From contig JAILBQ010000048.1 of assembly GCA_024680815.1 (NCBI GenBank), positions 1 through 52,684 of the forward strand: a stretch of DNA of 52,684 nucleotides. The letters run 5' to 3'. The position numbers and the translations under genes were made by a program. Of this stretch, positions 1 to 52,684 are shown piece by piece. Position 1 is the first letter of the stretch. Each line of letters opens with the position of its first letter. The notes beneath the pieces were generated by a model that was not told where the DNA came from, made no database searches, and saw nothing but the letters and a program-made list of their open reading frames with translations. Origin of the DNA: Lachnospiraceae bacterium. Lineage in GTDB: Bacteria > Bacillota > Clostridia > Lachnospirales > Lachnospiraceae.

Positions 1-1321
1 TATATGCCGGCGGATGAGGAGGAGCTTGCAGAGGCTTTACGCTCTTGCGGTAAATAGGCTTCTCCTCCACGCCCTCGTCCAGGGCGGTAAGTGCTGCGAC
101 ATCGATTCCCTTAAAACGTTCGCTCCCGCAGCTGCCGATTCTTTCTCCCAACTGAACAAGGCGTTCGTAACCCCCCGGCTTTAAGATATTGGTAGCCATG
201 GTTATCGGCCAGATACCGGCGTCAAAAAGCTCCTTTATGTTCTGCAGTACGGCGCCACCGGAGAAGGAAATTCTCAAGGCCCCGTCAAATTCCTCCGAAA
301 TCCTCCTTGCCAGATGGATTGTAAGAGGGAAGAGGGAACGGCCCGCCATATACATTTCTTCGCTGGGAAGTTCTCGTGCTGCCACATCCACCGGGAAGGT
401 GTTGGTGAGCTTAAGGCCGAACTCCAGGCCTTTCTCCCCCGTGAGCCTGATCAGGCGCCGGAACATGGGAACGGCGTCCTCCCACTGAAGATCCTCTTTG
501 AAATGATGGTCGTCGAATACAATATAGTCATAGCCCAGGGAATCCAGACGGTCTCTGGCGTATTCATAGCCTAAAAGGGTGGGATTGCATTTTATAAAGG
601 TGTGAAGCTTCTTTTCGGTAATAAGATAGGTGGCTATGCGCTCGATTTCATCCGGCGGGCAGCCGTGAAGGGTGGACTCGGTAATCGAGGTGGAAATATT
701 GGAGGATATGGAATCCACGAAGGAGATATCCACGTTCTTAAAGCGGTTTAAATTCGCCTTTGCCCAGCCGATGCACTCCTTAAAGATCTCAGTGTCTCCC
801 GCTTCCTTCATTCCCTCTATATAGGTATTGATCTTATCGGATTTAATCCCTTCCAGATCATAGCCCACTGACATATTGAAAACAAAGCCCTCGGGATCGC
901 CGAAGGAAAACTCCTTCGCAAGGAGCTTTATGGCCACCCAGGCCTTGACGTATTCCGCAAAAGCATCGGGGACAGTAAGCTCCGTGGACCATTCGCAGTT
1001 ATAGCATTCGTCATGAGCGGTAATACAGGGCTTGTTCACGCATTTTGAGAGCTCCTCCCCGTCCATCACCTGCACGGTTTTCAGCTCAAAAAAGCGGGAG
1101 CCCGCCACATAGGAGGCTATGATATTCTGGGCAAGCTGGGTATTCGGCCCCGCTGCCGGCCCGAAGGGGGACTCGATCTTTTCATCAAAGACCGGGAGAG
1201 CCTCGTTCCCGTCATATTTTTTTAAACGTCTTACGCCGAAGATGCTTCCACTTTCCCTGTATTCCGTGAATATCCAGTCCATAAGATGCCCGAAGGGAAT
1301 GGGCCGCATAATATCGCTCAT
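1..1321 (-). CDS. ygfK: YgfK, putative selenate reductase-type subunit (C-terminus cut by window edge)
   Basis: The reading frame on the minus strand starts at ATG 1321 and runs open to the left edge, giving about 440 N-terminal residues of a family usually near 1,000. The N-terminus (MSDIMRPIPF), the GPAAGPNTQLAQN stretch and NMSVGYDLEGI are recognisable YgfK signatures of its dihydroorotate-dehydrogenase-like flavin domain. The iron-sulfur and pyridine-nucleotide parts expected downstream lie outside the window. A purine-rich AAAGGAAAAAG precedes the start. It is the last visible gene of the xdh-ssnA-ygfK operon, 54 bp after ssnA. The family is a marker of selenium-dependent molybdenum hydroxylase clusters and has been linked to anaerobic purine/urate breakdown; its exact reaction here is inference. 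Confidence 0.9.
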   Translation of the reverse strand, partial: MSDIMRPIPFGHLMDWIFTEYRESGSIFGVRRLKKYDGNEALPVFDEKIESPFGPAAGPNTQLAQNIIASYVAGSRFFELKTVQVMDGEELSKCVNKPCITAHDECYNCEWSTELTVPDAFAEYVKAWVAIKLLAKEFSFGDPEGFVFNMSVGYDLEGIKSDKINTYIEGMKEAGDTEIFKECIGWAKANLNRFKNVDISFVDSISSNISTSITESTLHGCPPDEIERIATYLITEKKLHTFIKCNPTLLGYEYARDRLDSLGYDYIVFDDHHFKEDLQWEDAVPMFRRLIRLTGEKGLEFGLKLTNTFPVDVAARELPSEEMYMAGRSLFPLTIHLARRISEEFDGALRISFSGGAVLQNIKELFDAGIWPITMATNILKPGGYERLVQLGERIGSCGSERFKGIDVAALTALDEGVEEKPIYRKSVKPLQAPPHPPAY

Positions 1322-1375
1322 CTTTTTCCTTTCCGCCGTGTTTTCATCACTCGTTTCCTGTACGGCCTCGCTGCT

Positions 1376-2716
1376 TTAATACTTCCTGTTATTGAGCTCT
1401 CCCCAGAGCTTTTTGCTCTGTTCCATTGTCCAGGCGTTTATCTTTTCCTCGTCTATGTCCACAAACTCCCTGTCCTTATAGACCACCCTTCCGTTGATAA
1501 CGGTGGTGCGGCAGTTTTTGCCCATCATCCCGAAGAGGATGTGCCCGTCGATGTTTTCGTCCGATAACGGGGTGAAGGGGTGGTAGTCCATAACTATAAC
1601 ATCCGCCTTGGCTCCCTCTTTAAGGATTCCGATAGGCGTTCCGAAGCATTCCTCGGCAATTTTGCGGTTGTTTTCAAAGAGCATGGTCATGGCCTCGCCC
1701 CAGGCCACGTTCGGCAGTGCCGCGACGTGGCGCTGAATAATGAGGAAAACCTTCAGACTTTCCAGCATATCGTGGGTATAGGCGTCCGTCCCCATTCCCA
1801 CCAGGATGCCCTTCTTCATCATCTGCAGCACCGGCGCGGAGCCCACGGCGTTGCCCATATTGGATTCCGGGTTGTTGACCACCCGTGTCCCGGTTTCCTT
1901 TATGATTTCCATTTCCCCGTGGCTTATATGTACGCAGTGCCCCAGCAGGGTTTTCTTTCCCAGAATGCCGTTATGCAGAAGTCTGTTTACCGGCAGGCAG
2001 CCGTAATTGCGCAGGCTGTCGTAGACATCCAGCATCCCCTCGGCCACATGGATATGGAAGCCTGCCCTTCCGTTATTTGCCTCCACCATCTTTTCAAAGG
2101 TTTTGTCCGAAATCGTAAAGAGCGCGTGACCGCCGAACATGGCCTTGATCATGTCGTCGTTCTCTTCTTCCGTCCATGTGATAAAGTCGGCGTTTTCCTT
2201 AATACCCTGAAGGGTCTTCTCCTCCCCGGAGCGCTCTGAAACCTCGTAGCAGAGGCAGGAGCGGATCCCGAGCTCTTTCGCCACATCCTTAATCGCGAAA
2301 AGCGACCCGGGGATTTCACCGAAGCTGGCATGGTGGTCAAATATCGTCGTGACCCCGTCTCTTATGCAGTCGAGAATTGTGGCATAGGCGCTGGCCCTGG
2401 TCCCGTCGAGAGTGAGCTTCCCGTCGATGGCCCACCAAAGGCCTTTAAGAATTTCAAGAAAATTCGTGGGGTTATTGCCTTTTATGGAAAGCCCCCTTGC
2501 CAGACCGGAATAGATGTGGGTATGGGCGTTAATAAGCCCCGGCATTATGATTCCGCCATGAGCGCTTATATAATCCGCCTCCGGGTATTTCGCCTTAAGC
2601 TCTGTTTCAAATCCCACCTCGAGGATTTTGTCTTTTTCGATTACCACCGCCCCGTCGGGAAAAAACGGATTATCCGCGTCTCTGGTAATTACAGTTCCGT
2701 CTCCGATAATCAGCAT
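1376..2716 (-). CDS. ssnA: SsnA, putative aminohydrolase
   Basis: A 446-residue amidohydrolase-superfamily protein. It has the metal-binding NAHTHIYSG (HxH), HIHVAE, LGHCVHIS and GTDAYTHD segments in the order expected for a TIM-barrel deaminase such as guanine or chlorohydrolase-type enzymes. I place the start at ATG 2716 because GAGGAGG lies 7 bp upstream; an upstream GTG at 2731 overlaps that ribosome-binding site. The gene begins 11 bp after the 2Fe-2S subunit stop. SsnA is a fixed partner of YgfK and selenium-dependent hydroxylases, so a heterocycle-deamination or ring-hydrolysis step in purine breakdown is likely, but the substrate is not visible in the sequence. Confidence 0.92.
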   Translation of the reverse strand: MLIIGDGTVITRDADNPFFPDGAVVIEKDKILEVGFETELKAKYPEADYISAHGGIIMPGLINAHTHIYSGLARGLSIKGNNPTNFLEILKGLWWAIDGKLTLDGTRASAYATILDCIRDGVTTIFDHHASFGEIPGSLFAIKDVAKELGIRSCLCYEVSERSGEEKTLQGIKENADFITWTEEENDDMIKAMFGGHALFTISDKTFEKMVEANNGRAGFHIHVAEGMLDVYDSLRNYGCLPVNRLLHNGILGKKTLLGHCVHISHGEMEIIKETGTRVVNNPESNMGNAVGSAPVLQMMKKGILVGMGTDAYTHDMLESLKVFLIIQRHVAALPNVAWGEAMTMLFENNRKIAEECFGTPIGILKEGAKADVIVMDYHPFTPLSDENIDGHILFGMMGKNCRTTVINGRVVYKDREFVDIDEEKINAWTMEQSKKLWGELNNRKY

Positions 2717-2727
2717 GGCCTTCCTCC

Positions 2728-3219
2728 TCACTTTTTTCCGTTTCGCTCATTCATTGCCTTCTTTACCGCCCTTAAGATATTGTCATATCCGGTGCAGCGG
2801 CAAAGATGCCCGGAAAGGAGCTTTCTTAACTCCTCGTCGGTATAGATCTCCCCGGTTCTTAAAATGGATTCCGCCTCCATGATAAAGCCGGGAGAACAGA
2901 AGCCGCACTGAATGGCGGTTTCGTCCACGAAGGCCTGCTGGATATCGTTTAATTCCCCGTTTTCCCCGGTAAGGCCTTCCAGCGTCTCGATTTCTTTTCC
3001 GTCCGCCCATATCGCAAGGTAAATACAGGAATTATAGCATTCCCCGTCTATAATAACGGCGCAGGCTCCGCACTCTCCGACCTCGCACCCTTTTTTCACA
3101 CTGGTAAGGGAGTAGTCGTTTCGAAGCATATCTGTCAGGGAAGCGCGCACATCCACCATGGCCGACCGTTCTTTCCCGTTTATCTTACAGGTAACAAGCT
3201 TGTATTGTTTTTCACTCAT
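2728..3219 (-). CDS. xdhC: Molybdenum hydroxylase 2Fe-2S subunit (XdhC-type)
   Basis: A 163-residue small subunit of the xanthine dehydrogenase/selenium-dependent hydroxylase family. The N-terminal plant-ferredoxin cluster ligands are C45, C50, C53 and C65 (CEVGECGAC motif). The helical domain carries the second cluster with C105, C108, C140 and C142 (CGFCSPG and CRCTGY). ATG 3219 is chosen because the homologous sequence begins there and GGGGG lies just upstream; a longer frame back to 3306 would only overlap the FAD subunit. It sits 11 bp after that subunit's stop. It should pass electrons from the Mo centre to FAD in a cytoplasmic complex with the next two genes upstream. Confidence 0.93.
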   Translation of the reverse strand: MSEKQYKLVTCKINGKERSAMVDVRASLTDMLRNDYSLTSVKKGCEVGECGACAVIIDGECYNSCIYLAIWADGKEIETLEGLTGENGELNDIQQAFVDETAIQCGFCSPGFIMEAESILRTGEIYTDEELRKLLSGHLCRCTGYDNILRAVKKAMNERNGKK

Positions 3220-3230
3220 GCTTAACCCCC

Positions 3231-4124
3231 TTAAGCCTTTTCCGGTATCTCTCCGCCGCAGCGGCTTACCGCCTCGATAAAAGCGCGCTCTGTCATGGTG
3301 GAGCAAAGATGGAGCCTCATATCCTTCGAGGCCCGCCAGCTGTCTCTGGGCTCCACGTCTTTAAGGACGGCATCCCCGATTTTTTCCGGAAGACCAGCCT
3401 CAAGAGAGGCCCCCTTAAACTCCTCTTCTGTCTTCCGGGCCCGCCTTGGCACCGGTCCCGCCACGCCGAAGCCGATACGCAGCCTCTCCAGGGTCTTTTT
3501 GTCGGAGGAGAGGCGGACGTTTACGGAGCAGCCTGTTGTGGCTATCTCCATGGCGTTGCGCATCCCGTATTTAATATAAAAGCCGGCGCAGTTTTCGTAG
3601 GATTCCTTCGGGATAAGAAGGGCCGTCTGAAGCTCCGCGCTCTTTAAATCGACTTTTCCGGGTCCCAGATAGAACTCCTCTAACGGAAGGGTACGCACTC
3701 CCTCCGGGCCGTTCAGCTCCACAATTGCGTCCCATGCAAGAAGGGTGGAGGCCGAATCCGCCGAGGTGACACCGTTGCAGGTGTTCCCGCCGATGGTTCC
3801 GATTGCCCTTATCTGCGGGCCTCCCACCATGTCCACGGCCTCTCCCAGGACTCCTATGTATTTCTTGATAAGGGGATCCTTTGTTATATGGGAAAAGGAG
3901 GTAAGGGAGCCTATGCGGAGAGTCCCGTCCTCCGCCATGGAAACGCCCCTCAGCTCATCCAGGCCGTAAATACTCACGAGCTCGCAGCCCGCCATCTTCC
4001 CTTCCCGGATTTTAATGAGCACGTCCGAACCCCCGGCGATTATCTTTGCTTCGGGATGTTCCTTCATCAGTTCTATGGCATTTTCAACGGATTTTGCCTC
4101 ATACAAGGCCTTGATATCATACAT
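3231..4124 (-). CDS. xdhB: Molybdenum hydroxylase FAD-binding subunit (XdhB-type)
   Basis: A 297-residue protein of the CO dehydrogenase medium-subunit/XdhB family. The FAD pyrophosphate motifs AGGSDVLIKIREG (near residue 31) and TIGGNTCNG (near residue 113) are clear, and a CODH flavoprotein C-terminal domain follows. Its start overlaps the stop of the Mo subunit by one base (TGATG), so translation is probably coupled. In this family FAD passes electrons on to NAD(P)+ or another acceptor; which acceptor is used cannot be read here. Confidence 0.93.
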   Translation of the reverse strand: MYDIKALYEAKSVENAIELMKEHPEAKIIAGGSDVLIKIREGKMAGCELVSIYGLDELRGVSMAEDGTLRIGSLTSFSHITKDPLIKKYIGVLGEAVDMVGGPQIRAIGTIGGNTCNGVTSADSASTLLAWDAIVELNGPEGVRTLPLEEFYLGPGKVDLKSAELQTALLIPKESYENCAGFYIKYGMRNAMEIATTGCSVNVRLSSDKKTLERLRIGFGVAGPVPRRARKTEEEFKGASLEAGLPEKIGDAVLKDVEPRDSWRASKDMRLHLCSTMTERAFIEAVSRCGGEIPEKA

Positions 4125-6406
4125 CAGATAAGCCCCTCCTCCGAAAAACGCTTAAACAAAAGGTGCGGCCGCATCGGAAGCTCGTATAAAGGAACCCCCG
4201 TCGCGTTTAATATGGCATTCCTTATCGCCGGGGCCAGGGGCAGGGCAGGCGGCTCTCCGAGAGCCTTTGTGCCGTAGGCGCTTGTGGGCTCCGGATTTTC
4301 CACAAACTTCACCTCCAGTTCAGGATGATCCATAAAGGTTGAAAGCTTGTAGTCAAGGAGGTTCCCGTTTAAAAGCTTTCCTGTTTTCGGGTCATAGAGC
4401 ATTTTTTCCGAAAGGGCGTAGCCGATTGCCATGCTCATTCCGCCCTGGACCTGCGCTCTTGCCAGAGCCGGGTTAACGAGAGTTCCGGCGTCATGCACGT
4501 TTATGGCCTTTAAAACCTTCACCGTACACATCGGAATATCCACCTCCACCTCGGCAAAGCCGCAGCCGAAGCTGTAGGCGTTCGACTTTATCTGGGTGCT
4601 CTTTTCCATGGTCAGGTGTTCGTTCTGCTCCATATCGTAGAGAAGGCGGAGGGAAAGGTCTCCGAGGCTCATTAAAACCCGGCCGTCGGTTGTCCGCACG
4701 ATATTTCCATCCGCTATGTCCATAAGATAGGGCTGCATCCTTGTATAGCGGTAGGCCACATCAAGAATATGCTTTTTAAACTCCTCCGCGCAGCCCCTTA
4801 TGGCCATACCCGCGGCATAGGTCTGACGGGAGGCATAGGCTCCGGTTCCGTAGGGAGTAACGTCCGTATCCTGATTTGATACAATATGCACCATTTCAAA
4901 GGGAATCCCCAGGGTTTCGGCCGCCATCTGTGAAAAGGCGGTGTCCGCCCCCTGCCCGATTTCGGTTTCCCCCACCTGAAGCTGGATCGAACCGTCCTGA
5001 TTCATGACCATGCGGCAGGCCGAGGTTTCAAGGGAAATGGGCCAGACGCCGGTATTGTACCAGAAAACGGACATGCCTACCCCGCGGCGTATATCCCCGG
5101 TCTGGTTCTGATATTCCTTGAATTTACGCTCAAAGTCGATGTACTGCGCCCCGAGATCGAGGGTTTCATTGAAGGAGTCGTAATAGAGTTCGTTTTTGGA
5201 AAAGCCGTCCACAAAGCCTTTGGGCATGACGTGTTTCCTTCGGTAGGAAAGCGGGTCAATTCCGAGCTTCCTTGCTATGTCCTCGGTCTGGGACTCGACG
5301 GCGAAGGTGACCTGGGGCATACCGTAGCCCCGCATCGCGCCTCCCACCTGAATATTCGTGAACACTGTCCAGCCGTTTATTTCCACATTTTCGCAGGGGT
5401 AGAGCTGGGGAATAGAGCCCATGCCCTTGGCGATAATCGAATGGCCGTGGGAAGCGTAGGCTCCCTGATTGGACCAGCAGTCCACCTTTCTGGCCACCAG
5501 GGTTCCGTCCTTTCTTACCCACGAGATTATATGATAGCGGATTGCGTGGCGGACACGGCAGTTGGCGAAGGTCTCCTCCCTCTGGCACTCAAGCTTAACA
5601 AGCCGTCCGCCCACCCGGGTTGTAAGGAAGGCGCACAGGGGTTCATAAAGGGCGTCCTGCTTGTCTCCGAAGCCGCCACCCACAAAGGGTTTAACGATCC
5701 GAACCAGTCCCCAGTCCACTCCGAGAGCCTGGGCCACGCAGCGTCTTGTGATATGCGGGATCTGGGTCGAGGAGGTAACGTGGATGCGCCCGCCCTCCTC
5801 CCAGGCAAAGCAGATCGCGTTTTCTATATGGCAATGCTGCACCGTCGGGGTTTCAAACCAGTCGTCAAACTTTATGAGGCCCGGTTCCTTAACGGCCTCC
5901 TCGAGATTTCCTTTTTTTATCTCGGTGTGTTTTAAAATGTTGTTCGGGAAGGTTTCGTGAAGAAGCGGTGCTCCGTCCTTAATCGCCTCTTCAGGATCCA
6001 GCACAAAGGGGAGCTCCTCATATTCGATCTTTATGGCGCGCACGGCCCGGGAAGCGGCTATCTCGTCCTCGGCGATTACCGCCGCCACGTCGTCCCCGTA
6101 GTAGCGCACGTGTTTTTCCAGAAGATGGCGGTCGCAGATGTCCTGATGGGACGGATCGGTGGACCAGGGATGGCCGGCGGTGGGGAACATGTGCTCCGGA
6201 ACGTCGAAACAGGTCACCACCTTAACTACCCCGGGTATGGCTTCAGCCGCAGAAGTATCGATGCTTTTAACGAGGGCGTGGGTCACGGTGGAATGGCATA
6301 TCTTTGCCACCAGCGCTCCCTTTGCGCAGAGATCGTCCGTGTATTTCGTCCGCCCTGTGGCCTTGTCGGCCGCGTCGATACGCGGAATGCTCTTCCCAAC
6401 AATCAT
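4124..6406 (-). CDS. xdhA: Molybdenum hydroxylase molybdopterin-binding subunit (XdhA/XdhD-type, probably selenium-dependent)
   Basis: A 760-residue large subunit. It has the aldehyde-oxidase/xanthine-dehydrogenase a/b hammerhead domain at the N-terminus and the molybdopterin-binding domains after it. The catalytic Glu of the family is present near residue 718 in ALGEPPALP, and the cofactor-binding GGGFGDKQD motif is also seen. Translation starts at ATG 6406 behind GGAGGAG. No in-frame TGA suggests selenocysteine; enzymes of this type carry selenium as a labile ligand on molybdenum. Linkage to selD, ssnA, ygfK and yedF supports that reading. The substrate is likely a purine or related heterocycle (inference), and the gene is the first of its operon. 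Confidence 0.92.
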   Translation of the reverse strand: MIVGKSIPRIDAADKATGRTKYTDDLCAKGALVAKICHSTVTHALVKSIDTSAAEAIPGVVKVVTCFDVPEHMFPTAGHPWSTDPSHQDICDRHLLEKHVRYYGDDVAAVIAEDEIAASRAVRAIKIEYEELPFVLDPEEAIKDGAPLLHETFPNNILKHTEIKKGNLEEAVKEPGLIKFDDWFETPTVQHCHIENAICFAWEEGGRIHVTSSTQIPHITRRCVAQALGVDWGLVRIVKPFVGGGFGDKQDALYEPLCAFLTTRVGGRLVKLECQREETFANCRVRHAIRYHIISWVRKDGTLVARKVDCWSNQGAYASHGHSIIAKGMGSIPQLYPCENVEINGWTVFTNIQVGGAMRGYGMPQVTFAVESQTEDIARKLGIDPLSYRRKHVMPKGFVDGFSKNELYYDSFNETLDLGAQYIDFERKFKEYQNQTGDIRRGVGMSVFWYNTGVWPISLETSACRMVMNQDGSIQLQVGETEIGQGADTAFSQMAAETLGIPFEMVHIVSNQDTDVTPYGTGAYASRQTYAAGMAIRGCAEEFKKHILDVAYRYTRMQPYLMDIADGNIVRTTDGRVLMSLGDLSLRLLYDMEQNEHLTMEKSTQIKSNAYSFGCGFAEVEVDIPMCTVKVLKAINVHDAGTLVNPALARAQVQGGMSMAIGYALSEKMLYDPKTGKLLNGNLLDYKLSTFMDHPELEVKFVENPEPTSAYGTKALGEPPALPLAPAIRNAILNATGVPLYELPMRPHLLFKRFSEEGLI

Positions 6407-6438
6407 GGCAGCTCTCCTCCTTTGAATCTAATATAAAT

Positions 6439-6467
6439 ATCATAAAATTATTTCTTTTTTTGGTCAA
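6439..6467 (-). promoter_or_regulatory. Sigma-A promoter of the xdh-ssnA-ygfK operon
   Basis: On the minus strand TTGACC (6467-6462) and TATGAT (6444-6439) are separated by exactly 17 bp, in an AT-rich stretch. The predicted transcription start is near 6432, giving a leader of about 25 nt that contains GGAGGAG in front of xdhA. Confidence 0.75.
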
Positions 6468-6503
6468 TACGAACTTTTTTCTTTTCCGGCATTTTGAGAT
6501 TTT

Positions 6504-6550
6504 TGGTAATATTTACTAAAAAATATGGTAATATAAAAAAACAATACCAT
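6504..6550 (+). promoter_or_regulatory. Repeated TGGTAATAT boxes, candidate selD promoter and regulator site
   Basis: TGGTAATAT occurs at 6504-6512 and again at 6526-6534, 22 bp apart (about two helical turns), and the inverted form AATACCAT lies at 6543-6550. The second copy could act as an extended -10 (TGG-TAATAT) for selD, whose ATG lies 30 bp downstream. No good -35 is seen at 17 bp. The arrangement would suit a dimeric regulator such as the nearby LysR protein, but that is inference. Confidence 0.4.
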
Positions 6551-6564
6551 TGAGAGGAAAAGCC

Positions 6565-7620
6565 ATGAATTCATCCGATACCCAAGCTCCCGTCCGTCTC
6601 ACGAAACTCACCAAAGCCTCGGGCTGCGCCGCAAAAATCGGCCCGAAAACCCTTTCGGAGGTGCTTTCAGCTCTCCCGAAGTTTTCCGCTCCCGAGCTTT
6701 TGGTGGGGCTCGACACCTCGGACGACGCCGCTGTCTGGAAAATCTCCGATGAGCTGGCGGTGGTGGAAACCCTGGATTTCTTTACCCCCGTCGTGGACGA
6801 TCCCTATCTTTTCGGGAAAATCGCCGCCACCAATGCCTTAAGCGACGTCTACGCCATGGGGGGCGAGCCTAAATTCGCCCTCAACATCGTGGGCTTCCCC
6901 TCCACAATTCCGCCGAAGGTGCTTCAGGAGATAATGACAGGGGGCGCCGACAGAGTGAAGGAAGCGGGCGCGGTACTGGTGGGGGGCCATTCCATAACAA
7001 ACGACGACCCCATCTACGGCCTGGCGGTCACGGGCTTTGTGCATCCGGATAAAGTCCGTACAAATGCCGGGGCAAAGCCCGGAGATGTTCTCCTGCTCAC
7101 AAAGCAGCTGGGAGTCGGAATCATAAATACCGCAGTAAAAGCCGAAATGGCCACAGCGGCGGAAAAAGAAGAAGCGATTCTTGTCATGAGCTCCTTGAAC
7201 GCTCCTGCAAAAAACGTGATGGATTGCTTTACGGTCCACGCCTGCACCGATGTTACAGGCTTCGGCCTTATCGGACACTCCTTCGAGATGGCAAAGGGCA
7301 GCGGCGTCACAATCGAGCTTGACGTATCCGGCACAGCCTTTCTTTCCGGAGCAAAGGACTACGCCGGAATGGGCCTTATCCCGGGAGGGGCCTACCGCAA
7401 CAGGGAATTTGTGGGGGACAATCTCGATCCCGGCTCTGTGGAAGAGGTTTATCTCGATCTTCTTTTCGACCCCCAGACCTCCGGCGGACTTCTTTTCAGT
7501 ATTCCCGAAAAGGAGTGCGATGCCGCCCTCTCCGCCTTTGAACACTCCGGTATAAAAACCGCCGTTTCGGTTGTCGGAAAAGTCCTTCCCGAAGAAGAAA
7601 AACTTATCCGGGTAGTTTAA
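6565..7620 (+). CDS. selD: Selenide, water dikinase (selenophosphate synthase)
   Basis: A 351-residue SelD that makes selenophosphate from selenide and ATP. The catalytic region reads SGCAAKIGP, with the essential Cys at C21 and Lys at K24; the position is Cys, not selenocysteine. DTSDDAAVW, ETLDFFTPVVDDP and NALSDVYAMGG are typical AIRS/PurM-family nucleotide and metal motifs. ATG 6565 follows GAGAGG; a TTG 15 bp earlier is rejected. The gene is divergent from the molybdenum hydroxylase operon and 17 bp ahead of a LysR gene. No selA, selB or selC is visible nearby, so the selenophosphate may serve the hydroxylase cofactor rather than selenocysteine; genes outside the window could change that. 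Confidence 0.95.
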   Translation: MNSSDTQAPVRLTKLTKASGCAAKIGPKTLSEVLSALPKFSAPELLVGLDTSDDAAVWKISDELAVVETLDFFTPVVDDPYLFGKIAATNALSDVYAMGGEPKFALNIVGFPSTIPPKVLQEIMTGGADRVKEAGAVLVGGHSITNDDPIYGLAVTGFVHPDKVRTNAGAKPGDVLLLTKQLGVGIINTAVKAEMATAAEKEEAILVMSSLNAPAKNVMDCFTVHACTDVTGFGLIGHSFEMAKGSGVTIELDVSGTAFLSGAKDYAGMGLIPGGAYRNREFVGDNLDPGSVEEVYLDLLFDPQTSGGLLFSIPEKECDAALSAFEHSGIKTAVSVVGKVLPEEEKLIRVV

Positions 7621-7637
7621 AAAACGGGTGCAAAGAA

Positions 7638-8537
7638 ATGAATCTGAACCAGATACGGTCCTTTGTGAAGCTCGCCAACAACTTCAGTTTTTCCCAGACC
7701 GCAAAAGAACTGCATTTCACCCAGCCCACGGTGAGCTCCTACATACGGAAGCTGGAGGAGGAGCTGGGAATTGTACTCTTCCAGCGGACCACCAGAGGCG
7801 TGGAGCTTACTGAGGAAGGGAAAAAAATCTATATACACGCCAGACAGATCGTGGAATCCGCGGAGGCCATAGAAGCTCTCTCGGACAGGAGCAAGGCTCC
7901 CGAAAGCCAGCTTATAATAGCTTCCTCCACTATTCCCACGGAATATCTCCTGCCTGCCCTGCTCTCCGCCTTCAGGGAGGAATATCCCGATGTGAAGCTG
8001 AAGCTTAAGGAAACCTCCAGCGAAAACGTTGCGCAGGAGGTGGCGGCCCATACGGCGGATATAGGCTTTTCCGGCGCGGTATTCGAGGCAAAGAACTGTG
8101 CCTTTACCCCGGTGTTCGAGGACGAGCTCATCGTCATTACCCCGAACAGAAAAAAATACCGGGAATACCAGAAAAACGGAACGGATCTTTCCTGGATTCT
8201 CGAAGAAAACGTGATATTGAGGGAAGCGGGATCGGGCACCCGCAGGGAATCCTTAAAGCGTCTTAAGGATATAGGAATAGCCCCCGAAAAGCTGAAGGTC
8301 ATTGCCGATATAAACAGTCCCCAGGCCATCCTCCAGTCGGTGGAGAAGGGCCTGGGTATCTCGTTTTTATCCGACCTCGCCGCAAAAAAGGGGCTGCAGA
8401 ACAAAAAACTCTTAGGCTTCGCCCTGTCCGAAACAGGGTTCCGCCGCAAACTCTATATGGTGACAAATACACTCTATCCCGCCACCGAAGCCGTTAAAGC
8501 CTTCGCAAGGTTCGCCGGCTCCTTCTTTCCGGGATAA
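7638..8537 (+). CDS. LysR-family regulator associated with selenium metabolism
   Basis: A 299-residue LysR-type regulator. Residues 1-60 form the winged helix-turn-helix (NQIRSFVKLANNFSFSQTAK, then TQPTVSSYIRKLEEELG), followed by a linker helix and a periplasmic-binding-protein-like effector domain. It lies 17 bp after selD on the same strand, so the two are probably co-transcribed. A family of LysR proteins travels with selD and the selenium-dependent hydroxylases, and position alone suggests control of the divergent xdh operon and perhaps of metNIQ. The effector is unknown. The ribosome-binding site is weak, consistent with coupling to selD. Confidence 0.88.
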   Translation: MNLNQIRSFVKLANNFSFSQTAKELHFTQPTVSSYIRKLEEELGIVLFQRTTRGVELTEEGKKIYIHARQIVESAEAIEALSDRSKAPESQLIIASSTIPTEYLLPALLSAFREEYPDVKLKLKETSSENVAQEVAAHTADIGFSGAVFEAKNCAFTPVFEDELIVITPNRKKYREYQKNGTDLSWILEENVILREAGSGTRRESLKRLKDIGIAPEKLKVIADINSPQAILQSVEKGLGISFLSDLAAKKGLQNKKLLGFALSETGFRRKLYMVTNTLYPATEAVKAFARFAGSFFPG

Positions 8538-8543
8538 CGTCCT

Positions 8544-9428
8544 TTAATCTTTGGCCGGTATCACGGCTCCGTTATAATTGTCTGTGATAAACTGCTTTAT
8601 TTCAGCGGACTGAAGCACCTCCACCAGAGTCTTGATCGCTTCATTGTCCTTATTGGCCTCTGTGACGGTTATGATATTGGCATACTCGGAATCCTCGCCC
8701 TCTCTCATAAGATAAGCCGTCGTGTCCAGCCCCGCTTCCAGAGCACGGTTGACATTGACGAAGAAAGCGTCAAAATCCTCGGAAGAAGGAATAATGTTCG
8801 CCTGATCCATCTCAATTAACTCAATGGGCTTCACATACTCCTCGACTTCCTTCACCGCGGCATCCATCGGGGACATGTCGGGATTCAGCTTGATAAAGCC
8901 TTCGCTCTCCAACACCTTGAGGGCTCTGTATTCGTTGGAAGAATCGTTGGGAATAGCGATGACGGCCCCTTCCGGAAGCTCATCCTTTGACTTATATTTA
9001 TCCGAGAAGCAGGCATAAGGTTCCACATGAATGCCACCCATGCTGTAGAGCGTCACTCCCATTTCATCCTCTATGCTGTGCATGGCAGGCACGTGCATGA
9101 AATAAGCGAAATCGATCTCACCGTCCACAAGCATCTCGTTCCAGGTCGCGTCCCAGGTGGTGGAGACGATATCCAGCTTTATGCCTTTTTCGGCCAGCTG
9201 ATCGGCGGCCGCGTTCAGTATCTCACTGTGGGGAGTCAGATCGCAGACGCATTTAAGCACCGTCTCTTCCGCTGCTGCCGGGGCTTCGGAAGCCTCTTTG
9301 GCCGGTTCGCCTTCTTCCGGAGCCGGAGCGGGTGCCGGAGCAGGCGCCGTGGCCGTGCCGGTGCAGCCGGAAAGTGCCGCCGCTGCCAGTGAAAGGCTCA
9401 GTAATGCTGTCATCAGTTTTCTTTTCAT
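8544..9428 (-). CDS. metQ: MetQ/NlpA-family substrate-binding lipoprotein
   Basis: A 294-residue extracellular binding protein. A short signal peptide ends in the lipobox ALSGC with the lipidated cysteine at C22, then an Ala/Pro/Glu-rich linker of about 35 residues, then an NlpA-type ligand-binding fold (CDLTPHSEILNAAADQL, later DFAYFMHVPA). The ribosome-binding site AAGGAGGG is strong. The gene is separated from metI by 235 bp holding a structured element. Family members bind methionine or related amino acids. Placement among selenium genes raises selenomethionine or another selenium compound as an alternative ligand, which is speculative. Confidence 0.88.
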   Translation of the reverse strand: MKRKLMTALLSLSLAAAALSGCTGTATAPAPAPAPAPEEGEPAKEASEAPAAAEETVLKCVCDLTPHSEILNAAADQLAEKGIKLDIVSTTWDATWNEMLVDGEIDFAYFMHVPAMHSIEDEMGVTLYSMGGIHVEPYACFSDKYKSKDELPEGAVIAIPNDSSNEYRALKVLESEGFIKLNPDMSPMDAAVKEVEEYVKPIELIEMDQANIIPSSEDFDAFFVNVNRALEAGLDTTAYLMREGEDSEYANIITVTEANKDNEAIKTLVEVLQSAEIKQFITDNYNGAVIPAKD

Positions 9429-9461
9429 CAGTAAAACCCTCCTTTTAAAAAATTAATTATT

Positions 9462-9650
9462 ATGTCAGCCTGATCTGACATCACCAGATACGAAAGTGCG
9501 GATTGCTCCGTGCCTACGGCACTCTCGCAATCCTGGCCCGTACTCGCATATCGCTCCGCTTCGCGTAGCTTTTAGGCTCGTACGGGGCAGGTTCTCTAAT
9601 GTTCACACGAAACCTCGAGTAAACTCGGGTTTCGGTGACCATTGAGAACA
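9462..9650. repeat. Multi-hairpin intergenic element between metI and metQ
   Basis: Four inverted repeats lie in tandem. ATGTCAG/CTGACAT spans 9462-9481. GGATTGC/GCAATCC spans 9500-9533, with an inner GTGCC/GGCAC. A GC-rich arm pair spans 9536-9588 (GCCCGTAC against GTACGGGGC). A long imperfect stem spans 9591-9649, with arms GTTCTC..TTCAC and GTGA..GAGAAC and an inner CGAAACC/GGTTTCG then CGAGT/ACTCG. No ORF fits. It looks like an intercistronic repeat or a degraded MITE-like element. It could also act as an mRNA-processing or attenuation structure. No second copy was seen in the window. Confidence 0.6.
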
Positions 9651-9663
9651 CTTTCAGAGTAAA

Positions 9664-10374
9664 TTATATGAGATGACGCTTTTTCAGGATAAGATTGGAA
9701 AACAGGTTTCCGATAAACTGCACGGCCTGTACGATGACAATGAGCACCAGGATGGTCGCGATCAGAAGATCGTGGTCATAACGGGTAAAACCATAGGTCA
9801 CGGCGATATATCCGATACCGCCGGCTCCGAAGCTGCCGGCCAGAGCCGTCATGGAGATCACAATGATCACCGCGTTGGTAAAGGCCCGTATTAAAGACGG
9901 CAGGGACTCCGGCACCATGACCTTAAACAGTATCTGGGCATTTGTGCTTCCCATGGCCTTGGCCGCTTCGATCTTGCCCTTTTCCAGCTCCAGAAGAGAG
10001 CTCTCCACCAGTCTCGCGAAGAGAGGCACGCAGCTGGCTACCAGAGATAAAATGCAGGCGTTGGATCCGTAGGATTTCCCCAGCAGGGCTCTGGCCACAG
10101 GCAGCATCACTATGATTATGATCACCTGCGGCAGGGAACGGAAGCAGTTTATCAGGGCCCCCAGCACGTTATGGACCGGCGCGCAGGGCATCAGCCCGTC
10201 AGGGGCGGTCATCACCAGTATGAGCCCGAGGATGAGACCGAAAAGCAGGACAAATACCGAGGAGACCAGAACCATATACATGGTCTCTCCCAGAGCCGGC
10301 AGCACCTCCTCCCAGACCTCGGCGGAAAAGGCGTGTTTAAATACCTCCCAGAATGAATATTTATATAAACTCAT
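9664..10374 (-). CDS. metI: MetI-type ABC transporter permease
   Basis: A 236-residue integral membrane permease with about five hydrophobic segments. The first (near residues 32-55) is preceded by an amphipathic N-terminus, and the cytoplasmic EAA loop (EAAKAMGSTNAQILFKVMVPE) that contacts the ATPase is clear. The GAGGIGY segment is typical of MetI. ATG 10374 is preceded by AAAAGGAAG. The gene follows metN by 15 bp and should form the MetN2I2 importer, fed by the MetQ lipoprotein downstream. Confidence 0.9.
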   Translation of the reverse strand: MSLYKYSFWEVFKHAFSAEVWEEVLPALGETMYMVLVSSVFVLLFGLILGLILVMTAPDGLMPCAPVHNVLGALINCFRSLPQVIIIIVMLPVARALLGKSYGSNACILSLVASCVPLFARLVESSLLELEKGKIEAAKAMGSTNAQILFKVMVPESLPSLIRAFTNAVIIVISMTALAGSFGAGGIGYIAVTYGFTRYDHDLLIATILVLIVIVQAVQFIGNLFSNLILKKRHLI

Positions 10375-10389
10375 CGCACTTCCTTTTTA

Positions 10390-11163
10390 CTATTCGGAAA
10401 ATGTATCGCTGCGAAACCGGTTGTATACCTCGATAAAACCTTTGGCCGTATCGCAGACAGGATTACGGAATATATCGGAGACCAGCCCCTGCTCCACAAA
10501 CCGTCCCTGCTCCATGACCGCCATGCGCCGGCAGGTGTATTTCACCACCTCCAGCTCGTGGGTTATCATGAGAATGGTAAGTCCCAGCTTTTTATTAATC
10601 TGAAGAAGAAGATCCAGAACGGAAAGGGTCGTCTGCGGATCCAGCGCGCTGGTCGCCTCATCGGAGAGCAGCACATCCGGGCGGTTGGCCAGAGCCCTTG
10701 CGATGCCTACTCTCTGTTTCTGGCCTCCGGACAGCTCTCCGGGATATGCATCCCTTTTGTCTGTCAATGACACGAGCTCGAGCATCTCCGATATCCGCTC
10801 TTCCTTTTCCTTCTCCGTCATACCGCTGTTTTTCAGGGAATAGGCGATATTCTGACGGGCCGTCATCGAATCAAAGAGATTGAACTGCTGGAAGATCATG
10901 CCGATCTTGCGCCGCTGTCTGTTGAGCTCACTCTTTTTAAGAGCGGTGACATCCACTCCGCCAATCAGGACGCTTCCCTCATCAGGCTCCTCCAGCCGGT
11001 TTATGCACCGCACAAGAGTGGATTTTCCGGCGCCGCTGTAGCCCACGACTCCGAAGATCTCTCCCTTTTCGATGCTTAAGTCTATACCCTTTAACACCTC
11101 GACGGTCTGCTTCCTGCTGCGGAATGTCTTATGCAGATTTTTAACAACGAGAAAATCGCTCAT
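10390..11163 (-). CDS. metN: MetN-type ABC transporter ATPase lacking the NIL regulatory domain
   Basis: A 257-residue ATPase with Walker A GYSGAGKST at 41-49, signature LSGGQKQR near 142, Walker B DVLLSDEATSALDP, and the H-loop MITHEL. Canonical MetN proteins are about 340 residues because of a C-terminal NIL/ACT-like domain that mediates inhibition by internal methionine. This protein stops before that domain, so it should lack this transinhibition. There is no Shine-Dalgarno sequence before ATG 11163. The start lies 8 bp after a predicted -10 box, so a leaderless mRNA is likely. Confidence 0.9.
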   Translation of the reverse strand: MSDFLVVKNLHKTFRSRKQTVEVLKGIDLSIEKGEIFGVVGYSGAGKSTLVRCINRLEEPDEGSVLIGGVDVTALKKSELNRQRRKIGMIFQQFNLFDSMTARQNIAYSLKNSGMTEKEKEERISEMLELVSLTDKRDAYPGELSGGQKQRVGIARALANRPDVLLSDEATSALDPQTTLSVLDLLLQINKKLGLTILMITHELEVVKYTCRRMAVMEQGRFVEQGLVSDIFRNPVCDTAKGFIEVYNRFRSDTFSE

Positions 11164-11171
11164 ATTTTATT

Positions 11172-11200
11172 AATATAAAGCAGCCGGAGACTTTCTTCAA
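11172..11200 (-). promoter_or_regulatory. Promoter of metNIQ, leaderless layout
   Basis: TTGAAG (11200-11195) and TATATT (11177-11172) are 17 bp apart on the minus strand. Only AATAAAAT separates the -10 from the metN ATG, so transcription should start at or next to the start codon. The short upstream space leaves no room for a SAM or other riboswitch. Confidence 0.6.
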
Positions 11201-11204
11201 GCTT

Positions 11205-11793
11205 TTACAGATATTTATCCCTTTTCCCGTTATAAGCCTTCTTCTTTCCGTCACAGGTTGTCTCTCCGACGAACATGTCGGCTATCCTGAAATAGGGACA
11301 GGTCTTTCCTATGCGCGCCCCGACCGATGCCTTGATAAGAGTGCAGGTGTTCTGCGGCAATACCTTTTCTCCCTCCTTATTCTTTCCCGCAAGAACCGCC
11401 GCTCCGATCGCCCCGGCATATCTCGCCCGTTCGCAGGAGCGGACCTCTCTTCCGATACGGTCCGACAGGAGCTTCCGGAAATATTCTTCCTCACAGAGCC
11501 CTCCGGTCAGATAAACCGGCCGGGCCGGGCCCTTTATTTTCGCGTATTCCTGCCAGACCTTCACCGCGATGGAATTTAATACTCCCCAGGCTATGAAAAT
11601 TCCTCAACCCTGCCGTCCGTGCAGGCTATGACCTTCGTATCCTGCCCTCCCACATCTATGACATGGATGGGTTCGGGAGAAAATAAAAATGATGCCCCCA
11701 GTGCATGACAGGTGATCTCGGTTATGCTTTTTCATTGTCCAGAACCGCCGTCTTGGCCGAAGTTGAACCTATATCTATCCCGATGTATTCCAT
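11205..11793 (-). pseudogene. Decayed 2-hydroxyacyl-CoA dehydratase/double-cubane reductase activase
   Basis: Three homologous pieces occur in different frames. From ATG 11793 the first 23 codons read like an ASKHA-family activase start (GIDIGSTSAKTAVLD) and end in TAA. A second frame continues with ITCHALGA and VIDVGGQDTK and ends in TAG near 11593. A third frame (stop at 11205) gives the C-terminal VYLTGGLCEEEYFRKLL and GAIGAAVLAG. The Cys-containing middle (the usual NDKCAAGTG and the second [4Fe-4S] ligand) is missing, so internal deletions rather than a single frameshift killed the gene. It sits 12 bp downstream of yedF. The family activates 2-hydroxyacyl-CoA dehydratases or double-cubane-cluster reductases. 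Confidence 0.8.
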
Positions 11794-11805
11794 TGTGTTC
11801 CTCAA

Positions 11806-12432
11806 TTACGGACGGATTATCCTTCCGGCTCCGGCGAGGGTTTCCACAATATCATACATATTCGTGACGCTTCCCACGGCGAGCTTTTCCTTAAGGCCGT
11901 AGAAGTCGAGGCAGGTGCCGCAGGTTTTTATCTCCACCCCGGCCTTTTCCAGGGCCTTTAAATCCTCCAGGGAATCCGACCCCTCGGTTGTTATATATGC
12001 CCCGCCGTTATAGGCAAGTATCGTATCCGGAAGAGAACCAAGATTTGTGAGGGCGTAGATAAAGGCCTTCATCAGGGCCGCCCCCAGCTTTTCATCCCCG
12101 GTTCCCATGAAGCGGGAGGAGAGGACCACCACGCTTTTCGCTCCCGGAATTGTACATGATGCGGCAATTTCCTCGGCCGCCGCGTCGCCTTTATCCTTGT
12201 CGAGGACTGAAAGCTTAACGTCAAAATCCACCTCGAAGGCTCCCTCTCCCTTCTTTCTGCTCTCCACCTTAAAGCCCATGGAGCCGCCGAGCTTTGTCAG
12301 GTTTTTTACGGCGATGTCGTTGTCCACAAGGATCGTCAGGGTGCCGTCCTCCGTGAAGGCCTCCGCCGCCTTTTTCGCGTTGATTACGGGCTGCGGGCAG
12401 GCAAGTCCCATGCAGTCAAGAGTCTGATTCAT
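11806..12432 (-). CDS. yedF: YedF, selenium-metabolism sulfurtransferase-like protein
   Basis: A 208-residue two-domain protein. Residues 1-75 are a TusA-like domain with the CPxP motif (ACPQPV, Cys at 12) used to carry persulfide-type sulfur or selenium. The rest is a DsrE-like domain with GGAYITTEGS and KTCGTCLDFYG. This architecture is the YedF family found with selD and selenium-dependent hydroxylases. It begins 28 bp after the cysteine desulfurase behind GGAGAG. A role passing Se or S between the desulfurase/DUF3343 and the Mo cofactor is inference from context. Confidence 0.93.
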   Translation of the reverse strand: MNQTLDCMGLACPQPVINAKKAAEAFTEDGTLTILVDNDIAVKNLTKLGGSMGFKVESRKKGEGAFEVDFDVKLSVLDKDKGDAAAEEIAASCTIPGAKSVVVLSSRFMGTGDEKLGAALMKAFIYALTNLGSLPDTILAYNGGAYITTEGSDSLEDLKALEKAGVEIKTCGTCLDFYGLKEKLAVGSVTNMYDIVETLAGAGRIIRP

Positions 12433-12460
12433 TTTTTCTCTCCGTCCTTTCTTAAATTTA

Positions 12461-13603
12461 TTACTGTTCCGCTATTTTTTTAACGGCCTCAGCCGCCGCG
12501 TCCGCCTCTTCGGGAATATTGAAATACGAAAAGCTGAAGCGCACCGCCCCCTGCTCCACGGTTCCGAAGGTCTCGTGCATAAGCGGGGCGCAGTGGCCGC
12601 CGCTGCGGGTCGCGATTCCGAAATCCTCAAAAAGCGCATCAGACACCTCCGCCGAATCGTAATCCCCGATATTCAGGGTAACTATCGGGCAGCGCTTTCC
12701 GGCCTCATAATCCCCGTAAAACTTAAGCCCCGGAACCTCCTTCACGGCTTCATAAAATCGCCGTGCAAGAAATGCCTCTCTTTCCCCGATGGCCGTAATC
12801 CCTGTTTCGAGAATAAACTCCACCCCGGCCTTCAGTCCCGCCAGGGAATGGCCGTTAAGCGTCCCTGCCTCCAGGGCCGTGGGGAGCTCCTCCGGCTGGG
12901 TTTTCGAAAAGGTCTGAACCCCGGTGCCGCCGGTTTTTAACGGCCGGATTTTTACTCCCTCCCCCACAACCATGCCGCCGGTTCCCTGGGGTCCGAAGAG
13001 AGCCTTGTGCCCGGTAAAGCAGAGCACGTCTATGCCCGTAGCCGGCAGATCGATGGGAAAGGCCCCCGCACTCTGGGAGGCGTCCACTATGGTCAAAAGG
13101 CCGCGTTTTTTCGCAAGGGCCGCAACAGCCCCCACATCCACGATATTTCCCGTAAGATTTGAGGCATGGGTAACAACGATCCCCCGGGTTTTCGGGGTAA
13201 TGAGTCCCTCGATTTCTTCGAGTTTTAAGCGTCCCTTTTCATCCGCCCCGGCAAAGGAGAGGCTCACTCCCCTCTCCTTCAACTCATAGAGGGGCCGCAG
13301 CACCGAATTATGCTCCAGCACCGTGGAAATAACATGGTCGCCTTCCTTAAATATCCCCTTGATGGCGGTATTCAGGCTTTCGGTTGAATTGGAGGAAAAA
13401 ACGATCCGCCTCGGATCGCTGACGTGAAAGAGCCCGGCCAGAGCCAGGCGTGTTCCGTAAATGACACGGGAGGCATCCAGAGAGCCTTCATGGGCTCCCC
13501 TGCCTGAATTTCCCAGAGCTTCAAGAGCGGCGCACACCGCCTTTACAACCTCCGGTGGTTTTTTCATGGTGGTGGCCGCGTTATCGAGATAGATCATGCT
13601 CAC
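12461..13603 (-). CDS. Cysteine desulfurase/selenocysteine lyase family protein (class V aminotransferase)
   Basis: A 380-residue PLP enzyme. YLDNAATT opens the fold, the PLP-binding lysine is K200 in CFTGHKALFG, and the active-site loop cysteine is C338 in RSGGHCAP. It belongs to the group often encoded beside yedF and DUF3343. Its ATG overlaps the stop of the DUF3343 gene (ATGA), so the two are coupled. It should release sulfur or selenium from cysteine or selenocysteine as an enzyme-bound per(seleno)sulfide; which element it prefers cannot be read from the sequence. Confidence 0.92.
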   Translation of the reverse strand: MSMIYLDNAATTMKKPPEVVKAVCAALEALGNSGRGAHEGSLDASRVIYGTRLALAGLFHVSDPRRIVFSSNSTESLNTAIKGIFKEGDHVISTVLEHNSVLRPLYELKERGVSLSFAGADEKGRLKLEEIEGLITPKTRGIVVTHASNLTGNIVDVGAVAALAKKRGLLTIVDASQSAGAFPIDLPATGIDVLCFTGHKALFGPQGTGGMVVGEGVKIRPLKTGGTGVQTFSKTQPEELPTALEAGTLNGHSLAGLKAGVEFILETGITAIGEREAFLARRFYEAVKEVPGLKFYGDYEAGKRCPIVTLNIGDYDSAEVSDALFEDFGIATRSGGHCAPLMHETFGTVEQGAVRFSFSYFNIPEEADAAAEAVKKIAEQ

Positions 13604-13839
13604 ACAAGCGCTTCGTGCATTGCCTCGTTTTCGATGCCGGCTCTTTTCATGGCTTCAGCTATCCTCTCCCGTTCCGAAAGAGGGGCGCACCAGCAGAGCC
13701 CGCAGCCTGCGGAGATAGAGCGGGGTACCGGGATTATGCGTCCCGGTACCTCATTTTTCCTGCACATCTCCTCCATAGCCATCGCATCAAAGGTCGTGCG
13801 AAAGGTAACAATCAGTTTACGTTCCTTTTTCCGAAGCAC
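13600..13839 (-). CDS. DUF3343 putative Se/S carrier protein
   Basis: A 79-residue protein whose Cys-rich core reads GCGLCWCAP after a beta-alpha segment (LIVTFRTTFDAMAMEEMC). I take GTG 13839 as the start: AGGGG lies upstream and the resulting length matches the family. A longer frame exists but adds unrelated residues. DUF3343 proteins are small partners of YedF and the desulfurase. The triple-Cys motif suggests it receives a chalcogen from the overlapping desulfurase (inference). Confidence 0.85.
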   Translation of the reverse strand: MLRKKERKLIVTFRTTFDAMAMEEMCRKNEVPGRIIPVPRSISAGCGLCWCAPLSERERIAEAMKRAGIENEAMHEALV

Positions 13840-13857
13840 TTTTCTTCCCCTGCTTCC

Positions 13858-13887
13858 ATTTTGAAGTCCCCCCGCAGGGAAAGTCAA
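13858..13887 (-). promoter_or_regulatory. Possible promoter of the DUF3343-desulfurase-yedF operon
   Basis: TTGACT (13887-13882) and CAAAAT (13863-13858) are 18 bp apart on the minus strand, just ahead of the DUF3343 ribosome-binding site. The -10 is a moderate match, so read-through from the large upstream gene is the alternative. Confidence 0.35.
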
Positions 13888-13920
13888 ATTGCAATCCTTA
13901 ATAAATATACCGGATTTATA

Positions 13921-16900
13921 TCAGGATTTTATCGTTATGATCTCCGGCGTCATATACTTTCCGAGCTTTTCCGCCACATAAGCTTTGATCTTCTCTTTGT
14001 CAATATCCGCCGGACACTTAAGAGCCGCCTTGACATAGAACAGATTATTTTCCCCGTACTCCAGGGAGACCTCCGCCTTTTCTATCCCCGGGAAGCCCTC
14101 CAGAGTCCGTTCCAGCTCAAACAGGTTGATATAGGAGCGGCCCATGATCGTTTCCCGCACCACGGTTCTGCCCGCCTGATAGAGGGCCTCCACCTTGTGA
14201 TCCGGCGTGATCCTGGCTTCTATCCCGGTGTCGTAGAGAATCCCCGGTGTATACAGGCTCTCGATCGTCTCTTTGCATCCGTTCACCGGCCGGTTCAGGA
14301 TATAGAGTCTCCCCCAGGCGCCGAAGGGCTTCTTCAGCCCGTATTCATCCAGCACGTAAGGTTTTATGATCTGATCCTCCTCCGCCCCGGGTATGACCTC
14401 GTAGCCGATGGAAGCGTTCAGGCGCTGGGCGGACATGCTTAAATGCTCCGGATACAGTTTTGCAGCAAGATGATCCTTTAGCTTTCGTACGGAGGTTTCC
14501 TCAAACATGGCCTTCAGTATATTTTCCATAGCCGTCAGGAAAACAAGGAGCATATCCCTGTCAAAGCGGTTCTCCCAGTACCTCAGCTCATAGGTATAGT
14601 CGTCCTTGCCGGCATAGACCATCATGTGGAAGGGCATCGAATCCAGCTGTACGCGGATCCCCTCCGCGCTCTCCCCGCCGATCTGAGGAATATTTAAGAG
14701 CTCGCCCTGATACTGGAAAAACATTTCATTTGCAAGCAGACAGGACATATGGGTCTCCATAGTATGAAGGATCTGATCGGCATTTCTCTTCAAGAGCTCT
14801 CCCACGGTCTCATGAGGAATTTTTTTATACCGGAAGGCATAGTTCGCATAAAACTGTCCGGCAATACGCACCCATCGGCCGTCGGTTCGGCCGTTATGGA
14901 TGCTTGTGATAACCACATCATCCAGCGCCCAGAAAAGCGCGGCCGTGTAGGAAAAGGCCGTAATAAACGCGGCGTTCTCGGAAACAGAGTGCTCCGAGCA
15001 GAAGCCCTGCAGATTTTTACGGTTTATCGTGGAAAACCTCCCCTTGATAAACGCGTTATGCGCCTTTCCCAGATCATAGCTGTCGCTCTTTGCCAGAACG
15101 CTTCTGCTCATATTGAGATCCTTAAGGAGCTTTTCATAAAACTCAATGTCCTTATCCCTCAATCCCGCCGCATCCCTGGCGTATTCATCCAGAATAAACT
15201 CATAGAAGCTGTAGGAGGACTTCTTTACCTCTTCACCGAGATAGAGACGGTTCAAATCCTCCAGAAGGATGCTCATGGTCATGCCGTCGCCGATGATATG
15301 CGCCACATCGAAGAAGAGATACTTTGCTCCCTCGGTCCGGTACAGACCGATGTGGTAGAGATTTTCACCCTTCGTATACATAAAGGGTCTCAGCAGTGTT
15401 TTTCTCTTTTCCTCCCATTCCTCATCGGAAAGGGTAAGTCTTTCTATCTCCGGCTCTAATGTATCACACCGGAAGTTGGCATATCTCCCCTCCGCCCCCG
15501 GCTCGATGCGGTCCGAAAGGATAGGGTGGATTTCAAAAAGCTGCCGGATCGCCTTTTCCATGCGGTCCAGATCGATCCTGTCGGAGAGCTTATAGAAAAA
15601 CGGAAGATTGGCTGTCGTATTACCCTTCAGGACATAGGCAAAATACATCTGCTGTCTTGTTAAGGGATAGGTCTCCCGCTTTGTATAATCCGTTCCGCCT
15701 GCCTCTCCGGCTTTCTTTTCCTTAAGAAGAGCGAGCTTTTCGACAGAGGCATTTTCCATAAGCTCCGTCAGAGTCAGGGCAAAGTCCAGACTGTCCTGAA
15801 GCTCGGTTAAGAGCAGAATACTGGTAAATGAGTCCAGCCCCGAGGTATAAAGATCGGTATCAATACCGAATTTTCTGTGCCCCAGAACATTTGCCACGGC
15901 CTCATACACCTTTTCCTGTCCCTCGTTTTCGGGAAGACGTATATTCGCCTTCTGCTCCTTTGCCTCTTTTCTTTCCCGGAAAAAGGCTTCCCGGATGATT
16001 TTTTTGGAAGAGGTCTTCTGGAACGGCGCTTTTCTGAAGCTTGTCTGCAGAATCCGTTTATAGGGAGGAAGCTTCTGGTTGTAAGCCTTGATATGCTCCT
16101 CTATCTCCAGCTCGATATTTTTGACTCCCGCGTTCTGCGCATTGCCGTAATCCGGAAAGACCTCGCATTTTATGACATCATCCTCCCCGAAGACAAGGAT
16201 TTCGCTGATTAACGGATCCGCGGAGAGAGCGCTCTCCAGCTCTTCGGGGGCAATATTCTCACCGTTGCTTAAAATAATCAGATTCTTAAGTCTGCCTGTC
16301 AGATAGAGGAAGCCTTCCTCATCCAGATACCCGATGTCTCCTGTCTTTAACCACCCGTCCTCCGTGAAGGCTTCCTTTGTGAGCTCCGGCTCGTTATAAT
16401 AGCCCTGCATTACATAGGGAGAACGCACCTGGATCTCTCCGCCCTCGGCGATCCGCGCCTCCACCGCGGAAAGAAGCTTTCCGGCGGAGCTGAGCTTTTC
16501 GATTCTTCCGTATTCCGCCTGGGAAATAATCGGCGAGCACTCGCTCATGCCGTAGCCCTGTCCGATCAGAACTCCCATGGCCGCGTATTTTTCCGCCAGA
16601 TCCTGGGGTAGTCCTCCGCCGCCGCAGACAATCCTGGACAGCCTTCTTCCGTAGACCTGATACAGCGCGTCCCTCTCGGTCATTCCGGGATCCGCGTCCA
16701 CCATGGCCGCGATCCGGTTATATAGCGCTCTCGCAATCATCGGCACCAGGTATATAACCGAGGGCTCGAACATCCTTAAGTGCTTTCCGAGCTGTGACAG
16801 GGGGCCGTTGATGCAGATTGTCGCCCCTTTATGGATCATGGTAAGAACATCGGCATTGATGCAGTACACGTGATGGATCGGCAGGGTCAGCAGGCTTACA

Positions 16901-19104
16901 ACCGGTTCCGGATCATCCACGGGATTCTGCCCCAGGACATTACCCGCCAGGTTGGAATTAGTTAACATAACTCCCTTGCCCCGACCTGTTGTCCCGGAGG
17001 TAAAAAGTATCATCGCAAGATCCTCCGGCGACACCGAAGCTTCCGCCCCTTCTTCTCCCCAGCTCTTCCCTCCGAAACGGGTGTCCCGGAGGATATCGTT
17101 AAGACAGGGATTCTTTTTCACGGACTGCAGAGAATAGTATTCCCTGACCTTCGGGCAGAGCCCTTTCGCATCCTTAATAAGCGGCTCCTGCTCCCAGTCA
17201 TAAAACAGGATATCCACATCCGAACGGTTAAGACAGTCCGAAAGATGGGAAAGATCCATCTGGGCGTCCAAAGGTACCACCGTGTTTCCCGAGGCCATCA
17301 CACCGGTCAGGACGGAAATATAATGCGCGCCCGCCGAGCCGAACATTCCGACCTTCACCCGACGCCCCCACTCCGTCCGCTTTTCGTTTACAAAGGCTCC
17401 TACGATGCGGCACAGCTCCCCGAAACGTTCGTAGCTGATGTCGTAGACCAGGTCATCCTCCCTCTCATAACGAAGAGCAATTCTCTCCGGATATGCCGAC
17501 ACACTGCTTTCCAGCAGGTCTCTTATGGTTCTTATTTCTTCACTGCCCATCCCTTTCTCCTCCGTCTTATTAAACACCCTGTTAATGAACTCCATTCTTT
17601 TATCCATGGCAGCGGCCAGCACAGCGCTGTCCTTTGCCATGTCAAACGCGTGCACCGTGCCCTTCGTTTTGTTTAAAACCACCTCGCAGCCGTTTTCCTT
17701 AAGCATTTCGGCATAGGCTATACCCTCATCCCTCAGCGCGTCAAACTCGGCCGTTTCCACGTATGCCGGCGGAAGATTTTCAAGAGAGGCGGCGGAGGCC
17801 GGATGCAGATAATATTTCTGTGCCCCGTCGTCGGTTTTAAGGAGCCTGTGATACGACCTTATGGCGTCGGCGTTAACGACGGGCACATCGGTAAATTCCT
17901 TCATCGACTTTGTCTCCGTGTCGAGGCCGATGCTGGGATATAAAAGAAGCTGGCCTGCAAGCGGAGTGCCGTTGTCCCTTGCAAGGAGGGAAAGCGCCGC
18001 CGTCATGGTTCCGCCCGAGCTGTCGCCCATGGCCGCGATGCGCTTCGCATCTATCTTAAGCTCATCAGCGCCTGCAATAAGATATTTTAATACCTCATAA
18101 GCCTCCTTTATGGGAAGAGGCAGGGAATATTTCGGCCCCAGATGCTGAAGGAGGAAGAAAACCACGCTCCCGGTTTTTTCAACAATCTTTCTGGCCAACC
18201 GGTAATGGTAGGGCAGGGCCGGCAGCATAAACGCGCCCCCGTGCATAAAGAGAACCGCGGGAAGGGGTTCCGGACCCTTTTTCTCAGCCGGCGTAAATTT
18301 AAGCAGGGAAACATACCCCTTCGGCGAGCTTTCGCAGGGAATCTTCATTTTATCCACCTGCACTTTATCCGTGGAAGCCTGCCTGTCGGGAAGCCTGCCG
18401 TAAAGGAGCTTAACCATCTTTATCTGGAATCTCGTCTTTGCAACAGGAATTTTTGTCAGCGGTATAAGCTCGGGATCCAGAGGATATTTCCCGACCTTCT
18501 TCCCTTTGGACTTCCAGAAGGGAACATGGATCGTAAGCTCCGAATGATCCTCAAAGACAAATACCCTTATATCATCCGAGAGGTTGGCAATGATCGAATG
18601 GCTTATTTCAATCCAGTTCGCGGCGTCGTCCTCGATGAGTCTGTCAAAGGACGCTCTGTTATATGCCTCCTCCGTCCATACATAGGCCGCTCCGGTAAAG
18701 TCAAGGCCCATCTCCTCGAAATCCTTCGGCGCGGCCTTTCTTAAGCCTATATCCGCAAGCCCCGTAGCCCCCTTCTCTATTGTCTCATAGCTTAAGCCGA
18801 GAATCCGGCCGATCTTGCTCATGATTCCCTCCGGGGCACGATCTTCTTCGGTTTCCGAAGCGCTTATCCGGGAAGCCTGCATCAGCATAAGACGTACGGC
18901 ACAGCCCGAACCGTCTCCCTCGATACTCAGGGTTCCTTCCCGGTTATCGGGCAGATTCTCTATGATTTCCGCCGTTTCCTCGGCTATCAGCCTTAAGTGA
19001 AGTCTGTCCTTTGGCTCAAGGCCGGTGCTCCCGGAATACCGCTCCGCAAGTTCAATTGCCTGCTCCGCGCTTTTCCCTTTTTCGACTTCCGCTTTAACAA
19101 TCAT
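13921..19104 (-). CDS. NRPS-like megaenzyme: hydrolase, adenylation, carrier, condensation, partial second adenylation tail
   Basis: A 1,727-residue protein. Residues 1-~200 are unassigned; 15-80 faintly resemble an anti-sigma (RsbW-type) ATPase fold. Residues ~280-510 are an HSL-type alpha/beta hydrolase: HGGA oxyanion motif at 289, nucleophile S362 in GDSSGG, acid D455, His H485. Residues ~520-1045 are an AMP-forming adenylation domain: FTSGTTGRGKG at 701, GYGMSECSP at 850, KTGDIGYLDEEGF at 920, catalytic Lys about K1035. Residues ~1060-1130 are a carrier domain, phosphopantetheine Ser S1092 in GLDSFTS. Residues ~1143-1545 are condensation-like with AHIIGDG at 1268 (catalytic His H1269 kept, first His replaced by Ala). 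Residues ~1590-1727 resemble only the C-terminal lobe of a second adenylation domain. ATG 19104 follows AAGGA. Product unknown; no phosphopantetheinyl transferase is in the window. Confidence 0.85.
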   Translation of the reverse strand: MIVKAEVEKGKSAEQAIELAERYSGSTGLEPKDRLHLRLIAEETAEIIENLPDNREGTLSIEGDGSGCAVRLMLMQASRISASETEEDRAPEGIMSKIGRILGLSYETIEKGATGLADIGLRKAAPKDFEEMGLDFTGAAYVWTEEAYNRASFDRLIEDDAANWIEISHSIIANLSDDIRVFVFEDHSELTIHVPFWKSKGKKVGKYPLDPELIPLTKIPVAKTRFQIKMVKLLYGRLPDRQASTDKVQVDKMKIPCESSPKGYVSLLKFTPAEKKGPEPLPAVLFMHGGAFMLPALPYHYRLARKIVEKTGSVVFFLLQHLGPKYSLPLPIKEAYEVLKYLIAGADELKIDAKRIAAMGDSSGGTMTAALSLLARDNGTPLAGQLLLYPSIGLDTETKSMKEFTDVPVVNADAIRSYHRLLKTDDGAQKYYLHPASAASLENLPPAYVETAEFDALRDEGIAYAEMLKENGCEVVLNKTKGTVHAFDMAKDSAVLAAAMDKRMEFINRVFNKTEEKGMGSEEIRTIRDLLESSVSAYPERIALRYEREDDLVYDISYERFGELCRIVGAFVNEKRTEWGRRVKVGMFGSAGAHYISVLTGVMASGNTVVPLDAQMDLSHLSDCLNRSDVDILFYDWEQEPLIKDAKGLCPKVREYYSLQSVKKNPCLNDILRDTRFGGKSWGEEGAEASVSPEDLAMILFTSGTTGRGKGVMLTNSNLAGNVLGQNPVDDPEPVVSLLTLPIHHVYCINADVLTMIHKGATICINGPLSQLGKHLRMFEPSVIYLVPMIARALYNRIAAMVDADPGMTERDALYQVYGRRLSRIVCGGGGLPQDLAEKYAAMGVLIGQGYGMSECSPIISQAEYGRIEKLSSAGKLLSAVEARIAEGGEIQVRSPYVMQGYYNEPELTKEAFTEDGWLKTGDIGYLDEEGFLYLTGRLKNLIILSNGENIAPEELESALSADPLISEILVFGEDDVIKCEVFPDYGNAQNAGVKNIELEIEEHIKAYNQKLPPYKRILQTSFRKAPFQKTSSKKIIREAFFRERKEAKEQKANIRLPENEGQEKVYEAVANVLGHRKFGIDTDLYTSGLDSFTSILLLTELQDSLDFALTLTELMENASVEKLALLKEKKAGEAGGTDYTKRETYPLTRQQMYFAYVLKGNTTANLPFFYKLSDRIDLDRMEKAIRQLFEIHPILSDRIEPGAEGRYANFRCDTLEPEIERLTLSDEEWEEKRKTLLRPFMYTKGENLYHIGLYRTEGAKYLFFDVAHIIGDGMTMSILLEDLNRLYLGEEVKKSSYSFYEFILDEYARDAAGLRDKDIEFYEKLLKDLNMSRSVLAKSDSYDLGKAHNAFIKGRFSTINRKNLQGFCSEHSVSENAAFITAFSYTAALFWALDDVVITSIHNGRTDGRWVRIAGQFYANYAFRYKKIPHETVGELLKRNADQILHTMETHMSCLLANEMFFQYQGELLNIPQIGGESAEGIRVQLDSMPFHMMVYAGKDDYTYELRYWENRFDRDMLLVFLTAMENILKAMFEETSVRKLKDHLAAKLYPEHLSMSAQRLNASIGYEVIPGAEEDQIIKPYVLDEYGLKKPFGAWGRLYILNRPVNGCKETIESLYTPGILYDTGIEARITPDHKVEALYQAGRTVVRETIMGRSYINLFELERTLEGFPGIEKAEVSLEYGENNLFYVKAALKCPADIDKEKIKAYVAEKLGKYMTPEIITIKS

Positions 19105-19129
19105 CCCTGTGTTCCTTTTCTTTCAATGT

Positions 19130-20353
19130 CTATCTGTCCTTTTCCTCTTTGACTATGAGATCCCTGTTGGCAATCTCATATTTATTGAGCTCGGTATCGG
19201 GTACCTCGTCTTTCTCCGGAGTGTACCACCTCTTTTCACCGAAATATTCCTGAAGCTTTATATCCTTGAATTTCCGGCCGTGCCGCGCATATATTTCGTT
19301 GCGGGCAAGACGCAGCTCCTCATCCGAAAGTCCCCTTATATCGCTCTGCTCCAGATATACGCTGTCGCTCCACGGGAGGATATAGTCTCCTGATGCGCCG
19401 CTCTCTTCCTCCTCTTTTTCCGCGGGTTCATCAGTCTTTTTGCCCGAATCCGCCGAAGAGGAAGCATCAAACTTCTGAAGCTCTCCCTCCACGTTTTCAA
19501 ATTCGGCCTTTTTGATTATTTCCGCGGTTTTCACGGAATAATAATAGACGGGTTCATCATGGTTTTTGGCGTAGGGGTTACCTGTCAGCCGGATTTTGCT
19601 GTAGCTTAGCACCCTGTTTTCCGGATCCTCCGCCTCATAATCCACAATTCCCGAATAGACGGTAAATGTGGAGTCTCCGTTATCGATGAACCCGAAGAGC
19701 TCCGGGCCTGAAGCTCCGAAATCTCCCAGTCCCACTTTGTAGGCTTTCTTTCCGCTGTCGTATTTTATCAATTCATATTTGGCCGTCTGCCCGGATATTT
19801 CCGGCATTTCCCCGTCAAAGCCCGGATCGAAGGCGGAGGCATACATGCACATGACCTCCTCCGGAACGGAAACGAAGCTGTCCTCCACCTTAAGCTCCCC
19901 GCCGAACTTATTGCCGGCATTCGCGTTATACCCGGAAAGAACCATAATCATCGACCAGTATCCATCCTCTCCCGCAGTATAACTTCCCTGGTTTTTCAGC
20001 TCCAGATCATCACTGAGCCCATAGGTCGCGCTTAAAAGCACATACTCCATATCTCCAAGCTTCCTGTAGAACGGATCGGACACCTCCGTAACCTCAGTCC
20101 CGGAATCCTCTTCTTTCTCGCCGTCCTCTTCCTCGAAGTCCTCTACCACATCGTAGTCTTCATCCTCTTCCCCGTCTTCCTCCTCATCCTGTTCATCCCA
20201 GTCGGTGTCCCACTCCTCCTCTTCGTCCGCGAAGTCCTCATACTCCTCCCCGTCATCATCGTTTCCCATGTTGATGGTAACCGATTCCGGAATGCCGCAG
20301 CCTCCCAGCAGCATAAGGGTCAGGGCAATCAGAAATATCCTCAGTTTTTTCAT
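19130..20353 (-). CDS. Acidic lipoprotein with C-terminal YARHG domain
   Basis: A 407-residue lipoprotein, with lipobox LLGGC and lipidated C19. Residues ~28-90 are an extreme Asp/Glu tract broken by few other residues. A beta-rich middle of unknown fold follows, and the C-terminus carries a YARHG domain (LARNEIYARHGRKFKD then YFGEKRWYTP), found in extracellular or cell-wall-associated proteins. ATG 20353 is chosen because AAAGGAGA precedes it and the signal peptide begins there. The ATG overlaps the glycosyltransferase stop (ATGA). Its role is not known. It lies 25 bp ahead of the NRPS-like gene and is probably co-transcribed with it. Confidence 0.88.
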   Translation of the reverse strand: MKKLRIFLIALTLMLLGGCGIPESVTINMGNDDDGEEYEDFADEEEEWDTDWDEQDEEEDGEEDEDYDVVEDFEEEDGEKEEDSGTEVTEVSDPFYRKLGDMEYVLLSATYGLSDDLELKNQGSYTAGEDGYWSMIMVLSGYNANAGNKFGGELKVEDSFVSVPEEVMCMYASAFDPGFDGEMPEISGQTAKYELIKYDSGKKAYKVGLGDFGASGPELFGFIDNGDSTFTVYSGIVDYEAEDPENRVLSYSKIRLTGNPYAKNHDEPVYYYSVKTAEIIKKAEFENVEGELQKFDASSSADSGKKTDEPAEKEEEESGASGDYILPWSDSVYLEQSDIRGLSDEELRLARNEIYARHGRKFKDIKLQEYFGEKRWYTPEKDEVPDTELNKYEIANRDLIVKEEKDR

Positions 20354-21912
20354 GGTTCTCCTTTCCGCCGCGCTTTCTGCGGCTCGCGTCTTAAAACTCC
20401 GGCGCATACGTCCTCATTCCAGACCTCCCCGGAAAAATTGTCCGAAATATATTTCCGTATCTCTTCAGGCAGGTCGGATAAGTCTCTGTGTACAGTAACA
20501 AGAAACAGGGTGTCGCAGTTTTCAAGGTCGGATACCGGAGCCTCCCCCTGAAGGCTCACACTCTTTATTTCCGTATCCCTCCCCCCGTTTCGTAAATAGT
20601 ATTCGGTAAAGCCCGCGGTAGCCCTGGGATTTACGGAGCAGACCACGGCTGAGCCCGGAGCATGAAGCTCTTCTCCCCCGGTTTCCCTTAAATACTGTGC
20701 CGCCTCCCTGAAGGGTTCGTAGCTGACCCCTGTCTCCTCCCGGACTCCCCGGTAATTGATAAGCCCCAGGTAGCACACGATAAAGGCCGTTGCCACAAAG
20801 GCAAGCTCCAGAGCCCTCTCCCTGTTTCCTCCGGAAAGAATATCCGTCCCCTCCTTTAAGCCCAGTCCCATCAGTATAAAAAGCGCGGGGAGGATCACGA
20901 AAAAATACCGGTTAACGAAGAACCCTCCGGCAGGATTTATTACGGCGCTGTAGATAAACACCAGCCCCACAGTCCCCCCTGAACACCATAAAAGAATCAG
21001 CGCGCCCGAAAGAGCCTTCCCGAAAGGCCGGCCGGAGGCGAAGGCACTAAAGAGGCGGAAGACAATTAAAAACACCGCAAAGAGCAGCAGAATAAAAAGG
21101 CTCTCCCTTCCCGAAAGAAGGAAGCGCACCATTCTTGCAAGCATCGGCAGGGTCGGCTTATCCGGCCAGAAGGAGCCGATGGATTTTTCCTTATTCATAA
21201 ACATCAGGATGAACCAGGCGGAGAAAAGCGCACCTGAAATGAAATACGGAATAAGACTCCGGGCCTTTTCCTTTCGGGAAAGCACAAAAACAAGCTCCGC
21301 GATCCCGAGGAACAGGACAAAAACCGCCCCCATATAGTGGGTGAATAAAAGGAGCACAAGAGAAACGGTAAAAAGAAATTCACGGCCGAAACGGGCCTTT
21401 GCCGAAAGTCCTCCGGCCAAAAATAAGCCTCTCCGAAAGAACACAAAAAGCAGGAGGGAAACATTGAAAACCATGAAGGCATATGCGCGAAACTCCATGG
21501 CGCAGCCGGTAATTATCGAACCGGAAAAGGCATAGAGCGCGGCGGTAAAGACCCCCGCCCTCTTCCCGAAGAGCTCTTCCGCGGCCAGAGCGGAAAAAAC
21601 GCAGCCGGCAGCGGCGGCCAGAGACGGCAGAAGGAGCATAATCCTGTCGGAGGCCGGAAAAAGCCTGTACCAGAGAGCGGCAGCAAGCGGAAAAAGAGGG
21701 AGATTCGTCACATCTACCCTTAAGTACTGCATCAGAATATCAACGAGGCCTTTATCCTTAGTTATGGTTCCTAAAAGTGAGAGCTCATCCAGCCAGAAAG
21801 ACTGAACCCCGGCCTGCATAAGGCAGAAGGCAAGCATAAGAAAGGCGAAAGCCAGATAGATTATCACCGGCTTTCGTGAAAAAAGCGCAAAACCACCGGT
21901 CCGGCTCTTCAT
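20350..21912 (-). CDS. GT39-like (PMT/ArnT-type) membrane glycosyltransferase
   Basis: A 520-residue polytopic protein with around ten hydrophobic segments and the GT-C acidic motif WLDELS in the first extracytoplasmic loop (near residue 40). The C-terminal third is a soluble domain, about residues 380-520. This is the topology of lipid-phosphosugar-dependent transferases that glycosylate proteins or surface polymers. Its start overlaps the ligA stop (ATGA), and its stop overlaps the lipoprotein start. Acceptor and donor are unknown; the neighbouring lipoprotein is one obvious candidate acceptor (inference). Confidence 0.82.
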   Translation of the reverse strand: MKSRTGGFALFSRKPVIIYLAFAFLMLAFCLMQAGVQSFWLDELSLLGTITKDKGLVDILMQYLRVDVTNLPLFPLAAALWYRLFPASDRIMLLLPSLAAAAGCVFSALAAEELFGKRAGVFTAALYAFSGSIITGCAMEFRAYAFMVFNVSLLLFVFFRRGLFLAGGLSAKARFGREFLFTVSLVLLLFTHYMGAVFVLFLGIAELVFVLSRKEKARSLIPYFISGALFSAWFILMFMNKEKSIGSFWPDKPTLPMLARMVRFLLSGRESLFILLLFAVFLIVFRLFSAFASGRPFGKALSGALILLWCSGGTVGLVFIYSAVINPAGGFFVNRYFFVILPALFILMGLGLKEGTDILSGGNRERALELAFVATAFIVCYLGLINYRGVREETGVSYEPFREAAQYLRETGGEELHAPGSAVVCSVNPRATAGFTEYYLRNGGRDTEIKSVSLQGEAPVSDLENCDTLFLVTVHRDLSDLPEEIRKYISDNFSGEVWNEDVCAGVLRREPQKARRKGEP

Positions 21913-23927
21913 TGTGTCCCTCCGTCAGCAGCGGAGCCGCCGTCTTCATAAGCCCCGCTTCCGAAGCGGGAAACAAACTCCTCTTCGGATATTATGGGAA
22001 TTCCGAGCTCTTTGGCCTTCCTGTTTTTTGAAGAGGTGCTTTCCGTATCGTTATTTACAAGAAACGCGGTCTTCTTTGAAACCGAACCCGTGACGGTCCC
22101 TCCCTGTGACTCCACATAGGCCTTAAACTCATCCCGGTTGCGGTAAATATTCACATTCCCGGTAATCACAAAGCTCATGCCGGAAAGCTTTTGCGGCGCG
22201 CCCGGGCTCTCCGGTCCGGAAGGAATAAGAGTCAGTTCATCAAGGAGCTTCTCAAATTCCCTGCGGAAGCGCTCGTTTTCATACCAGCTTAAAATCGACG
22301 CGCTCCGCTCCGGCCCCACACCGTTAAGATCCTCAAAGCCTTCATGCTTTTCAAGCCGTTCAAGAAAGCCCTCAAAGCCCAGAGACCGGATCAGCTTTTT
22401 CGCGGCGTCAGTCCCCACCATCGGGATGCAAAGGGAAAAAATGAGATTCACCGGATCGGCTCTCCGGCTTCTTTCAATGGCAGATCCGAGATTTTCGCAG
22501 GATTTTTTCCCGAAGCCCTCCATCTCCATGATAGTGTCGAAATGCTCCGGCAGACGGAAAATATCCGAAAACTCTCCGATAAGCCCGGCATTCATAAAGG
22601 TAAGCAAGGTCTCCACAGAAAGCCCGTCGATATCCAGTCCGCTTTTGGAAACAAAACGGGTATAGCGCTTCAGATTTCTGGCAGGACAGTTTTCGTTGGT
22701 GCAGCGCAGGGTTTTTGTACCGCTTAAACTCACCCTTATTTCCGTTTTCGCGTGGCAGACCGGGCAGGAGGAGGGCACCTCAAAAACCCCCTTCGCTTCC
22801 TTCACCCCGATTATCTTCGGAATTATTTTGTTGGCCTTTATGCAGGAAAGGACGCTCCCTTTTCCGCCTATCCCCAGGCGCTCGCATTCGGAAATGTTGC
22901 AGAGCGAAGCCCGGGACACCACGGTGCCTTCGAGGTTCACCGGTTCAAAGACCGCCACCGGAGAGATTGTGGAAACCGCGCAGGACCACTCTATCTCCTT
23001 AAGAACTGTTTCCGCCGCGGTGTCCTCCCATTTGAAGGCGTATCCGGCGCTTAGCTGGTGATGGCCCGTAACGGAGCCGCTTGAGGCATAATCGTTGTCC
23101 TCATAGCATAAAACAAGCCCGTCGGCGGGATAAATCATTTCCCCGTTTTCTATGCGTTTTGTCCAGCGCTTAATCACCTCTTCAAGAGAAGATGCATCCG
23201 TCTTTTCCCTCTCCACCACCTTAAAGCCCAGGCGGGATAAAAGCTCCATCCTCTTCCCCCAGGAAGAGAGCGGCTCCGGAATATAAACCAGTGTGAAGGC
23301 CCTGAAGCTTATATGACGTTCCTTAACCTTTTCCGCATCATCGAGATTTAAGGTGCCGCTGGCCAGGTTTCTCGGATTGGCGTATTTTTCCCCGTCTTCG
23401 GCTGTTTCGTTGATAAGCTCGAAATCGGGATAGGAAATCACGGCTTCCCCCCTGACCACCAGATGCCCTTCATAGTCCACCCGTTCGGGAAGCTCATTTA
23501 TCGCCGGGCCGAGAAAGGTTATATTGTTGCCCACCGTACCGTTTCCGCGGGTAAGGAGCTTTGAAAGATGCCCTCCGTCATAGGTGGCAACCAGTGTGAG
23601 ACCGTCCAGCTTCCAGGAAAGCCAGATTTCCCTGTCTCCCGCCCATTTCTTCAGCTCCTCCACCGACTTGGTTTTGGCCAGGGAAAGGGCCGGAAACTCA
23701 TGGGGCTCTCTGCTGCTTCCCTTCGCTTCCGCTCCGGTATTTGCCGTGGGGGAATTCGCCCGGACGATTCCACTCTCCTCCTCAAGAGCCTTTAATTCAT
23801 CAAAGAGAGCGTCCCATTCGAAGTTGCTCATCGCCTCGTCCTGCCCGTTGTAATAGGCCTCGGACGCTTCGTTCAGAATCCGGATGAGTTCATCCATCCG
23901 CTGCTCTTTTGTCTCTTTTTCACCCAT
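21909..23927 (-). CDS. ligA: NAD-dependent DNA ligase (divergent LigA)
   Basis: A 672-residue ligase with the full domain order: Ia domain, adenylation domain with catalytic K106 in SWKLDG, OB fold, a zinc finger of CPVC...CTNENC, helix-hairpin-helix repeats, and a C-terminal BRCT domain (about residues 595-672, SGMSFVITGNV). Several normally strict motifs are altered, for example LSLAKTK where most LigA proteins have LSLxNxF, so this is a divergent branch or a paralogue. It starts 3 bp after the pseudouridine synthase stop with only a weak ribosome-binding site. It seals nicks in DNA using NAD+. Confidence 0.92.
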   Translation of the reverse strand: MGEKETKEQRMDELIRILNEASEAYYNGQDEAMSNFEWDALFDELKALEEESGIVRANSPTANTGAEAKGSSREPHEFPALSLAKTKSVEELKKWAGDREIWLSWKLDGLTLVATYDGGHLSKLLTRGNGTVGNNITFLGPAINELPERVDYEGHLVVRGEAVISYPDFELINETAEDGEKYANPRNLASGTLNLDDAEKVKERHISFRAFTLVYIPEPLSSWGKRMELLSRLGFKVVEREKTDASSLEEVIKRWTKRIENGEMIYPADGLVLCYEDNDYASSGSVTGHHQLSAGYAFKWEDTAAETVLKEIEWSCAVSTISPVAVFEPVNLEGTVVSRASLCNISECERLGIGGKGSVLSCIKANKIIPKIIGVKEAKGVFEVPSSCPVCHAKTEIRVSLSGTKTLRCTNENCPARNLKRYTRFVSKSGLDIDGLSVETLLTFMNAGLIGEFSDIFRLPEHFDTIMEMEGFGKKSCENLGSAIERSRRADPVNLIFSLCIPMVGTDAAKKLIRSLGFEGFLERLEKHEGFEDLNGVGPERSASILSWYENERFRREFEKLLDELTLIPSGPESPGAPQKLSGMSFVITGNVNIYRNRDEFKAYVESQGGTVTGSVSKKTAFLVNNDTESTSSKNRKAKELGIPIISEEEFVSRFGSGAYEDGGSAADGGTQ

Positions 23928-23930
23928 CTT

Positions 23931-24656
23931 TTAAGAACCTTCCCCCTGATGTGTCACGGCCTCTTTTCGCAGCCGCAAAACCTCCTCTTCGGTCAGTTCC
24001 CTGTATTCTCCGGCCTTAAGTCCCTTCAGGGAAAGAAACATAAAGCGCGTGCGTTTAAGCTCCGTAACCGTCAGGCCGAAGGAGGCGCACATTTTTCTTA
24101 TCTGCCGGTTCATCCCCTCAGTCAGAACGCAGGAGAACCGGTGTCCGGAAAGACGCCGTATGCTGCAGGGCCTCGTGCGGCGCTTTTCCTCCAGAGGAAG
24201 GCCGCCCCGTTCCATGGCCTCAAGCACTTCGTCCTCAATCTCTTCCGCCACCGTTACCTCATATTCCTTTTCGTGGCCGCCTTCCGCTTTTAAGAGGCTG
24301 TTTACGAGGGAGCCGTCGTTGGTCAGTAAAATAAGCCCCGTCGAATCCTTATCCAGCCGTCCCACCGGAAAAACGCGAAGGGGATATCCCACAAAATCCA
24401 CTATATTGTTGTGCTCCCTGCCCTGATCCTTTGTGGAGCAGACTATCCCGGCCGGCTTGTACAGCGCAAGCACAACTCTTCGCGTCTCCCTTCCGATTTC
24501 GGCGCCGTCGATGAGAATGCGCTCCGTCCCGGCAACCTTTCGCCCGGGCGAGGCCGGTTCACCGTCAACTCTCACCCGCCCCTCTTCCATCAGCCGGTCC
24601 GCCTCCCTTCTGGAGCAGACTCCTGCCTCCGAAAGAAATTTATTAAGCCGTATCAC
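23931..24656 (-). CDS. rluF: 23S rRNA pseudouridine synthase, RluF/RsuA family
   Basis: A 241-residue enzyme. The N-terminal S4 RNA-binding domain (RLNKFLSEAGVCSRREADRL) is followed by the catalytic domain with GRLDKDSTGLILLTNDG, whose Asp is the universally conserved nucleophile. NNIVDFVGYPLRVFPVGRLD is closest to the RluF subgroup, which modifies helix 69/80-region uridines of 23S rRNA in well-studied members; the exact target here is inferred. It sits between gpsA (5-bp gap) and ligA (3-bp gap). Confidence 0.88.
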   Translation of the reverse strand: MIRLNKFLSEAGVCSRREADRLMEEGRVRVDGEPASPGRKVAGTERILIDGAEIGRETRRVVLALYKPAGIVCSTKDQGREHNNIVDFVGYPLRVFPVGRLDKDSTGLILLTNDGSLVNSLLKAEGGHEKEYEVTVAEEIEDEVLEAMERGGLPLEEKRRTRPCSIRRLSGHRFSCVLTEGMNRQIRKMCASFGLTVTELKRTRFMFLSLKGLKAGEYRELTEEEVLRLRKEAVTHQGEGS

Positions 24657-24661
24657 AGGCC

Positions 24662-25666
24662 CTAATCCTCTTCCTTCCGGTCCCGCATCATCAGCGTCAT
24701 CAGCGATTCTTCGGGGTCCTTGCCTTCAAAGAGAATTTTATTAACCTCAGCTATAATCGGAATTTCCACATTATGCTTTTTGGCCAGAGCCAATGCGGCC
24801 CTTGCGGAATAGACTCCCTCCACTATCTGCTTAACCTCGGCCATGGCCTCCTCATAGCTTTTGCCTTCTCCGATTAAAACCCCGGCCCGGCGGTTTCTGG
24901 AATGCTTCGAGGCACAGGTCACTATAAGGTCGCCCATACCGGTAAGTCCCGAAAAGGTCACGGCCTTTCCTCCGCAGGCCATTCCCAGTCTCGTGATTTC
25001 CGTAATTCCCCGGGTAATCAGGGCCGCCTTCGCGTTGTCGCCGCAGCCCAGGCCGTCGGCCATGCCCGCCGCCAGGGCGATCACGTTTTTTAACGCCCCT
25101 CCCAGCTCCATGCCCTTCCAGTCCTCGGAGGAATAGACTCTGAAAACACTGCTCATAAAGACATCCTGCACAAGCTTCGCGTCCTCCAGGGATTCGGAGC
25201 CCGCCACCACCAGCGTGGGCATTCCCTTCCCCACCTCCTCGGCATGGGAGGGACCGCAGAGAACCGTTACCCTTGCGCCCGGAATTTCATCGGAAATCAC
25301 CTCCGACAGGGTATAAAGCGTCTCCTCCTCTATGCCCTTCGCGACGCTTACGATCAGGGTGCCATCCTCCACGAGATCCTTCATCGCATGAGCGGTCTGA
25401 CGGGTAAAGGGGGAAGGCACCGCCAGCACCAGAAGATCCTCATCCTTAACCGCTTCGGCAAGGTCATTTGTAAAGGAAACCGAATCCGGAAGCTTCACTC
25501 CCGGAAGCTTTTCCTTCTGCTCATGCGTTTTCTTAAGCATGTCGATTTCCGCCTCAATCGCCGACCAGACCGTCACCTTATGTCCGTTATTCGCAAGCAG
25601 AAAACTAAGGGCGCTTCCCCAGCTGCCCGCACCGATCATTCCGATTTTCTTCGAATTATTTTCCAT
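24662..25666 (-). CDS. gpsA: Glycerol-3-phosphate dehydrogenase [NAD(P)+]
   Basis: A 334-residue soluble dehydrogenase that makes sn-glycerol 3-phosphate from dihydroxyacetone phosphate for phospholipids. The Rossmann motif GAGSWGSAL is at 12-20, and the conserved catalytic-lysine segment GGALKNVIALAAG is near residue 189. It overlaps the plsY stop by 11 bp, so production of glycerol-3-phosphate is linked to its acylation by PlsY. Confidence 0.96.
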   Translation of the reverse strand: MENNSKKIGMIGAGSWGSALSFLLANNGHKVTVWSAIEAEIDMLKKTHEQKEKLPGVKLPDSVSFTNDLAEAVKDEDLLVLAVPSPFTRQTAHAMKDLVEDGTLIVSVAKGIEEETLYTLSEVISDEIPGARVTVLCGPSHAEEVGKGMPTLVVAGSESLEDAKLVQDVFMSSVFRVYSSEDWKGMELGGALKNVIALAAGMADGLGCGDNAKAALITRGITEITRLGMACGGKAVTFSGLTGMGDLIVTCASKHSRNRRAGVLIGEGKSYEEAMAEVKQIVEGVYSARAALALAKKHNVEIPIIAEVNKILFEGKDPEESLMTLMMRDRKEED

Positions 25667-26348
25667 CCTGTTCTCCGCCCTTCTTTTTTCCGAGATAGGT
25701 TTTTCTTTCCGTTCCGTTCAGCAGCCTCTTTATATTGTCCCGATGTCTGTAAAAAGCAAGAGCCGTCAGCACAAGCAGCACAATGTACATTTCGCATAAG
25801 GCGCTCCGGCTCATTACCGCAAATTCCCCCACATGGAGCTGCCCCAGGATAATACTGATCACCACAAAGCCCACATACAGAAGGAGAGACCCCAGGGACA
25901 CATAGTGGGTAATGAAAAACACAGGGAAGAACACAAAGGCTTCGAATATAAATATTTCCAGATTCCACATGCCGATTATCATACCCGCCGTGGCAGCTAT
26001 CCCCTTTCCTCCCCGGAAATTGAGATAGAAGGGAAAGTCGTGTCCCAATACCACCCCGGCTCCCGCGTAGACCTTAAGCAGCGGCATAATCTCCGGGTAA
26101 GTATTATGAAAGAGCAGCCAGGAAATAAAGATGGCGGCAATCGCCTTCAGCATATCCACCGCAAGGGTTATGATCCCGGCCTTCTTTCCGAGGGTCCGCA
26201 TCGTATTGGTGGTTCCGGCGTTCCCCGAGCCGTAATCGCGTATATCGATTCCTTTGGCCTTTCCGATAAAATAGCTTGTCTGAATCAGTCCGAAAGCATA
26301 ACCTGTAACCAGGCATATGATTCTGGGTGCAAGGGAGTGGGGCTCCAT
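25656..26348 (-). CDS. plsY: Acyl-phosphate:glycerol-3-phosphate acyltransferase
   Basis: A 230-residue integral membrane protein with about five membrane segments and the three PlsY motifs: GSGNAGTTN near residue 41, GHDFPFYLNFRGGKGIA near 102, and the third loop after VSLGSLLL. It acylates glycerol 3-phosphate using acyl-phosphate made by PlsX, whose gene is 20 kb to the right in this window. The last 11 bp overlap gpsA, which supplies the acceptor. The C-terminus is a Lys-rich tail. Confidence 0.95.
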   Translation of the reverse strand: MEPHSLAPRIICLVTGYAFGLIQTSYFIGKAKGIDIRDYGSGNAGTTNTMRTLGKKAGIITLAVDMLKAIAAIFISWLLFHNTYPEIMPLLKVYAGAGVVLGHDFPFYLNFRGGKGIAATAGMIIGMWNLEIFIFEAFVFFPVFFITHYVSLGSLLLYVGFVVISIILGQLHVGEFAVMSRSALCEMYIVLLVLTALAFYRHRDNIKRLLNGTERKTYLGKKKGGEQDGK

Positions 26349-26365
26349 TTCTTTCGTTCCTCCTC

Positions 26366-27697
26366 TTAGGACAGAGTCGGTTCCTCCTTTGAATTCTTCA
26401 CTACAAATTTCAGCGGCGTGCCGGTAAAACCGAAGGCTTCCCTGATGCGGTTTTCCAGATATCTCAGATAGGAAAAATGCATGAGCTTCTTATCGTTCAC
26501 AAAAACAATGAAGGTCGGAGGGTTTGCGCCAACCTGGGTCACATAGCGGATTTTAAGCGGTCTGCCCTTGTCGGATGGAGGCTGCTGCAGGGCGGTGGCC
26601 TCGGACACGATCTCGTTTAAAACCCCGGTGGCAATCCGCTTCCCGGCGCTTTCAAGCACCACATCCATAAGATCGAAAAGCCTGTGCAGGCGCTGTCCTG
26701 ATCTGGCGGAAATAAAAATGATTTCGGCATAGGGCATGAAGGAGAGCACCTGCCGTATTCTTTCGGTAAACTCCTTTACGGTGTTATTGTCTTTCTCGAT
26801 AAGATCCCACTTGTTTACCGCGATTATGCAGCCCTTGCCCCTTTCATGGGCAATGCCCGCCACCTTGGCGTCCTGCTCCGTGACTCCCTCCACGGCGTCG
26901 ATAACAATCACCACGACATCCGCGCGCTCCACGGCTCCCACGGTGCGCAGGATCATATAGTGCTCGAGATCCGTGTTCACCTTTGACTTACGCCGAAGTC
27001 CCGCGGTATCGATAAAGACATATTCCCTGCCCTGGTGAATAACCTCCGTATCCACCGCGTCCCTCGTTGTGCCTGCCACGTCGGAGACAATAACGCGGTT
27101 TTCGCCGATAAGCCTGTTTATGATGGAGCTCTTTCCCACATTGGGTTTTCCGACGATGGCCACCTTCGGACGCAGATCCTCTTCCTCTTCCGCCTTCCGT
27201 TCCGGCAGCAGCTCCACGACCCTGTCCAGAAGGTCTCCCAGTCCCTGCTGCTGCTCGGCGGAAACCGGCACGGGTTCTCCCATTCCGAGGTTATAGAACT
27301 CATAGACTTCGTATTGATATTTGGGAAAGCTGTCCACCTTGTTGACCGCAAGCACCACCGGGGTCCCGGATTTTCTCAGCATATCCGCGACCTTCAGATC
27401 ACTGTCGGAAAGGCCCTGGCGCACGTCGGTAAGAAAAATGATGACAGCGGCGTTGTCTATGGCGATGGCAGCCTGCTCACGCATTCTTGAAAGAAGCTCA
27501 TCCTTTGAGTCGGGCTCGATGCCTCCGGTATCCACAAGAGTGAAATCCCGTCCCAGCCAGTTGACATCGGAATATATCCGGTCCCTCGTTACTCCCGGCG
27601 TGTCCTCCACAATGGAAATTCTCCTGCCCGAAAGGACGTTAAACAATGTACTTTTTCCCACATTCGGGCGCCCCACCAGGGCAACAATGGGTCTCAT
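26366..27697 (-). CDS. der: Ribosome-biogenesis GTPase Der (EngA)
   Basis: A 443-residue tandem GTPase for 50S subunit maturation. G1 of the first domain is GRPNVGKST at 8-16, with DTPGVTRD switch and NKVD. The second domain has GKPNVGKSS near 182, VAGTTRD, DTAGLRRKSKV and NKWD. A KH-like C-terminal domain of about 100 residues ends the protein. It is 17 bp ahead of plsY. Confidence 0.97.
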   Translation of the reverse strand: MRPIVALVGRPNVGKSTLFNVLSGRRISIVEDTPGVTRDRIYSDVNWLGRDFTLVDTGGIEPDSKDELLSRMREQAAIAIDNAAVIIFLTDVRQGLSDSDLKVADMLRKSGTPVVLAVNKVDSFPKYQYEVYEFYNLGMGEPVPVSAEQQQGLGDLLDRVVELLPERKAEEEEDLRPKVAIVGKPNVGKSSIINRLIGENRVIVSDVAGTTRDAVDTEVIHQGREYVFIDTAGLRRKSKVNTDLEHYMILRTVGAVERADVVVIVIDAVEGVTEQDAKVAGIAHERGKGCIIAVNKWDLIEKDNNTVKEFTERIRQVLSFMPYAEIIFISARSGQRLHRLFDLMDVVLESAGKRIATGVLNEIVSEATALQQPPSDKGRPLKIRYVTQVGANPPTFIVFVNDKKLMHFSYLRYLENRIREAFGFTGTPLKFVVKNSKEEPTLS

Positions 27698-27707
27698 GGC
27701 AATATCC

Positions 27708-29054
27708 TCACAATAAGGATGCCCCGTAGAGGAGCATCTCTAAAAACATGGAACCATTCGATTTTACAATATCGATTTTGACTTGTAAAGCCGACGCGAT
27801 GTCCGAAATACTCATGTCATCCAGCAGAATCTCCTCCCCCGCGCGAAGGAGGGTTTCCGGAAGATACAGCGTCTCCCCCAGGGGCTTTCCCTTAAGAGCG
27901 TCAACTATATCCCTCCCGGTTAAAAGTCCGCTTACCGTGATGCTCTCCCCGAAGAAATGATTGACAACCGGATAATAATGAACCCGGATCTTTGGCACCT
28001 TTTCCCGGAGCCTCTCAAGAATCCGCTCCATATACCCCTGCATCATCATGCCGCCGGCAACGGAGATTTCCCGCCCCCTGACCTCCGGCTGTTCCGGAAG
28101 AGCCGAAAAGGCCTCCTCAAATTCGTCAAGGAAGCTCCGGATCATCCCCACCCCGTTTTCATACTGAAGATAGCCGTCGTAGGTTTCCTCCGGCGGAACC
28201 TCCTTGCCCGCCAGGACATAAAACTCGTCGGCGGCATGGATAAAATGGGTATCGTAACCATTCATGCATCGCTCCTGGAAGGCCTCTACCGTGCGGATCA
28301 CCTCCGCAGCCTCCTCCGCCGTAAAGGGCTCCAGCGGGTACAGCCCCTCCCGGTAGCGGGATAAGCCCACCGGCACCACGGAAACGCTCTCCAGATTCGG
28401 AATATACTCCATTAGGTCGCTGATTGTGCGTTTTAAATTCTCCCCGTCATTGATCCCCCGGCACAAAACGATCTGGCCGTTCATCATAATCCCGGCCTCA
28501 TTCAGGCGGTCCGCCTTTTTCAGTGCCTCCCCGGCAAAACGATTTCCCAGCATCTTACAGCGCAGCGCCGGATCCGTGGTCTGGAAGGAAATGTTGATGG
28601 GCTCCAGCCGGTAACGGATCACCCGGTCGATGTCGTCGTCGGACATATTGGTCAGGGTCACGTAATTTCCCTGGAGAAAGCTGAGTCTCGAATCGTCGTC
28701 CTTGAAATAGAGCGTTTTCCGCATTCCCAGAGGGAGCTGGTCGATAAAGCAGAAAATACAATGGTTACAGCACCTCCGGTATTCGTCCATGAGCCCGTTA
28801 TCAAAAACGAGCCCCAGATCCTCGTCCTCATCCTTCTCGATGGAAAGCTCCCACTCCCCGCCGTCCGCCTTACGGATTAAAAGAGTGACCTCTTCCGCCT
28901 CAGTCTGGTACTGGTAATCAAAGATATCCGCGATCCCGCCGCCGTTGACCGAAAGGAGCTCATCTCCCGGGACAATCCCCGACTCCTCGGCGATACTGCC
29001 CGGCAGAACCTCCTTTACGATATGACTGTTTTTTTTGAAAGTCCTTGCGTTCAT
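27708..29054 (-). CDS. DUF512 PDZ/radical-SAM-like iron-sulfur protein
   Basis: A protein of about 448 residues. An N-terminal PDZ-like segment (HIVKEVLPGSIAEESGI) is followed by a CxxxCxxC radical-SAM-type cluster (C95, C99, C102 in CCNHCIFC) and the DUF512 C-terminal domain. The family is conserved beside der in Firmicutes and has no established reaction. I prefer ATG 29054 over ATG 29066: the latter lies inside an extended -10 (TGG-TATCAT, 29070-29065), and family members begin near 29054. No Shine-Dalgarno sequence precedes either, so the mRNA may be leaderless. Confidence 0.85.
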   Translation of the reverse strand: MNARTFKKNSHIVKEVLPGSIAEESGIVPGDELLSVNGGGIADIFDYQYQTEAEEVTLLIRKADGGEWELSIEKDEDEDLGLVFDNGLMDEYRRCCNHCIFCFIDQLPLGMRKTLYFKDDDSRLSFLQGNYVTLTNMSDDDIDRVIRYRLEPINISFQTTDPALRCKMLGNRFAGEALKKADRLNEAGIMMNGQIVLCRGINDGENLKRTISDLMEYIPNLESVSVVPVGLSRYREGLYPLEPFTAEEAAEVIRTVEAFQERCMNGYDTHFIHAADEFYVLAGKEVPPEETYDGYLQYENGVGMIRSFLDEFEEAFSALPEQPEVRGREISVAGGMMMQGYMERILERLREKVPKIRVHYYPVVNHFFGESITVSGLLTGRDIVDALKGKPLGETLYLPETLLRAGEEILLDDMSISDIASALQVKIDIVKSNGSMFLEMLLYGASLL

Positions 29055-29074
29055 TTCAGAAATCATGATACCAT
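29045..29074 (+). promoter_or_regulatory. Candidate prs promoter, overlapping the divergent DUF512 promoter
   Basis: TTGCGT (29045-29050) and TACCAT (29069-29074) are 18 bp apart on plus. The predicted start near 29081 leaves about 29 nt with GGAGG before prs ATG 29110. The minus-strand extended -10 for DUF512 (29070-29065) overlaps the same bases, so the two divergent promoters would compete for polymerase. Confidence 0.4.
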
Positions 29075-29109
29075 ACAGGAGGAAAAAAGGCGAACAGGTC
29101 GGAGGAGAA

Positions 29110-30306
29110 ATGCAGATCAGTCAGGCTCTTGAAAATAAACTTCCCAATGCCCCCTTAAAGCTTATCGTGATGGAAAACATCCGGGAATTCGGGGAAAAGG
29201 TCAACGATTATCTTGTTTCGTTCCGTGCCGAGAGAAATGATGAACACCACGGCTCTCCGGCCTTCGAAGGTTACAGAAGGGACACGTTTTTAACCGAAAT
29301 CGAGCTTCCCAGAAGGGGCACCGGCGAGGGCAGCGGCATTCTTCTGGAATCCATCAGGGGAACCGATCTCTATATCTTAACCGACGTCATGAACCATTCC
29401 CTTACGATTCCGATGCACGGTTTTGACCACTGGTACTCTCCGGACGACCACTATCAGGACCTGAAACGGATGATAGCCGCGGCCGCGGGAAAAGCCCACC
29501 GCATCACCGTGATCATGCCCTTCATCTACGAGGGCAGGCAGCACAAACGTTCCGGCAGGGAATCCCTTGACTGCGCCATGATGCTGGAGGAACTCTCCGC
29601 CATGGGCATCTACCGCATCATTACCTTTGACGCCCACGACCCCTCCGTTCAGAACGCCGCTCCCTTATGCGGCTTTGATAATTTCACGCCTTTCTATCAA
29701 TTTCTTCGGGCTCTTCTCGACAACGTCCATGACATGACCATAGACAAAGAACATACCCTGATTATAAGCCCTGATGAAGGAGCGCTTAACCGGGCGGTTT
29801 ATTTTGCCTCTGTTATGGGAGTGGATACCGGCATGTTCTACAAGCGCCGGGACTATACAAGGATAGTAAACGGGAAAAACCCCATAATAGCCCACGAATT
29901 TCTGGGAGATAAGGTTGAGGGAAAGGACGTTATCATCGTCGACGATATGATTTCCTCCGGCGGAAGCATGGTGGATACCGCAAAGCAGTTAAAGCGCATG
30001 AACGCAAAGCGGGTCTTTATCTGCTGCACCTACGGCCTTTTTACCGACGGTCTCGAAGAATTCGACGCAGCCTTTGAGGAGGGTGTTTTCGACCGGGTCA
30101 TCATTACAAACCTCTCCTACCGGGATCCGAAGCTTCGGAAGCGTCCCTACTATCTGGAAGCGGACATGACAAAATTCATGGCTTCGATAATCGACTATTC
30201 CAACCACGATGTGTCCATGGACAAGGTTATGACTCCCACCGACAAGATCCACGAAATCCTTAAAAAATACAACAGCAGGGAAATGATAACCCTGCCTGCG
30301 GAATAA
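29110..30306 (+). CDS. prs: Ribose-phosphate pyrophosphokinase (long form)
   Basis: A 398-residue PRPP synthase-like protein, longer than the usual ~315. Tandem phosphoribosyltransferase-type folds are present, with the PRPP loop VDDMISSGGSMVDTAK near residue 275 and ISPDEGALNRA near 218. It makes PRPP from ribose 5-phosphate and ATP for nucleotide, histidine and NAD synthesis. The start is set by GGAGGAG just ahead of ATG 29110; an upstream frame is rejected. It is the only plus-strand gene in a long minus-strand block and faces yraN tail-to-tail (4-bp gap, no terminator seen). Confidence 0.9.
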   Translation: MQISQALENKLPNAPLKLIVMENIREFGEKVNDYLVSFRAERNDEHHGSPAFEGYRRDTFLTEIELPRRGTGEGSGILLESIRGTDLYILTDVMNHSLTIPMHGFDHWYSPDDHYQDLKRMIAAAAGKAHRITVIMPFIYEGRQHKRSGRESLDCAMMLEELSAMGIYRIITFDAHDPSVQNAAPLCGFDNFTPFYQFLRALLDNVHDMTIDKEHTLIISPDEGALNRAVYFASVMGVDTGMFYKRRDYTRIVNGKNPIIAHEFLGDKVEGKDVIIVDDMISSGGSMVDTAKQLKRMNAKRVFICCTYGLFTDGLEEFDAAFEEGVFDRVIITNLSYRDPKLRKRPYYLEADMTKFMASIIDYSNHDVSMDKVMTPTDKIHEILKKYNSREMITLPAE

Positions 30307-30310
30307 TTGC

Positions 30311-30673
30311 TTATCTTTTTGGTATATAATCAAACGCGTTTTTTATCCACCGGAAGCTCCCGTCCGTGAAATCCATGACGTCAAAGCGGTACGAAAGGGC
30401 TTCGTCCAGCCCCTCTCTTGCCATATAGTAATCCGCCGTCCGGCTTAAGCGGTATTGCTTGTTCCGCCCCACAGCCGAGGCTCCCGTGCCCAGTAAGCTG
30501 CTTCTCCTGGCCTTTACCTCCCCGAAGCAGAGGGTGGAGCCGTCCATGAAAATCAGATCAATCTCCCCTGAACGCACCCGGAAATTTCTCCCGACCACCG
30601 CGCAGCCAGCCTCTTTAAGACACTCCTCTGCCTTCAGTTCAAAAAAGGTGCCGGTCTGTCTTGTGTTTTCCAT
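30311..30673 (-). CDS. YraN-family (UPF0102) nuclease-like protein
   Basis: A 120-residue protein with the restriction-endonuclease-like core: GEIDLIFMDG and CFGEVKARR carry the Asp and the ExK pair. The family is linked to DNA processing/RecA-related functions, but its reaction is not settled. ATG 30673 is one base after the ylqH stop (TAAATG); a frame reaching back to 30742 would overlap ylqH out of frame and is rejected. It closes the rbgA-rnhB-ylqG-ylqH block. Confidence 0.88.
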   Translation of the reverse strand: MENTRQTGTFFELKAEECLKEAGCAVVGRNFRVRSGEIDLIFMDGSTLCFGEVKARRSSLLGTGASAVGRNKQYRLSRTADYYMAREGLDEALSYRFDVMDFTDGSFRWIKNAFDYIPKR

Positions 30674-30674
30674 T

Positions 30675-30962
30675 TTATTGCATATCCATCTTTGCCCGAA
30701 GCTTTTCCATCCTGTCCACAAAGACCAGAACCTCAGCCACAACCTCGTAGAGCTCGGGCGGGATCATCTCGCCGATTTCCAGATTTGAAAGGGTTTCGGC
30801 CAGTTTGGAATCCTCGTGAACAGGGACGTCCGCTTCTTTGGCGGTTGCGATTATCTTCTCGGCTATGAGCCCCGTGCCGCTGGCCACCACCTTCGGCGCT
30901 ATCTCTCCGGGCTGGTAGGACAGGGCAACGGCTGTTTTTCTCTTTTCTGTCTTATTTGCCAT
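30675..30962 (-). CDS. ylqH: YlqH, orphan FlhB C-terminal-domain protein
   Basis: A 95-residue protein matching only the cytoplasmic C-terminal domain of the type III export switch FlhB/YscU (TAVALSYQPGEIAPKVVASG then ELYEVVAEVLVFVDRME). The autocleavage motif NPTH is absent; KRKTAVAL stands in its place, so it should not self-cleave. There is no membrane domain. B. subtilis has the same orphan at the same locus after rnhB-ylqG, and other flagellar genes are not nearby. Its function is unknown; binding to the FliK-like YlqG is an obvious guess because FliK binds FlhB. Confidence 0.88.
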   Translation of the reverse strand: MANKTEKRKTAVALSYQPGEIAPKVVASGTGLIAEKIIATAKEADVPVHEDSKLAETLSNLEIGEMIPPELYEVVAEVLVFVDRMEKLRAKMDMQ

Positions 30963-30978
30963 ATTAAACTATAATCCC

Positions 30979-32736
30979 CTAAGCCCTGACGTCAAACGCC
31001 GTCTTCTGAATCAGCTTCTGGTTTGTCCCCTGGGAAAACATGATCTCAGGCACGCTCTTTGCCTCCCGGTTAAGGGAAACATCGGATTTCACCGAATAGC
31101 CCCGGGAGTTCAGCGCCTCGTCCAGCTCCGGAAGGTGGGGAGCGATAAAGTCCAGCATCTCCTCCTTCTGCATGATGAAATGGGTCTGGACAAAGGAGCC
31201 GTTATTCATGGCCACATGAACATCCATCGTGCCCAGGTGGGTCATGTCCAGATGGAGCAGGGCCGAAACGCTGCCGTCCTTTTTTGCCAGGTTCTTTTTA
31301 TTCGTATATACATATAAATCGCCATGGGCGTTTTTCTCGTTCATCTTTAACGGCAGCTGGACATAGGTCATGACCTGGTTTAATTCGTTCATGAAATCTA
31401 TATTCTGCTTTAAATTCGTCACGCCCTTCGCAAGAGCCGTTTCCCCTCTGCCGTTTTCCGAAAGGAGGTTAAGGAGCTTCTTCGAATCCTCCGAAAGCTT
31501 CTCGTAATATTTCCTGACGTTTTCCTTATCGGAAACATCTTTGGGGTCAAGGAGAAACTGATTCAGGATCTCATTTTTCATAAGGGAGTGGAATTCCTTC
31601 GAGCCGGACAGGTTCTTAAGACCCGCCTTCGTTTCCTCCGGAAGGTCTTCTTCATTCAATGCGGCCCGTATAAACTGCAGGCTCTCCGAGGCGGAAAGCT
31701 TCCCTTCCATGACTCCTTCATATATGCTCTTTGGGAGGCCTGCTTCCTTCATAAGATCCGCGAGATTCTTTACCCCGTCTTCCCCGAGAAGCCTTGTTAC
31801 ATCCTCCGTAACCCTCCCGGTGACCTCCTCCTTAAGGCCGGTTTTTTCAGGAGATAAGGAAACGTTTTCTTTTCCCGCGGCCTCACCTTCCAAAGTCTCC
31901 GGAGCGCGGCCCTGCAAAGCTTCTTCCGTCCTGACGGTTTCCTTTTCCGGCGTTCCTTCCGCTTCTTCGGCTCCGGTCTCTCCCTCCGTCTCTTTTTGCG
32001 CTTCAGCCTCTTCAGCGATGCGCTCTTCCTTAAGGGCCGTCTTTACCTCCTCCGGCACCTCTCCCATAAAGATATCAAGAACCTCTCCCGCAAGCTTTCC
32101 CGAAGAGGAGGCAAGCTCCGCAAAGCCGTCGGATAAGGACTCCACCCCGTCCGCAATCTGGTGCTGCTCGTTTTTATAGGCTTCAAACTCCTCCACGCTT
32201 TCGTTGTTTACCGGAAGGCCCAGCTTTGCCATCTGCACAACCGAGGTCGGGCTCCCGGAGCTGATGGAGTTCATAAGCTTCGCCATGGATAAAAGCGCGT
32301 CGGAGCCTATGGGCATGCCCTCGCTCATCATGGCATCCACCATTTCAATGTTTTCCGGAGTCCGGGGCAGTCCCGCGGCGTCCAGAGCCTTCGCCTCCGC
32401 GGAATTCCCGTCCAGGTTGGCGTAGAGCGGGGTTAAGGCCACCTGCTTGCCGCTTGTGCGCACCTGAAAAGACATCATCTGCCCCAGAGCCAGGGGAATG
32501 TCCTGGAAAAGCTTCGCGTTTATCGTCCCCTTTCCGTCCAGGAGGATTTCCACCATGCCGTCCTTGCCCATACCCACGATCTGGCCGGAAAACACGTCTC
32601 CCGCCTTTACCTCGATCGTGTTTTTCGTCAGCACGAGCTGGGAGGGATTATTATCCGCCCCCCGGATGTTTTCCCCCGCGTTTACGGAGCCTGACTGCTG
32701 ATACGGATTCTGATAGACAGAAATATTAACGCTCAA
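30979..32736 (-). CDS. ylqG: YlqG, orphan FliK-like protein
   Basis: A 585-residue protein. The N-terminal part (residues ~30-110) is beta-rich (EVKAGDVFSGQIVGMGKDGMVEI). The middle is a low-complexity Glu/Ala/Thr-rich stretch (about 225-300) then helical. The C-terminal ~110 residues resemble the flagellar hook-length control domain (LHLDMTHLGTMDVHVAMNNG). It overlaps rnhB by four bases (ATGA) and is 16 bp ahead of ylqH. In flagellate bacteria FliK measures hook length and flips FlhB; here no hook genes are adjacent, so the pair may act on something else. Confidence 0.85.
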   Translation of the reverse strand: MSVNISVYQNPYQQSGSVNAGENIRGADNNPSQLVLTKNTIEVKAGDVFSGQIVGMGKDGMVEILLDGKGTINAKLFQDIPLALGQMMSFQVRTSGKQVALTPLYANLDGNSAEAKALDAAGLPRTPENIEMVDAMMSEGMPIGSDALLSMAKLMNSISSGSPTSVVQMAKLGLPVNNESVEEFEAYKNEQHQIADGVESLSDGFAELASSSGKLAGEVLDIFMGEVPEEVKTALKEERIAEEAEAQKETEGETGAEEAEGTPEKETVRTEEALQGRAPETLEGEAAGKENVSLSPEKTGLKEEVTGRVTEDVTRLLGEDGVKNLADLMKEAGLPKSIYEGVMEGKLSASESLQFIRAALNEEDLPEETKAGLKNLSGSKEFHSLMKNEILNQFLLDPKDVSDKENVRKYYEKLSEDSKKLLNLLSENGRGETALAKGVTNLKQNIDFMNELNQVMTYVQLPLKMNEKNAHGDLYVYTNKKNLAKKDGSVSALLHLDMTHLGTMDVHVAMNNGSFVQTHFIMQKEEMLDFIAPHLPELDEALNSRGYSVKSDVSLNREAKSVPEIMFSQGTNQKLIQKTAFDVRA

Positions 32737-33503
32737 ATTATCCCCTCCTGCAATATCCCCCCGATAAAGCTTCTGCGGTGTATCGGAGTGGGGCCGTATT
32801 TTCTGATGGCTTCCATATGCTCCGCGCTTCCGTAGCCCTTGTTGGAGGCAAACCCGTAGCCCGGATATATTCTGTCAAATTCCACCATCATCCTGTCCCT
32901 CTCCACCTTGGCAACAATGCTGGCCGCGGCAATCGAAGCGCTTTTCGCGTCCCCCTTTATGATCGGAACCTGGGGGATCGAAACCCCCGGTATTGTCACG
33001 GCATCGTTTAAAAGTATATCGGGTAAAACCGAAAGAGACTTTAGGGCAAGGCGCATGGCCTCATATGTGGCGTTCAGAATATTGATTTTGTCAATCACGG
33101 TATTGTCCACGCTTCCGACACCGAAGGAAACGCATTTTTCGCGGATTATGGCGGAGAGCTCCTCCCTTTTGGCGGGAGTGAGCTTTTTGGAATCGTTAAG
33201 ATAGAGAATGTCGCAGTCCTTCGGGAGGATAACCGCCGCAGCCGTAACCGGCCCCGCCAGCGGCCCCCGCCCCACCTCGTCTATGCCGCAGATATAAGCG
33301 CAGGCGGAATATTCGCGTTCAAAGGAAAACATTTCATAGGTGCGCGCCCTCTCCTTTTCAAGAGCGGAGAGCTTCTTTTTCGCGCTTTCAAGAATATTCC
33401 TTACCCCGGAGCGCTCATCGCTGTCATACTCCGCGATAAGGGTTTTAAGAGAGGCTTCATCGGCCTCTGAGAACTGTTTTCGAATAAAGGAAATCGTATT
33501 CAT
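32733..33503 (-). CDS. rnhB: Ribonuclease HII
   Basis: A 256-residue RNase HII. The acidic motif GIDEVGRGPLAGPV is near residue 73, LNDSKKL near 107, and the Asp of the C-terminal NDAVTIP follows. It has an extra N-terminal helical region of ~70 residues, typical of Firmicute enzymes. It removes RNA from RNA-DNA hybrids and single ribonucleotides. It lies 6 bp after lepB, and its stop overlaps the ylqG start. Confidence 0.95.
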   Translation of the reverse strand: MNTISFIRKQFSEADEASLKTLIAEYDSDERSGVRNILESAKKKLSALEKERARTYEMFSFEREYSACAYICGIDEVGRGPLAGPVTAAAVILPKDCDILYLNDSKKLTPAKREELSAIIREKCVSFGVGSVDNTVIDKINILNATYEAMRLALKSLSVLPDILLNDAVTIPGVSIPQVPIIKGDAKSASIAAASIVAKVERDRMMVEFDRIYPGYGFASNKGYGSAEHMEAIRKYGPTPIHRRSFIGGILQEGII

Positions 33504-33509
33504 ACCCGG

Positions 33510-34055
33510 TCATCGAACCGCTCCGAAGGATCCGAAGGGATATACCCGCAGGAAAGCCTTTCCCTCGATCTCTTTCCGGTGCACCGCCCCCAGATCGGAG
33601 CTTCTGGAATCCACGCTGTCATTACGGTTGTCGCCCAGCACAAAATATTCGTCCTCCCCCAGAATCAGGTCATTTTCGGCAATGCCGCCGGAAAAAAACT
33701 CCTCCGAACCGTAATTCTCCTCAAGCTCGATTCCGTTGATATAAATCCGGCCGTCCAGAATACGGACACTCTCCCCCGGCAGGCCTATAACCCGTTTAAT
33801 ATAATAGCGTCTGGAGGAACGATAGGGAAAAACAATGACCTCAAAGCGCTTAGGGTCCCTGAGCCGGTAGGTCAGTTCATCAACAATCAGAGAGTCCCCG
33901 TCAAAAAGGGTGCTCTCCATTGAGCTTCCGTCCACAACGGAGCGGAAAAACACATAACGCCTTAAGAGAAATGTAAGGAACAAAATAACCAGAAGATAGG
34001 CGCTGAACTTTAAAAGTCCCCTGACGCCGCTCTTGCTATGTTTCTTTTTCGTCAA
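33510..34055 (-). CDS. lepB: Signal peptidase I (second copy)
   Basis: A 181-residue type I signal peptidase. One membrane anchor (FSAYLLVILFLTFLLRR) is followed by catalytic Ser in DGSSMEST and Lys in YYIKRVIGLPGE, with the GDNRNDSVDSR box near the C-terminus. I pick TTG 34055 as the start because AAGGA sits 6 bp ahead of it; another TTG at 34070 has no ribosome-binding site. The start overlaps the end of rbgA. It cleaves signal peptides of exported proteins at the membrane. Confidence 0.92.
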   Translation of the reverse strand: MTKKKHSKSGVRGLLKFSAYLLVILFLTFLLRRYVFFRSVVDGSSMESTLFDGDSLIVDELTYRLRDPKRFEVIVFPYRSSRRYYIKRVIGLPGESVRILDGRIYINGIELEENYGSEEFFSGGIAENDLILGEDEYFVLGDNRNDSVDSRSSDLGAVHRKEIEGKAFLRVYPFGSFGAVR

Positions 34056-34878
34056 CGGTAATCCTTCCAAGCTTCAGAGATCTGAAGTCATCTATGACCA
34101 TGCCCGCCGCCCTTTTAATATCGGCCTCTCCCCCCGGGAGAAGCATCGAAAAACGTCCGGCAGCCGCGGCAAATATATCGGTATCATTCATGCTTTTGTC
34201 CGCCCCGTAACGCTCCGCAAGCGTCCCGGGATTAAGCGCGCGCACTTTTTTGAGCGCGTGGGAAGCCAGGTCTTCCGTCTGGACAATCGCATCATTGACC
34301 GAACCTATGAGGGCAAGATTCCATCCGCATTCCTCACGTTCGATCTTCGGCCAGAGGATCCCCGGAGTGTCCAAAAGCTCCATGCCCTTTCCCATACGGA
34401 TCCACTGGTTTCCCCGGGTCACACCGGGTCTGTTCCCGGTCTTTGTGACCGCCTTTTTCACAAAACGGTTTATGAAGGTTGACTTTCCGGAATTGGGTAT
34501 CCCCGCAACCATTGCCCGGACCGGGCGGTTGATAATTCCTCTTCTTGCGTTTCTTTCCTTCCGCTCGGCCATGATACTCTCCACGGCCCTGTCAAATTCC
34601 TTCATTCCCTCGCCCGTGCGGGCGTTGATAAGAAGCGTGGGTCTCCCCTCCGCCTCGAAAACTTCTTTCCAGTAGCGGTTCATGCCCGGATCGGCCATGT
34701 CCGCCTTGTTTAAAAGGAACAGCCGCGCCTTTCCCTCTCCCATCCGGTCAATTTCGGGATTGAGGCAGGAGAGCGGCGCCCTGGCATCCAGAACCTCAAT
34801 AACGAGATCCACAAGCTTCAGACTCTCCCGCATGGAGCGTCTGGCCTTTTCCATATGTCCCGGATACCACTGAATCAT
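34036..34878 (-). CDS. rbgA: Ribosome-biogenesis GTPase RbgA (YlqF)
   Basis: A 280-residue circularly permuted GTPase: the G4 motif NKADMAD (near residue 58) comes before G1 IPNSGKST (near 126) and G3 DTPGILWPK (near 172). The N-terminus begins IQWYPGHMEKARR, which is characteristic. It drives a late step of 50S assembly. ATG 34878 has AAGGAG upstream and its own promoter. It lies in the conserved rplS-rbgA-rnhB neighbourhood, here with a lepB gene on each side. Confidence 0.96.
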   Translation of the reverse strand: MIQWYPGHMEKARRSMRESLKLVDLVIEVLDARAPLSCLNPEIDRMGEGKARLFLLNKADMADPGMNRYWKEVFEAEGRPTLLINARTGEGMKEFDRAVESIMAERKERNARRGIINRPVRAMVAGIPNSGKSTFINRFVKKAVTKTGNRPGVTRGNQWIRMGKGMELLDTPGILWPKIEREECGWNLALIGSVNDAIVQTEDLASHALKKVRALNPGTLAERYGADKSMNDTDIFAAAAGRFSMLLPGGEADIKRAAGMVIDDFRSLKLGRITVDEKET

Positions 34879-34902
34879 TCTTTAAAAAAACTCCTTACAG
34901 GG

Positions 34903-34931
34903 ATTATAGACGAATTCCCGGCCTTTCGCAA
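34903..34931 (-). promoter_or_regulatory. Promoter of the rbgA operon
   Basis: TTGCGA (34931-34926), 17 bp, consensus TATAAT (34908-34903) on the minus strand. The predicted start near 34896 gives a leader of about 18 nt with AAGGAG before rbgA. Confidence 0.75.
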
Positions 34932-34940
34932 GATACTGCG

Positions 34941-35534
34941 TTATCTTGGATGAGAGTTAACCCTGCCGATACCGGAACTGCCGCCCGCCATGTGGAACCA
35001 GGCCTTCCCCTCTATCTGATCCCGGAGCACATTGCCCACATTGGCGCTGCGGCTGTCCTCCGAGCTGTTGACATTATCGCCCATCACGAAAAACTCGTCC
35101 ACATCCATAGTCAGCTTTTCCGCGGCCAGGCCCGCTTCGGCGATACGGTCGGAAAAGAGATCCTCGGCCTCTCCGTTCCGGTAAAACATTCCGTTTTTTA
35201 TTTCCACTGTGTCGCCCGGCACCGCCACGACGCGCTTGACGTAGGAAATGGAATTCTGGTTGCCGTTGGGCTTGAACACCACAACATCCCCGTATTTGGG
35301 GGCTGTCAGGCTGTATATTACCCGGTCAATAAAGATGACCTGCCCGTTATAAAGGGAGGGTTCCATGGAGTTTCCAGGGACGTTAATCCGCATCCCCAGA
35401 GCGGTCACAAACACATAGGCTAAAAATACCGCCACCAGAAAAATAAAAACCCAGGAGAGAAGCCCCGATATTTTTTCGTTTGAAATCGTCTTTTCCTTCT
35501 GATAAAAAGAAAGACCGGTATGCTTTTTTGCCAT
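34941..35534 (-). CDS. lepB: Signal peptidase I (first copy)
   Basis: A 197-residue type I signal peptidase with one membrane anchor (VFIFLVAVFLAYVFVTAL), catalytic Ser in PGNSMEPSL, catalytic Lys in YVKRVVAVPGD and box GDNVNSSEDSR. ATG 35534 is chosen by homology and a GGGAT ahead; an upstream frame to 35582 runs through the terminator hairpin and is rejected. It follows that terminator, so its expression probably depends on read-through from rplS or an unseen promoter. Confidence 0.92.
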   Translation of the reverse strand: MAKKHTGLSFYQKEKTISNEKISGLLSWVFIFLVAVFLAYVFVTALGMRINVPGNSMEPSLYNGQVIFIDRVIYSLTAPKYGDVVVFKPNGNQNSISYVKRVVAVPGDTVEIKNGMFYRNGEAEDLFSDRIAEAGLAAEKLTMDVDEFFVMGDNVNSSEDSRSANVGNVLRDQIEGKAWFHMAGGSSGIGRVNSHPR

Positions 35535-35545
35535 GTTATCCCAAA

Positions 35546-35580
35546 ATCGAGAAAAGGGCAGAACGGTGTCCGTTCTGCCC
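35546..35580 (-). terminator. Intrinsic terminator after rplS
   Basis: Perfect 11-bp stem GGGCAGAACGG/CCGTTCTGCCC (35556-35580) with a 3-nt loop, followed on the minus strand by TTTTCTCGATTTT. It ends the rplS transcript just before lepB. Confidence 0.85.
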
Positions 35581-35597
35581 AAAACTTTCCAAACAAT

Positions 35598-35948
35598 TTA
35601 CTTCACGATTTCCTTGAGCTTGGAGCGCTTTCCGACTCTCTGTCTTAAGAAGAAAAGCTTCGCGCGTCTTGCCTTACCGGAACGCACCACATCCACCTTT
35701 TCCACATTGGGGGAATGGAGGGGCCAGGTCTTTTCGACTCCGACGCCGTTGGAGAGCTTACGCACCGTAAATGTCTCCCGGTTGCTGCCTCCCTGCTTTT
35801 TGATCACCGTACCCTCGAAAACCTGGGTCCTGACCTTTTCACCTTCTTTAATCCTGTTGTGAACCCTGACGGTATCTCCTACCACAAACGAAGGCACCTC
35901 GGCCTTCATCTGCTCCGCTTCAATCTCCTGAATCAATTTTGTGTTCAT
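35598..35948 (-). CDS. rplS: 50S ribosomal protein L19
   Basis: A 116-residue L19 with the family core ([19 protein letters not shown] and [18 protein letters not shown]) and a basic C-terminus. It lies at the 30S-50S interface. It is set apart from trmD by 139 bp with its own strong promoter and a short leader with a hairpin, so it can be made independently of the rpsP-trmD operon. Confidence 0.98.
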
Positions 35949-36022
35949 AACGCCTCCTCTAAGCTTTCTTCGGCGTTCTTAACTGATAATCGGAGCCAGA
36001 GGACCGCCGGAAATAAGTTTTA

Positions 36023-36041
36023 TCGGGACTTTGACGTCCGA
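36023..36041 (-). promoter_or_regulatory. Hairpin in the rplS leader
   Basis: TCGGAC/GTCC.GA arms fold around a GTCAAA loop within the ~95-nt untranslated leader of rplS. Leaders of L19 genes in some Firmicutes carry conserved structures. Whether this is one of them, or autoregulatory, cannot be shown here. Confidence 0.4.
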
Positions 36042-36050
36042 CAAATCGCT

Positions 36051-36079
36051 ATTTTACCATTCAATGTTTAAAAAATCAA
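36051..36079 (-). promoter_or_regulatory. Promoter of rplS
   Basis: TTGATT (36079-36074), 17 bp, TAAAAT (36056-36051) with an extended -10 TGG in front, on the minus strand between trmD and rplS. Confidence 0.75.
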
Positions 36080-36087
36080 GAATTTTT

Positions 36088-36798
36088 TTACCAGATACCC
36101 CGCTCCTTAAGCCATTTCCTTAAGAGCTCGGGCCGCCGCTCTCCCGTTCTTTTAAGGGATTCGTGAAAACGCCATCTCTCCACCTTTCCGTGGTCACCGC
36201 TTAAAAGAACCGGGGGCACCTCCTTCCCATGCCAGATCTCAGGCCTTGTATATTGGGGATATTCCAGCAGGCCGTTTTCAAAAGACTCCGTATCGGCCGA
36301 GCTTCCGTTATGCAGAACCCCCGGAATCAGTCTGGAAACGGCGTCCATAATTACCGCCGCCGGCAGCTCCCCTCCGGTTAAAACATAGTCTCCTATGGAG
36401 ACCGGATCGGTCACCACCTCTTCAATCACCCTCTCGTCCACGCCCTCATAGTGTCCGCAGACGATAATGAGTTCCTCCTCCCCCGAAAGCTCGTGGGCCA
36501 TGCTCTGGTCGAAAATGCGCCCCTGGGGGGTCGGATAAAGGACTCTTGTTTCCTTATTCCCCGTAACCCTCTTTTTTGCCATGGCTACGGCGTTAAAAAC
36601 GGGCTCGCACATCATGAGCATCCCCGCTCCGCCGCCGTAAGGGTAATCGTCCACCGAGCCGTAGCGGTTTATGCTGAAATCCCTGATATCAATTATATCC
36701 AGCCCCACGAGCTCCTGCCGGACGGCCCGTCCCGTTATGCTGGTAAGAGCCGCTGCCTTTATAAGCTCCGGAAACAATGTCAGAATATGAAAAACCAT
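36088..36798 (-). CDS. trmD: tRNA (guanine-N1)-methyltransferase TrmD
   Basis: A 236-residue SPOUT methyltransferase that makes m1G37 in tRNA. The trefoil-knot SAM site YVLTGGELPAAVIMDAVSR is near residue 133, with GGGAGMLMM and CGHYEGVDER before it. It overlaps the rimM stop by one base (TGATG), a classic coupling in the rpsP-rimM-trmD operon. Confidence 0.97.
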   Translation of the reverse strand: MVFHILTLFPELIKAAALTSITGRAVRQELVGLDIIDIRDFSINRYGSVDDYPYGGGAGMLMMCEPVFNAVAMAKKRVTGNKETRVLYPTPQGRIFDQSMAHELSGEEELIIVCGHYEGVDERVIEEVVTDPVSIGDYVLTGGELPAAVIMDAVSRLIPGVLHNGSSADTESFENGLLEYPQYTRPEIWHGKEVPPVLLSGDHGKVERWRFHESLKRTGERRPELLRKWLKERGIW

Positions 36799-37316
36799 CA
36801 GGGCAGAAGTCCTTCCATCATATGAACCGTCATTCTTCCCTCTTCAACCTCGACCTTCAGGATGCAGGATTTTATAGCCGGGAGCAGCACCTCTCTCCCG
36901 TCCTCCATCAGAACCGAATAGACATCGTTGGCGCCCGTATGCAATATCCCGGTCAGGGTTCCCAGAGCCTCTCCCTCATCCGTCACAACCTTAAGCCCGA
37001 TAAGATCCGCCTCAAAAAACTGGTTGCTCTTAAGCTCCGTAACCTCTTCCCTGGGCAAAAGCAGGACACCCTCACGGATTTTTTGGGCCTCCTCGACGCT
37101 GTCTACCCCTTCGAGCTTCACGATAACAACGCTTTTGAAAAAACGGACTCTCTCTATCTTTCTGTCCGAGCGTTCACCGTGCTTATCCTCCAGTACGGCG
37201 TGGGCAAAACAGGAAAAGCGGTCAGGGTTATCCAGTGTCGGATAAACCTTGACCTCTCCTCTTAAGCCGTGTGTGGAAATTATCTTTCCGATTGTAAGGA
37301 GCGATTCATTCCACAA
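36798..37316 (-). CDS. rimM: 16S rRNA processing protein RimM
   Basis: A 172-residue 30S maturation factor: N-terminal RimM barrel (GKIISTHGLRGEVKVYP) and C-terminal PRC-barrel (GTLTGILHTGANDVYSV). The frame requires a TTG start at 37316, because the nearby ATG is out of frame. It overlaps the end of khpA by 11 bp, with AGAAGG about 12 bp upstream. RimM binds S19 and assists 30S head assembly. Confidence 0.93.
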   Translation of the reverse strand: MWNESLLTIGKIISTHGLRGEVKVYPTLDNPDRFSCFAHAVLEDKHGERSDRKIERVRFFKSVVIVKLEGVDSVEEAQKIREGVLLLPREEVTELKSNQFFEADLIGLKVVTDEGEALGTLTGILHTGANDVYSVLMEDGREVLLPAIKSCILKVEVEEGRMTVHMMEGLLP

Positions 37317-37536
37317 TTTCTACATTAACCTTCTTATTTTCCCTGGTGGATGCGGCCTTGACAACGGAGCGGATGGCCCGGGCAATCCTCCCCTGCTTGC
37401 CGATCACCTTCCCCATGTCGCCCGGGGATACCTTAAGCTCCAGCGTAGTTTCTCCGTCCCTGGTGCTCTCGGTCACAACAACACCGGACGGATCGTCTAC
37501 GAGGGCTTTGGCGATCACTTCAACCAATTCTTTCAT
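37306..37536 (-). CDS. khpA: KhpA (YlqC) KH-domain RNA-binding protein
   Basis: A 76-residue single KH domain with the GxxG loop GKQG in MGKVIGKQGRIARAIRS. KhpA partners with KhpB/EloR-type proteins in Gram-positive bacteria and binds many RNAs; it is classically placed after rpsP. Strong AGGAGG precedes ATG 37536. It is 17 bp downstream of rpsP. Confidence 0.95.
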   Translation of the reverse strand: MKELVEVIAKALVDDPSGVVVTESTRDGETTLELKVSPGDMGKVIGKQGRIARAIRSVVKAASTRENKKVNVEIVE

Positions 37537-37553
37537 GTTAATCCTCCTTTAAT

Positions 37554-37793
37554 TTAAAGGATTCCGGCCAGCTTGAAGATTTTACTGACGCGCTCGGTGG
37601 GCTGAGCGCCGTTGGCAAGCCACTTCTTTGCCTGCTCCTCGTCGACCTTGAACTCAGTGGGGTTCTTTAAGGGGTCATAGGTGCCGATTTCCGCGATTGT
37701 GCGGGAATTCATGGCTGTGCGGGAATCCGCCACCACGATTCTGTAGAAGGGCTTCTTTTTCTGTCCGATTCTTCTGAGTCTGATTTTTACCAT
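37554..37793 (-). CDS. rpsP: 30S ribosomal protein S16
   Basis: A 79-residue S16 ([20 protein letters not shown], then IGTYDPL). It stabilises the 30S body. AGGAG upstream of ATG 37793 is a good ribosome-binding site. The 71 bp to ffh include a weak AAGCC/GGCTT stem with a short T run on the minus strand, possibly a partial attenuator. Confidence 0.98.
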
Positions 37794-37864
37794 GTTTAAT
37801 TTCTCCTCTTTTAATATTGGTTTATGAAAAAGCCTTCCGCCTCTCCGGCTTCAGCTCTTTTTCC

Positions 37865-39217
37865 TTAAAACTTCATCCCCTGCATCATCTTTGAGAGGTT
37901 CATCCCGCCGAACCGGGAGCCCTTCATAAGCCCCGGCATCCTTTTCATCATCTTCTGCATTTCTTCAAACTGCTTTACAAGGCGGTTGACGTACATTATA
38001 TCCACGCCCGATCCCTTCGCTATCCGCATTTTCCGCCGGGGATTAAGGAGCTTCGGGTTTGAGCGCTCCTCCTTTGTCATGGAATGGATAATGGCTTCGT
38101 TTCTCTTTAAAATCTTCTCGTCTATGGCGTTCTCCGGAAGCTTGTTCATTCCGGGAAGCATTCCGATTATTGAGCTTAAGCCTCCCATTTTGTTCATCTG
38201 CGCCATGCTGTCGAGGTAGTCGTTGAAATCGAATTTCCCCGACTTCACCTTTTTCGAAAGCGCCTCCCCCGTATCCATGTCCACGTTTTCCGCGGCCTTT
38301 TCGATAAGGGAAAGAACGTCGCCCATCCCGAGAATCCGGGAAGCCATCCTGTCCGGATAAAAGACGTCGAGGCCGTCCATCTTTTCGCTGATACCCACAA
38401 AGAAAACGGGCTTGCCGGTCACGGCCTTTATGGAGAGCGCCGCTCCGCCTCTGGCATCGGAATCCAGCTTGGTTAAAATCACCCCGTCGATTCCGACAGA
38501 GTCATCAAAGCCCTTCGCCACGTCCACCGCGCTCTGTCCGGTGCAGGCATCCGCCACAAGAATCGTATCATGCACCGTCACGGCTTCCTTGATGCGTTTA
38601 AGCTCAGCCATAAGCTCCTCGTCCACCTCAAGGCGCCCGGCGGTATCCAGCAGCACCACGTTATAGCCCTTTTCTTCCGCGTATTTATATGCCCCGGCGG
38701 CAATTTTAACAGGGTCTTTTTCGCCCTCGATTTTAAACACATCGCTTTCCACGGCGGCGGCGTTTATCTCCAGCTGCTTCACCGCGGCGGGGCGGTAGAC
38801 GTCGCAGGCGGCAAGAAGACTTTTTTTGCTTTTTGTTTTAAGCCATTTCGCCAGCTTCGCCGTTGTGGTGGTTTTACCCGCGCCGTTCAGTCCGCACATC
38901 ATGATGACCGTGACGCTCTTTCCGGGAGCAAAGACAAGGGAGGTTTCCCCCTCTCCCATCAGGCTTGTGAGCTCCTCGTTCACGATCTTTATCACCATCT
39001 GTCCGGGATTTAACCCGTTCATGACATCGGCGCCCACTGCCCGCTCTTCCACGGTCTTCACAAAATCCTTCACGACGCGGAAATTGACGTCCGCCTCCAG
39101 AAGGGCCAGCTTCACCTCCTTCATGGACGCACGGACATCCGCCTCGGTCAGCTTTCCCTTCGAGCGAAGCTTTTTGAAGACATTCTGAAGTTTGTCGGTC
39201 AGTGATTCAAAAGCCAT
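37865..39217 (-). CDS. ffh: Signal recognition particle protein Ffh
   Basis: A 450-residue SRP54 protein: N domain, G domain with GLNGAGKTTTTAK near residue 109 and DTAGRLEVD, then the methionine-rich M domain (EEMQKMMKRMPG) that binds 4.5S RNA and signal peptides. It works with FtsY, encoded two genes upstream in this block. It begins 22 bp after ylxM. Confidence 0.97.
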   Translation of the reverse strand: MAFESLTDKLQNVFKKLRSKGKLTEADVRASMKEVKLALLEADVNFRVVKDFVKTVEERAVGADVMNGLNPGQMVIKIVNEELTSLMGEGETSLVFAPGKSVTVIMMCGLNGAGKTTTTAKLAKWLKTKSKKSLLAACDVYRPAAVKQLEINAAAVESDVFKIEGEKDPVKIAAGAYKYAEEKGYNVVLLDTAGRLEVDEELMAELKRIKEAVTVHDTILVADACTGQSAVDVAKGFDDSVGIDGVILTKLDSDARGGAALSIKAVTGKPVFFVGISEKMDGLDVFYPDRMASRILGMGDVLSLIEKAAENVDMDTGEALSKKVKSGKFDFNDYLDSMAQMNKMGGLSSIIGMLPGMNKLPENAIDEKILKRNEAIIHSMTKEERSNPKLLNPRRKMRIAKGSGVDIMYVNRLVKQFEEMQKMMKRMPGLMKGSRFGGMNLSKMMQGMKF

Positions 39218-39239
39218 ACTGTTATAAGCCGTACTTCGG

Positions 39240-39578
39240 CTACGCCTCCAGCTCTTTCAGAAGCTTACTGGCAATACTGCCGATTTCCCGGGCTTTACTG
39301 CCCTCAAGATCCTCCGAAAGCTCCCCGATCTTTAAAAGCCCCTCCTCCAGGGTTTTAAAGCGCGCGATAAGACGCAGCTTACTCTCGTATTCCTCCAGGG
39401 TCTTAAGGCACCTGCGTATCATGTCCGAGGCCGCCTGTCTCGTGATCCCGAAGCTTCCCGCTATCTCGGAAAGAGAGTCATTGTCCATAACGCTTGCTTC
39501 CAGGATTTCCCGCTGGTGGTCGCTTAAGAGCTCACCGTAGAAATCGCAGAGCATTGCCTGTCTCGCGTAATTATCCAT
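39240..39578 (-). CDS. ylxM: YlxM, SRP-associated helix-turn-helix protein
   Basis: A 112-residue protein with a sigma-70 region-4-like HTH (DNDSLSEIAGSFGITRQAASDMIRR) and a C-terminal helical tail. YlxM homologues bind and modulate SRP and are nearly always directly upstream of ffh, as here. The first ATG (39578) follows a consensus -10 by only 9 bp, with no ribosome-binding site, so a leaderless or near-leaderless mRNA is expected. Confidence 0.92.
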   Translation of the reverse strand: MDNYARQAMLCDFYGELLSDHQREILEASVMDNDSLSEIAGSFGITRQAASDMIRRCLKTLEEYESKLRLIARFKTLEEGLLKIGELSEDLEGSKAREIGSIASKLLKELEA

Positions 39579-39587
39579 GACTGCGAA

Positions 39588-39616
39588 AGCATACCACAGC
39601 AGGAATAAGCTGTCAA
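39588..39616 (-). promoter_or_regulatory. Promoter of ylxM-ffh, near-leaderless
   Basis: Consensus TTGACA (39616-39611), 17 bp, TATGCT (39593-39588) with extended TGG on the minus strand. The ylxM ATG begins 9 bp after the -10 box, so the 5' untranslated region would be only a few bases. Confidence 0.75.
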
Positions 39617-39626
39617 GAAAAAAACT

Positions 39627-40856
39627 TTACAGCACCGTCTGCACCAGCTTCGGCCTGAACCCCCTGTCGTCCAGGGCAGACAGAATCTGGGCCTTGTGCT
39701 CGCTGCCGAAGGCTTCCAGTGTAATCTTAAGCTCCACCTGGGCCGAGCGGTTTATGGTCACAAACTGATTGTGCTCAAGCTTTATAACATTACCCTTCTC
39801 CGACGCCACGACGTGGGCCACCCGCTCCAGCTCTCCGGGCTTGTCGGGAAGAAGAACGGACACCGTGAAGATCCGGTCTCTGGCAATCAGTCCCTGCTGC
39901 ACGACGGAGGACATGGTTATCACGTCCATGTTGCCGCCGGAAAGGATCGAAACCACCTTCTTGTTTTTGCATTTAAGCTTTTTGAGGGCGGCCACCGTAA
40001 GAAGGCCGGAGTTTTCGACTATCATCTTATGGTTTTCCACCATATCGAGAAAGGCCATGACCAGGTCGGAATCGGGAACCCGGATAACCCCGTCCAGATT
40101 TTTTTGGAGATAGGGGAAAATATGGCTTCCCGGAGTTTTGACCGCTGTGCCGTCCGCAATGGTGGACACGCTTTTAAGCGTCACGACATGACCCGCACAT
40201 AACGACTCCGAAAGGCAGCTCGCCCCCTCGGGCTCCACTCCGTAAACCTTCGTCTTCGGGTGCATAAGCTTTGAAAGGGTGGAGACTCCCGCCGCCAGTC
40301 CGCCCCCGCCCACGGGAACCAGGATGACATCCACAAGAGGCAGCTCCTTAAATATCTCCATCGCAATCGATCCCTGCCCGGTTGCCACTCCGGGATCGTC
40401 AAAGGGATGGACGAAGGTCAGGCCTTCTTTTTGCGCTATCCGCTTCGCCTCCCCCTCTGCGTCGTCATATACATCTCCGAAGAGCACTATTTCCGCTCCC
40501 AGCGCCTTCGTGCGGTTCACCTTGATAAGAGGCGTTGTGGTGGGCATCACGATTACCGCGCGCACCCCGTAGCATTTAGCCGCGTAGGCCACGCCCTGGG
40601 CGTGATTTCCCGCGGAGGCGGTAATGACCCCCTTCTGCCTCTCCTCCTCGGAGAGTCTGGAAATCCGGTAATAGGCCCCCCTTATTTTGTAGGCTCCGGT
40701 TTTCTGCATGTTTTCCGGCTTCAAATAGACCCGGTTCGTCCCGTTTCCGTACTGCTTTGAAAAGAAGTCGCTGAAAATAAGCTTTGTCTCGTCCGCGGCT
40801 TCCTTTACCTTTTCCGACGCCTCCTCGAAGGCTTCCAGCTCCATGAATTCCGTCAT
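39627..40856 (-). CDS. ilvA: Threonine ammonia-lyase with C-terminal ACT domain
   Basis: A 409-residue PLP enzyme of the threonine dehydratase group with one C-terminal ACT-like domain. The Schiff-base Lys is in KTGAYKIRGA near residue 56, SAGNHAQG is near 82, and the PLP phosphate loop VPVGGGGLAAG follows. ATG 40856 is taken as the start because AAGGGG lies 8 bp ahead; a GTG 9 bp earlier lacks a ribosome-binding site. It lies 12 bp after ftsY, inside the usual ftsY-ylxM-ffh block. It deaminates threonine to 2-oxobutyrate for isoleucine or energy. Confidence 0.93.
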   Translation of the reverse strand: MTEFMELEAFEEASEKVKEAADETKLIFSDFFSKQYGNGTNRVYLKPENMQKTGAYKIRGAYYRISRLSEEERQKGVITASAGNHAQGVAYAAKCYGVRAVIVMPTTTPLIKVNRTKALGAEIVLFGDVYDDAEGEAKRIAQKEGLTFVHPFDDPGVATGQGSIAMEIFKELPLVDVILVPVGGGGLAAGVSTLSKLMHPKTKVYGVEPEGASCLSESLCAGHVVTLKSVSTIADGTAVKTPGSHIFPYLQKNLDGVIRVPDSDLVMAFLDMVENHKMIVENSGLLTVAALKKLKCKNKKVVSILSGGNMDVITMSSVVQQGLIARDRIFTVSVLLPDKPGELERVAHVVASEKGNVIKLEHNQFVTINRSAQVELKITLEAFGSEHKAQILSALDDRGFRPKLVQTVL

Positions 40857-40868
40857 TTTCTTCACCCC

Positions 40869-41750
40869 TTACTGCTCCTGTGAGCGAAAGATCCCGTTTA
40901 CAAATTCCGCGGGATCAAATTTCCTTAAATCCTCCGCCTTTTCCCCGACACCTATGAACTTTATCGGGATTTTAAGCTCGCTCTGAATCGCAAGGGCTAT
41001 GCCTCCCTTTGCGCTGCCGTCCAGCTTTGTCACCACAAGTCCCGTGGCGTTGGCGGCCTCCTTAAACTCCCTTGCCTGGTTAAGCGCGTTCTGTCCCGTG
41101 GTTCCGTCCACGACGATAAAGGTTTCCTTAACCGCTTCGGGATATTCCCGGTCAAGAATCGTATAGAGCTTTTTAAGCTCGTTTATCAGATTCTTTTTAT
41201 TGTGGAGCCGCCCTGCCGTGTCGCAGATCAGTATCTCCCTGTTTCTGGCCCTTGCGGCCTTTACCGCGTCAAAGATAACCGCCCCGGGATCGCCTCCCTC
41301 GGTGCCCTTTATAATGTCCGCTCCCGTCCGTTCCGCCCAGACGGAGAGCTGGTCTATGGCCGCCGCGCGAAAGGTGTCCGCCGCCGCCAAAAGCACGTCT
41401 TTCCCCCGGTTTTTATAGAGCCAGGCCAGCTTCCCCACCGTGGTGGTCTTCCCGACTCCGTTTACTCCCACCGCGAGGATCACGCTCTGTTTATTCTCGT
41501 AGTCGTATTCGCTCCCGTCCCTGTCCGCCTCCAGGCGGTTAATCATGTTTTCCTTCAGCACCTCACGGGCTTCGGCGGCATCCACGATCCATTTCTTCTT
41601 AACCGCGCTCTTTAATTCCCCGAGAATCTCCTGGGAAAGCTCTATACCAACGTCGCCCATGACAAGGGTTTCCTCCAGCTCGTCATAGAACTCCTCGTTT
41701 ATCTTCTCGTGTTCCTTGAAAATCGAAGCAAGCTTTTTAAAAAATGACAT
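40869..41750 (-). CDS. ftsY: SRP receptor FtsY
   Basis: A 293-residue receptor with an NG domain: [15 protein letters not shown] near residue 98, [12 protein letters not shown] and [10 protein letters not shown]. The long acidic N-terminal A domain of enterobacterial FtsY is absent; a short lysine-rich helix ([16 protein letters not shown]) probably gives membrane contact. It follows smc by 27 bp, as in other Firmicutes. Confidence 0.97.
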
Positions 41751-41777
41751 TTTTATCTCCCGTTAAGACCGGCTTTA

Positions 41778-44700
41778 TCAATCGTAGGCCTCGTCGCTTA
41801 AATCCACGTTTACCTCGGTGGAAACTCCCTTTTCCTGCATAGTTATGCCGTAGAGCCTGTCCGCCTTCATCATCGTGCCCCTTCTGTGGGTGATGACTAT
41901 GAACTGGGTGTGTCCGCTCAGGCGGGAAAGATAGCCGGCAAACCGCTCCACATTGGCCTCGTCCAGGGCCGCCTCGATCTCATCCAGCAGGCAGAAGGGC
42001 GAGGGTTTAAGCCTCTGTATTCCAAAGAGCAGGGCTATGGCCGAAAGGGCCTTCTCTCCTCCGGAAAGCTGCATCATGTTCTGCAGCTTCTTGCCCGGAG
42101 GCTCCGCCGTTATGCGTATGCCGGCCTCCAAAACATCCTCGCTGTCCGTCAGCTCCACCCTTCCGTGTCCGCCTCCGAAAAGCTCCTTAAACACCAGATC
42201 ATACTGTTCCCCGATCCTTTTGAATTCCCTGGAGAACTGCTCCCTCATGGCCTCGTCCAGCTCCCCGATGGCCTTTTTAAGATCCTCCTCCGCGGACAGG
42301 ATGTCGCTCCTCTGCCCGGTGAGGAAGTTGTAGCGCTCCGACACATCCCTGTACTGCTCTATTGCGCCCACGTTGACATCACCGAGCCCCCGTATCTCAT
42401 TTTTAAGGGAGGAAATACGGCGCCGCATTTCGGGAAGGGAGAGGTCGGATTCGCTCCGAAGCTCTTCCGCCGCTGTCAGCGACAGCTCATACTCACTCCA
42501 CATATAGTCCCTGAGTCCGTCAAAGCCGGAATCCAGCCGTTCCTTCTGGGAGTTAAGACGCACCAGCTCATTTTCCAGCGCGTTTTTCCTGTCTGAAAGC
42601 TCGTCTCTTTCGGTGAAAATGCTCTGCTGATCCTCCTGAAGCTTTTCCTTCCGGTCTATCAGCTCCTTTAATGCCGTGTTGTTTTCCTCCGAATCCGGAT
42701 TGTCCTCCTCTATCTTACGGCCAAGCTCCTCTATGGCCCTGTTCTTTTCCTCTATACGTTCATTATTCTGCTTTATTTCCTCCTCCAGGGCCTCAATATC
42801 CTCCGAAGAGCGCTCGCTCTGCATCTTAAGCCGCTCCAGGTTTGAGGAAAGGAACCGCTGCTCCTGGAGAAGCGAGGCATGCGCCTTTTCCTTTTCCGTC
42901 TGCTTTTCGATCAGGGACGCATGAAGCGCCTCCTCATCGATTCGCTTTGCCGTAAGGCTTTCTATGGCCTCCCCCAGCTCGTTTTCCCGCTTTATCGAAG
43001 CCTTCAGTGCATTTTCGGAGCGCTCCCTGTTTTCCCCTATCTGGACCAGGTTTTCGTCCAGTTCGATTCTCTCCGCGTGAATCCGGGATTCCCCGCTCTT
43101 AATCTCCTCCTCCCGGTCCTTAAGGTTTTTAAGGTTAAGCGTTACCGTGTTCCGCTTTATTTCGGTTTCATGAACCTCCTCCGAAAGCTCCTTTAAGGTC
43201 TTCTCACCCTCCCGGCGCTTATCCTGAAGCTCTTCCATCCCCGCAAGAATGCCGTCGATCTCCTTAAGGGTATCCCGGCATTCCTCCTTAAGGCGGTCAA
43301 TATCCCGGTAGCGTCCCAGAAGATTACTCCTGTCCCGGAAAGCGCCTCCGGCAATTGAGCCGCCGGGATTTAACGCTTCCCCGGAAAGGGTCACGATTCT
43401 TAAGGTATAGCGGTAATCCTTCGCCAGGGCAAGGGCATTGTCCACGTTGTCCACCACTATGTAGTTTCCGAGAAGGGTGGAGGCAACCCTGGAAAACTCA
43501 GGGGAAAATTTCACGAGGGTATCGGCCTGTCCTATGACTCCCTTTGCGCTTAAGGCCTCTTTCTCCTTAACGCTGCGCTCCGTTATGGAGGTTAAGGGAA
43601 GGAAGGTGGCCCGCCCTGCATGCTGCTCCTTTAAATACGAGATCATCTTCTTGGCCGTCGCCTCATCCCGGGTTACGATGTTCTGAATATTCCCGCCCAA
43701 AGCCGTTTCGATGGCGTTTTCGTACTTTTCCTCCACCTTTATGAGATCAGCCACCACGCCGCAGATTCCCTTATTGGAGCGCTTCTGCTCCATCACGGCT
43801 TTAACCGCTCCGCCGTAGCCCTCGTAGCGCTCGGCCATGTTCACAAGGCTCTCCAGCCTTGCCTTCTTTTCGTGGTAGCGCACTTCCAGGTCGTGATGGG
43901 CCTGATTCTTTTTTTCAAGCTCACGCCCGAACTCTTCCAGCTCCTCTTCGATACCGCTTTTTTTCTCCTCAAAGCCCTTAAGCTTTCCTTCCAGTTCCTC
44001 AAGGGTTTTAAGCTCCGCCCCGGCCTGGTCTTTAATTTCCTGAATGCCCTCTTTCCTGGAGGATATTTCAACGTCCAGCTCCGAAGAACGGGAACGGGTC
44101 TGCTCGAGCATTATGTCGTACCGCTCGATTTCGGCCTTGATCTGGCCCCTCTCGTTCAAAAGGGTTAAGAGCTCCGCCTTATCCTTTTCGAGGGTTCCGT
44201 CCATTTCGGCCAGTCTGGCGCGGGATTCCTCGAGAGCCCCGCTGTCCTCTCCCCCCTGATCTTCGGCCGCCTTAACCTTTTCGTCCAGCTGTTTCTTTTC
44301 CTCCCGGAGTCTTTCCGCCTCCTGGGTATACCTCTCCCTGTCAAGGGAAAGCTCAGCTATCCTCTTTTTAAAATGCTCGAGGGAGAGCTTAAGGCTGTTC
44401 ACCTGCTCCTTCATGACACCGATCTCGCCCTGCAGCTTTCCCCTCTGCATTCTGCTTTCCTGGAGCTCCTCCCGCTTCTTTTCTATGAGTTCTTCAAACT
44501 CGGCAATTTTCTTAACCGCCTCCTCATAGTGTTTACGGTTGGCTTCGTATTGCGTGTTCACCTCTTTGGCGTCGTTTCCGGCAACAAGTATTTTTTCATC
44601 CAGCTTTTTTAATTCCGCCCTGACCCGGTCCGATTCCAGAAGAAAAGCGTTAACATCAAGTCCCTTTAAGGTCTCTCTTTTATCAAGAAAGAGTCTGGCC

Positions 44701-45332
44701 TTCTCCGCCTGCACCTTAAGAGGCTCAACCTGATGCTCCAGCTCCGAGATAATATCGTTTACCCTGACCAGGTTGTCGTGCTCCCGCTCCAGTTTTTTTA
44801 AGGAAGCGTTTTTCCGCTTTCTGAATTTCACGATGCCGGCAGCCTCATCAAAAAGCTCCCTGCGCTCCTCCGGCTTTCCCGAGAGGATTTTCTCCACCTG
44901 TCCCTGCCCGATTATCGAATATCCTTCCTTGCCGATGCCGGTATCAAAAAAAAGCTCCTCTATGTCCTTTAAACGGCAGGTGCTGCCGTTAATAAGATAT
45001 TCGCTCTCTCCCGAACGGTAGACCCGCCTGGAAACCACGATCTCCTCATAGTCCATGTCCAGCATCCGGTCGGAATTGTCCATATAAAGAGAAACATAGG
45101 CATAGCCCATGGGTTTTCTGGTTTCGGTTCCGGAGAAAATCACATCCGTCATCGAAGCGCCGCGAAGCTCTCTGGCGCTCTGTTCCCCCAGCACCCAGCG
45201 CACGGCATCGGCAACATTGCTTTTCCCCGATCCGTTGGGTCCCACGATGCCCGTGATTCCGTCTTTGAAATCCAGCCGGATTTTATTCGCAAAGGACTTA
45301 AAGCCCTGCATTTCAATTCCTTTTAAATACAA
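41778..45332 (-). CDS. smc: Chromosome partition protein SMC
   Basis: A 1,184-residue condensin ATPase. The N-terminal head has Walker A GPNGSGKS near residue 31, then a long coiled coil to about 500, a hinge (GVIGQADTLVKF, LGNYIVVDN), a second coiled coil, and the C-terminal head with signature LSGGEKALS and Walker B FCLLDEIEAALDEAN. The start is TTG 45332 (family start YLKGIEMQGF) with GGGAGGG 5 bp ahead; an upstream frame to 45356 is rejected. It lies between rnc and ftsY, the normal Firmicute order. Confidence 0.95.
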   Translation of the reverse strand: MYLKGIEMQGFKSFANKIRLDFKDGITGIVGPNGSGKSNVADAVRWVLGEQSARELRGASMTDVIFSGTETRKPMGYAYVSLYMDNSDRMLDMDYEEIVVSRRVYRSGESEYLINGSTCRLKDIEELFFDTGIGKEGYSIIGQGQVEKILSGKPEERRELFDEAAGIVKFRKRKNASLKKLEREHDNLVRVNDIISELEHQVEPLKVQAEKARLFLDKRETLKGLDVNAFLLESDRVRAELKKLDEKILVAGNDAKEVNTQYEANRKHYEEAVKKIAEFEELIEKKREELQESRMQRGKLQGEIGVMKEQVNSLKLSLEHFKKRIAELSLDRERYTQEAERLREEKKQLDEKVKAAEDQGGEDSGALEESRARLAEMDGTLEKDKAELLTLLNERGQIKAEIERYDIMLEQTRSRSSELDVEISSRKEGIQEIKDQAGAELKTLEELEGKLKGFEEKKSGIEEELEEFGRELEKKNQAHHDLEVRYHEKKARLESLVNMAERYEGYGGAVKAVMEQKRSNKGICGVVADLIKVEEKYENAIETALGGNIQNIVTRDEATAKKMISYLKEQHAGRATFLPLTSITERSVKEKEALSAKGVIGQADTLVKFSPEFSRVASTLLGNYIVVDNVDNALALAKDYRYTLRIVTLSGEALNPGGSIAGGAFRDRSNLLGRYRDIDRLKEECRDTLKEIDGILAGMEELQDKRREGEKTLKELSEEVHETEIKRNTVTLNLKNLKDREEEIKSGESRIHAERIELDENLVQIGENRERSENALKASIKRENELGEAIESLTAKRIDEEALHASLIEKQTEKEKAHASLLQEQRFLSSNLERLKMQSERSSEDIEALEEEIKQNNERIEEKNRAIEELGRKIEEDNPDSEENNTALKELIDRKEKLQEDQQSIFTERDELSDRKNALENELVRLNSQKERLDSGFDGLRDYMWSEYELSLTAAEELRSESDLSLPEMRRRISSLKNEIRGLGDVNVGAIEQYRDVSERYNFLTGQRSDILSAEEDLKKAIGELDEAMREQFSREFKRIGEQYDLVFKELFGGGHGRVELTDSEDVLEAGIRITAEPPGKKLQNMMQLSGGEKALSAIALLFGIQRLKPSPFCLLDEIEAALDEANVERFAGYLSRLSGHTQFIVITHRRGTMMKADRLYGITMQEKGVSTEVNVDLSDEAYD

Positions 45333-45352
45333 TCCACCCTCCCGGTGCCGCC

Positions 45353-46045
45353 TCATTCTTTACGGTTATTAAGATAGTTCGCGGCGGCCTGCTGCTCCGC
45401 TTGTTTTTTTGAGCTCCCTGCTCCCTCGGACACCGCGTGCCCGTCAATCAGGGCCTCCACGGTAAAGTGCTTGTCATGTCCCGGCCCCTCTTCCTTTATG
45501 ACGCGGTAGGAAAGCTCCCTGCCGTCCTTCTGCACAAGCATCTGAAGCTGTGTCTTGGCGTCAAAAAAGAGAGCTTTATGCTCCATATCCTCCAGAAGAT
45601 TCGACCTTATGAAACGTGCCGCCTCCTCCTGCCCGCCGTCCAGATAGAGGGCTCCGATAAGAGCCTCGAGGCAGTCCGAAATCAGGGAATCCCGCTCTCT
45701 GCTGCCGGAAAGCTCCTCTCCCCTCCCCAGAAGGAGGAAATCGTTTAAATGTATATCCCGTGCCAGCCCCGCCAGAGTGCTTTCGCAGACAAGAGCGGCC
45801 CGAAGCTTCGTCATATCCCCCTCGCGCATTTCAGGATATTTCCGGTAAAGAAATTCACTGACGCTGACCTCCAGTACCGCGTCCCCCAGAAATTCCAGCC
45901 GTTCATTATTCTCCGCGTCCCCCGCCTTTATTTCATTGGCAAAGGACCGGTGGGTCAGGGCCGTGCGCAAAAGGGCCGCATCGGAAAAGTGATAGCCTAT
46001 GGTCTCCTCCAGCGCGGTGAAATCGTAAGATACTATATGGTCCAT
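45353..46045 (-). CDS. rnc: Ribonuclease III
   Basis: A 230-residue double-strand-specific endonuclease. The catalytic signature NNERLEFLGDAVLE is near residue 38, and the C-terminal double-stranded RNA-binding domain reads AVSEGAGSSKKQAEQQAA. It processes rRNA precursors and other structured RNAs. ATG 46045 is behind TGAGGA; a TTG 12 bp earlier is rejected. It starts immediately after the acpP terminator, so its level may depend on read-through. Confidence 0.97.
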   Translation of the reverse strand: MDHIVSYDFTALEETIGYHFSDAALLRTALTHRSFANEIKAGDAENNERLEFLGDAVLEVSVSEFLYRKYPEMREGDMTKLRAALVCESTLAGLARDIHLNDFLLLGRGEELSGSRERDSLISDCLEALIGALYLDGGQEEAARFIRSNLLEDMEHKALFFDAKTQLQMLVQKDGRELSYRVIKEEGPGHDKHFTVEALIDGHAVSEGAGSSKKQAEQQAAANYLNNRKE

Positions 46046-46064
46046 TTTTTTCCTCAATACACAT

Positions 46065-46105
46065 GAAAAAGCTGTCGCGCCCGATGCGACACGGAACGCG
46101 ACAGC
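46065..46105 (-). terminator. Intrinsic terminator or attenuator between acpP and rnc
   Basis: Nine-bp stem GCTGTCGCG/CGCGACAGC (46071-46105) with a large loop, followed on the minus strand by TTTTTC. It ends acpP transcripts and would reduce read-through into rnc, whose start is about 20 bp beyond. Confidence 0.8.
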
Positions 46106-46121
46106 CCCGAACCTTCAGTTT

Positions 46122-46355
46122 TTATTTTTCCCTTGCGGCCTTGATCTGCGCAACGGCATCCGCAACGGTCACAATCTTCTCCGCGGCATCGGTATCGATC
46201 ACAATGTCAAATTCCTGTTCGATGCCCATGATAATCTGGAACACATCCAGCGAGTCCGCTCCCAGATCATCGGCAAACGTGGTCTCCATCGTGATCTCGT
46301 CCTTTTCAACGTTCAGTACCTCGGCAATAATGTCCTGCAGTTTTTCAAATTCCAT
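46122..46355 (-). CDS. acpP: Acyl carrier protein
   Basis: A 77-residue acidic four-helix protein with the phosphopantetheine serine in LGADSLDVFQI. It holds acyl chains during fatty-acid synthesis. It follows plsX by 14 bp behind AGGAGG and is terminated before rnc. Confidence 0.98.
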   Translation of the reverse strand: MEFEKLQDIIAEVLNVEKDEITMETTFADDLGADSLDVFQIIMGIEQEFDIVIDTDAAEKIVTVADAVAQIKAAREK

Positions 46356-46369
46356 CGTGTTTCCTCCTT

Positions 46370-47377
46370 TTACACTTTTTCCAGGCTTTCTTTTATTCTT
46401 TTGCTGATTTCCTGCTCCTTAAAGGTGATGCATTGCAGGATAGAATTTTTGATTTCCTTTCTGGTTGAGCTTCCGTGGGTCTTGACCACCAGCCCGTTAA
46501 GCCCGAGAAGCGGGGCTCCCCCGTACTCGCTGACATCGAACTTTTTAAGGGTCTTCTTGAGGGTCGGTTTGATTAAAAGCCCGCCTATCTTTCCGGCTAA
46601 GGAGCTCGTCAGGGCTCCCTTTATCTCCTTAAGCATCGTCTTTCCGACGCCCTCATACATCTTAAGAGCGATATTTCCGGCAAAGGCCTCGCAGACTATA
46701 ACCTCAGCCGCTCCCTCCGGAATGTCCCTGGCTTCCACGCTGCCGATAAAGTTTATGCCGGTACAGCTCTTGAGCAGCGGAAAGGTTTCCTTAACCAGAG
46801 CGTTGCCCTTCTCCTCCTCCGCGCCGATGTTTAAAATCCCGACCCGGGGATTTTTAATTCCGACCACGTGCTCCATGTAGATCGAGCCCATCTGAGCAAA
46901 CTGTACCAGGTGGCTGGGCCTTGCGTCCACGTTTGCCCCGCAGTCAAGAAGGATTGACATCCCGGTGGTCGTGGGAAAAGCCGGCGCCAGAGGGGGCCGC
47001 TCCACTCCCTTTATCCTGCCCACGATGAACTGTCCGCCCACCAGTACCGCCCCAGTGCTTCCGGCGGAAACGAAGGCGTCGCAGACTCCGTCATGAACAA
47101 GCTTAAGGCCCACCACAATTGAGGAATCCTTACGGGTTCTTATCGCCATAACCGGAGGCTCCGCGGTATCGATAACTTCGGTGCACTCCACGCATTCAAG
47201 CCGGTCCCCGGGATATTCCTTTCCCGAAAGCTCCCTGTCGAGGGCTTCCTTTATGCCCAGAAGATGAACCTTAATGTTTTCCCTTTCCTTCAGGGCTTCC
47301 AGGGCTCCCAGTACAATTTCGCCCGGCGCGTTGTCGCCGCCCATGGCATCAACGGCCACGTTTACTGTCTCTGACAT
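46370..47377 (-). CDS. plsX: Phosphate acyltransferase PlsX
   Basis: A 335-residue enzyme converting acyl-ACP to acyl-phosphate for PlsY. The family start VNVAVDAMGGDNAPGEI and SAGSTGAVLVGG near residue 105 are clear. ATG 47377 is chosen by homology; a frame back to 47440 would run into the promoter. A likely operator-sized inverted repeat lies at its transcription start. Confidence 0.97.
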   Translation of the reverse strand: MSETVNVAVDAMGGDNAPGEIVLGALEALKERENIKVHLLGIKEALDRELSGKEYPGDRLECVECTEVIDTAEPPVMAIRTRKDSSIVVGLKLVHDGVCDAFVSAGSTGAVLVGGQFIVGRIKGVERPPLAPAFPTTTGMSILLDCGANVDARPSHLVQFAQMGSIYMEHVVGIKNPRVGILNIGAEEEKGNALVKETFPLLKSCTGINFIGSVEARDIPEGAAEVIVCEAFAGNIALKMYEGVGKTMLKEIKGALTSSLAGKIGGLLIKPTLKKTLKKFDVSEYGGAPLLGLNGLVVKTHGSSTRKEIKNSILQCITFKEQEISKRIKESLEKV

Positions 47378-47396
47378 TTTTTTATTTCTCTCATTC

Positions 47397-47411
47397 AGAT
47401 TTAACGAATCT
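47397..47411. promoter_or_regulatory. Inverted repeat at the plsX transcription start
   Basis: AGATT-N5-AATCT directly abuts the plsX -10 box, on the transcribed side, in a position where a repressor would block initiation. It does not match FapR or FabT boxes I know of. Confidence 0.35.
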
Positions 47412-47440
47412 ACTATACAGATATGATTCTTAAAAGTCAA
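47412..47440 (-). promoter_or_regulatory. Promoter of plsX-acpP
   Basis: TTGACT (47440-47435), 17 bp, TATAGT (47417-47412) on the minus strand. It overlaps the end of tmcAL and gives a leader of about 28 nt. Confidence 0.75.
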
Positions 47441-48678
47441 GAAAGCACTATAACCTGCTCCCTGTACTCGTTTCGGAAGGGACTGCCGAATTTATCCGCC
47501 ACCACCGCGTTAAAAAGATGGGCCGAAAAAATATCCTCCTCCAGCATGGCCCCTCCCAGAGGGGAGAGAATCCTGTGGGCATCGGAGAGCTTCGAAATAA
47601 GCTCTATTTCCCCCGATTTCTTAATAAGGTTCAGTACCGGCCCGGCGGTTTCCTTCCGCATCCCTAAAAGCCGCACATATTCGCTGTAGCCGTGTTCAAT
47701 ATATTCGTTTACGGAATCCTTCTTAAGATCCAGCATTATGTGGTTTAAGGAACGCATAACCCTGGAATAAGTCACATCCCGGGTTTTAAGGAGCTCGATA
47801 AGATGGGTAAAAGAGCCCAGGCCGGAAATATGCAGGGCAATCCTGTCCGCCACCTCCTTTGAGACATCATAGAAGGATTCGAACCCCTCAGAGGCGTGCT
47901 TTAAAAGCGCGGCGTTCAGTACCCGTGAAAAATCGTCGGTATATACCGGCAGACGGTTCCCGTACCAGATTCCCAGCATGTCAAAGGCATCTCCGGGCAT
48001 CGTATAGCCAAGCTTCTTTAAACCGCTTCTCTCCTTAAGCGCCGATCTTATCGCCGAGGCCGAAGCGTAGTCGGAAACGGTTTCGTCGTTATGATCCCCG
48101 CCCTTTCGCTCCACCGCCAGCGGCTCGACGGAAACGACCTTAAGGCTTCTAAGCGCCTTTAAATACTCTATTCCCAGAATGTCATTGGGATTTTTTAAGA
48201 TTTCCTCTTCTTCGGCGGAAAGATCCATATATTCGGCCAGAGCCCTGGAGCGGGCGGCCGGGAAGCTCATTCCGGCTTTGAGACAGTCCTTTAGCTCCTC
48301 CACATATTCAGAAGGTTCCTCATAGAGCACGTCCGCAAAGCGCTGCAATATGGCGGTATCGGCGCATTCGCTTCCAAAGGCCAGCACATCCACCGCTCCC
48401 AGTCTTGAGAGTATGGAAACAGCCCCTCTGGCGAAAAACTCAGCGCTGCCGGTTGAATAGTGTACGGGAAGGGCGAGAACCAGATCGGCGCCGATATCCA
48501 GGGCCATCTGTGTGCGCAGATGCATGTCGCAGATGGCGCACTCCCCCCTCTCCGTAAAATTCGCCCCCAGCAGCACGACCACGAGATCCGCGCCGCTTAA
48601 ACGCTTTGCCTCCCGCAGCATCCAGGCGTGTCCGTTGTGAACCGGATTATATTCCGCGATTATCGCTGCAACTTTCAT
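47437..48678 (-). CDS. tmcAL: tRNA(Met) cytidine acetate ligase-like nucleotidyltransferase (YlbM family)
   Basis: A 413-residue HIGH-superfamily nucleotidyltransferase: IIAEYNPVHNGHAWMLREAK at 5-24 carries the HxGH motif, and ALPVHYSTGSAEFFARGAV is near 95. Characterised B. subtilis members acetylate the wobble cytidine of elongator tRNA-Met using acetate and ATP. ATG 48678 is the homologous start; an upstream frame to 48807 is non-homologous. There is no Shine-Dalgarno sequence, and the ATG is 7 bp after a -10 box, consistent with a leaderless message. It lies divergent to pta, an acetate-metabolism gene. Confidence 0.88.
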   Translation of the reverse strand: MKVAAIIAEYNPVHNGHAWMLREAKRLSGADLVVVLLGANFTERGECAICDMHLRTQMALDIGADLVLALPVHYSTGSAEFFARGAVSILSRLGAVDVLAFGSECADTAILQRFADVLYEEPSEYVEELKDCLKAGMSFPAARSRALAEYMDLSAEEEEILKNPNDILGIEYLKALRSLKVVSVEPLAVERKGGDHNDETVSDYASASAIRSALKERSGLKKLGYTMPGDAFDMLGIWYGNRLPVYTDDFSRVLNAALLKHASEGFESFYDVSKEVADRIALHISGLGSFTHLIELLKTRDVTYSRVMRSLNHIMLDLKKDSVNEYIEHGYSEYVRLLGMRKETAGPVLNLIKKSGEIELISKLSDAHRILSPLGGAMLEEDIFSAHLFNAVVADKFGSPFRNEYREQVIVLS

Positions 48679-48685
48679 AAAACAG

Positions 48686-48714
48686 ATGGTAGCAAATATT
48701 CCCTTGAAATACAA
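48686..48714 (-). promoter_or_regulatory. Promoter of tmcAL, leaderless layout
   Basis: TTGTAT (48714-48709), 17 bp, TACCAT (48691-48686) with extended TGC in front on the minus strand. Seven bases separate the -10 from ATG 48678. It overlaps the divergent pta-side promoter at 48704-48732. Confidence 0.6.
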
Positions 48715-48732
48715 GATATTTTGAAGTACTAT
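48704..48732 (+). promoter_or_regulatory. Promoter for the pta transcript
   Basis: TTGAAA (48704-48709), 17 bp, TACTAT (48727-48732) on plus. Predicted start about 48739-48740, leaving a ~213-nt region before the pta ATG that contains a possible small ORF. Confidence 0.6.
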
Positions 48733-48739
48733 GATTTGC

Positions 48740-48934
48740 ATGAAAATCCGTTTCGAATCCAGTCTGGCAAAAAATCTGTATATCGAAGTATCTGCCCTGG
48801 CGAACATGAAAAATCTGGATCGTCCCTATATTTCCACTGCTTACATCTGGAAAATCTGGCAGAAGGTCTACAAGTCCAACTGCGGCTGCACAAGATATAT
48901 GGTGCGGCTGGATGAGGGACGCTCAACCGACTGA
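48740..48934 (+). CDS. Possible 64-residue small protein upstream of pta
   Basis: An ORF of 64 codons (MKIRFESSLAKNL..., ending GRSTD) lies wholly in the tmcAL-pta intergenic region. Its ATG is 7 bp after the -10 box, with no Shine-Dalgarno sequence, just like tmcAL on the other strand. The protein is basic, with one CGC pair (SNCGCTRY) and no membrane segment. I do not recognise a family. It uses CTG for nearly every Leu, unlike its neighbours. It could also be non-coding leader sequence. It ends 18 bp before pta. Confidence 0.3.
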   Translation: MKIRFESSLAKNLYIEVSALANMKNLDRPYISTAYIWKIWQKVYKSNCGCTRYMVRLDEGRSTD

Positions 48935-48952
48935 AAAACCGGAGGAAACGTA

Positions 48953-49978
48953 ATGCCCTATTTTGAAGACAAACCTTTTATGACAGGCGTTCTGAACCGC
49001 GCAAGAGAATTGAACAAACGCATCGTACTGCCGGAATCCGAAGACGACCGGGTGATCCGGGCCGCCGTATCCTGCAGCAGGGACGAAATCGCCGAGATCA
49101 TACTTATCGGGGATGAGGAAAAGTTTCTGGCCGCCTGCGACCGGCTCCATATTGCCTCCAAGGGCATACGGGTGGTGAACCCGGCTCTGGATGAGAACTT
49201 CCCGAAATACCGCGACAAGCTTGTTGAGCTTCGCGCTCACAAGGGGATGACCGAAGAAAAAGCCATCGAGCTTTTAAGAAACAATTCCATAATGTACGGA
49301 GTCATGATGGTAAAGCTCGGAGATGCCGACGGAATGGTGGCCGGCGCCTGCCATCCCACGGCGGACACCCTGCGTCCCTCCCTGCAGATACTGCGGACCG
49401 CCCCGGGAGTCGAGATGGTCTCCGGCTTTTTCGTGATGTGCACGAAGGTTGAAAAATACGGTGAAAACGGCATCTTTGTTTTCGGAGACTGCGGCCTCAA
49501 CCAGGATCCCACCGCCGAAGAGCTTGCCGTTATTGCCAAATCCAGCGCCGAGAGCTTCCGTTCCCTTGTGGGCGGAGAACCGGTGGTGGCCATGCTCTCC
49601 CACTCCACAAAGGGAAGCGCGAAGCATGAACTCGTGGACAAGGTGGTGCGGGCGGTGGAAATCGCCCATGAAAAATATCCTGATTTAAAGGTGGACGGCG
49701 AGCTCCAGCTGGACGCGGCCCTTGTACCCGCCATTGCCGAATCCAAAGCACCCGGCTCCGAGGTGGCAGGGCACGCCAACGTCCTGATCTTCCCGAATCT
49801 GGACGCCGGAAATATCGGTTATAAGCTGGTCCAGCGTCTCGGAGGGGCAGAGGCCTACGGGCCCATGCTTCAGGGCCTCTCCCGCCCGGTTAACGACCTC
49901 TCCAGGGGCTGTTCCTCCCACGACATCATCGGAGTCGTGGCCTTAACCGCTGTCCAGGCCTCGCTGGTAAAGGAATAA
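48953..49978 (+). CDS. pta: Phosphate acetyltransferase
   Basis: A 341-residue Pta making acetyl phosphate from acetyl-CoA in the fermentative route to acetate. [13 protein letters not shown] is near residue 23, with [12 protein letters not shown]-type segment [19 protein letters not shown] near 122, and the catalytic-site segment [11 protein letters not shown] near 217. It is behind GGAGG. The usual partner ackA is not next to it; rpmF follows instead. Confidence 0.95.
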
Positions 49979-49996
49979 AAAGGTTGACTTTTCCGG

Positions 49997-50025
49997 TTGA
50001 CAAACCGGATACGGCTGTGTATAAT
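49997..50025 (+). promoter_or_regulatory. Consensus promoter of rpmF
   Basis: Perfect TTGACA (49997-50002), 17 bp, perfect TATAAT (50020-50025). A perfect inverted repeat TCCGGTT-GACA-AACCGGA (49992-50009) covers the -35. Start near 50032, leader of about 57 nt with AAGGAGG. Confidence 0.9.
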
Positions 50026-50088
50026 CATCGGGTATGATTTTTCGGCGCGATGACCCGTAGCGCCATTTCGTTAAGGAGGAAAATACAA

Positions 50089-50268
50089 ATGTCTATCTGT
50101 CCTAAAAATAAATCCTCCAGAGGGCGTCGCGACCAGCGCAGAGCCAACTGGAAGATGGAGCCGGTAAATCTTGTAAAATGCCCCAAATGCGGCGAGCTCA
50201 TGTTCCCGCACCGCGTTTGCAAGAACTGCGGAACCTATAATAAAAAAGAAATTATTCCGGTTGAATAA
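50089..50268 (+). CDS. rpmF: 50S ribosomal protein L32
   Basis: A 59-residue zinc-ribbon L32: MSICPKNKSSRGRRDQRRA then CPKCGELMFPHRVCKNCG with two CxxC pairs intact, so this is the zinc-binding form. AAGGAGG precedes ATG 50089; an earlier frame start at 50050 is rejected. It has its own consensus promoter and a terminator after it. The DUF177/YceD gene often upstream of rpmF is absent. Confidence 0.97.
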   Translation: MSICPKNKSSRGRRDQRRANWKMEPVNLVKCPKCGELMFPHRVCKNCGTYNKKEIIPVE

Positions 50269-50283
50269 TTCTTAAAATCAAGT

Positions 50284-50313
50284 GAGACAGGCTTTCGCCT
50301 GTCTCATTTTTTA
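50284..50313 (+). terminator. Intrinsic terminator after rpmF
   Basis: Nine-bp stem GAGACAGGC/GCCTGTCTC with loop TTTC (50284-50305), then ATTTTTTATTT. It can also act partly on the convergent UPF0210 transcript. Confidence 0.9.
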
Positions 50314-50324
50314 TTTCTCATTTC

Positions 50325-51689
50325 TCAGTTCCTGAAAGAGTGGATCGGTGCGGGAATCCGCCCGCGGCGGGAAACAAACTCGGCGCAGGAAAAGCGGTTC
50401 ACCGGCATTATCGGCGCATAACCTAAAAGCCCTCCGAACTCAGCCCTCTCTCCGACTCCCTTTCCGATGACGGGTATCAGCCGGACGGCCGTGGTCTTCC
50501 CGTTCACCATTCCGAGAGCCATTTCATCAGCAATAATACCGGAAATACTGACCTCCGGTGTGTCTCCCGGAATTGCTATCATATCCAGCCCCACAGAGCA
50601 GACCGTGGTCATTGCCTCCAGCTTTTCCAGATTTAACGCTCCGGCCTCCACCGCCTCTATCATACCCTGATCCTCGCTCACGGGTATAAAGGCTCCCGAA
50701 AGGCCTCCCACGGAGCTGGCTGCCATAACCCCGCCCTTTTTCACCTGGTCGTTAAGCATGGCCAGAGCCGCGGTTGTGCCCGGAGCTCCGGGGTGTTCAA
50801 GCCCCATTTCCCTTAAAATATCAGCCACCGAATCCCCCACCGCCGGAGTCGGCGCCAGCGACAGATCCACGATACCGAAGGGAACCCCCAGCCTCCTTGA
50901 AGCCTCCAAGGCCACCAGCTGTCCCACTCTTGTCACCTGGAAGGCGGTCTTTTTTATGGTTTCGCAGAGGGTGGAAAAATCCTCTCCCCGTACACCCTTT
51001 ATGGCAGTCTTTACCACGCCCGGGCCGCTTACTCCCACATTGATAATGGCATCGGCCTCCGTCACGCCGTGAAACGCCCCGGCCACAAAGGGATTGTCAT
51101 CCGGCGCGTTGCAGAGCACCACAAGCTTTGCGCAGCCCACGGAATCCCGTTCTGCCGTAGCCTTCGCGGTGTCCTTGACCACCTTTCCCATAAGATGGAC
51201 GGCGTCCATGTTTATTCCGGTTTTCGTGCTGCCGGCAACAACGCTGGAGCAGACATAATCGGTTACGGAAAGGGCCTCGGAAATCGAACGCAGCAAAAGC
51301 TCATCCGACCTTGTCATCCCCTTTGCCACAAGGGCCGAAAAGCCCCCGATAAAATTCACTCCCGTCTTTCTCGCGGCATCATCGAGAGCCCAGGCGATTT
51401 TCACGTAATCCGAGCCTGTCTTGCAGGCGGCGGCCCCGATAAGGGAAATGGGCGTCACCGCAATCCTTTTATTTACAATCGGAATTCCGAACTCCCGTCC
51501 GATTTCCTCTCCTGTGGAGACAAGATTTTTTGCCAGCGACGTGATTTTGTTCACAATCTTATCGCACAGGGTATTAAGATCGGAATCAATACAGTCAAAG
51601 AGCGAAATACCCATGGTTATGGTGCGCACATCCAGGTTTTCGTGCTCTATCATCTTGTTGGTTTCTATGACTTCATGAAAATTAATCAT
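50325..51689 (-). CDS. UPF0210 (DUF711, PFL-like) family protein
   Basis: A 454-residue member of the UPF0210/DUF711 family. Segments such as [30 protein letters not shown] and [18 protein letters not shown] identify it. It is related in fold to pyruvate formate-lyase-type barrels; its function is not established. ATG 51689 is preferred over a GTG 18 bp upstream. It follows the ACT-domain gene by 24 bp, a pair conserved across Firmicutes that hints at a regulated amino-acid-linked role (inference). Confidence 0.9.
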
Positions 51690-51713
51690 TCTCCGCGACT
51701 CCCCCACAGGAAA

Positions 51714-51986
51714 TTACAGCCGGTGCATACGGTCAAAAATCTCTTCTCTCTGGCACTTGATTATGACCCCGGTTTCCTCTCCGATCTGCTCCAGCTCATG
51801 AAAAATCGTGTCAAAATCCTTTTCGGTCAGGGTGAAGTCCGTTACCATCATCATGTTGAAAAAGCCTCCGGTGATGGTCTGGGAAATATCCAGAATATTG
51901 ATCTTGTTTCCCGCCATATAGGTGCAGACCTTCGCGATTATGCCTATGGCATCCTTACCCACAACCGTTACAACTACTTTTTTCAT
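51714..51986 (-). CDS. ACT-domain protein (UPF0237)
   Basis: A 90-residue stand-alone ACT-domain protein (VVVTVVGKDAIGIIAKVCTYMAG, then ILDISQTITGGFFNM), related to the GcvR/ACT regulator family. ATG 51986 is behind GGAGGAGG; a longer frame is rejected. It pairs with UPF0210. ACT domains bind amino acids or similar ligands; the ligand here is unknown. Confidence 0.93.
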   Translation of the reverse strand: MKKVVVTVVGKDAIGIIAKVCTYMAGNKINILDISQTITGGFFNMMMVTDFTLTEKDFDTIFHELEQIGEETGVIIKCQREEIFDRMHRL

Positions 51987-52002
51987 AACCTCCTCCGCAA
52001 CA

Positions 52003-52684
52003 CTAAAATTCCATACAATCCGACATCTCGTCCCGTTTCGCCACAGTGAAATCAAAATCGCCGAACCGGTAGGGGATGTCGGACATTGTTATCTGCATCC
52101 GGACCGTCTCCCAGGCCAGCTCCGGAAAATTGTTCTCCCGGCTTAAATGCCCCAGCATCACATGCTTTAAATCATCGTGCAGCACCTTTATTAAAAGCGC
52201 TCCCGCACTGTCGTTGGAAAGATGACCCTTATTGCTTAAAATCCTGCATTTCAGCGGATAGGGATATCTCCCGGCCTCCAGCATCCTGACATCGTGGTTG
52301 GCCTCCAGAAGAAGCACGTTTACGCCTGAAACGGCCCGTACAATCGATTCATCAAACATTCCGAGATCCGTCATCACCGCCACGGAGCTGTCTCCCTCCG
52401 AAAGCCTGAAGGATACGCTTTCAGCGGCATCATGGCTGGTTTTCACGCTTTGAACCTCTATGTCCCCGATTAAAAAACGCTCTCCCGGCCGGATCACCTT
52501 AAAGCGCTCCCCGGGTATATCCGCCGTGTCCTTAATCCTCCTTAGGGCCTCCCTGGTCCCGGAGGTTGTATAGACGGGAATATCGTAGCGCCTTAACATC
52601 ACCCCGAGGCCCTTTATATGATCCGTGTGCTCATGGGTCAGCAATATGCCGTCTATTTCCCCGGGTTTTATCCCCAAGGAATTA
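52003..52684 (-). CDS. WalJ/YycJ-like metallo-beta-lactamase-fold hydrolase (N-terminus cut by window edge)
   Basis: About 227 residues are visible. The metal motif LLTHEHTDHIKG is near the edge. Further ligands occur in MTDLGMF and LLLEANHD, and GHLS near the C-terminus. The usual ~40 N-terminal residues lie outside the window. The family is close to WalJ/YycJ, which in Firmicutes affects DNA replication/repair or cell-wall control, but here the walRK genes are not in view. It precedes the ACT gene by 16 bp. Confidence 0.88.
   Translation of the reverse strand, partial: NSLGIKPGEIDGILLTHEHTDHIKGLGVMLRRYDIPVYTTSGTREALRRIKDTADIPGERFKVIRPGERFLIGDIEVQSVKTSHDAAESVSFRLSEGDSSVAVMTDLGMFDESIVRAVSGVNVLLLEANHDVRMLEAGRYPYPLKCRILSNKGHLSNDSAGALLIKVLHDDLKHVMLGHLSRENNFPELAWETVRMQITMSDIPYRFGDFDFTVAKRDEMSDCMEF

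Follow-up and report, generated by a model that had tools for sequence, protein, structure and literature searches.

A chimera of acyl-ligase and peptide-synthetase parts, paired with a serine esterase, as a candidate fatty-acyl conjugating system of Lachnospiraceae

We analysed a single large open reading frame in a 52,684-nucleotide stretch of a Lachnospiraceae genome (assembly GCA_024680815.1, contig JAILBQ010000048.1, positions 1 to 52,684), hereafter the window. Judged by sequence comparison and a predicted structure, the encoded protein is a chimera that joins an acyl ligase of one lineage to the condensation (C) domain and the truncated adenylation (A) domain of a peptide synthetase. 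Our preferred explanation, to which we give even chances, is a fatty-acyl conjugating system of two components, written as one ORF in this genome alone among the loci seen. The first component would be a serine esterase that carries an additional domain at its N-terminus. The second would be a chimeric synthase, composed of an OaaA-type fatty-acyl ligase, a carrier, a C domain derived from non-ribosomal peptide synthetases (NRPS) and an NRPS A domain amputated down to its C-terminal part.

Pfam recognised along the protein, in this order, Abhydrolase_3 (residues 284-487), AMP-binding (532-903), AMP-binding_C_3 (941-1044), PP-binding (1065-1125) and Condensation (1143-1450); the features and their coordinates are given in Table 1. 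A first-pass annotation had proposed the order hydrolase, adenylation, carrier, condensation, and Pfam agrees with it, but about 200 residues in front and a stump of about 165 residues behind had been overlooked. The hydrolase had also been placed at the N-terminus, which is not the case: the preceding ~200 residues are a stretch without Pfam match. The residues named by the annotation (S362, D455, H485, the nucleotide loop, the A-domain lysine and the carrier serine) do lie where it had put them, and the catalytic ones are invariant in the aligned relatives. In particular, the hydrolase triad was Ser, Asp and His in all 16 aligned hydrolase rows, the carrier S1092 was Ser in 31 of 31 rows, and H1269 and D1273 of the C domain were equally invariant (31/31). 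In the A domain, E855 was invariant in the 30 of 30 rows having a residue there, and D923, R938 and K1035 were invariant among the aligned relatives; we take these four residues to belong to motifs A5, A7, A8 and A10, respectively. The 31 rows include one record twice (as L010 and L068) and three rows that contig ends truncate (L013, L020 and L052); they represent 30 distinct loci, the window and 29 others. The nearest named matches to the window protein were Lachnospiraceae MAGs (L009 and L010 in the contig search), and the third contig match (L011) was a Planctomycetota MAG with a 40% match over an A-domain stretch alone.

Table 1. Features of the open reading frame, in window coordinates.
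Feature	Position	Strand	Remarks
Whole ORF	13921-19104	(-)	1727 aa
N-terminal domain, aa 1-200	18505..19104	(-)	Homologues fused to such hydrolases or proteins of ~210 aa
Abhydrolase_3 serine esterase, hormone-sensitive-lipase type, aa 213-515	17560..18468	(-)	Triad S362/D455/H485; oxyanion HGG 288-290
Shine-Dalgarno GGAGG (17559-17563) and ATG (17548-17550, M519)	17548..17563	(-)	Probable second-gene start
Acyl-type adenylation domain, OaaA-type clade, aa 524-1050	15955..17535	(-)	Pfam AMP-binding E 7.1e-51, tree, conserved residues
Carrier domain, aa 1051-1135	15700..15954	(-)	Phosphopantetheine site S1092 in GLDSF; Pfam PP-binding E 3.2e-8
Condensation domain, aa 1136-1562	14419..15699	(-)	Motif AHIIGDG (H1269, D1273); conserved SIH(N/S)GR
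NRPS A-domain C-terminal stump, aa 1563-1727	13924..14418	(-)	hhalign and structure comparison

In the A-domain tree (47 rows), 35 rows, comprising 26 family members and 9 OaaA-type or related ligases, fell on one side of a 100/100 branch, and both the amino-acid A domains of NRPS and the other ligases of the source genome fell outside this group. The earlier remark that the adenylation domain resembles acyl ligases is thus supported, since the tree groups it with OaaA-type fatty-acyl ligases. Inside the group, six OaaA-type ligases formed their own branch (100/99), and the family A domains were nearest to L094 and to the divergent L100 and L101 ligases, with weaker support (94/92 and 88/80). 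Five of the 31 family rows are left out of this tree, two for being shorter than 480 aa (L020 and L052) and three as near-copies (L068, L044 and L046). The alignment also revealed an LPIHH-type motif in the A4 region of the family A domains; amino-acid A domains have a different A4 motif, with an Asp for the amino group. From the kinship seen in the tree and the intact residues, the substrate of the A domain would be a fatty (or other) acid. The rows called OaaA-type are ligases encoded beside OaaC-like genes, together with L094 and L098, which have no such gene in their stretch, and OaaA itself lies outside the tree. The name was given because a stand-alone C domain (L058:4954-6414) matches PDB entry 12kh (E 3.1e-136), which is OaaC of Coprococcus eutactus according to a preprint (PMC13142362).

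In the C-domain tree, which has several long-branched NRPS rows and drew a program warning about long-branch joins, the 27 family C domains formed one branch (100/100) on the side of the NRPS C domains, eight OaaC-like domains formed another (100/99), and NRPS C domains lay in between. Closest to the family branch (96/94) were seven C domains: five came from amino-acid-type A-PCP-C proteins of the same genus (~950-1000 aa), one from a contig-cut ORF of A-PCP-C look and one from a 2077-aa NRPS. This tree leaves out four of the 31 family rows (the duplicate L068 and the contig-cut L013, L020 and L052), three of the 24 NRPS loci, whose C domain was not located (L106, L107 and L117), L108, which is a copy of the source-genome NRPS, and OaaC itself. 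By hhalign, the family C domain aligned with 12 NRPS C domains at E 3.6e-56, against 1.6e-7 with six OaaC-like domains; searched alone against PDB sequences, it matched TycC (2e-6) and gave no match to 12kh at E <= 0.01. The idea that it is an OaaC homologue in the narrow sense was rejected on these three results. The motif, AHIIGDG in the window, departs from the canonical HHxxxDG at the first His, which is Ala in 29 rows and Ser in 2, while the second His, the Asp and the Gly are kept in 31 of 31. OaaC-like domains have DHxxxDS in 6 of 8 rows and NHMLADG in the two more distant ones. The window also deviates from the (D/H)HxxxD(S/A) motif of FAA C domains, though G does occur in the motif of some FAA domains according to the preprint (PMC13142362). 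On sequence grounds, the C domain belongs with those of ordinary NRPS and is not OaaC-like; the use of a free amine would therefore not be inherited from OaaC, and its case rests on the argument from architecture made below.

Residues 1563-1725 aligned with NRPS A domains over their C-terminal region (hhalign Prob 98.1, E 7.5e-14, 148 columns), against Prob 0.3 with the family's own acyl ligase. Pfam AMP-binding had no match in this stump, which ends short of the position of the catalytic lysine (A10). An AlphaFold model of the PCP-C-stump part (mean pLDDT 89.9, pTM 0.89) aligned over its residues 6-677 with residues 693-1695 of LgrA (6mfz; 618 residues paired), and over 93-677 with residues 44-990 of the Txo2 C-A didomain (6p1j; 541 paired); several hundred A-core residues of LgrA and Txo2 have no counterpart in the model. 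Having neither the nucleotide-binding core nor the A10 lysine, the stump should not adenylate. The fold of the C domain and the PCP-C arrangement are those of a canonical NRPS, but the working amino-acid A domain and the carrier that follow C in a canonical C-A-T are absent, and in their place stand the last ~165 residues of an A domain and no carrier. Profile and structure together led us to reject a mere linker at the C-terminus, and a YscJ_FliF match of the stump (Pfam E 0.012, under the cut-off) was set aside as chance.

Most of the A-PCP-C part was present in 20 of 36 genomes of the same genus (besides the source), and one more had a piece at a contig edge; none of 24 genomes from other families of the order gave an A-PCP-C match passing 1e-80. 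At 1e-110, the part was found in 8 of 298 other genomes of a family draw, in 0 of 294 of an order draw and in 1 of 290 of a class draw; the draws overlap and hold mostly one genome per genus, so that with the 36 same-genus genomes the sample is uneven. A further find from another family (L156/L157, genome G707) enters no tree or count; by eye, its ORF list has no obvious adjacent hydrolase.

Two family genes, in G019 (L057) and G006 (L058), are followed on the same strand by genes for an OaaC-like C domain, an ACP and an OaaA-like ligase, and a third, in G031 (L056), adjoins an OaaC-like gene inside which the contig ends. The flanks compared at the remaining family loci held no oaa-like neighbour, and no OaaC-like gene was detected in the source genome at 1e-20; the link with Oaa is therefore suggestive and not general. 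Discrete oaa-like A, ACP and C genes were seen in several same-genus genomes (L095, L096, L097, L099, L057 and L058), and L100 and L101 hold more distant oaa-like sets, with the C-domain motif NHMLADG rather than DHxxxDS. Candidate phosphopantetheinyl transferases (frames of 241-252 aa) were found in 5 of 5 genomes searched. PF00550 gave six matches in the source genome: one is the protein's own carrier and two lie in a 2443-aa NRPS.

We propose that the conjugating system works in the following way. The esterase, as the pairing of the genes suggests, would either cleave an ester to supply a carboxylic acid, fatty or other, or hydrolyse unwanted acyl products. The A domain, given its kinship and intact residues, would form an acyl-AMP with ATP and charge the fused carrier with the acyl group at S1092. 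The C domain would then, via H1269, join this group to a small nucleophile in free form, most likely an amine, and release an N-acyl amide. A free small acceptor is proposed because no working A domain or carrier follows the C domain to supply a tethered one, and an amine is favoured because of the A-domain kinship and the oaa neighbours. The stump, according to the predicted structure, would retain the C-A packing platform and have no catalytic part. Acyl transfer by the condensation domain to an amine or alcohol, as the first-pass annotation had suggested, appears to be the likeliest reaction. We counted in favour of this explanation the A-domain branch, the oaa-like neighbours, the invariant residues, the hydrolase pairing, the stump and the phosphopantetheinyl transferase candidates. 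Against it we counted the C domain that is not OaaC-like, the other carriers and the missing OaaC-like gene of the source genome, and the loci where the hydrolase lies away from the synthase or (14 of 30) no adjacent hydrolase was recognised.

Ordinary C domains take acceptors that are bound to a carrier, and the main rival explanation is such an acceptor in trans. The protein would be an A-T-C starter like AmbB: its C domain would hand the acyl group over to an amino acid tethered to a carrier in a different NRPS protein, and so initiate a lipopeptide. Other carriers do exist in the genomes searched, including G011, G020 and G024, but these three genomes (completeness 87, 93 and 80%) have no other Condensation match at E <= 1e-25. 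Moreover, the sole C domain recognised beside family genes, with few queries on the fetched flanks, is OaaC-like (G006, G019 and G031). We consider lipo-initiation unlikely.

The hydrolase of the window belongs to Abhydrolase_3 of the hormone-sensitive-lipase type by its fold, HGG oxyanion motif and Ser-Asp-His triad. Serine esterases or lipases of three Pfam families were adjacent or fused to the synthase in 16 of 30 distinct loci (window included), and no adjacent hydrolase was recognised in the other 14, where neighbours were searched with the Abhydrolase_3 profile and, for a few, with Pfam. The same profile found none around 13 amino-acid-type A-PCP-C genes, nor around six oaa-type C genes outside the family loci. 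In L057 a hydrolase is 5.5 kb away from the synthase, in G018, G024, G006 and G112 the two are on different contigs, and in G010 (75% complete) the hydrolase was present and the synthase not found. In L044:2485-4125 and L045:3915-5555, the C-terminal end of the hydrolase is a tandem repeat of eight residues, GAQDDRNA.

The domain in front of the hydrolase (aa 1-200) matched no Pfam family, and its best hit in a PDB profile search had E 0.15. Residues E42, E43 and S170 were invariant across 19 rows. In a 515-residue model of this domain together with the hydrolase, its pLDDT ranged from 47 to 89 per ten-residue block, and the matches of a fold search with the model were filled by the hydrolase. 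Conceivably, the domain resembles RsbW-type ATPases. At 1e-6, the domain was matched in 14 of 298 other genomes of the family draw. The source genome holds a homologue of 209 aa (L076:8003-10885, C31) that adjoins an MBOAT O-acyltransferase; its other neighbour reads as a sigma-factor-like gene.

The membrane O-acyltransferase beside this homologue and the repeated pairing of the synthase with esterases and lipases would both suit another explanation, in which the C domain acylates a hydroxyl (of glycerol, a sugar, a polymer or a fatty alcohol) and the esterase runs the reaction backwards or edits its products. Amides are favoured, instead, by the relatives of the A domain and by the oaa operons that adjoin two homologues, and no feature of the C domain was seen to favour alcohols; we hold ester or other O-acyl transfer to be quite unlikely.

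The fusion of hydrolase and synthase, which the first-pass annotation took for a property of the system, does not extend to the relatives: it was absent from all 29 other distinct loci, and the stop appears to be lost in this genome. In the 10 other loci where a hydrolase with this N-terminal domain lies together with the synthase, the two were separate ORFs (10/10), in the order hydrolase-synthase in five (L009, L010 and L013 and, across contig breaks, L089 of G035 and L092 of G007) and in the opposite order in five (L044, L045, L046, L047 and L051). At the L009 junction, the TGA stop of the hydrolase is followed by AAGGAGG and a new ATG; at the window junction the frame is open, yet GGAGG, 8 bases and an ATG (M519) are still present. 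The two loci are 81% identical over A-PCP-C-stump and 64% over the hydrolase. Since the 10 other loci have two ORFs and the window keeps the ribosome-binding site and ATG of the second gene, the single ORF is probably best read as a two-gene system with the stop lost or with an indel of the draft genome. The simplest cause would be a short indel at the stop codon, natural or from the assembly, which is a draft of 145 contigs, and in either case translation may begin at M519. A genuine functional fusion in this species, with hydrolysis and conjugation channelled in one polypeptide, would account for the frame that is open across the junction with no internal stop, but we judge it very unlikely given the two genes of the nearest relative, L009, the clean internal start, the lack of fusion in 29 other loci and the reverse order in five of the two-gene loci.

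Beyond the pair, the window had no protein in common with the flanks fetched for L009, L010, L041 and L043 (flanks are absent from the L013 contig, and L041 and L043 lack an adjacent hydrolase), so the genes appear to be mobile. Elsewhere in the window, positions 1376-13603, next to the synthase ORF, encode xanthine dehydrogenase XdhABC, SsnA, SelD, YedF and a cysteine-desulfurase-family protein, a region that looks like a selenium-dependent molybdenum hydroxylase set. A 119-aa ORF at 11205-11564 combines the C-terminus of an FGGY/BadF-type ATPase with the start of a 2-hydroxyglutaryl-CoA dehydratase D/double-cubane reductase, and has the look of a remnant of two genes. Finally, a 520-aa ORF at 20350-21912, hydrophobic in appearance and with no Pfam match at 0.01, is perhaps a membrane glycosyltransferase.

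More broadly, we tentatively suggest, at somewhat less than even chances, that gut Lachnospiraceae have in this family another route to fatty-acid conjugates, one put together independently of the first. An OaaA-type ligase would have joined the carrier and C domain of a peptide synthetase whose A domain was reduced to a stump; a former of peptide bonds would thus have become a single-chain acyl-amide synthase with free products, fed by its own esterase. According to the preprint (PMC13142362), fatty acid amides from gut bacteria act on receptors of the host, and should the family make acyl conjugates too, there would be more producers than those known. Searches with OaaC-based C domains would probably miss it, because its C domain lies on another branch and has another motif. 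If true, the family would be a case of natural re-tooling of NRPS modules, in which a foreign acyl ligase precedes the module and the amputated A domain keeps the part in contact with C. This bears on the engineering of such modules, and the esterase pairing would be a direct link from dietary or membrane lipid to product.

Among known systems, the hormone-sensitive-lipase esterases (e.g. the heroin esterase 1lzk) share with the window hydrolase the fold, the HGG and GDS-x-G motifs and the Ser-Asp-His triad, but the latter has an extra N-terminal domain of ~200 aa and often adjoins a synthase gene. The A-carrier-C order had been thought novel in itself, which does not hold in view of AmbB and of 13 single-gene amino-acid-type A-PCP-C proteins of the same genus (~950-1000 aa; e.g. 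L132:167-3139 and L137:3764-6715), whose carrier was located by a single-sequence query in four, by eye in three and otherwise from the A-C gap. These proteins (L132-L142 and L144), apparently a large group in the genus, resemble the family in carrying A-PCP-C in one gene and supply five of the seven nearest C domains. They differ in their NRPS-type A domain, in ending at the C domain and in having no Abhydrolase_3 nearby (0 of 13 fetched stretches). We know of no stump or esterase for AmbB of Pseudomonas aeruginosa, which, like the family, is A-T-C with no working domain after C (T-C structures 7x0f and 7x17). Its donor is alanine on its own T domain, and its C domain has been modelled with an AmbE carrier as acceptor (PMC8968710).

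The claim that the system was previously undescribed stands only in part. Gut Clostridia are already known from the literature to conjugate fatty acids with NRPS-like enzymes, namely the Oaa system of hormone-like fatty acid amides (OaaA, OaaACP and OaaC of Coprococcus eutactus; PMC13142362, PDB 12KH). The single-chain chimera with a stump was not found in the literature searched; titles and the beginnings of abstracts, with most subscription papers outside this scope, gave no description of the architecture, which speaks only weakly for novelty. Many NRPS clusters are reported from rumen Lachnospiraceae (PMC8241843), and family members may therefore already stand unnamed in such lists. The Oaa system is like the family in the kinship of the ligase and in holding the acyl group on a carrier for a C domain with no carrier downstream, and the two are gene neighbours in G006 and G019 and, for the OaaC part, in G031. 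They differ in that the Oaa proteins are discrete and stand-alone, whereas A, carrier and C form one chain in the window and the uncut family loci. The family C domain, moreover, comes from another branch, with (A/S)HxxxDG and not DHxxxDS, and the family has in addition the A-domain stump and, in about half of the loci, a paired esterase. What is new is the make-up: an OaaA-type A domain, an ordinary NRPS C domain and a dead A-domain stump.
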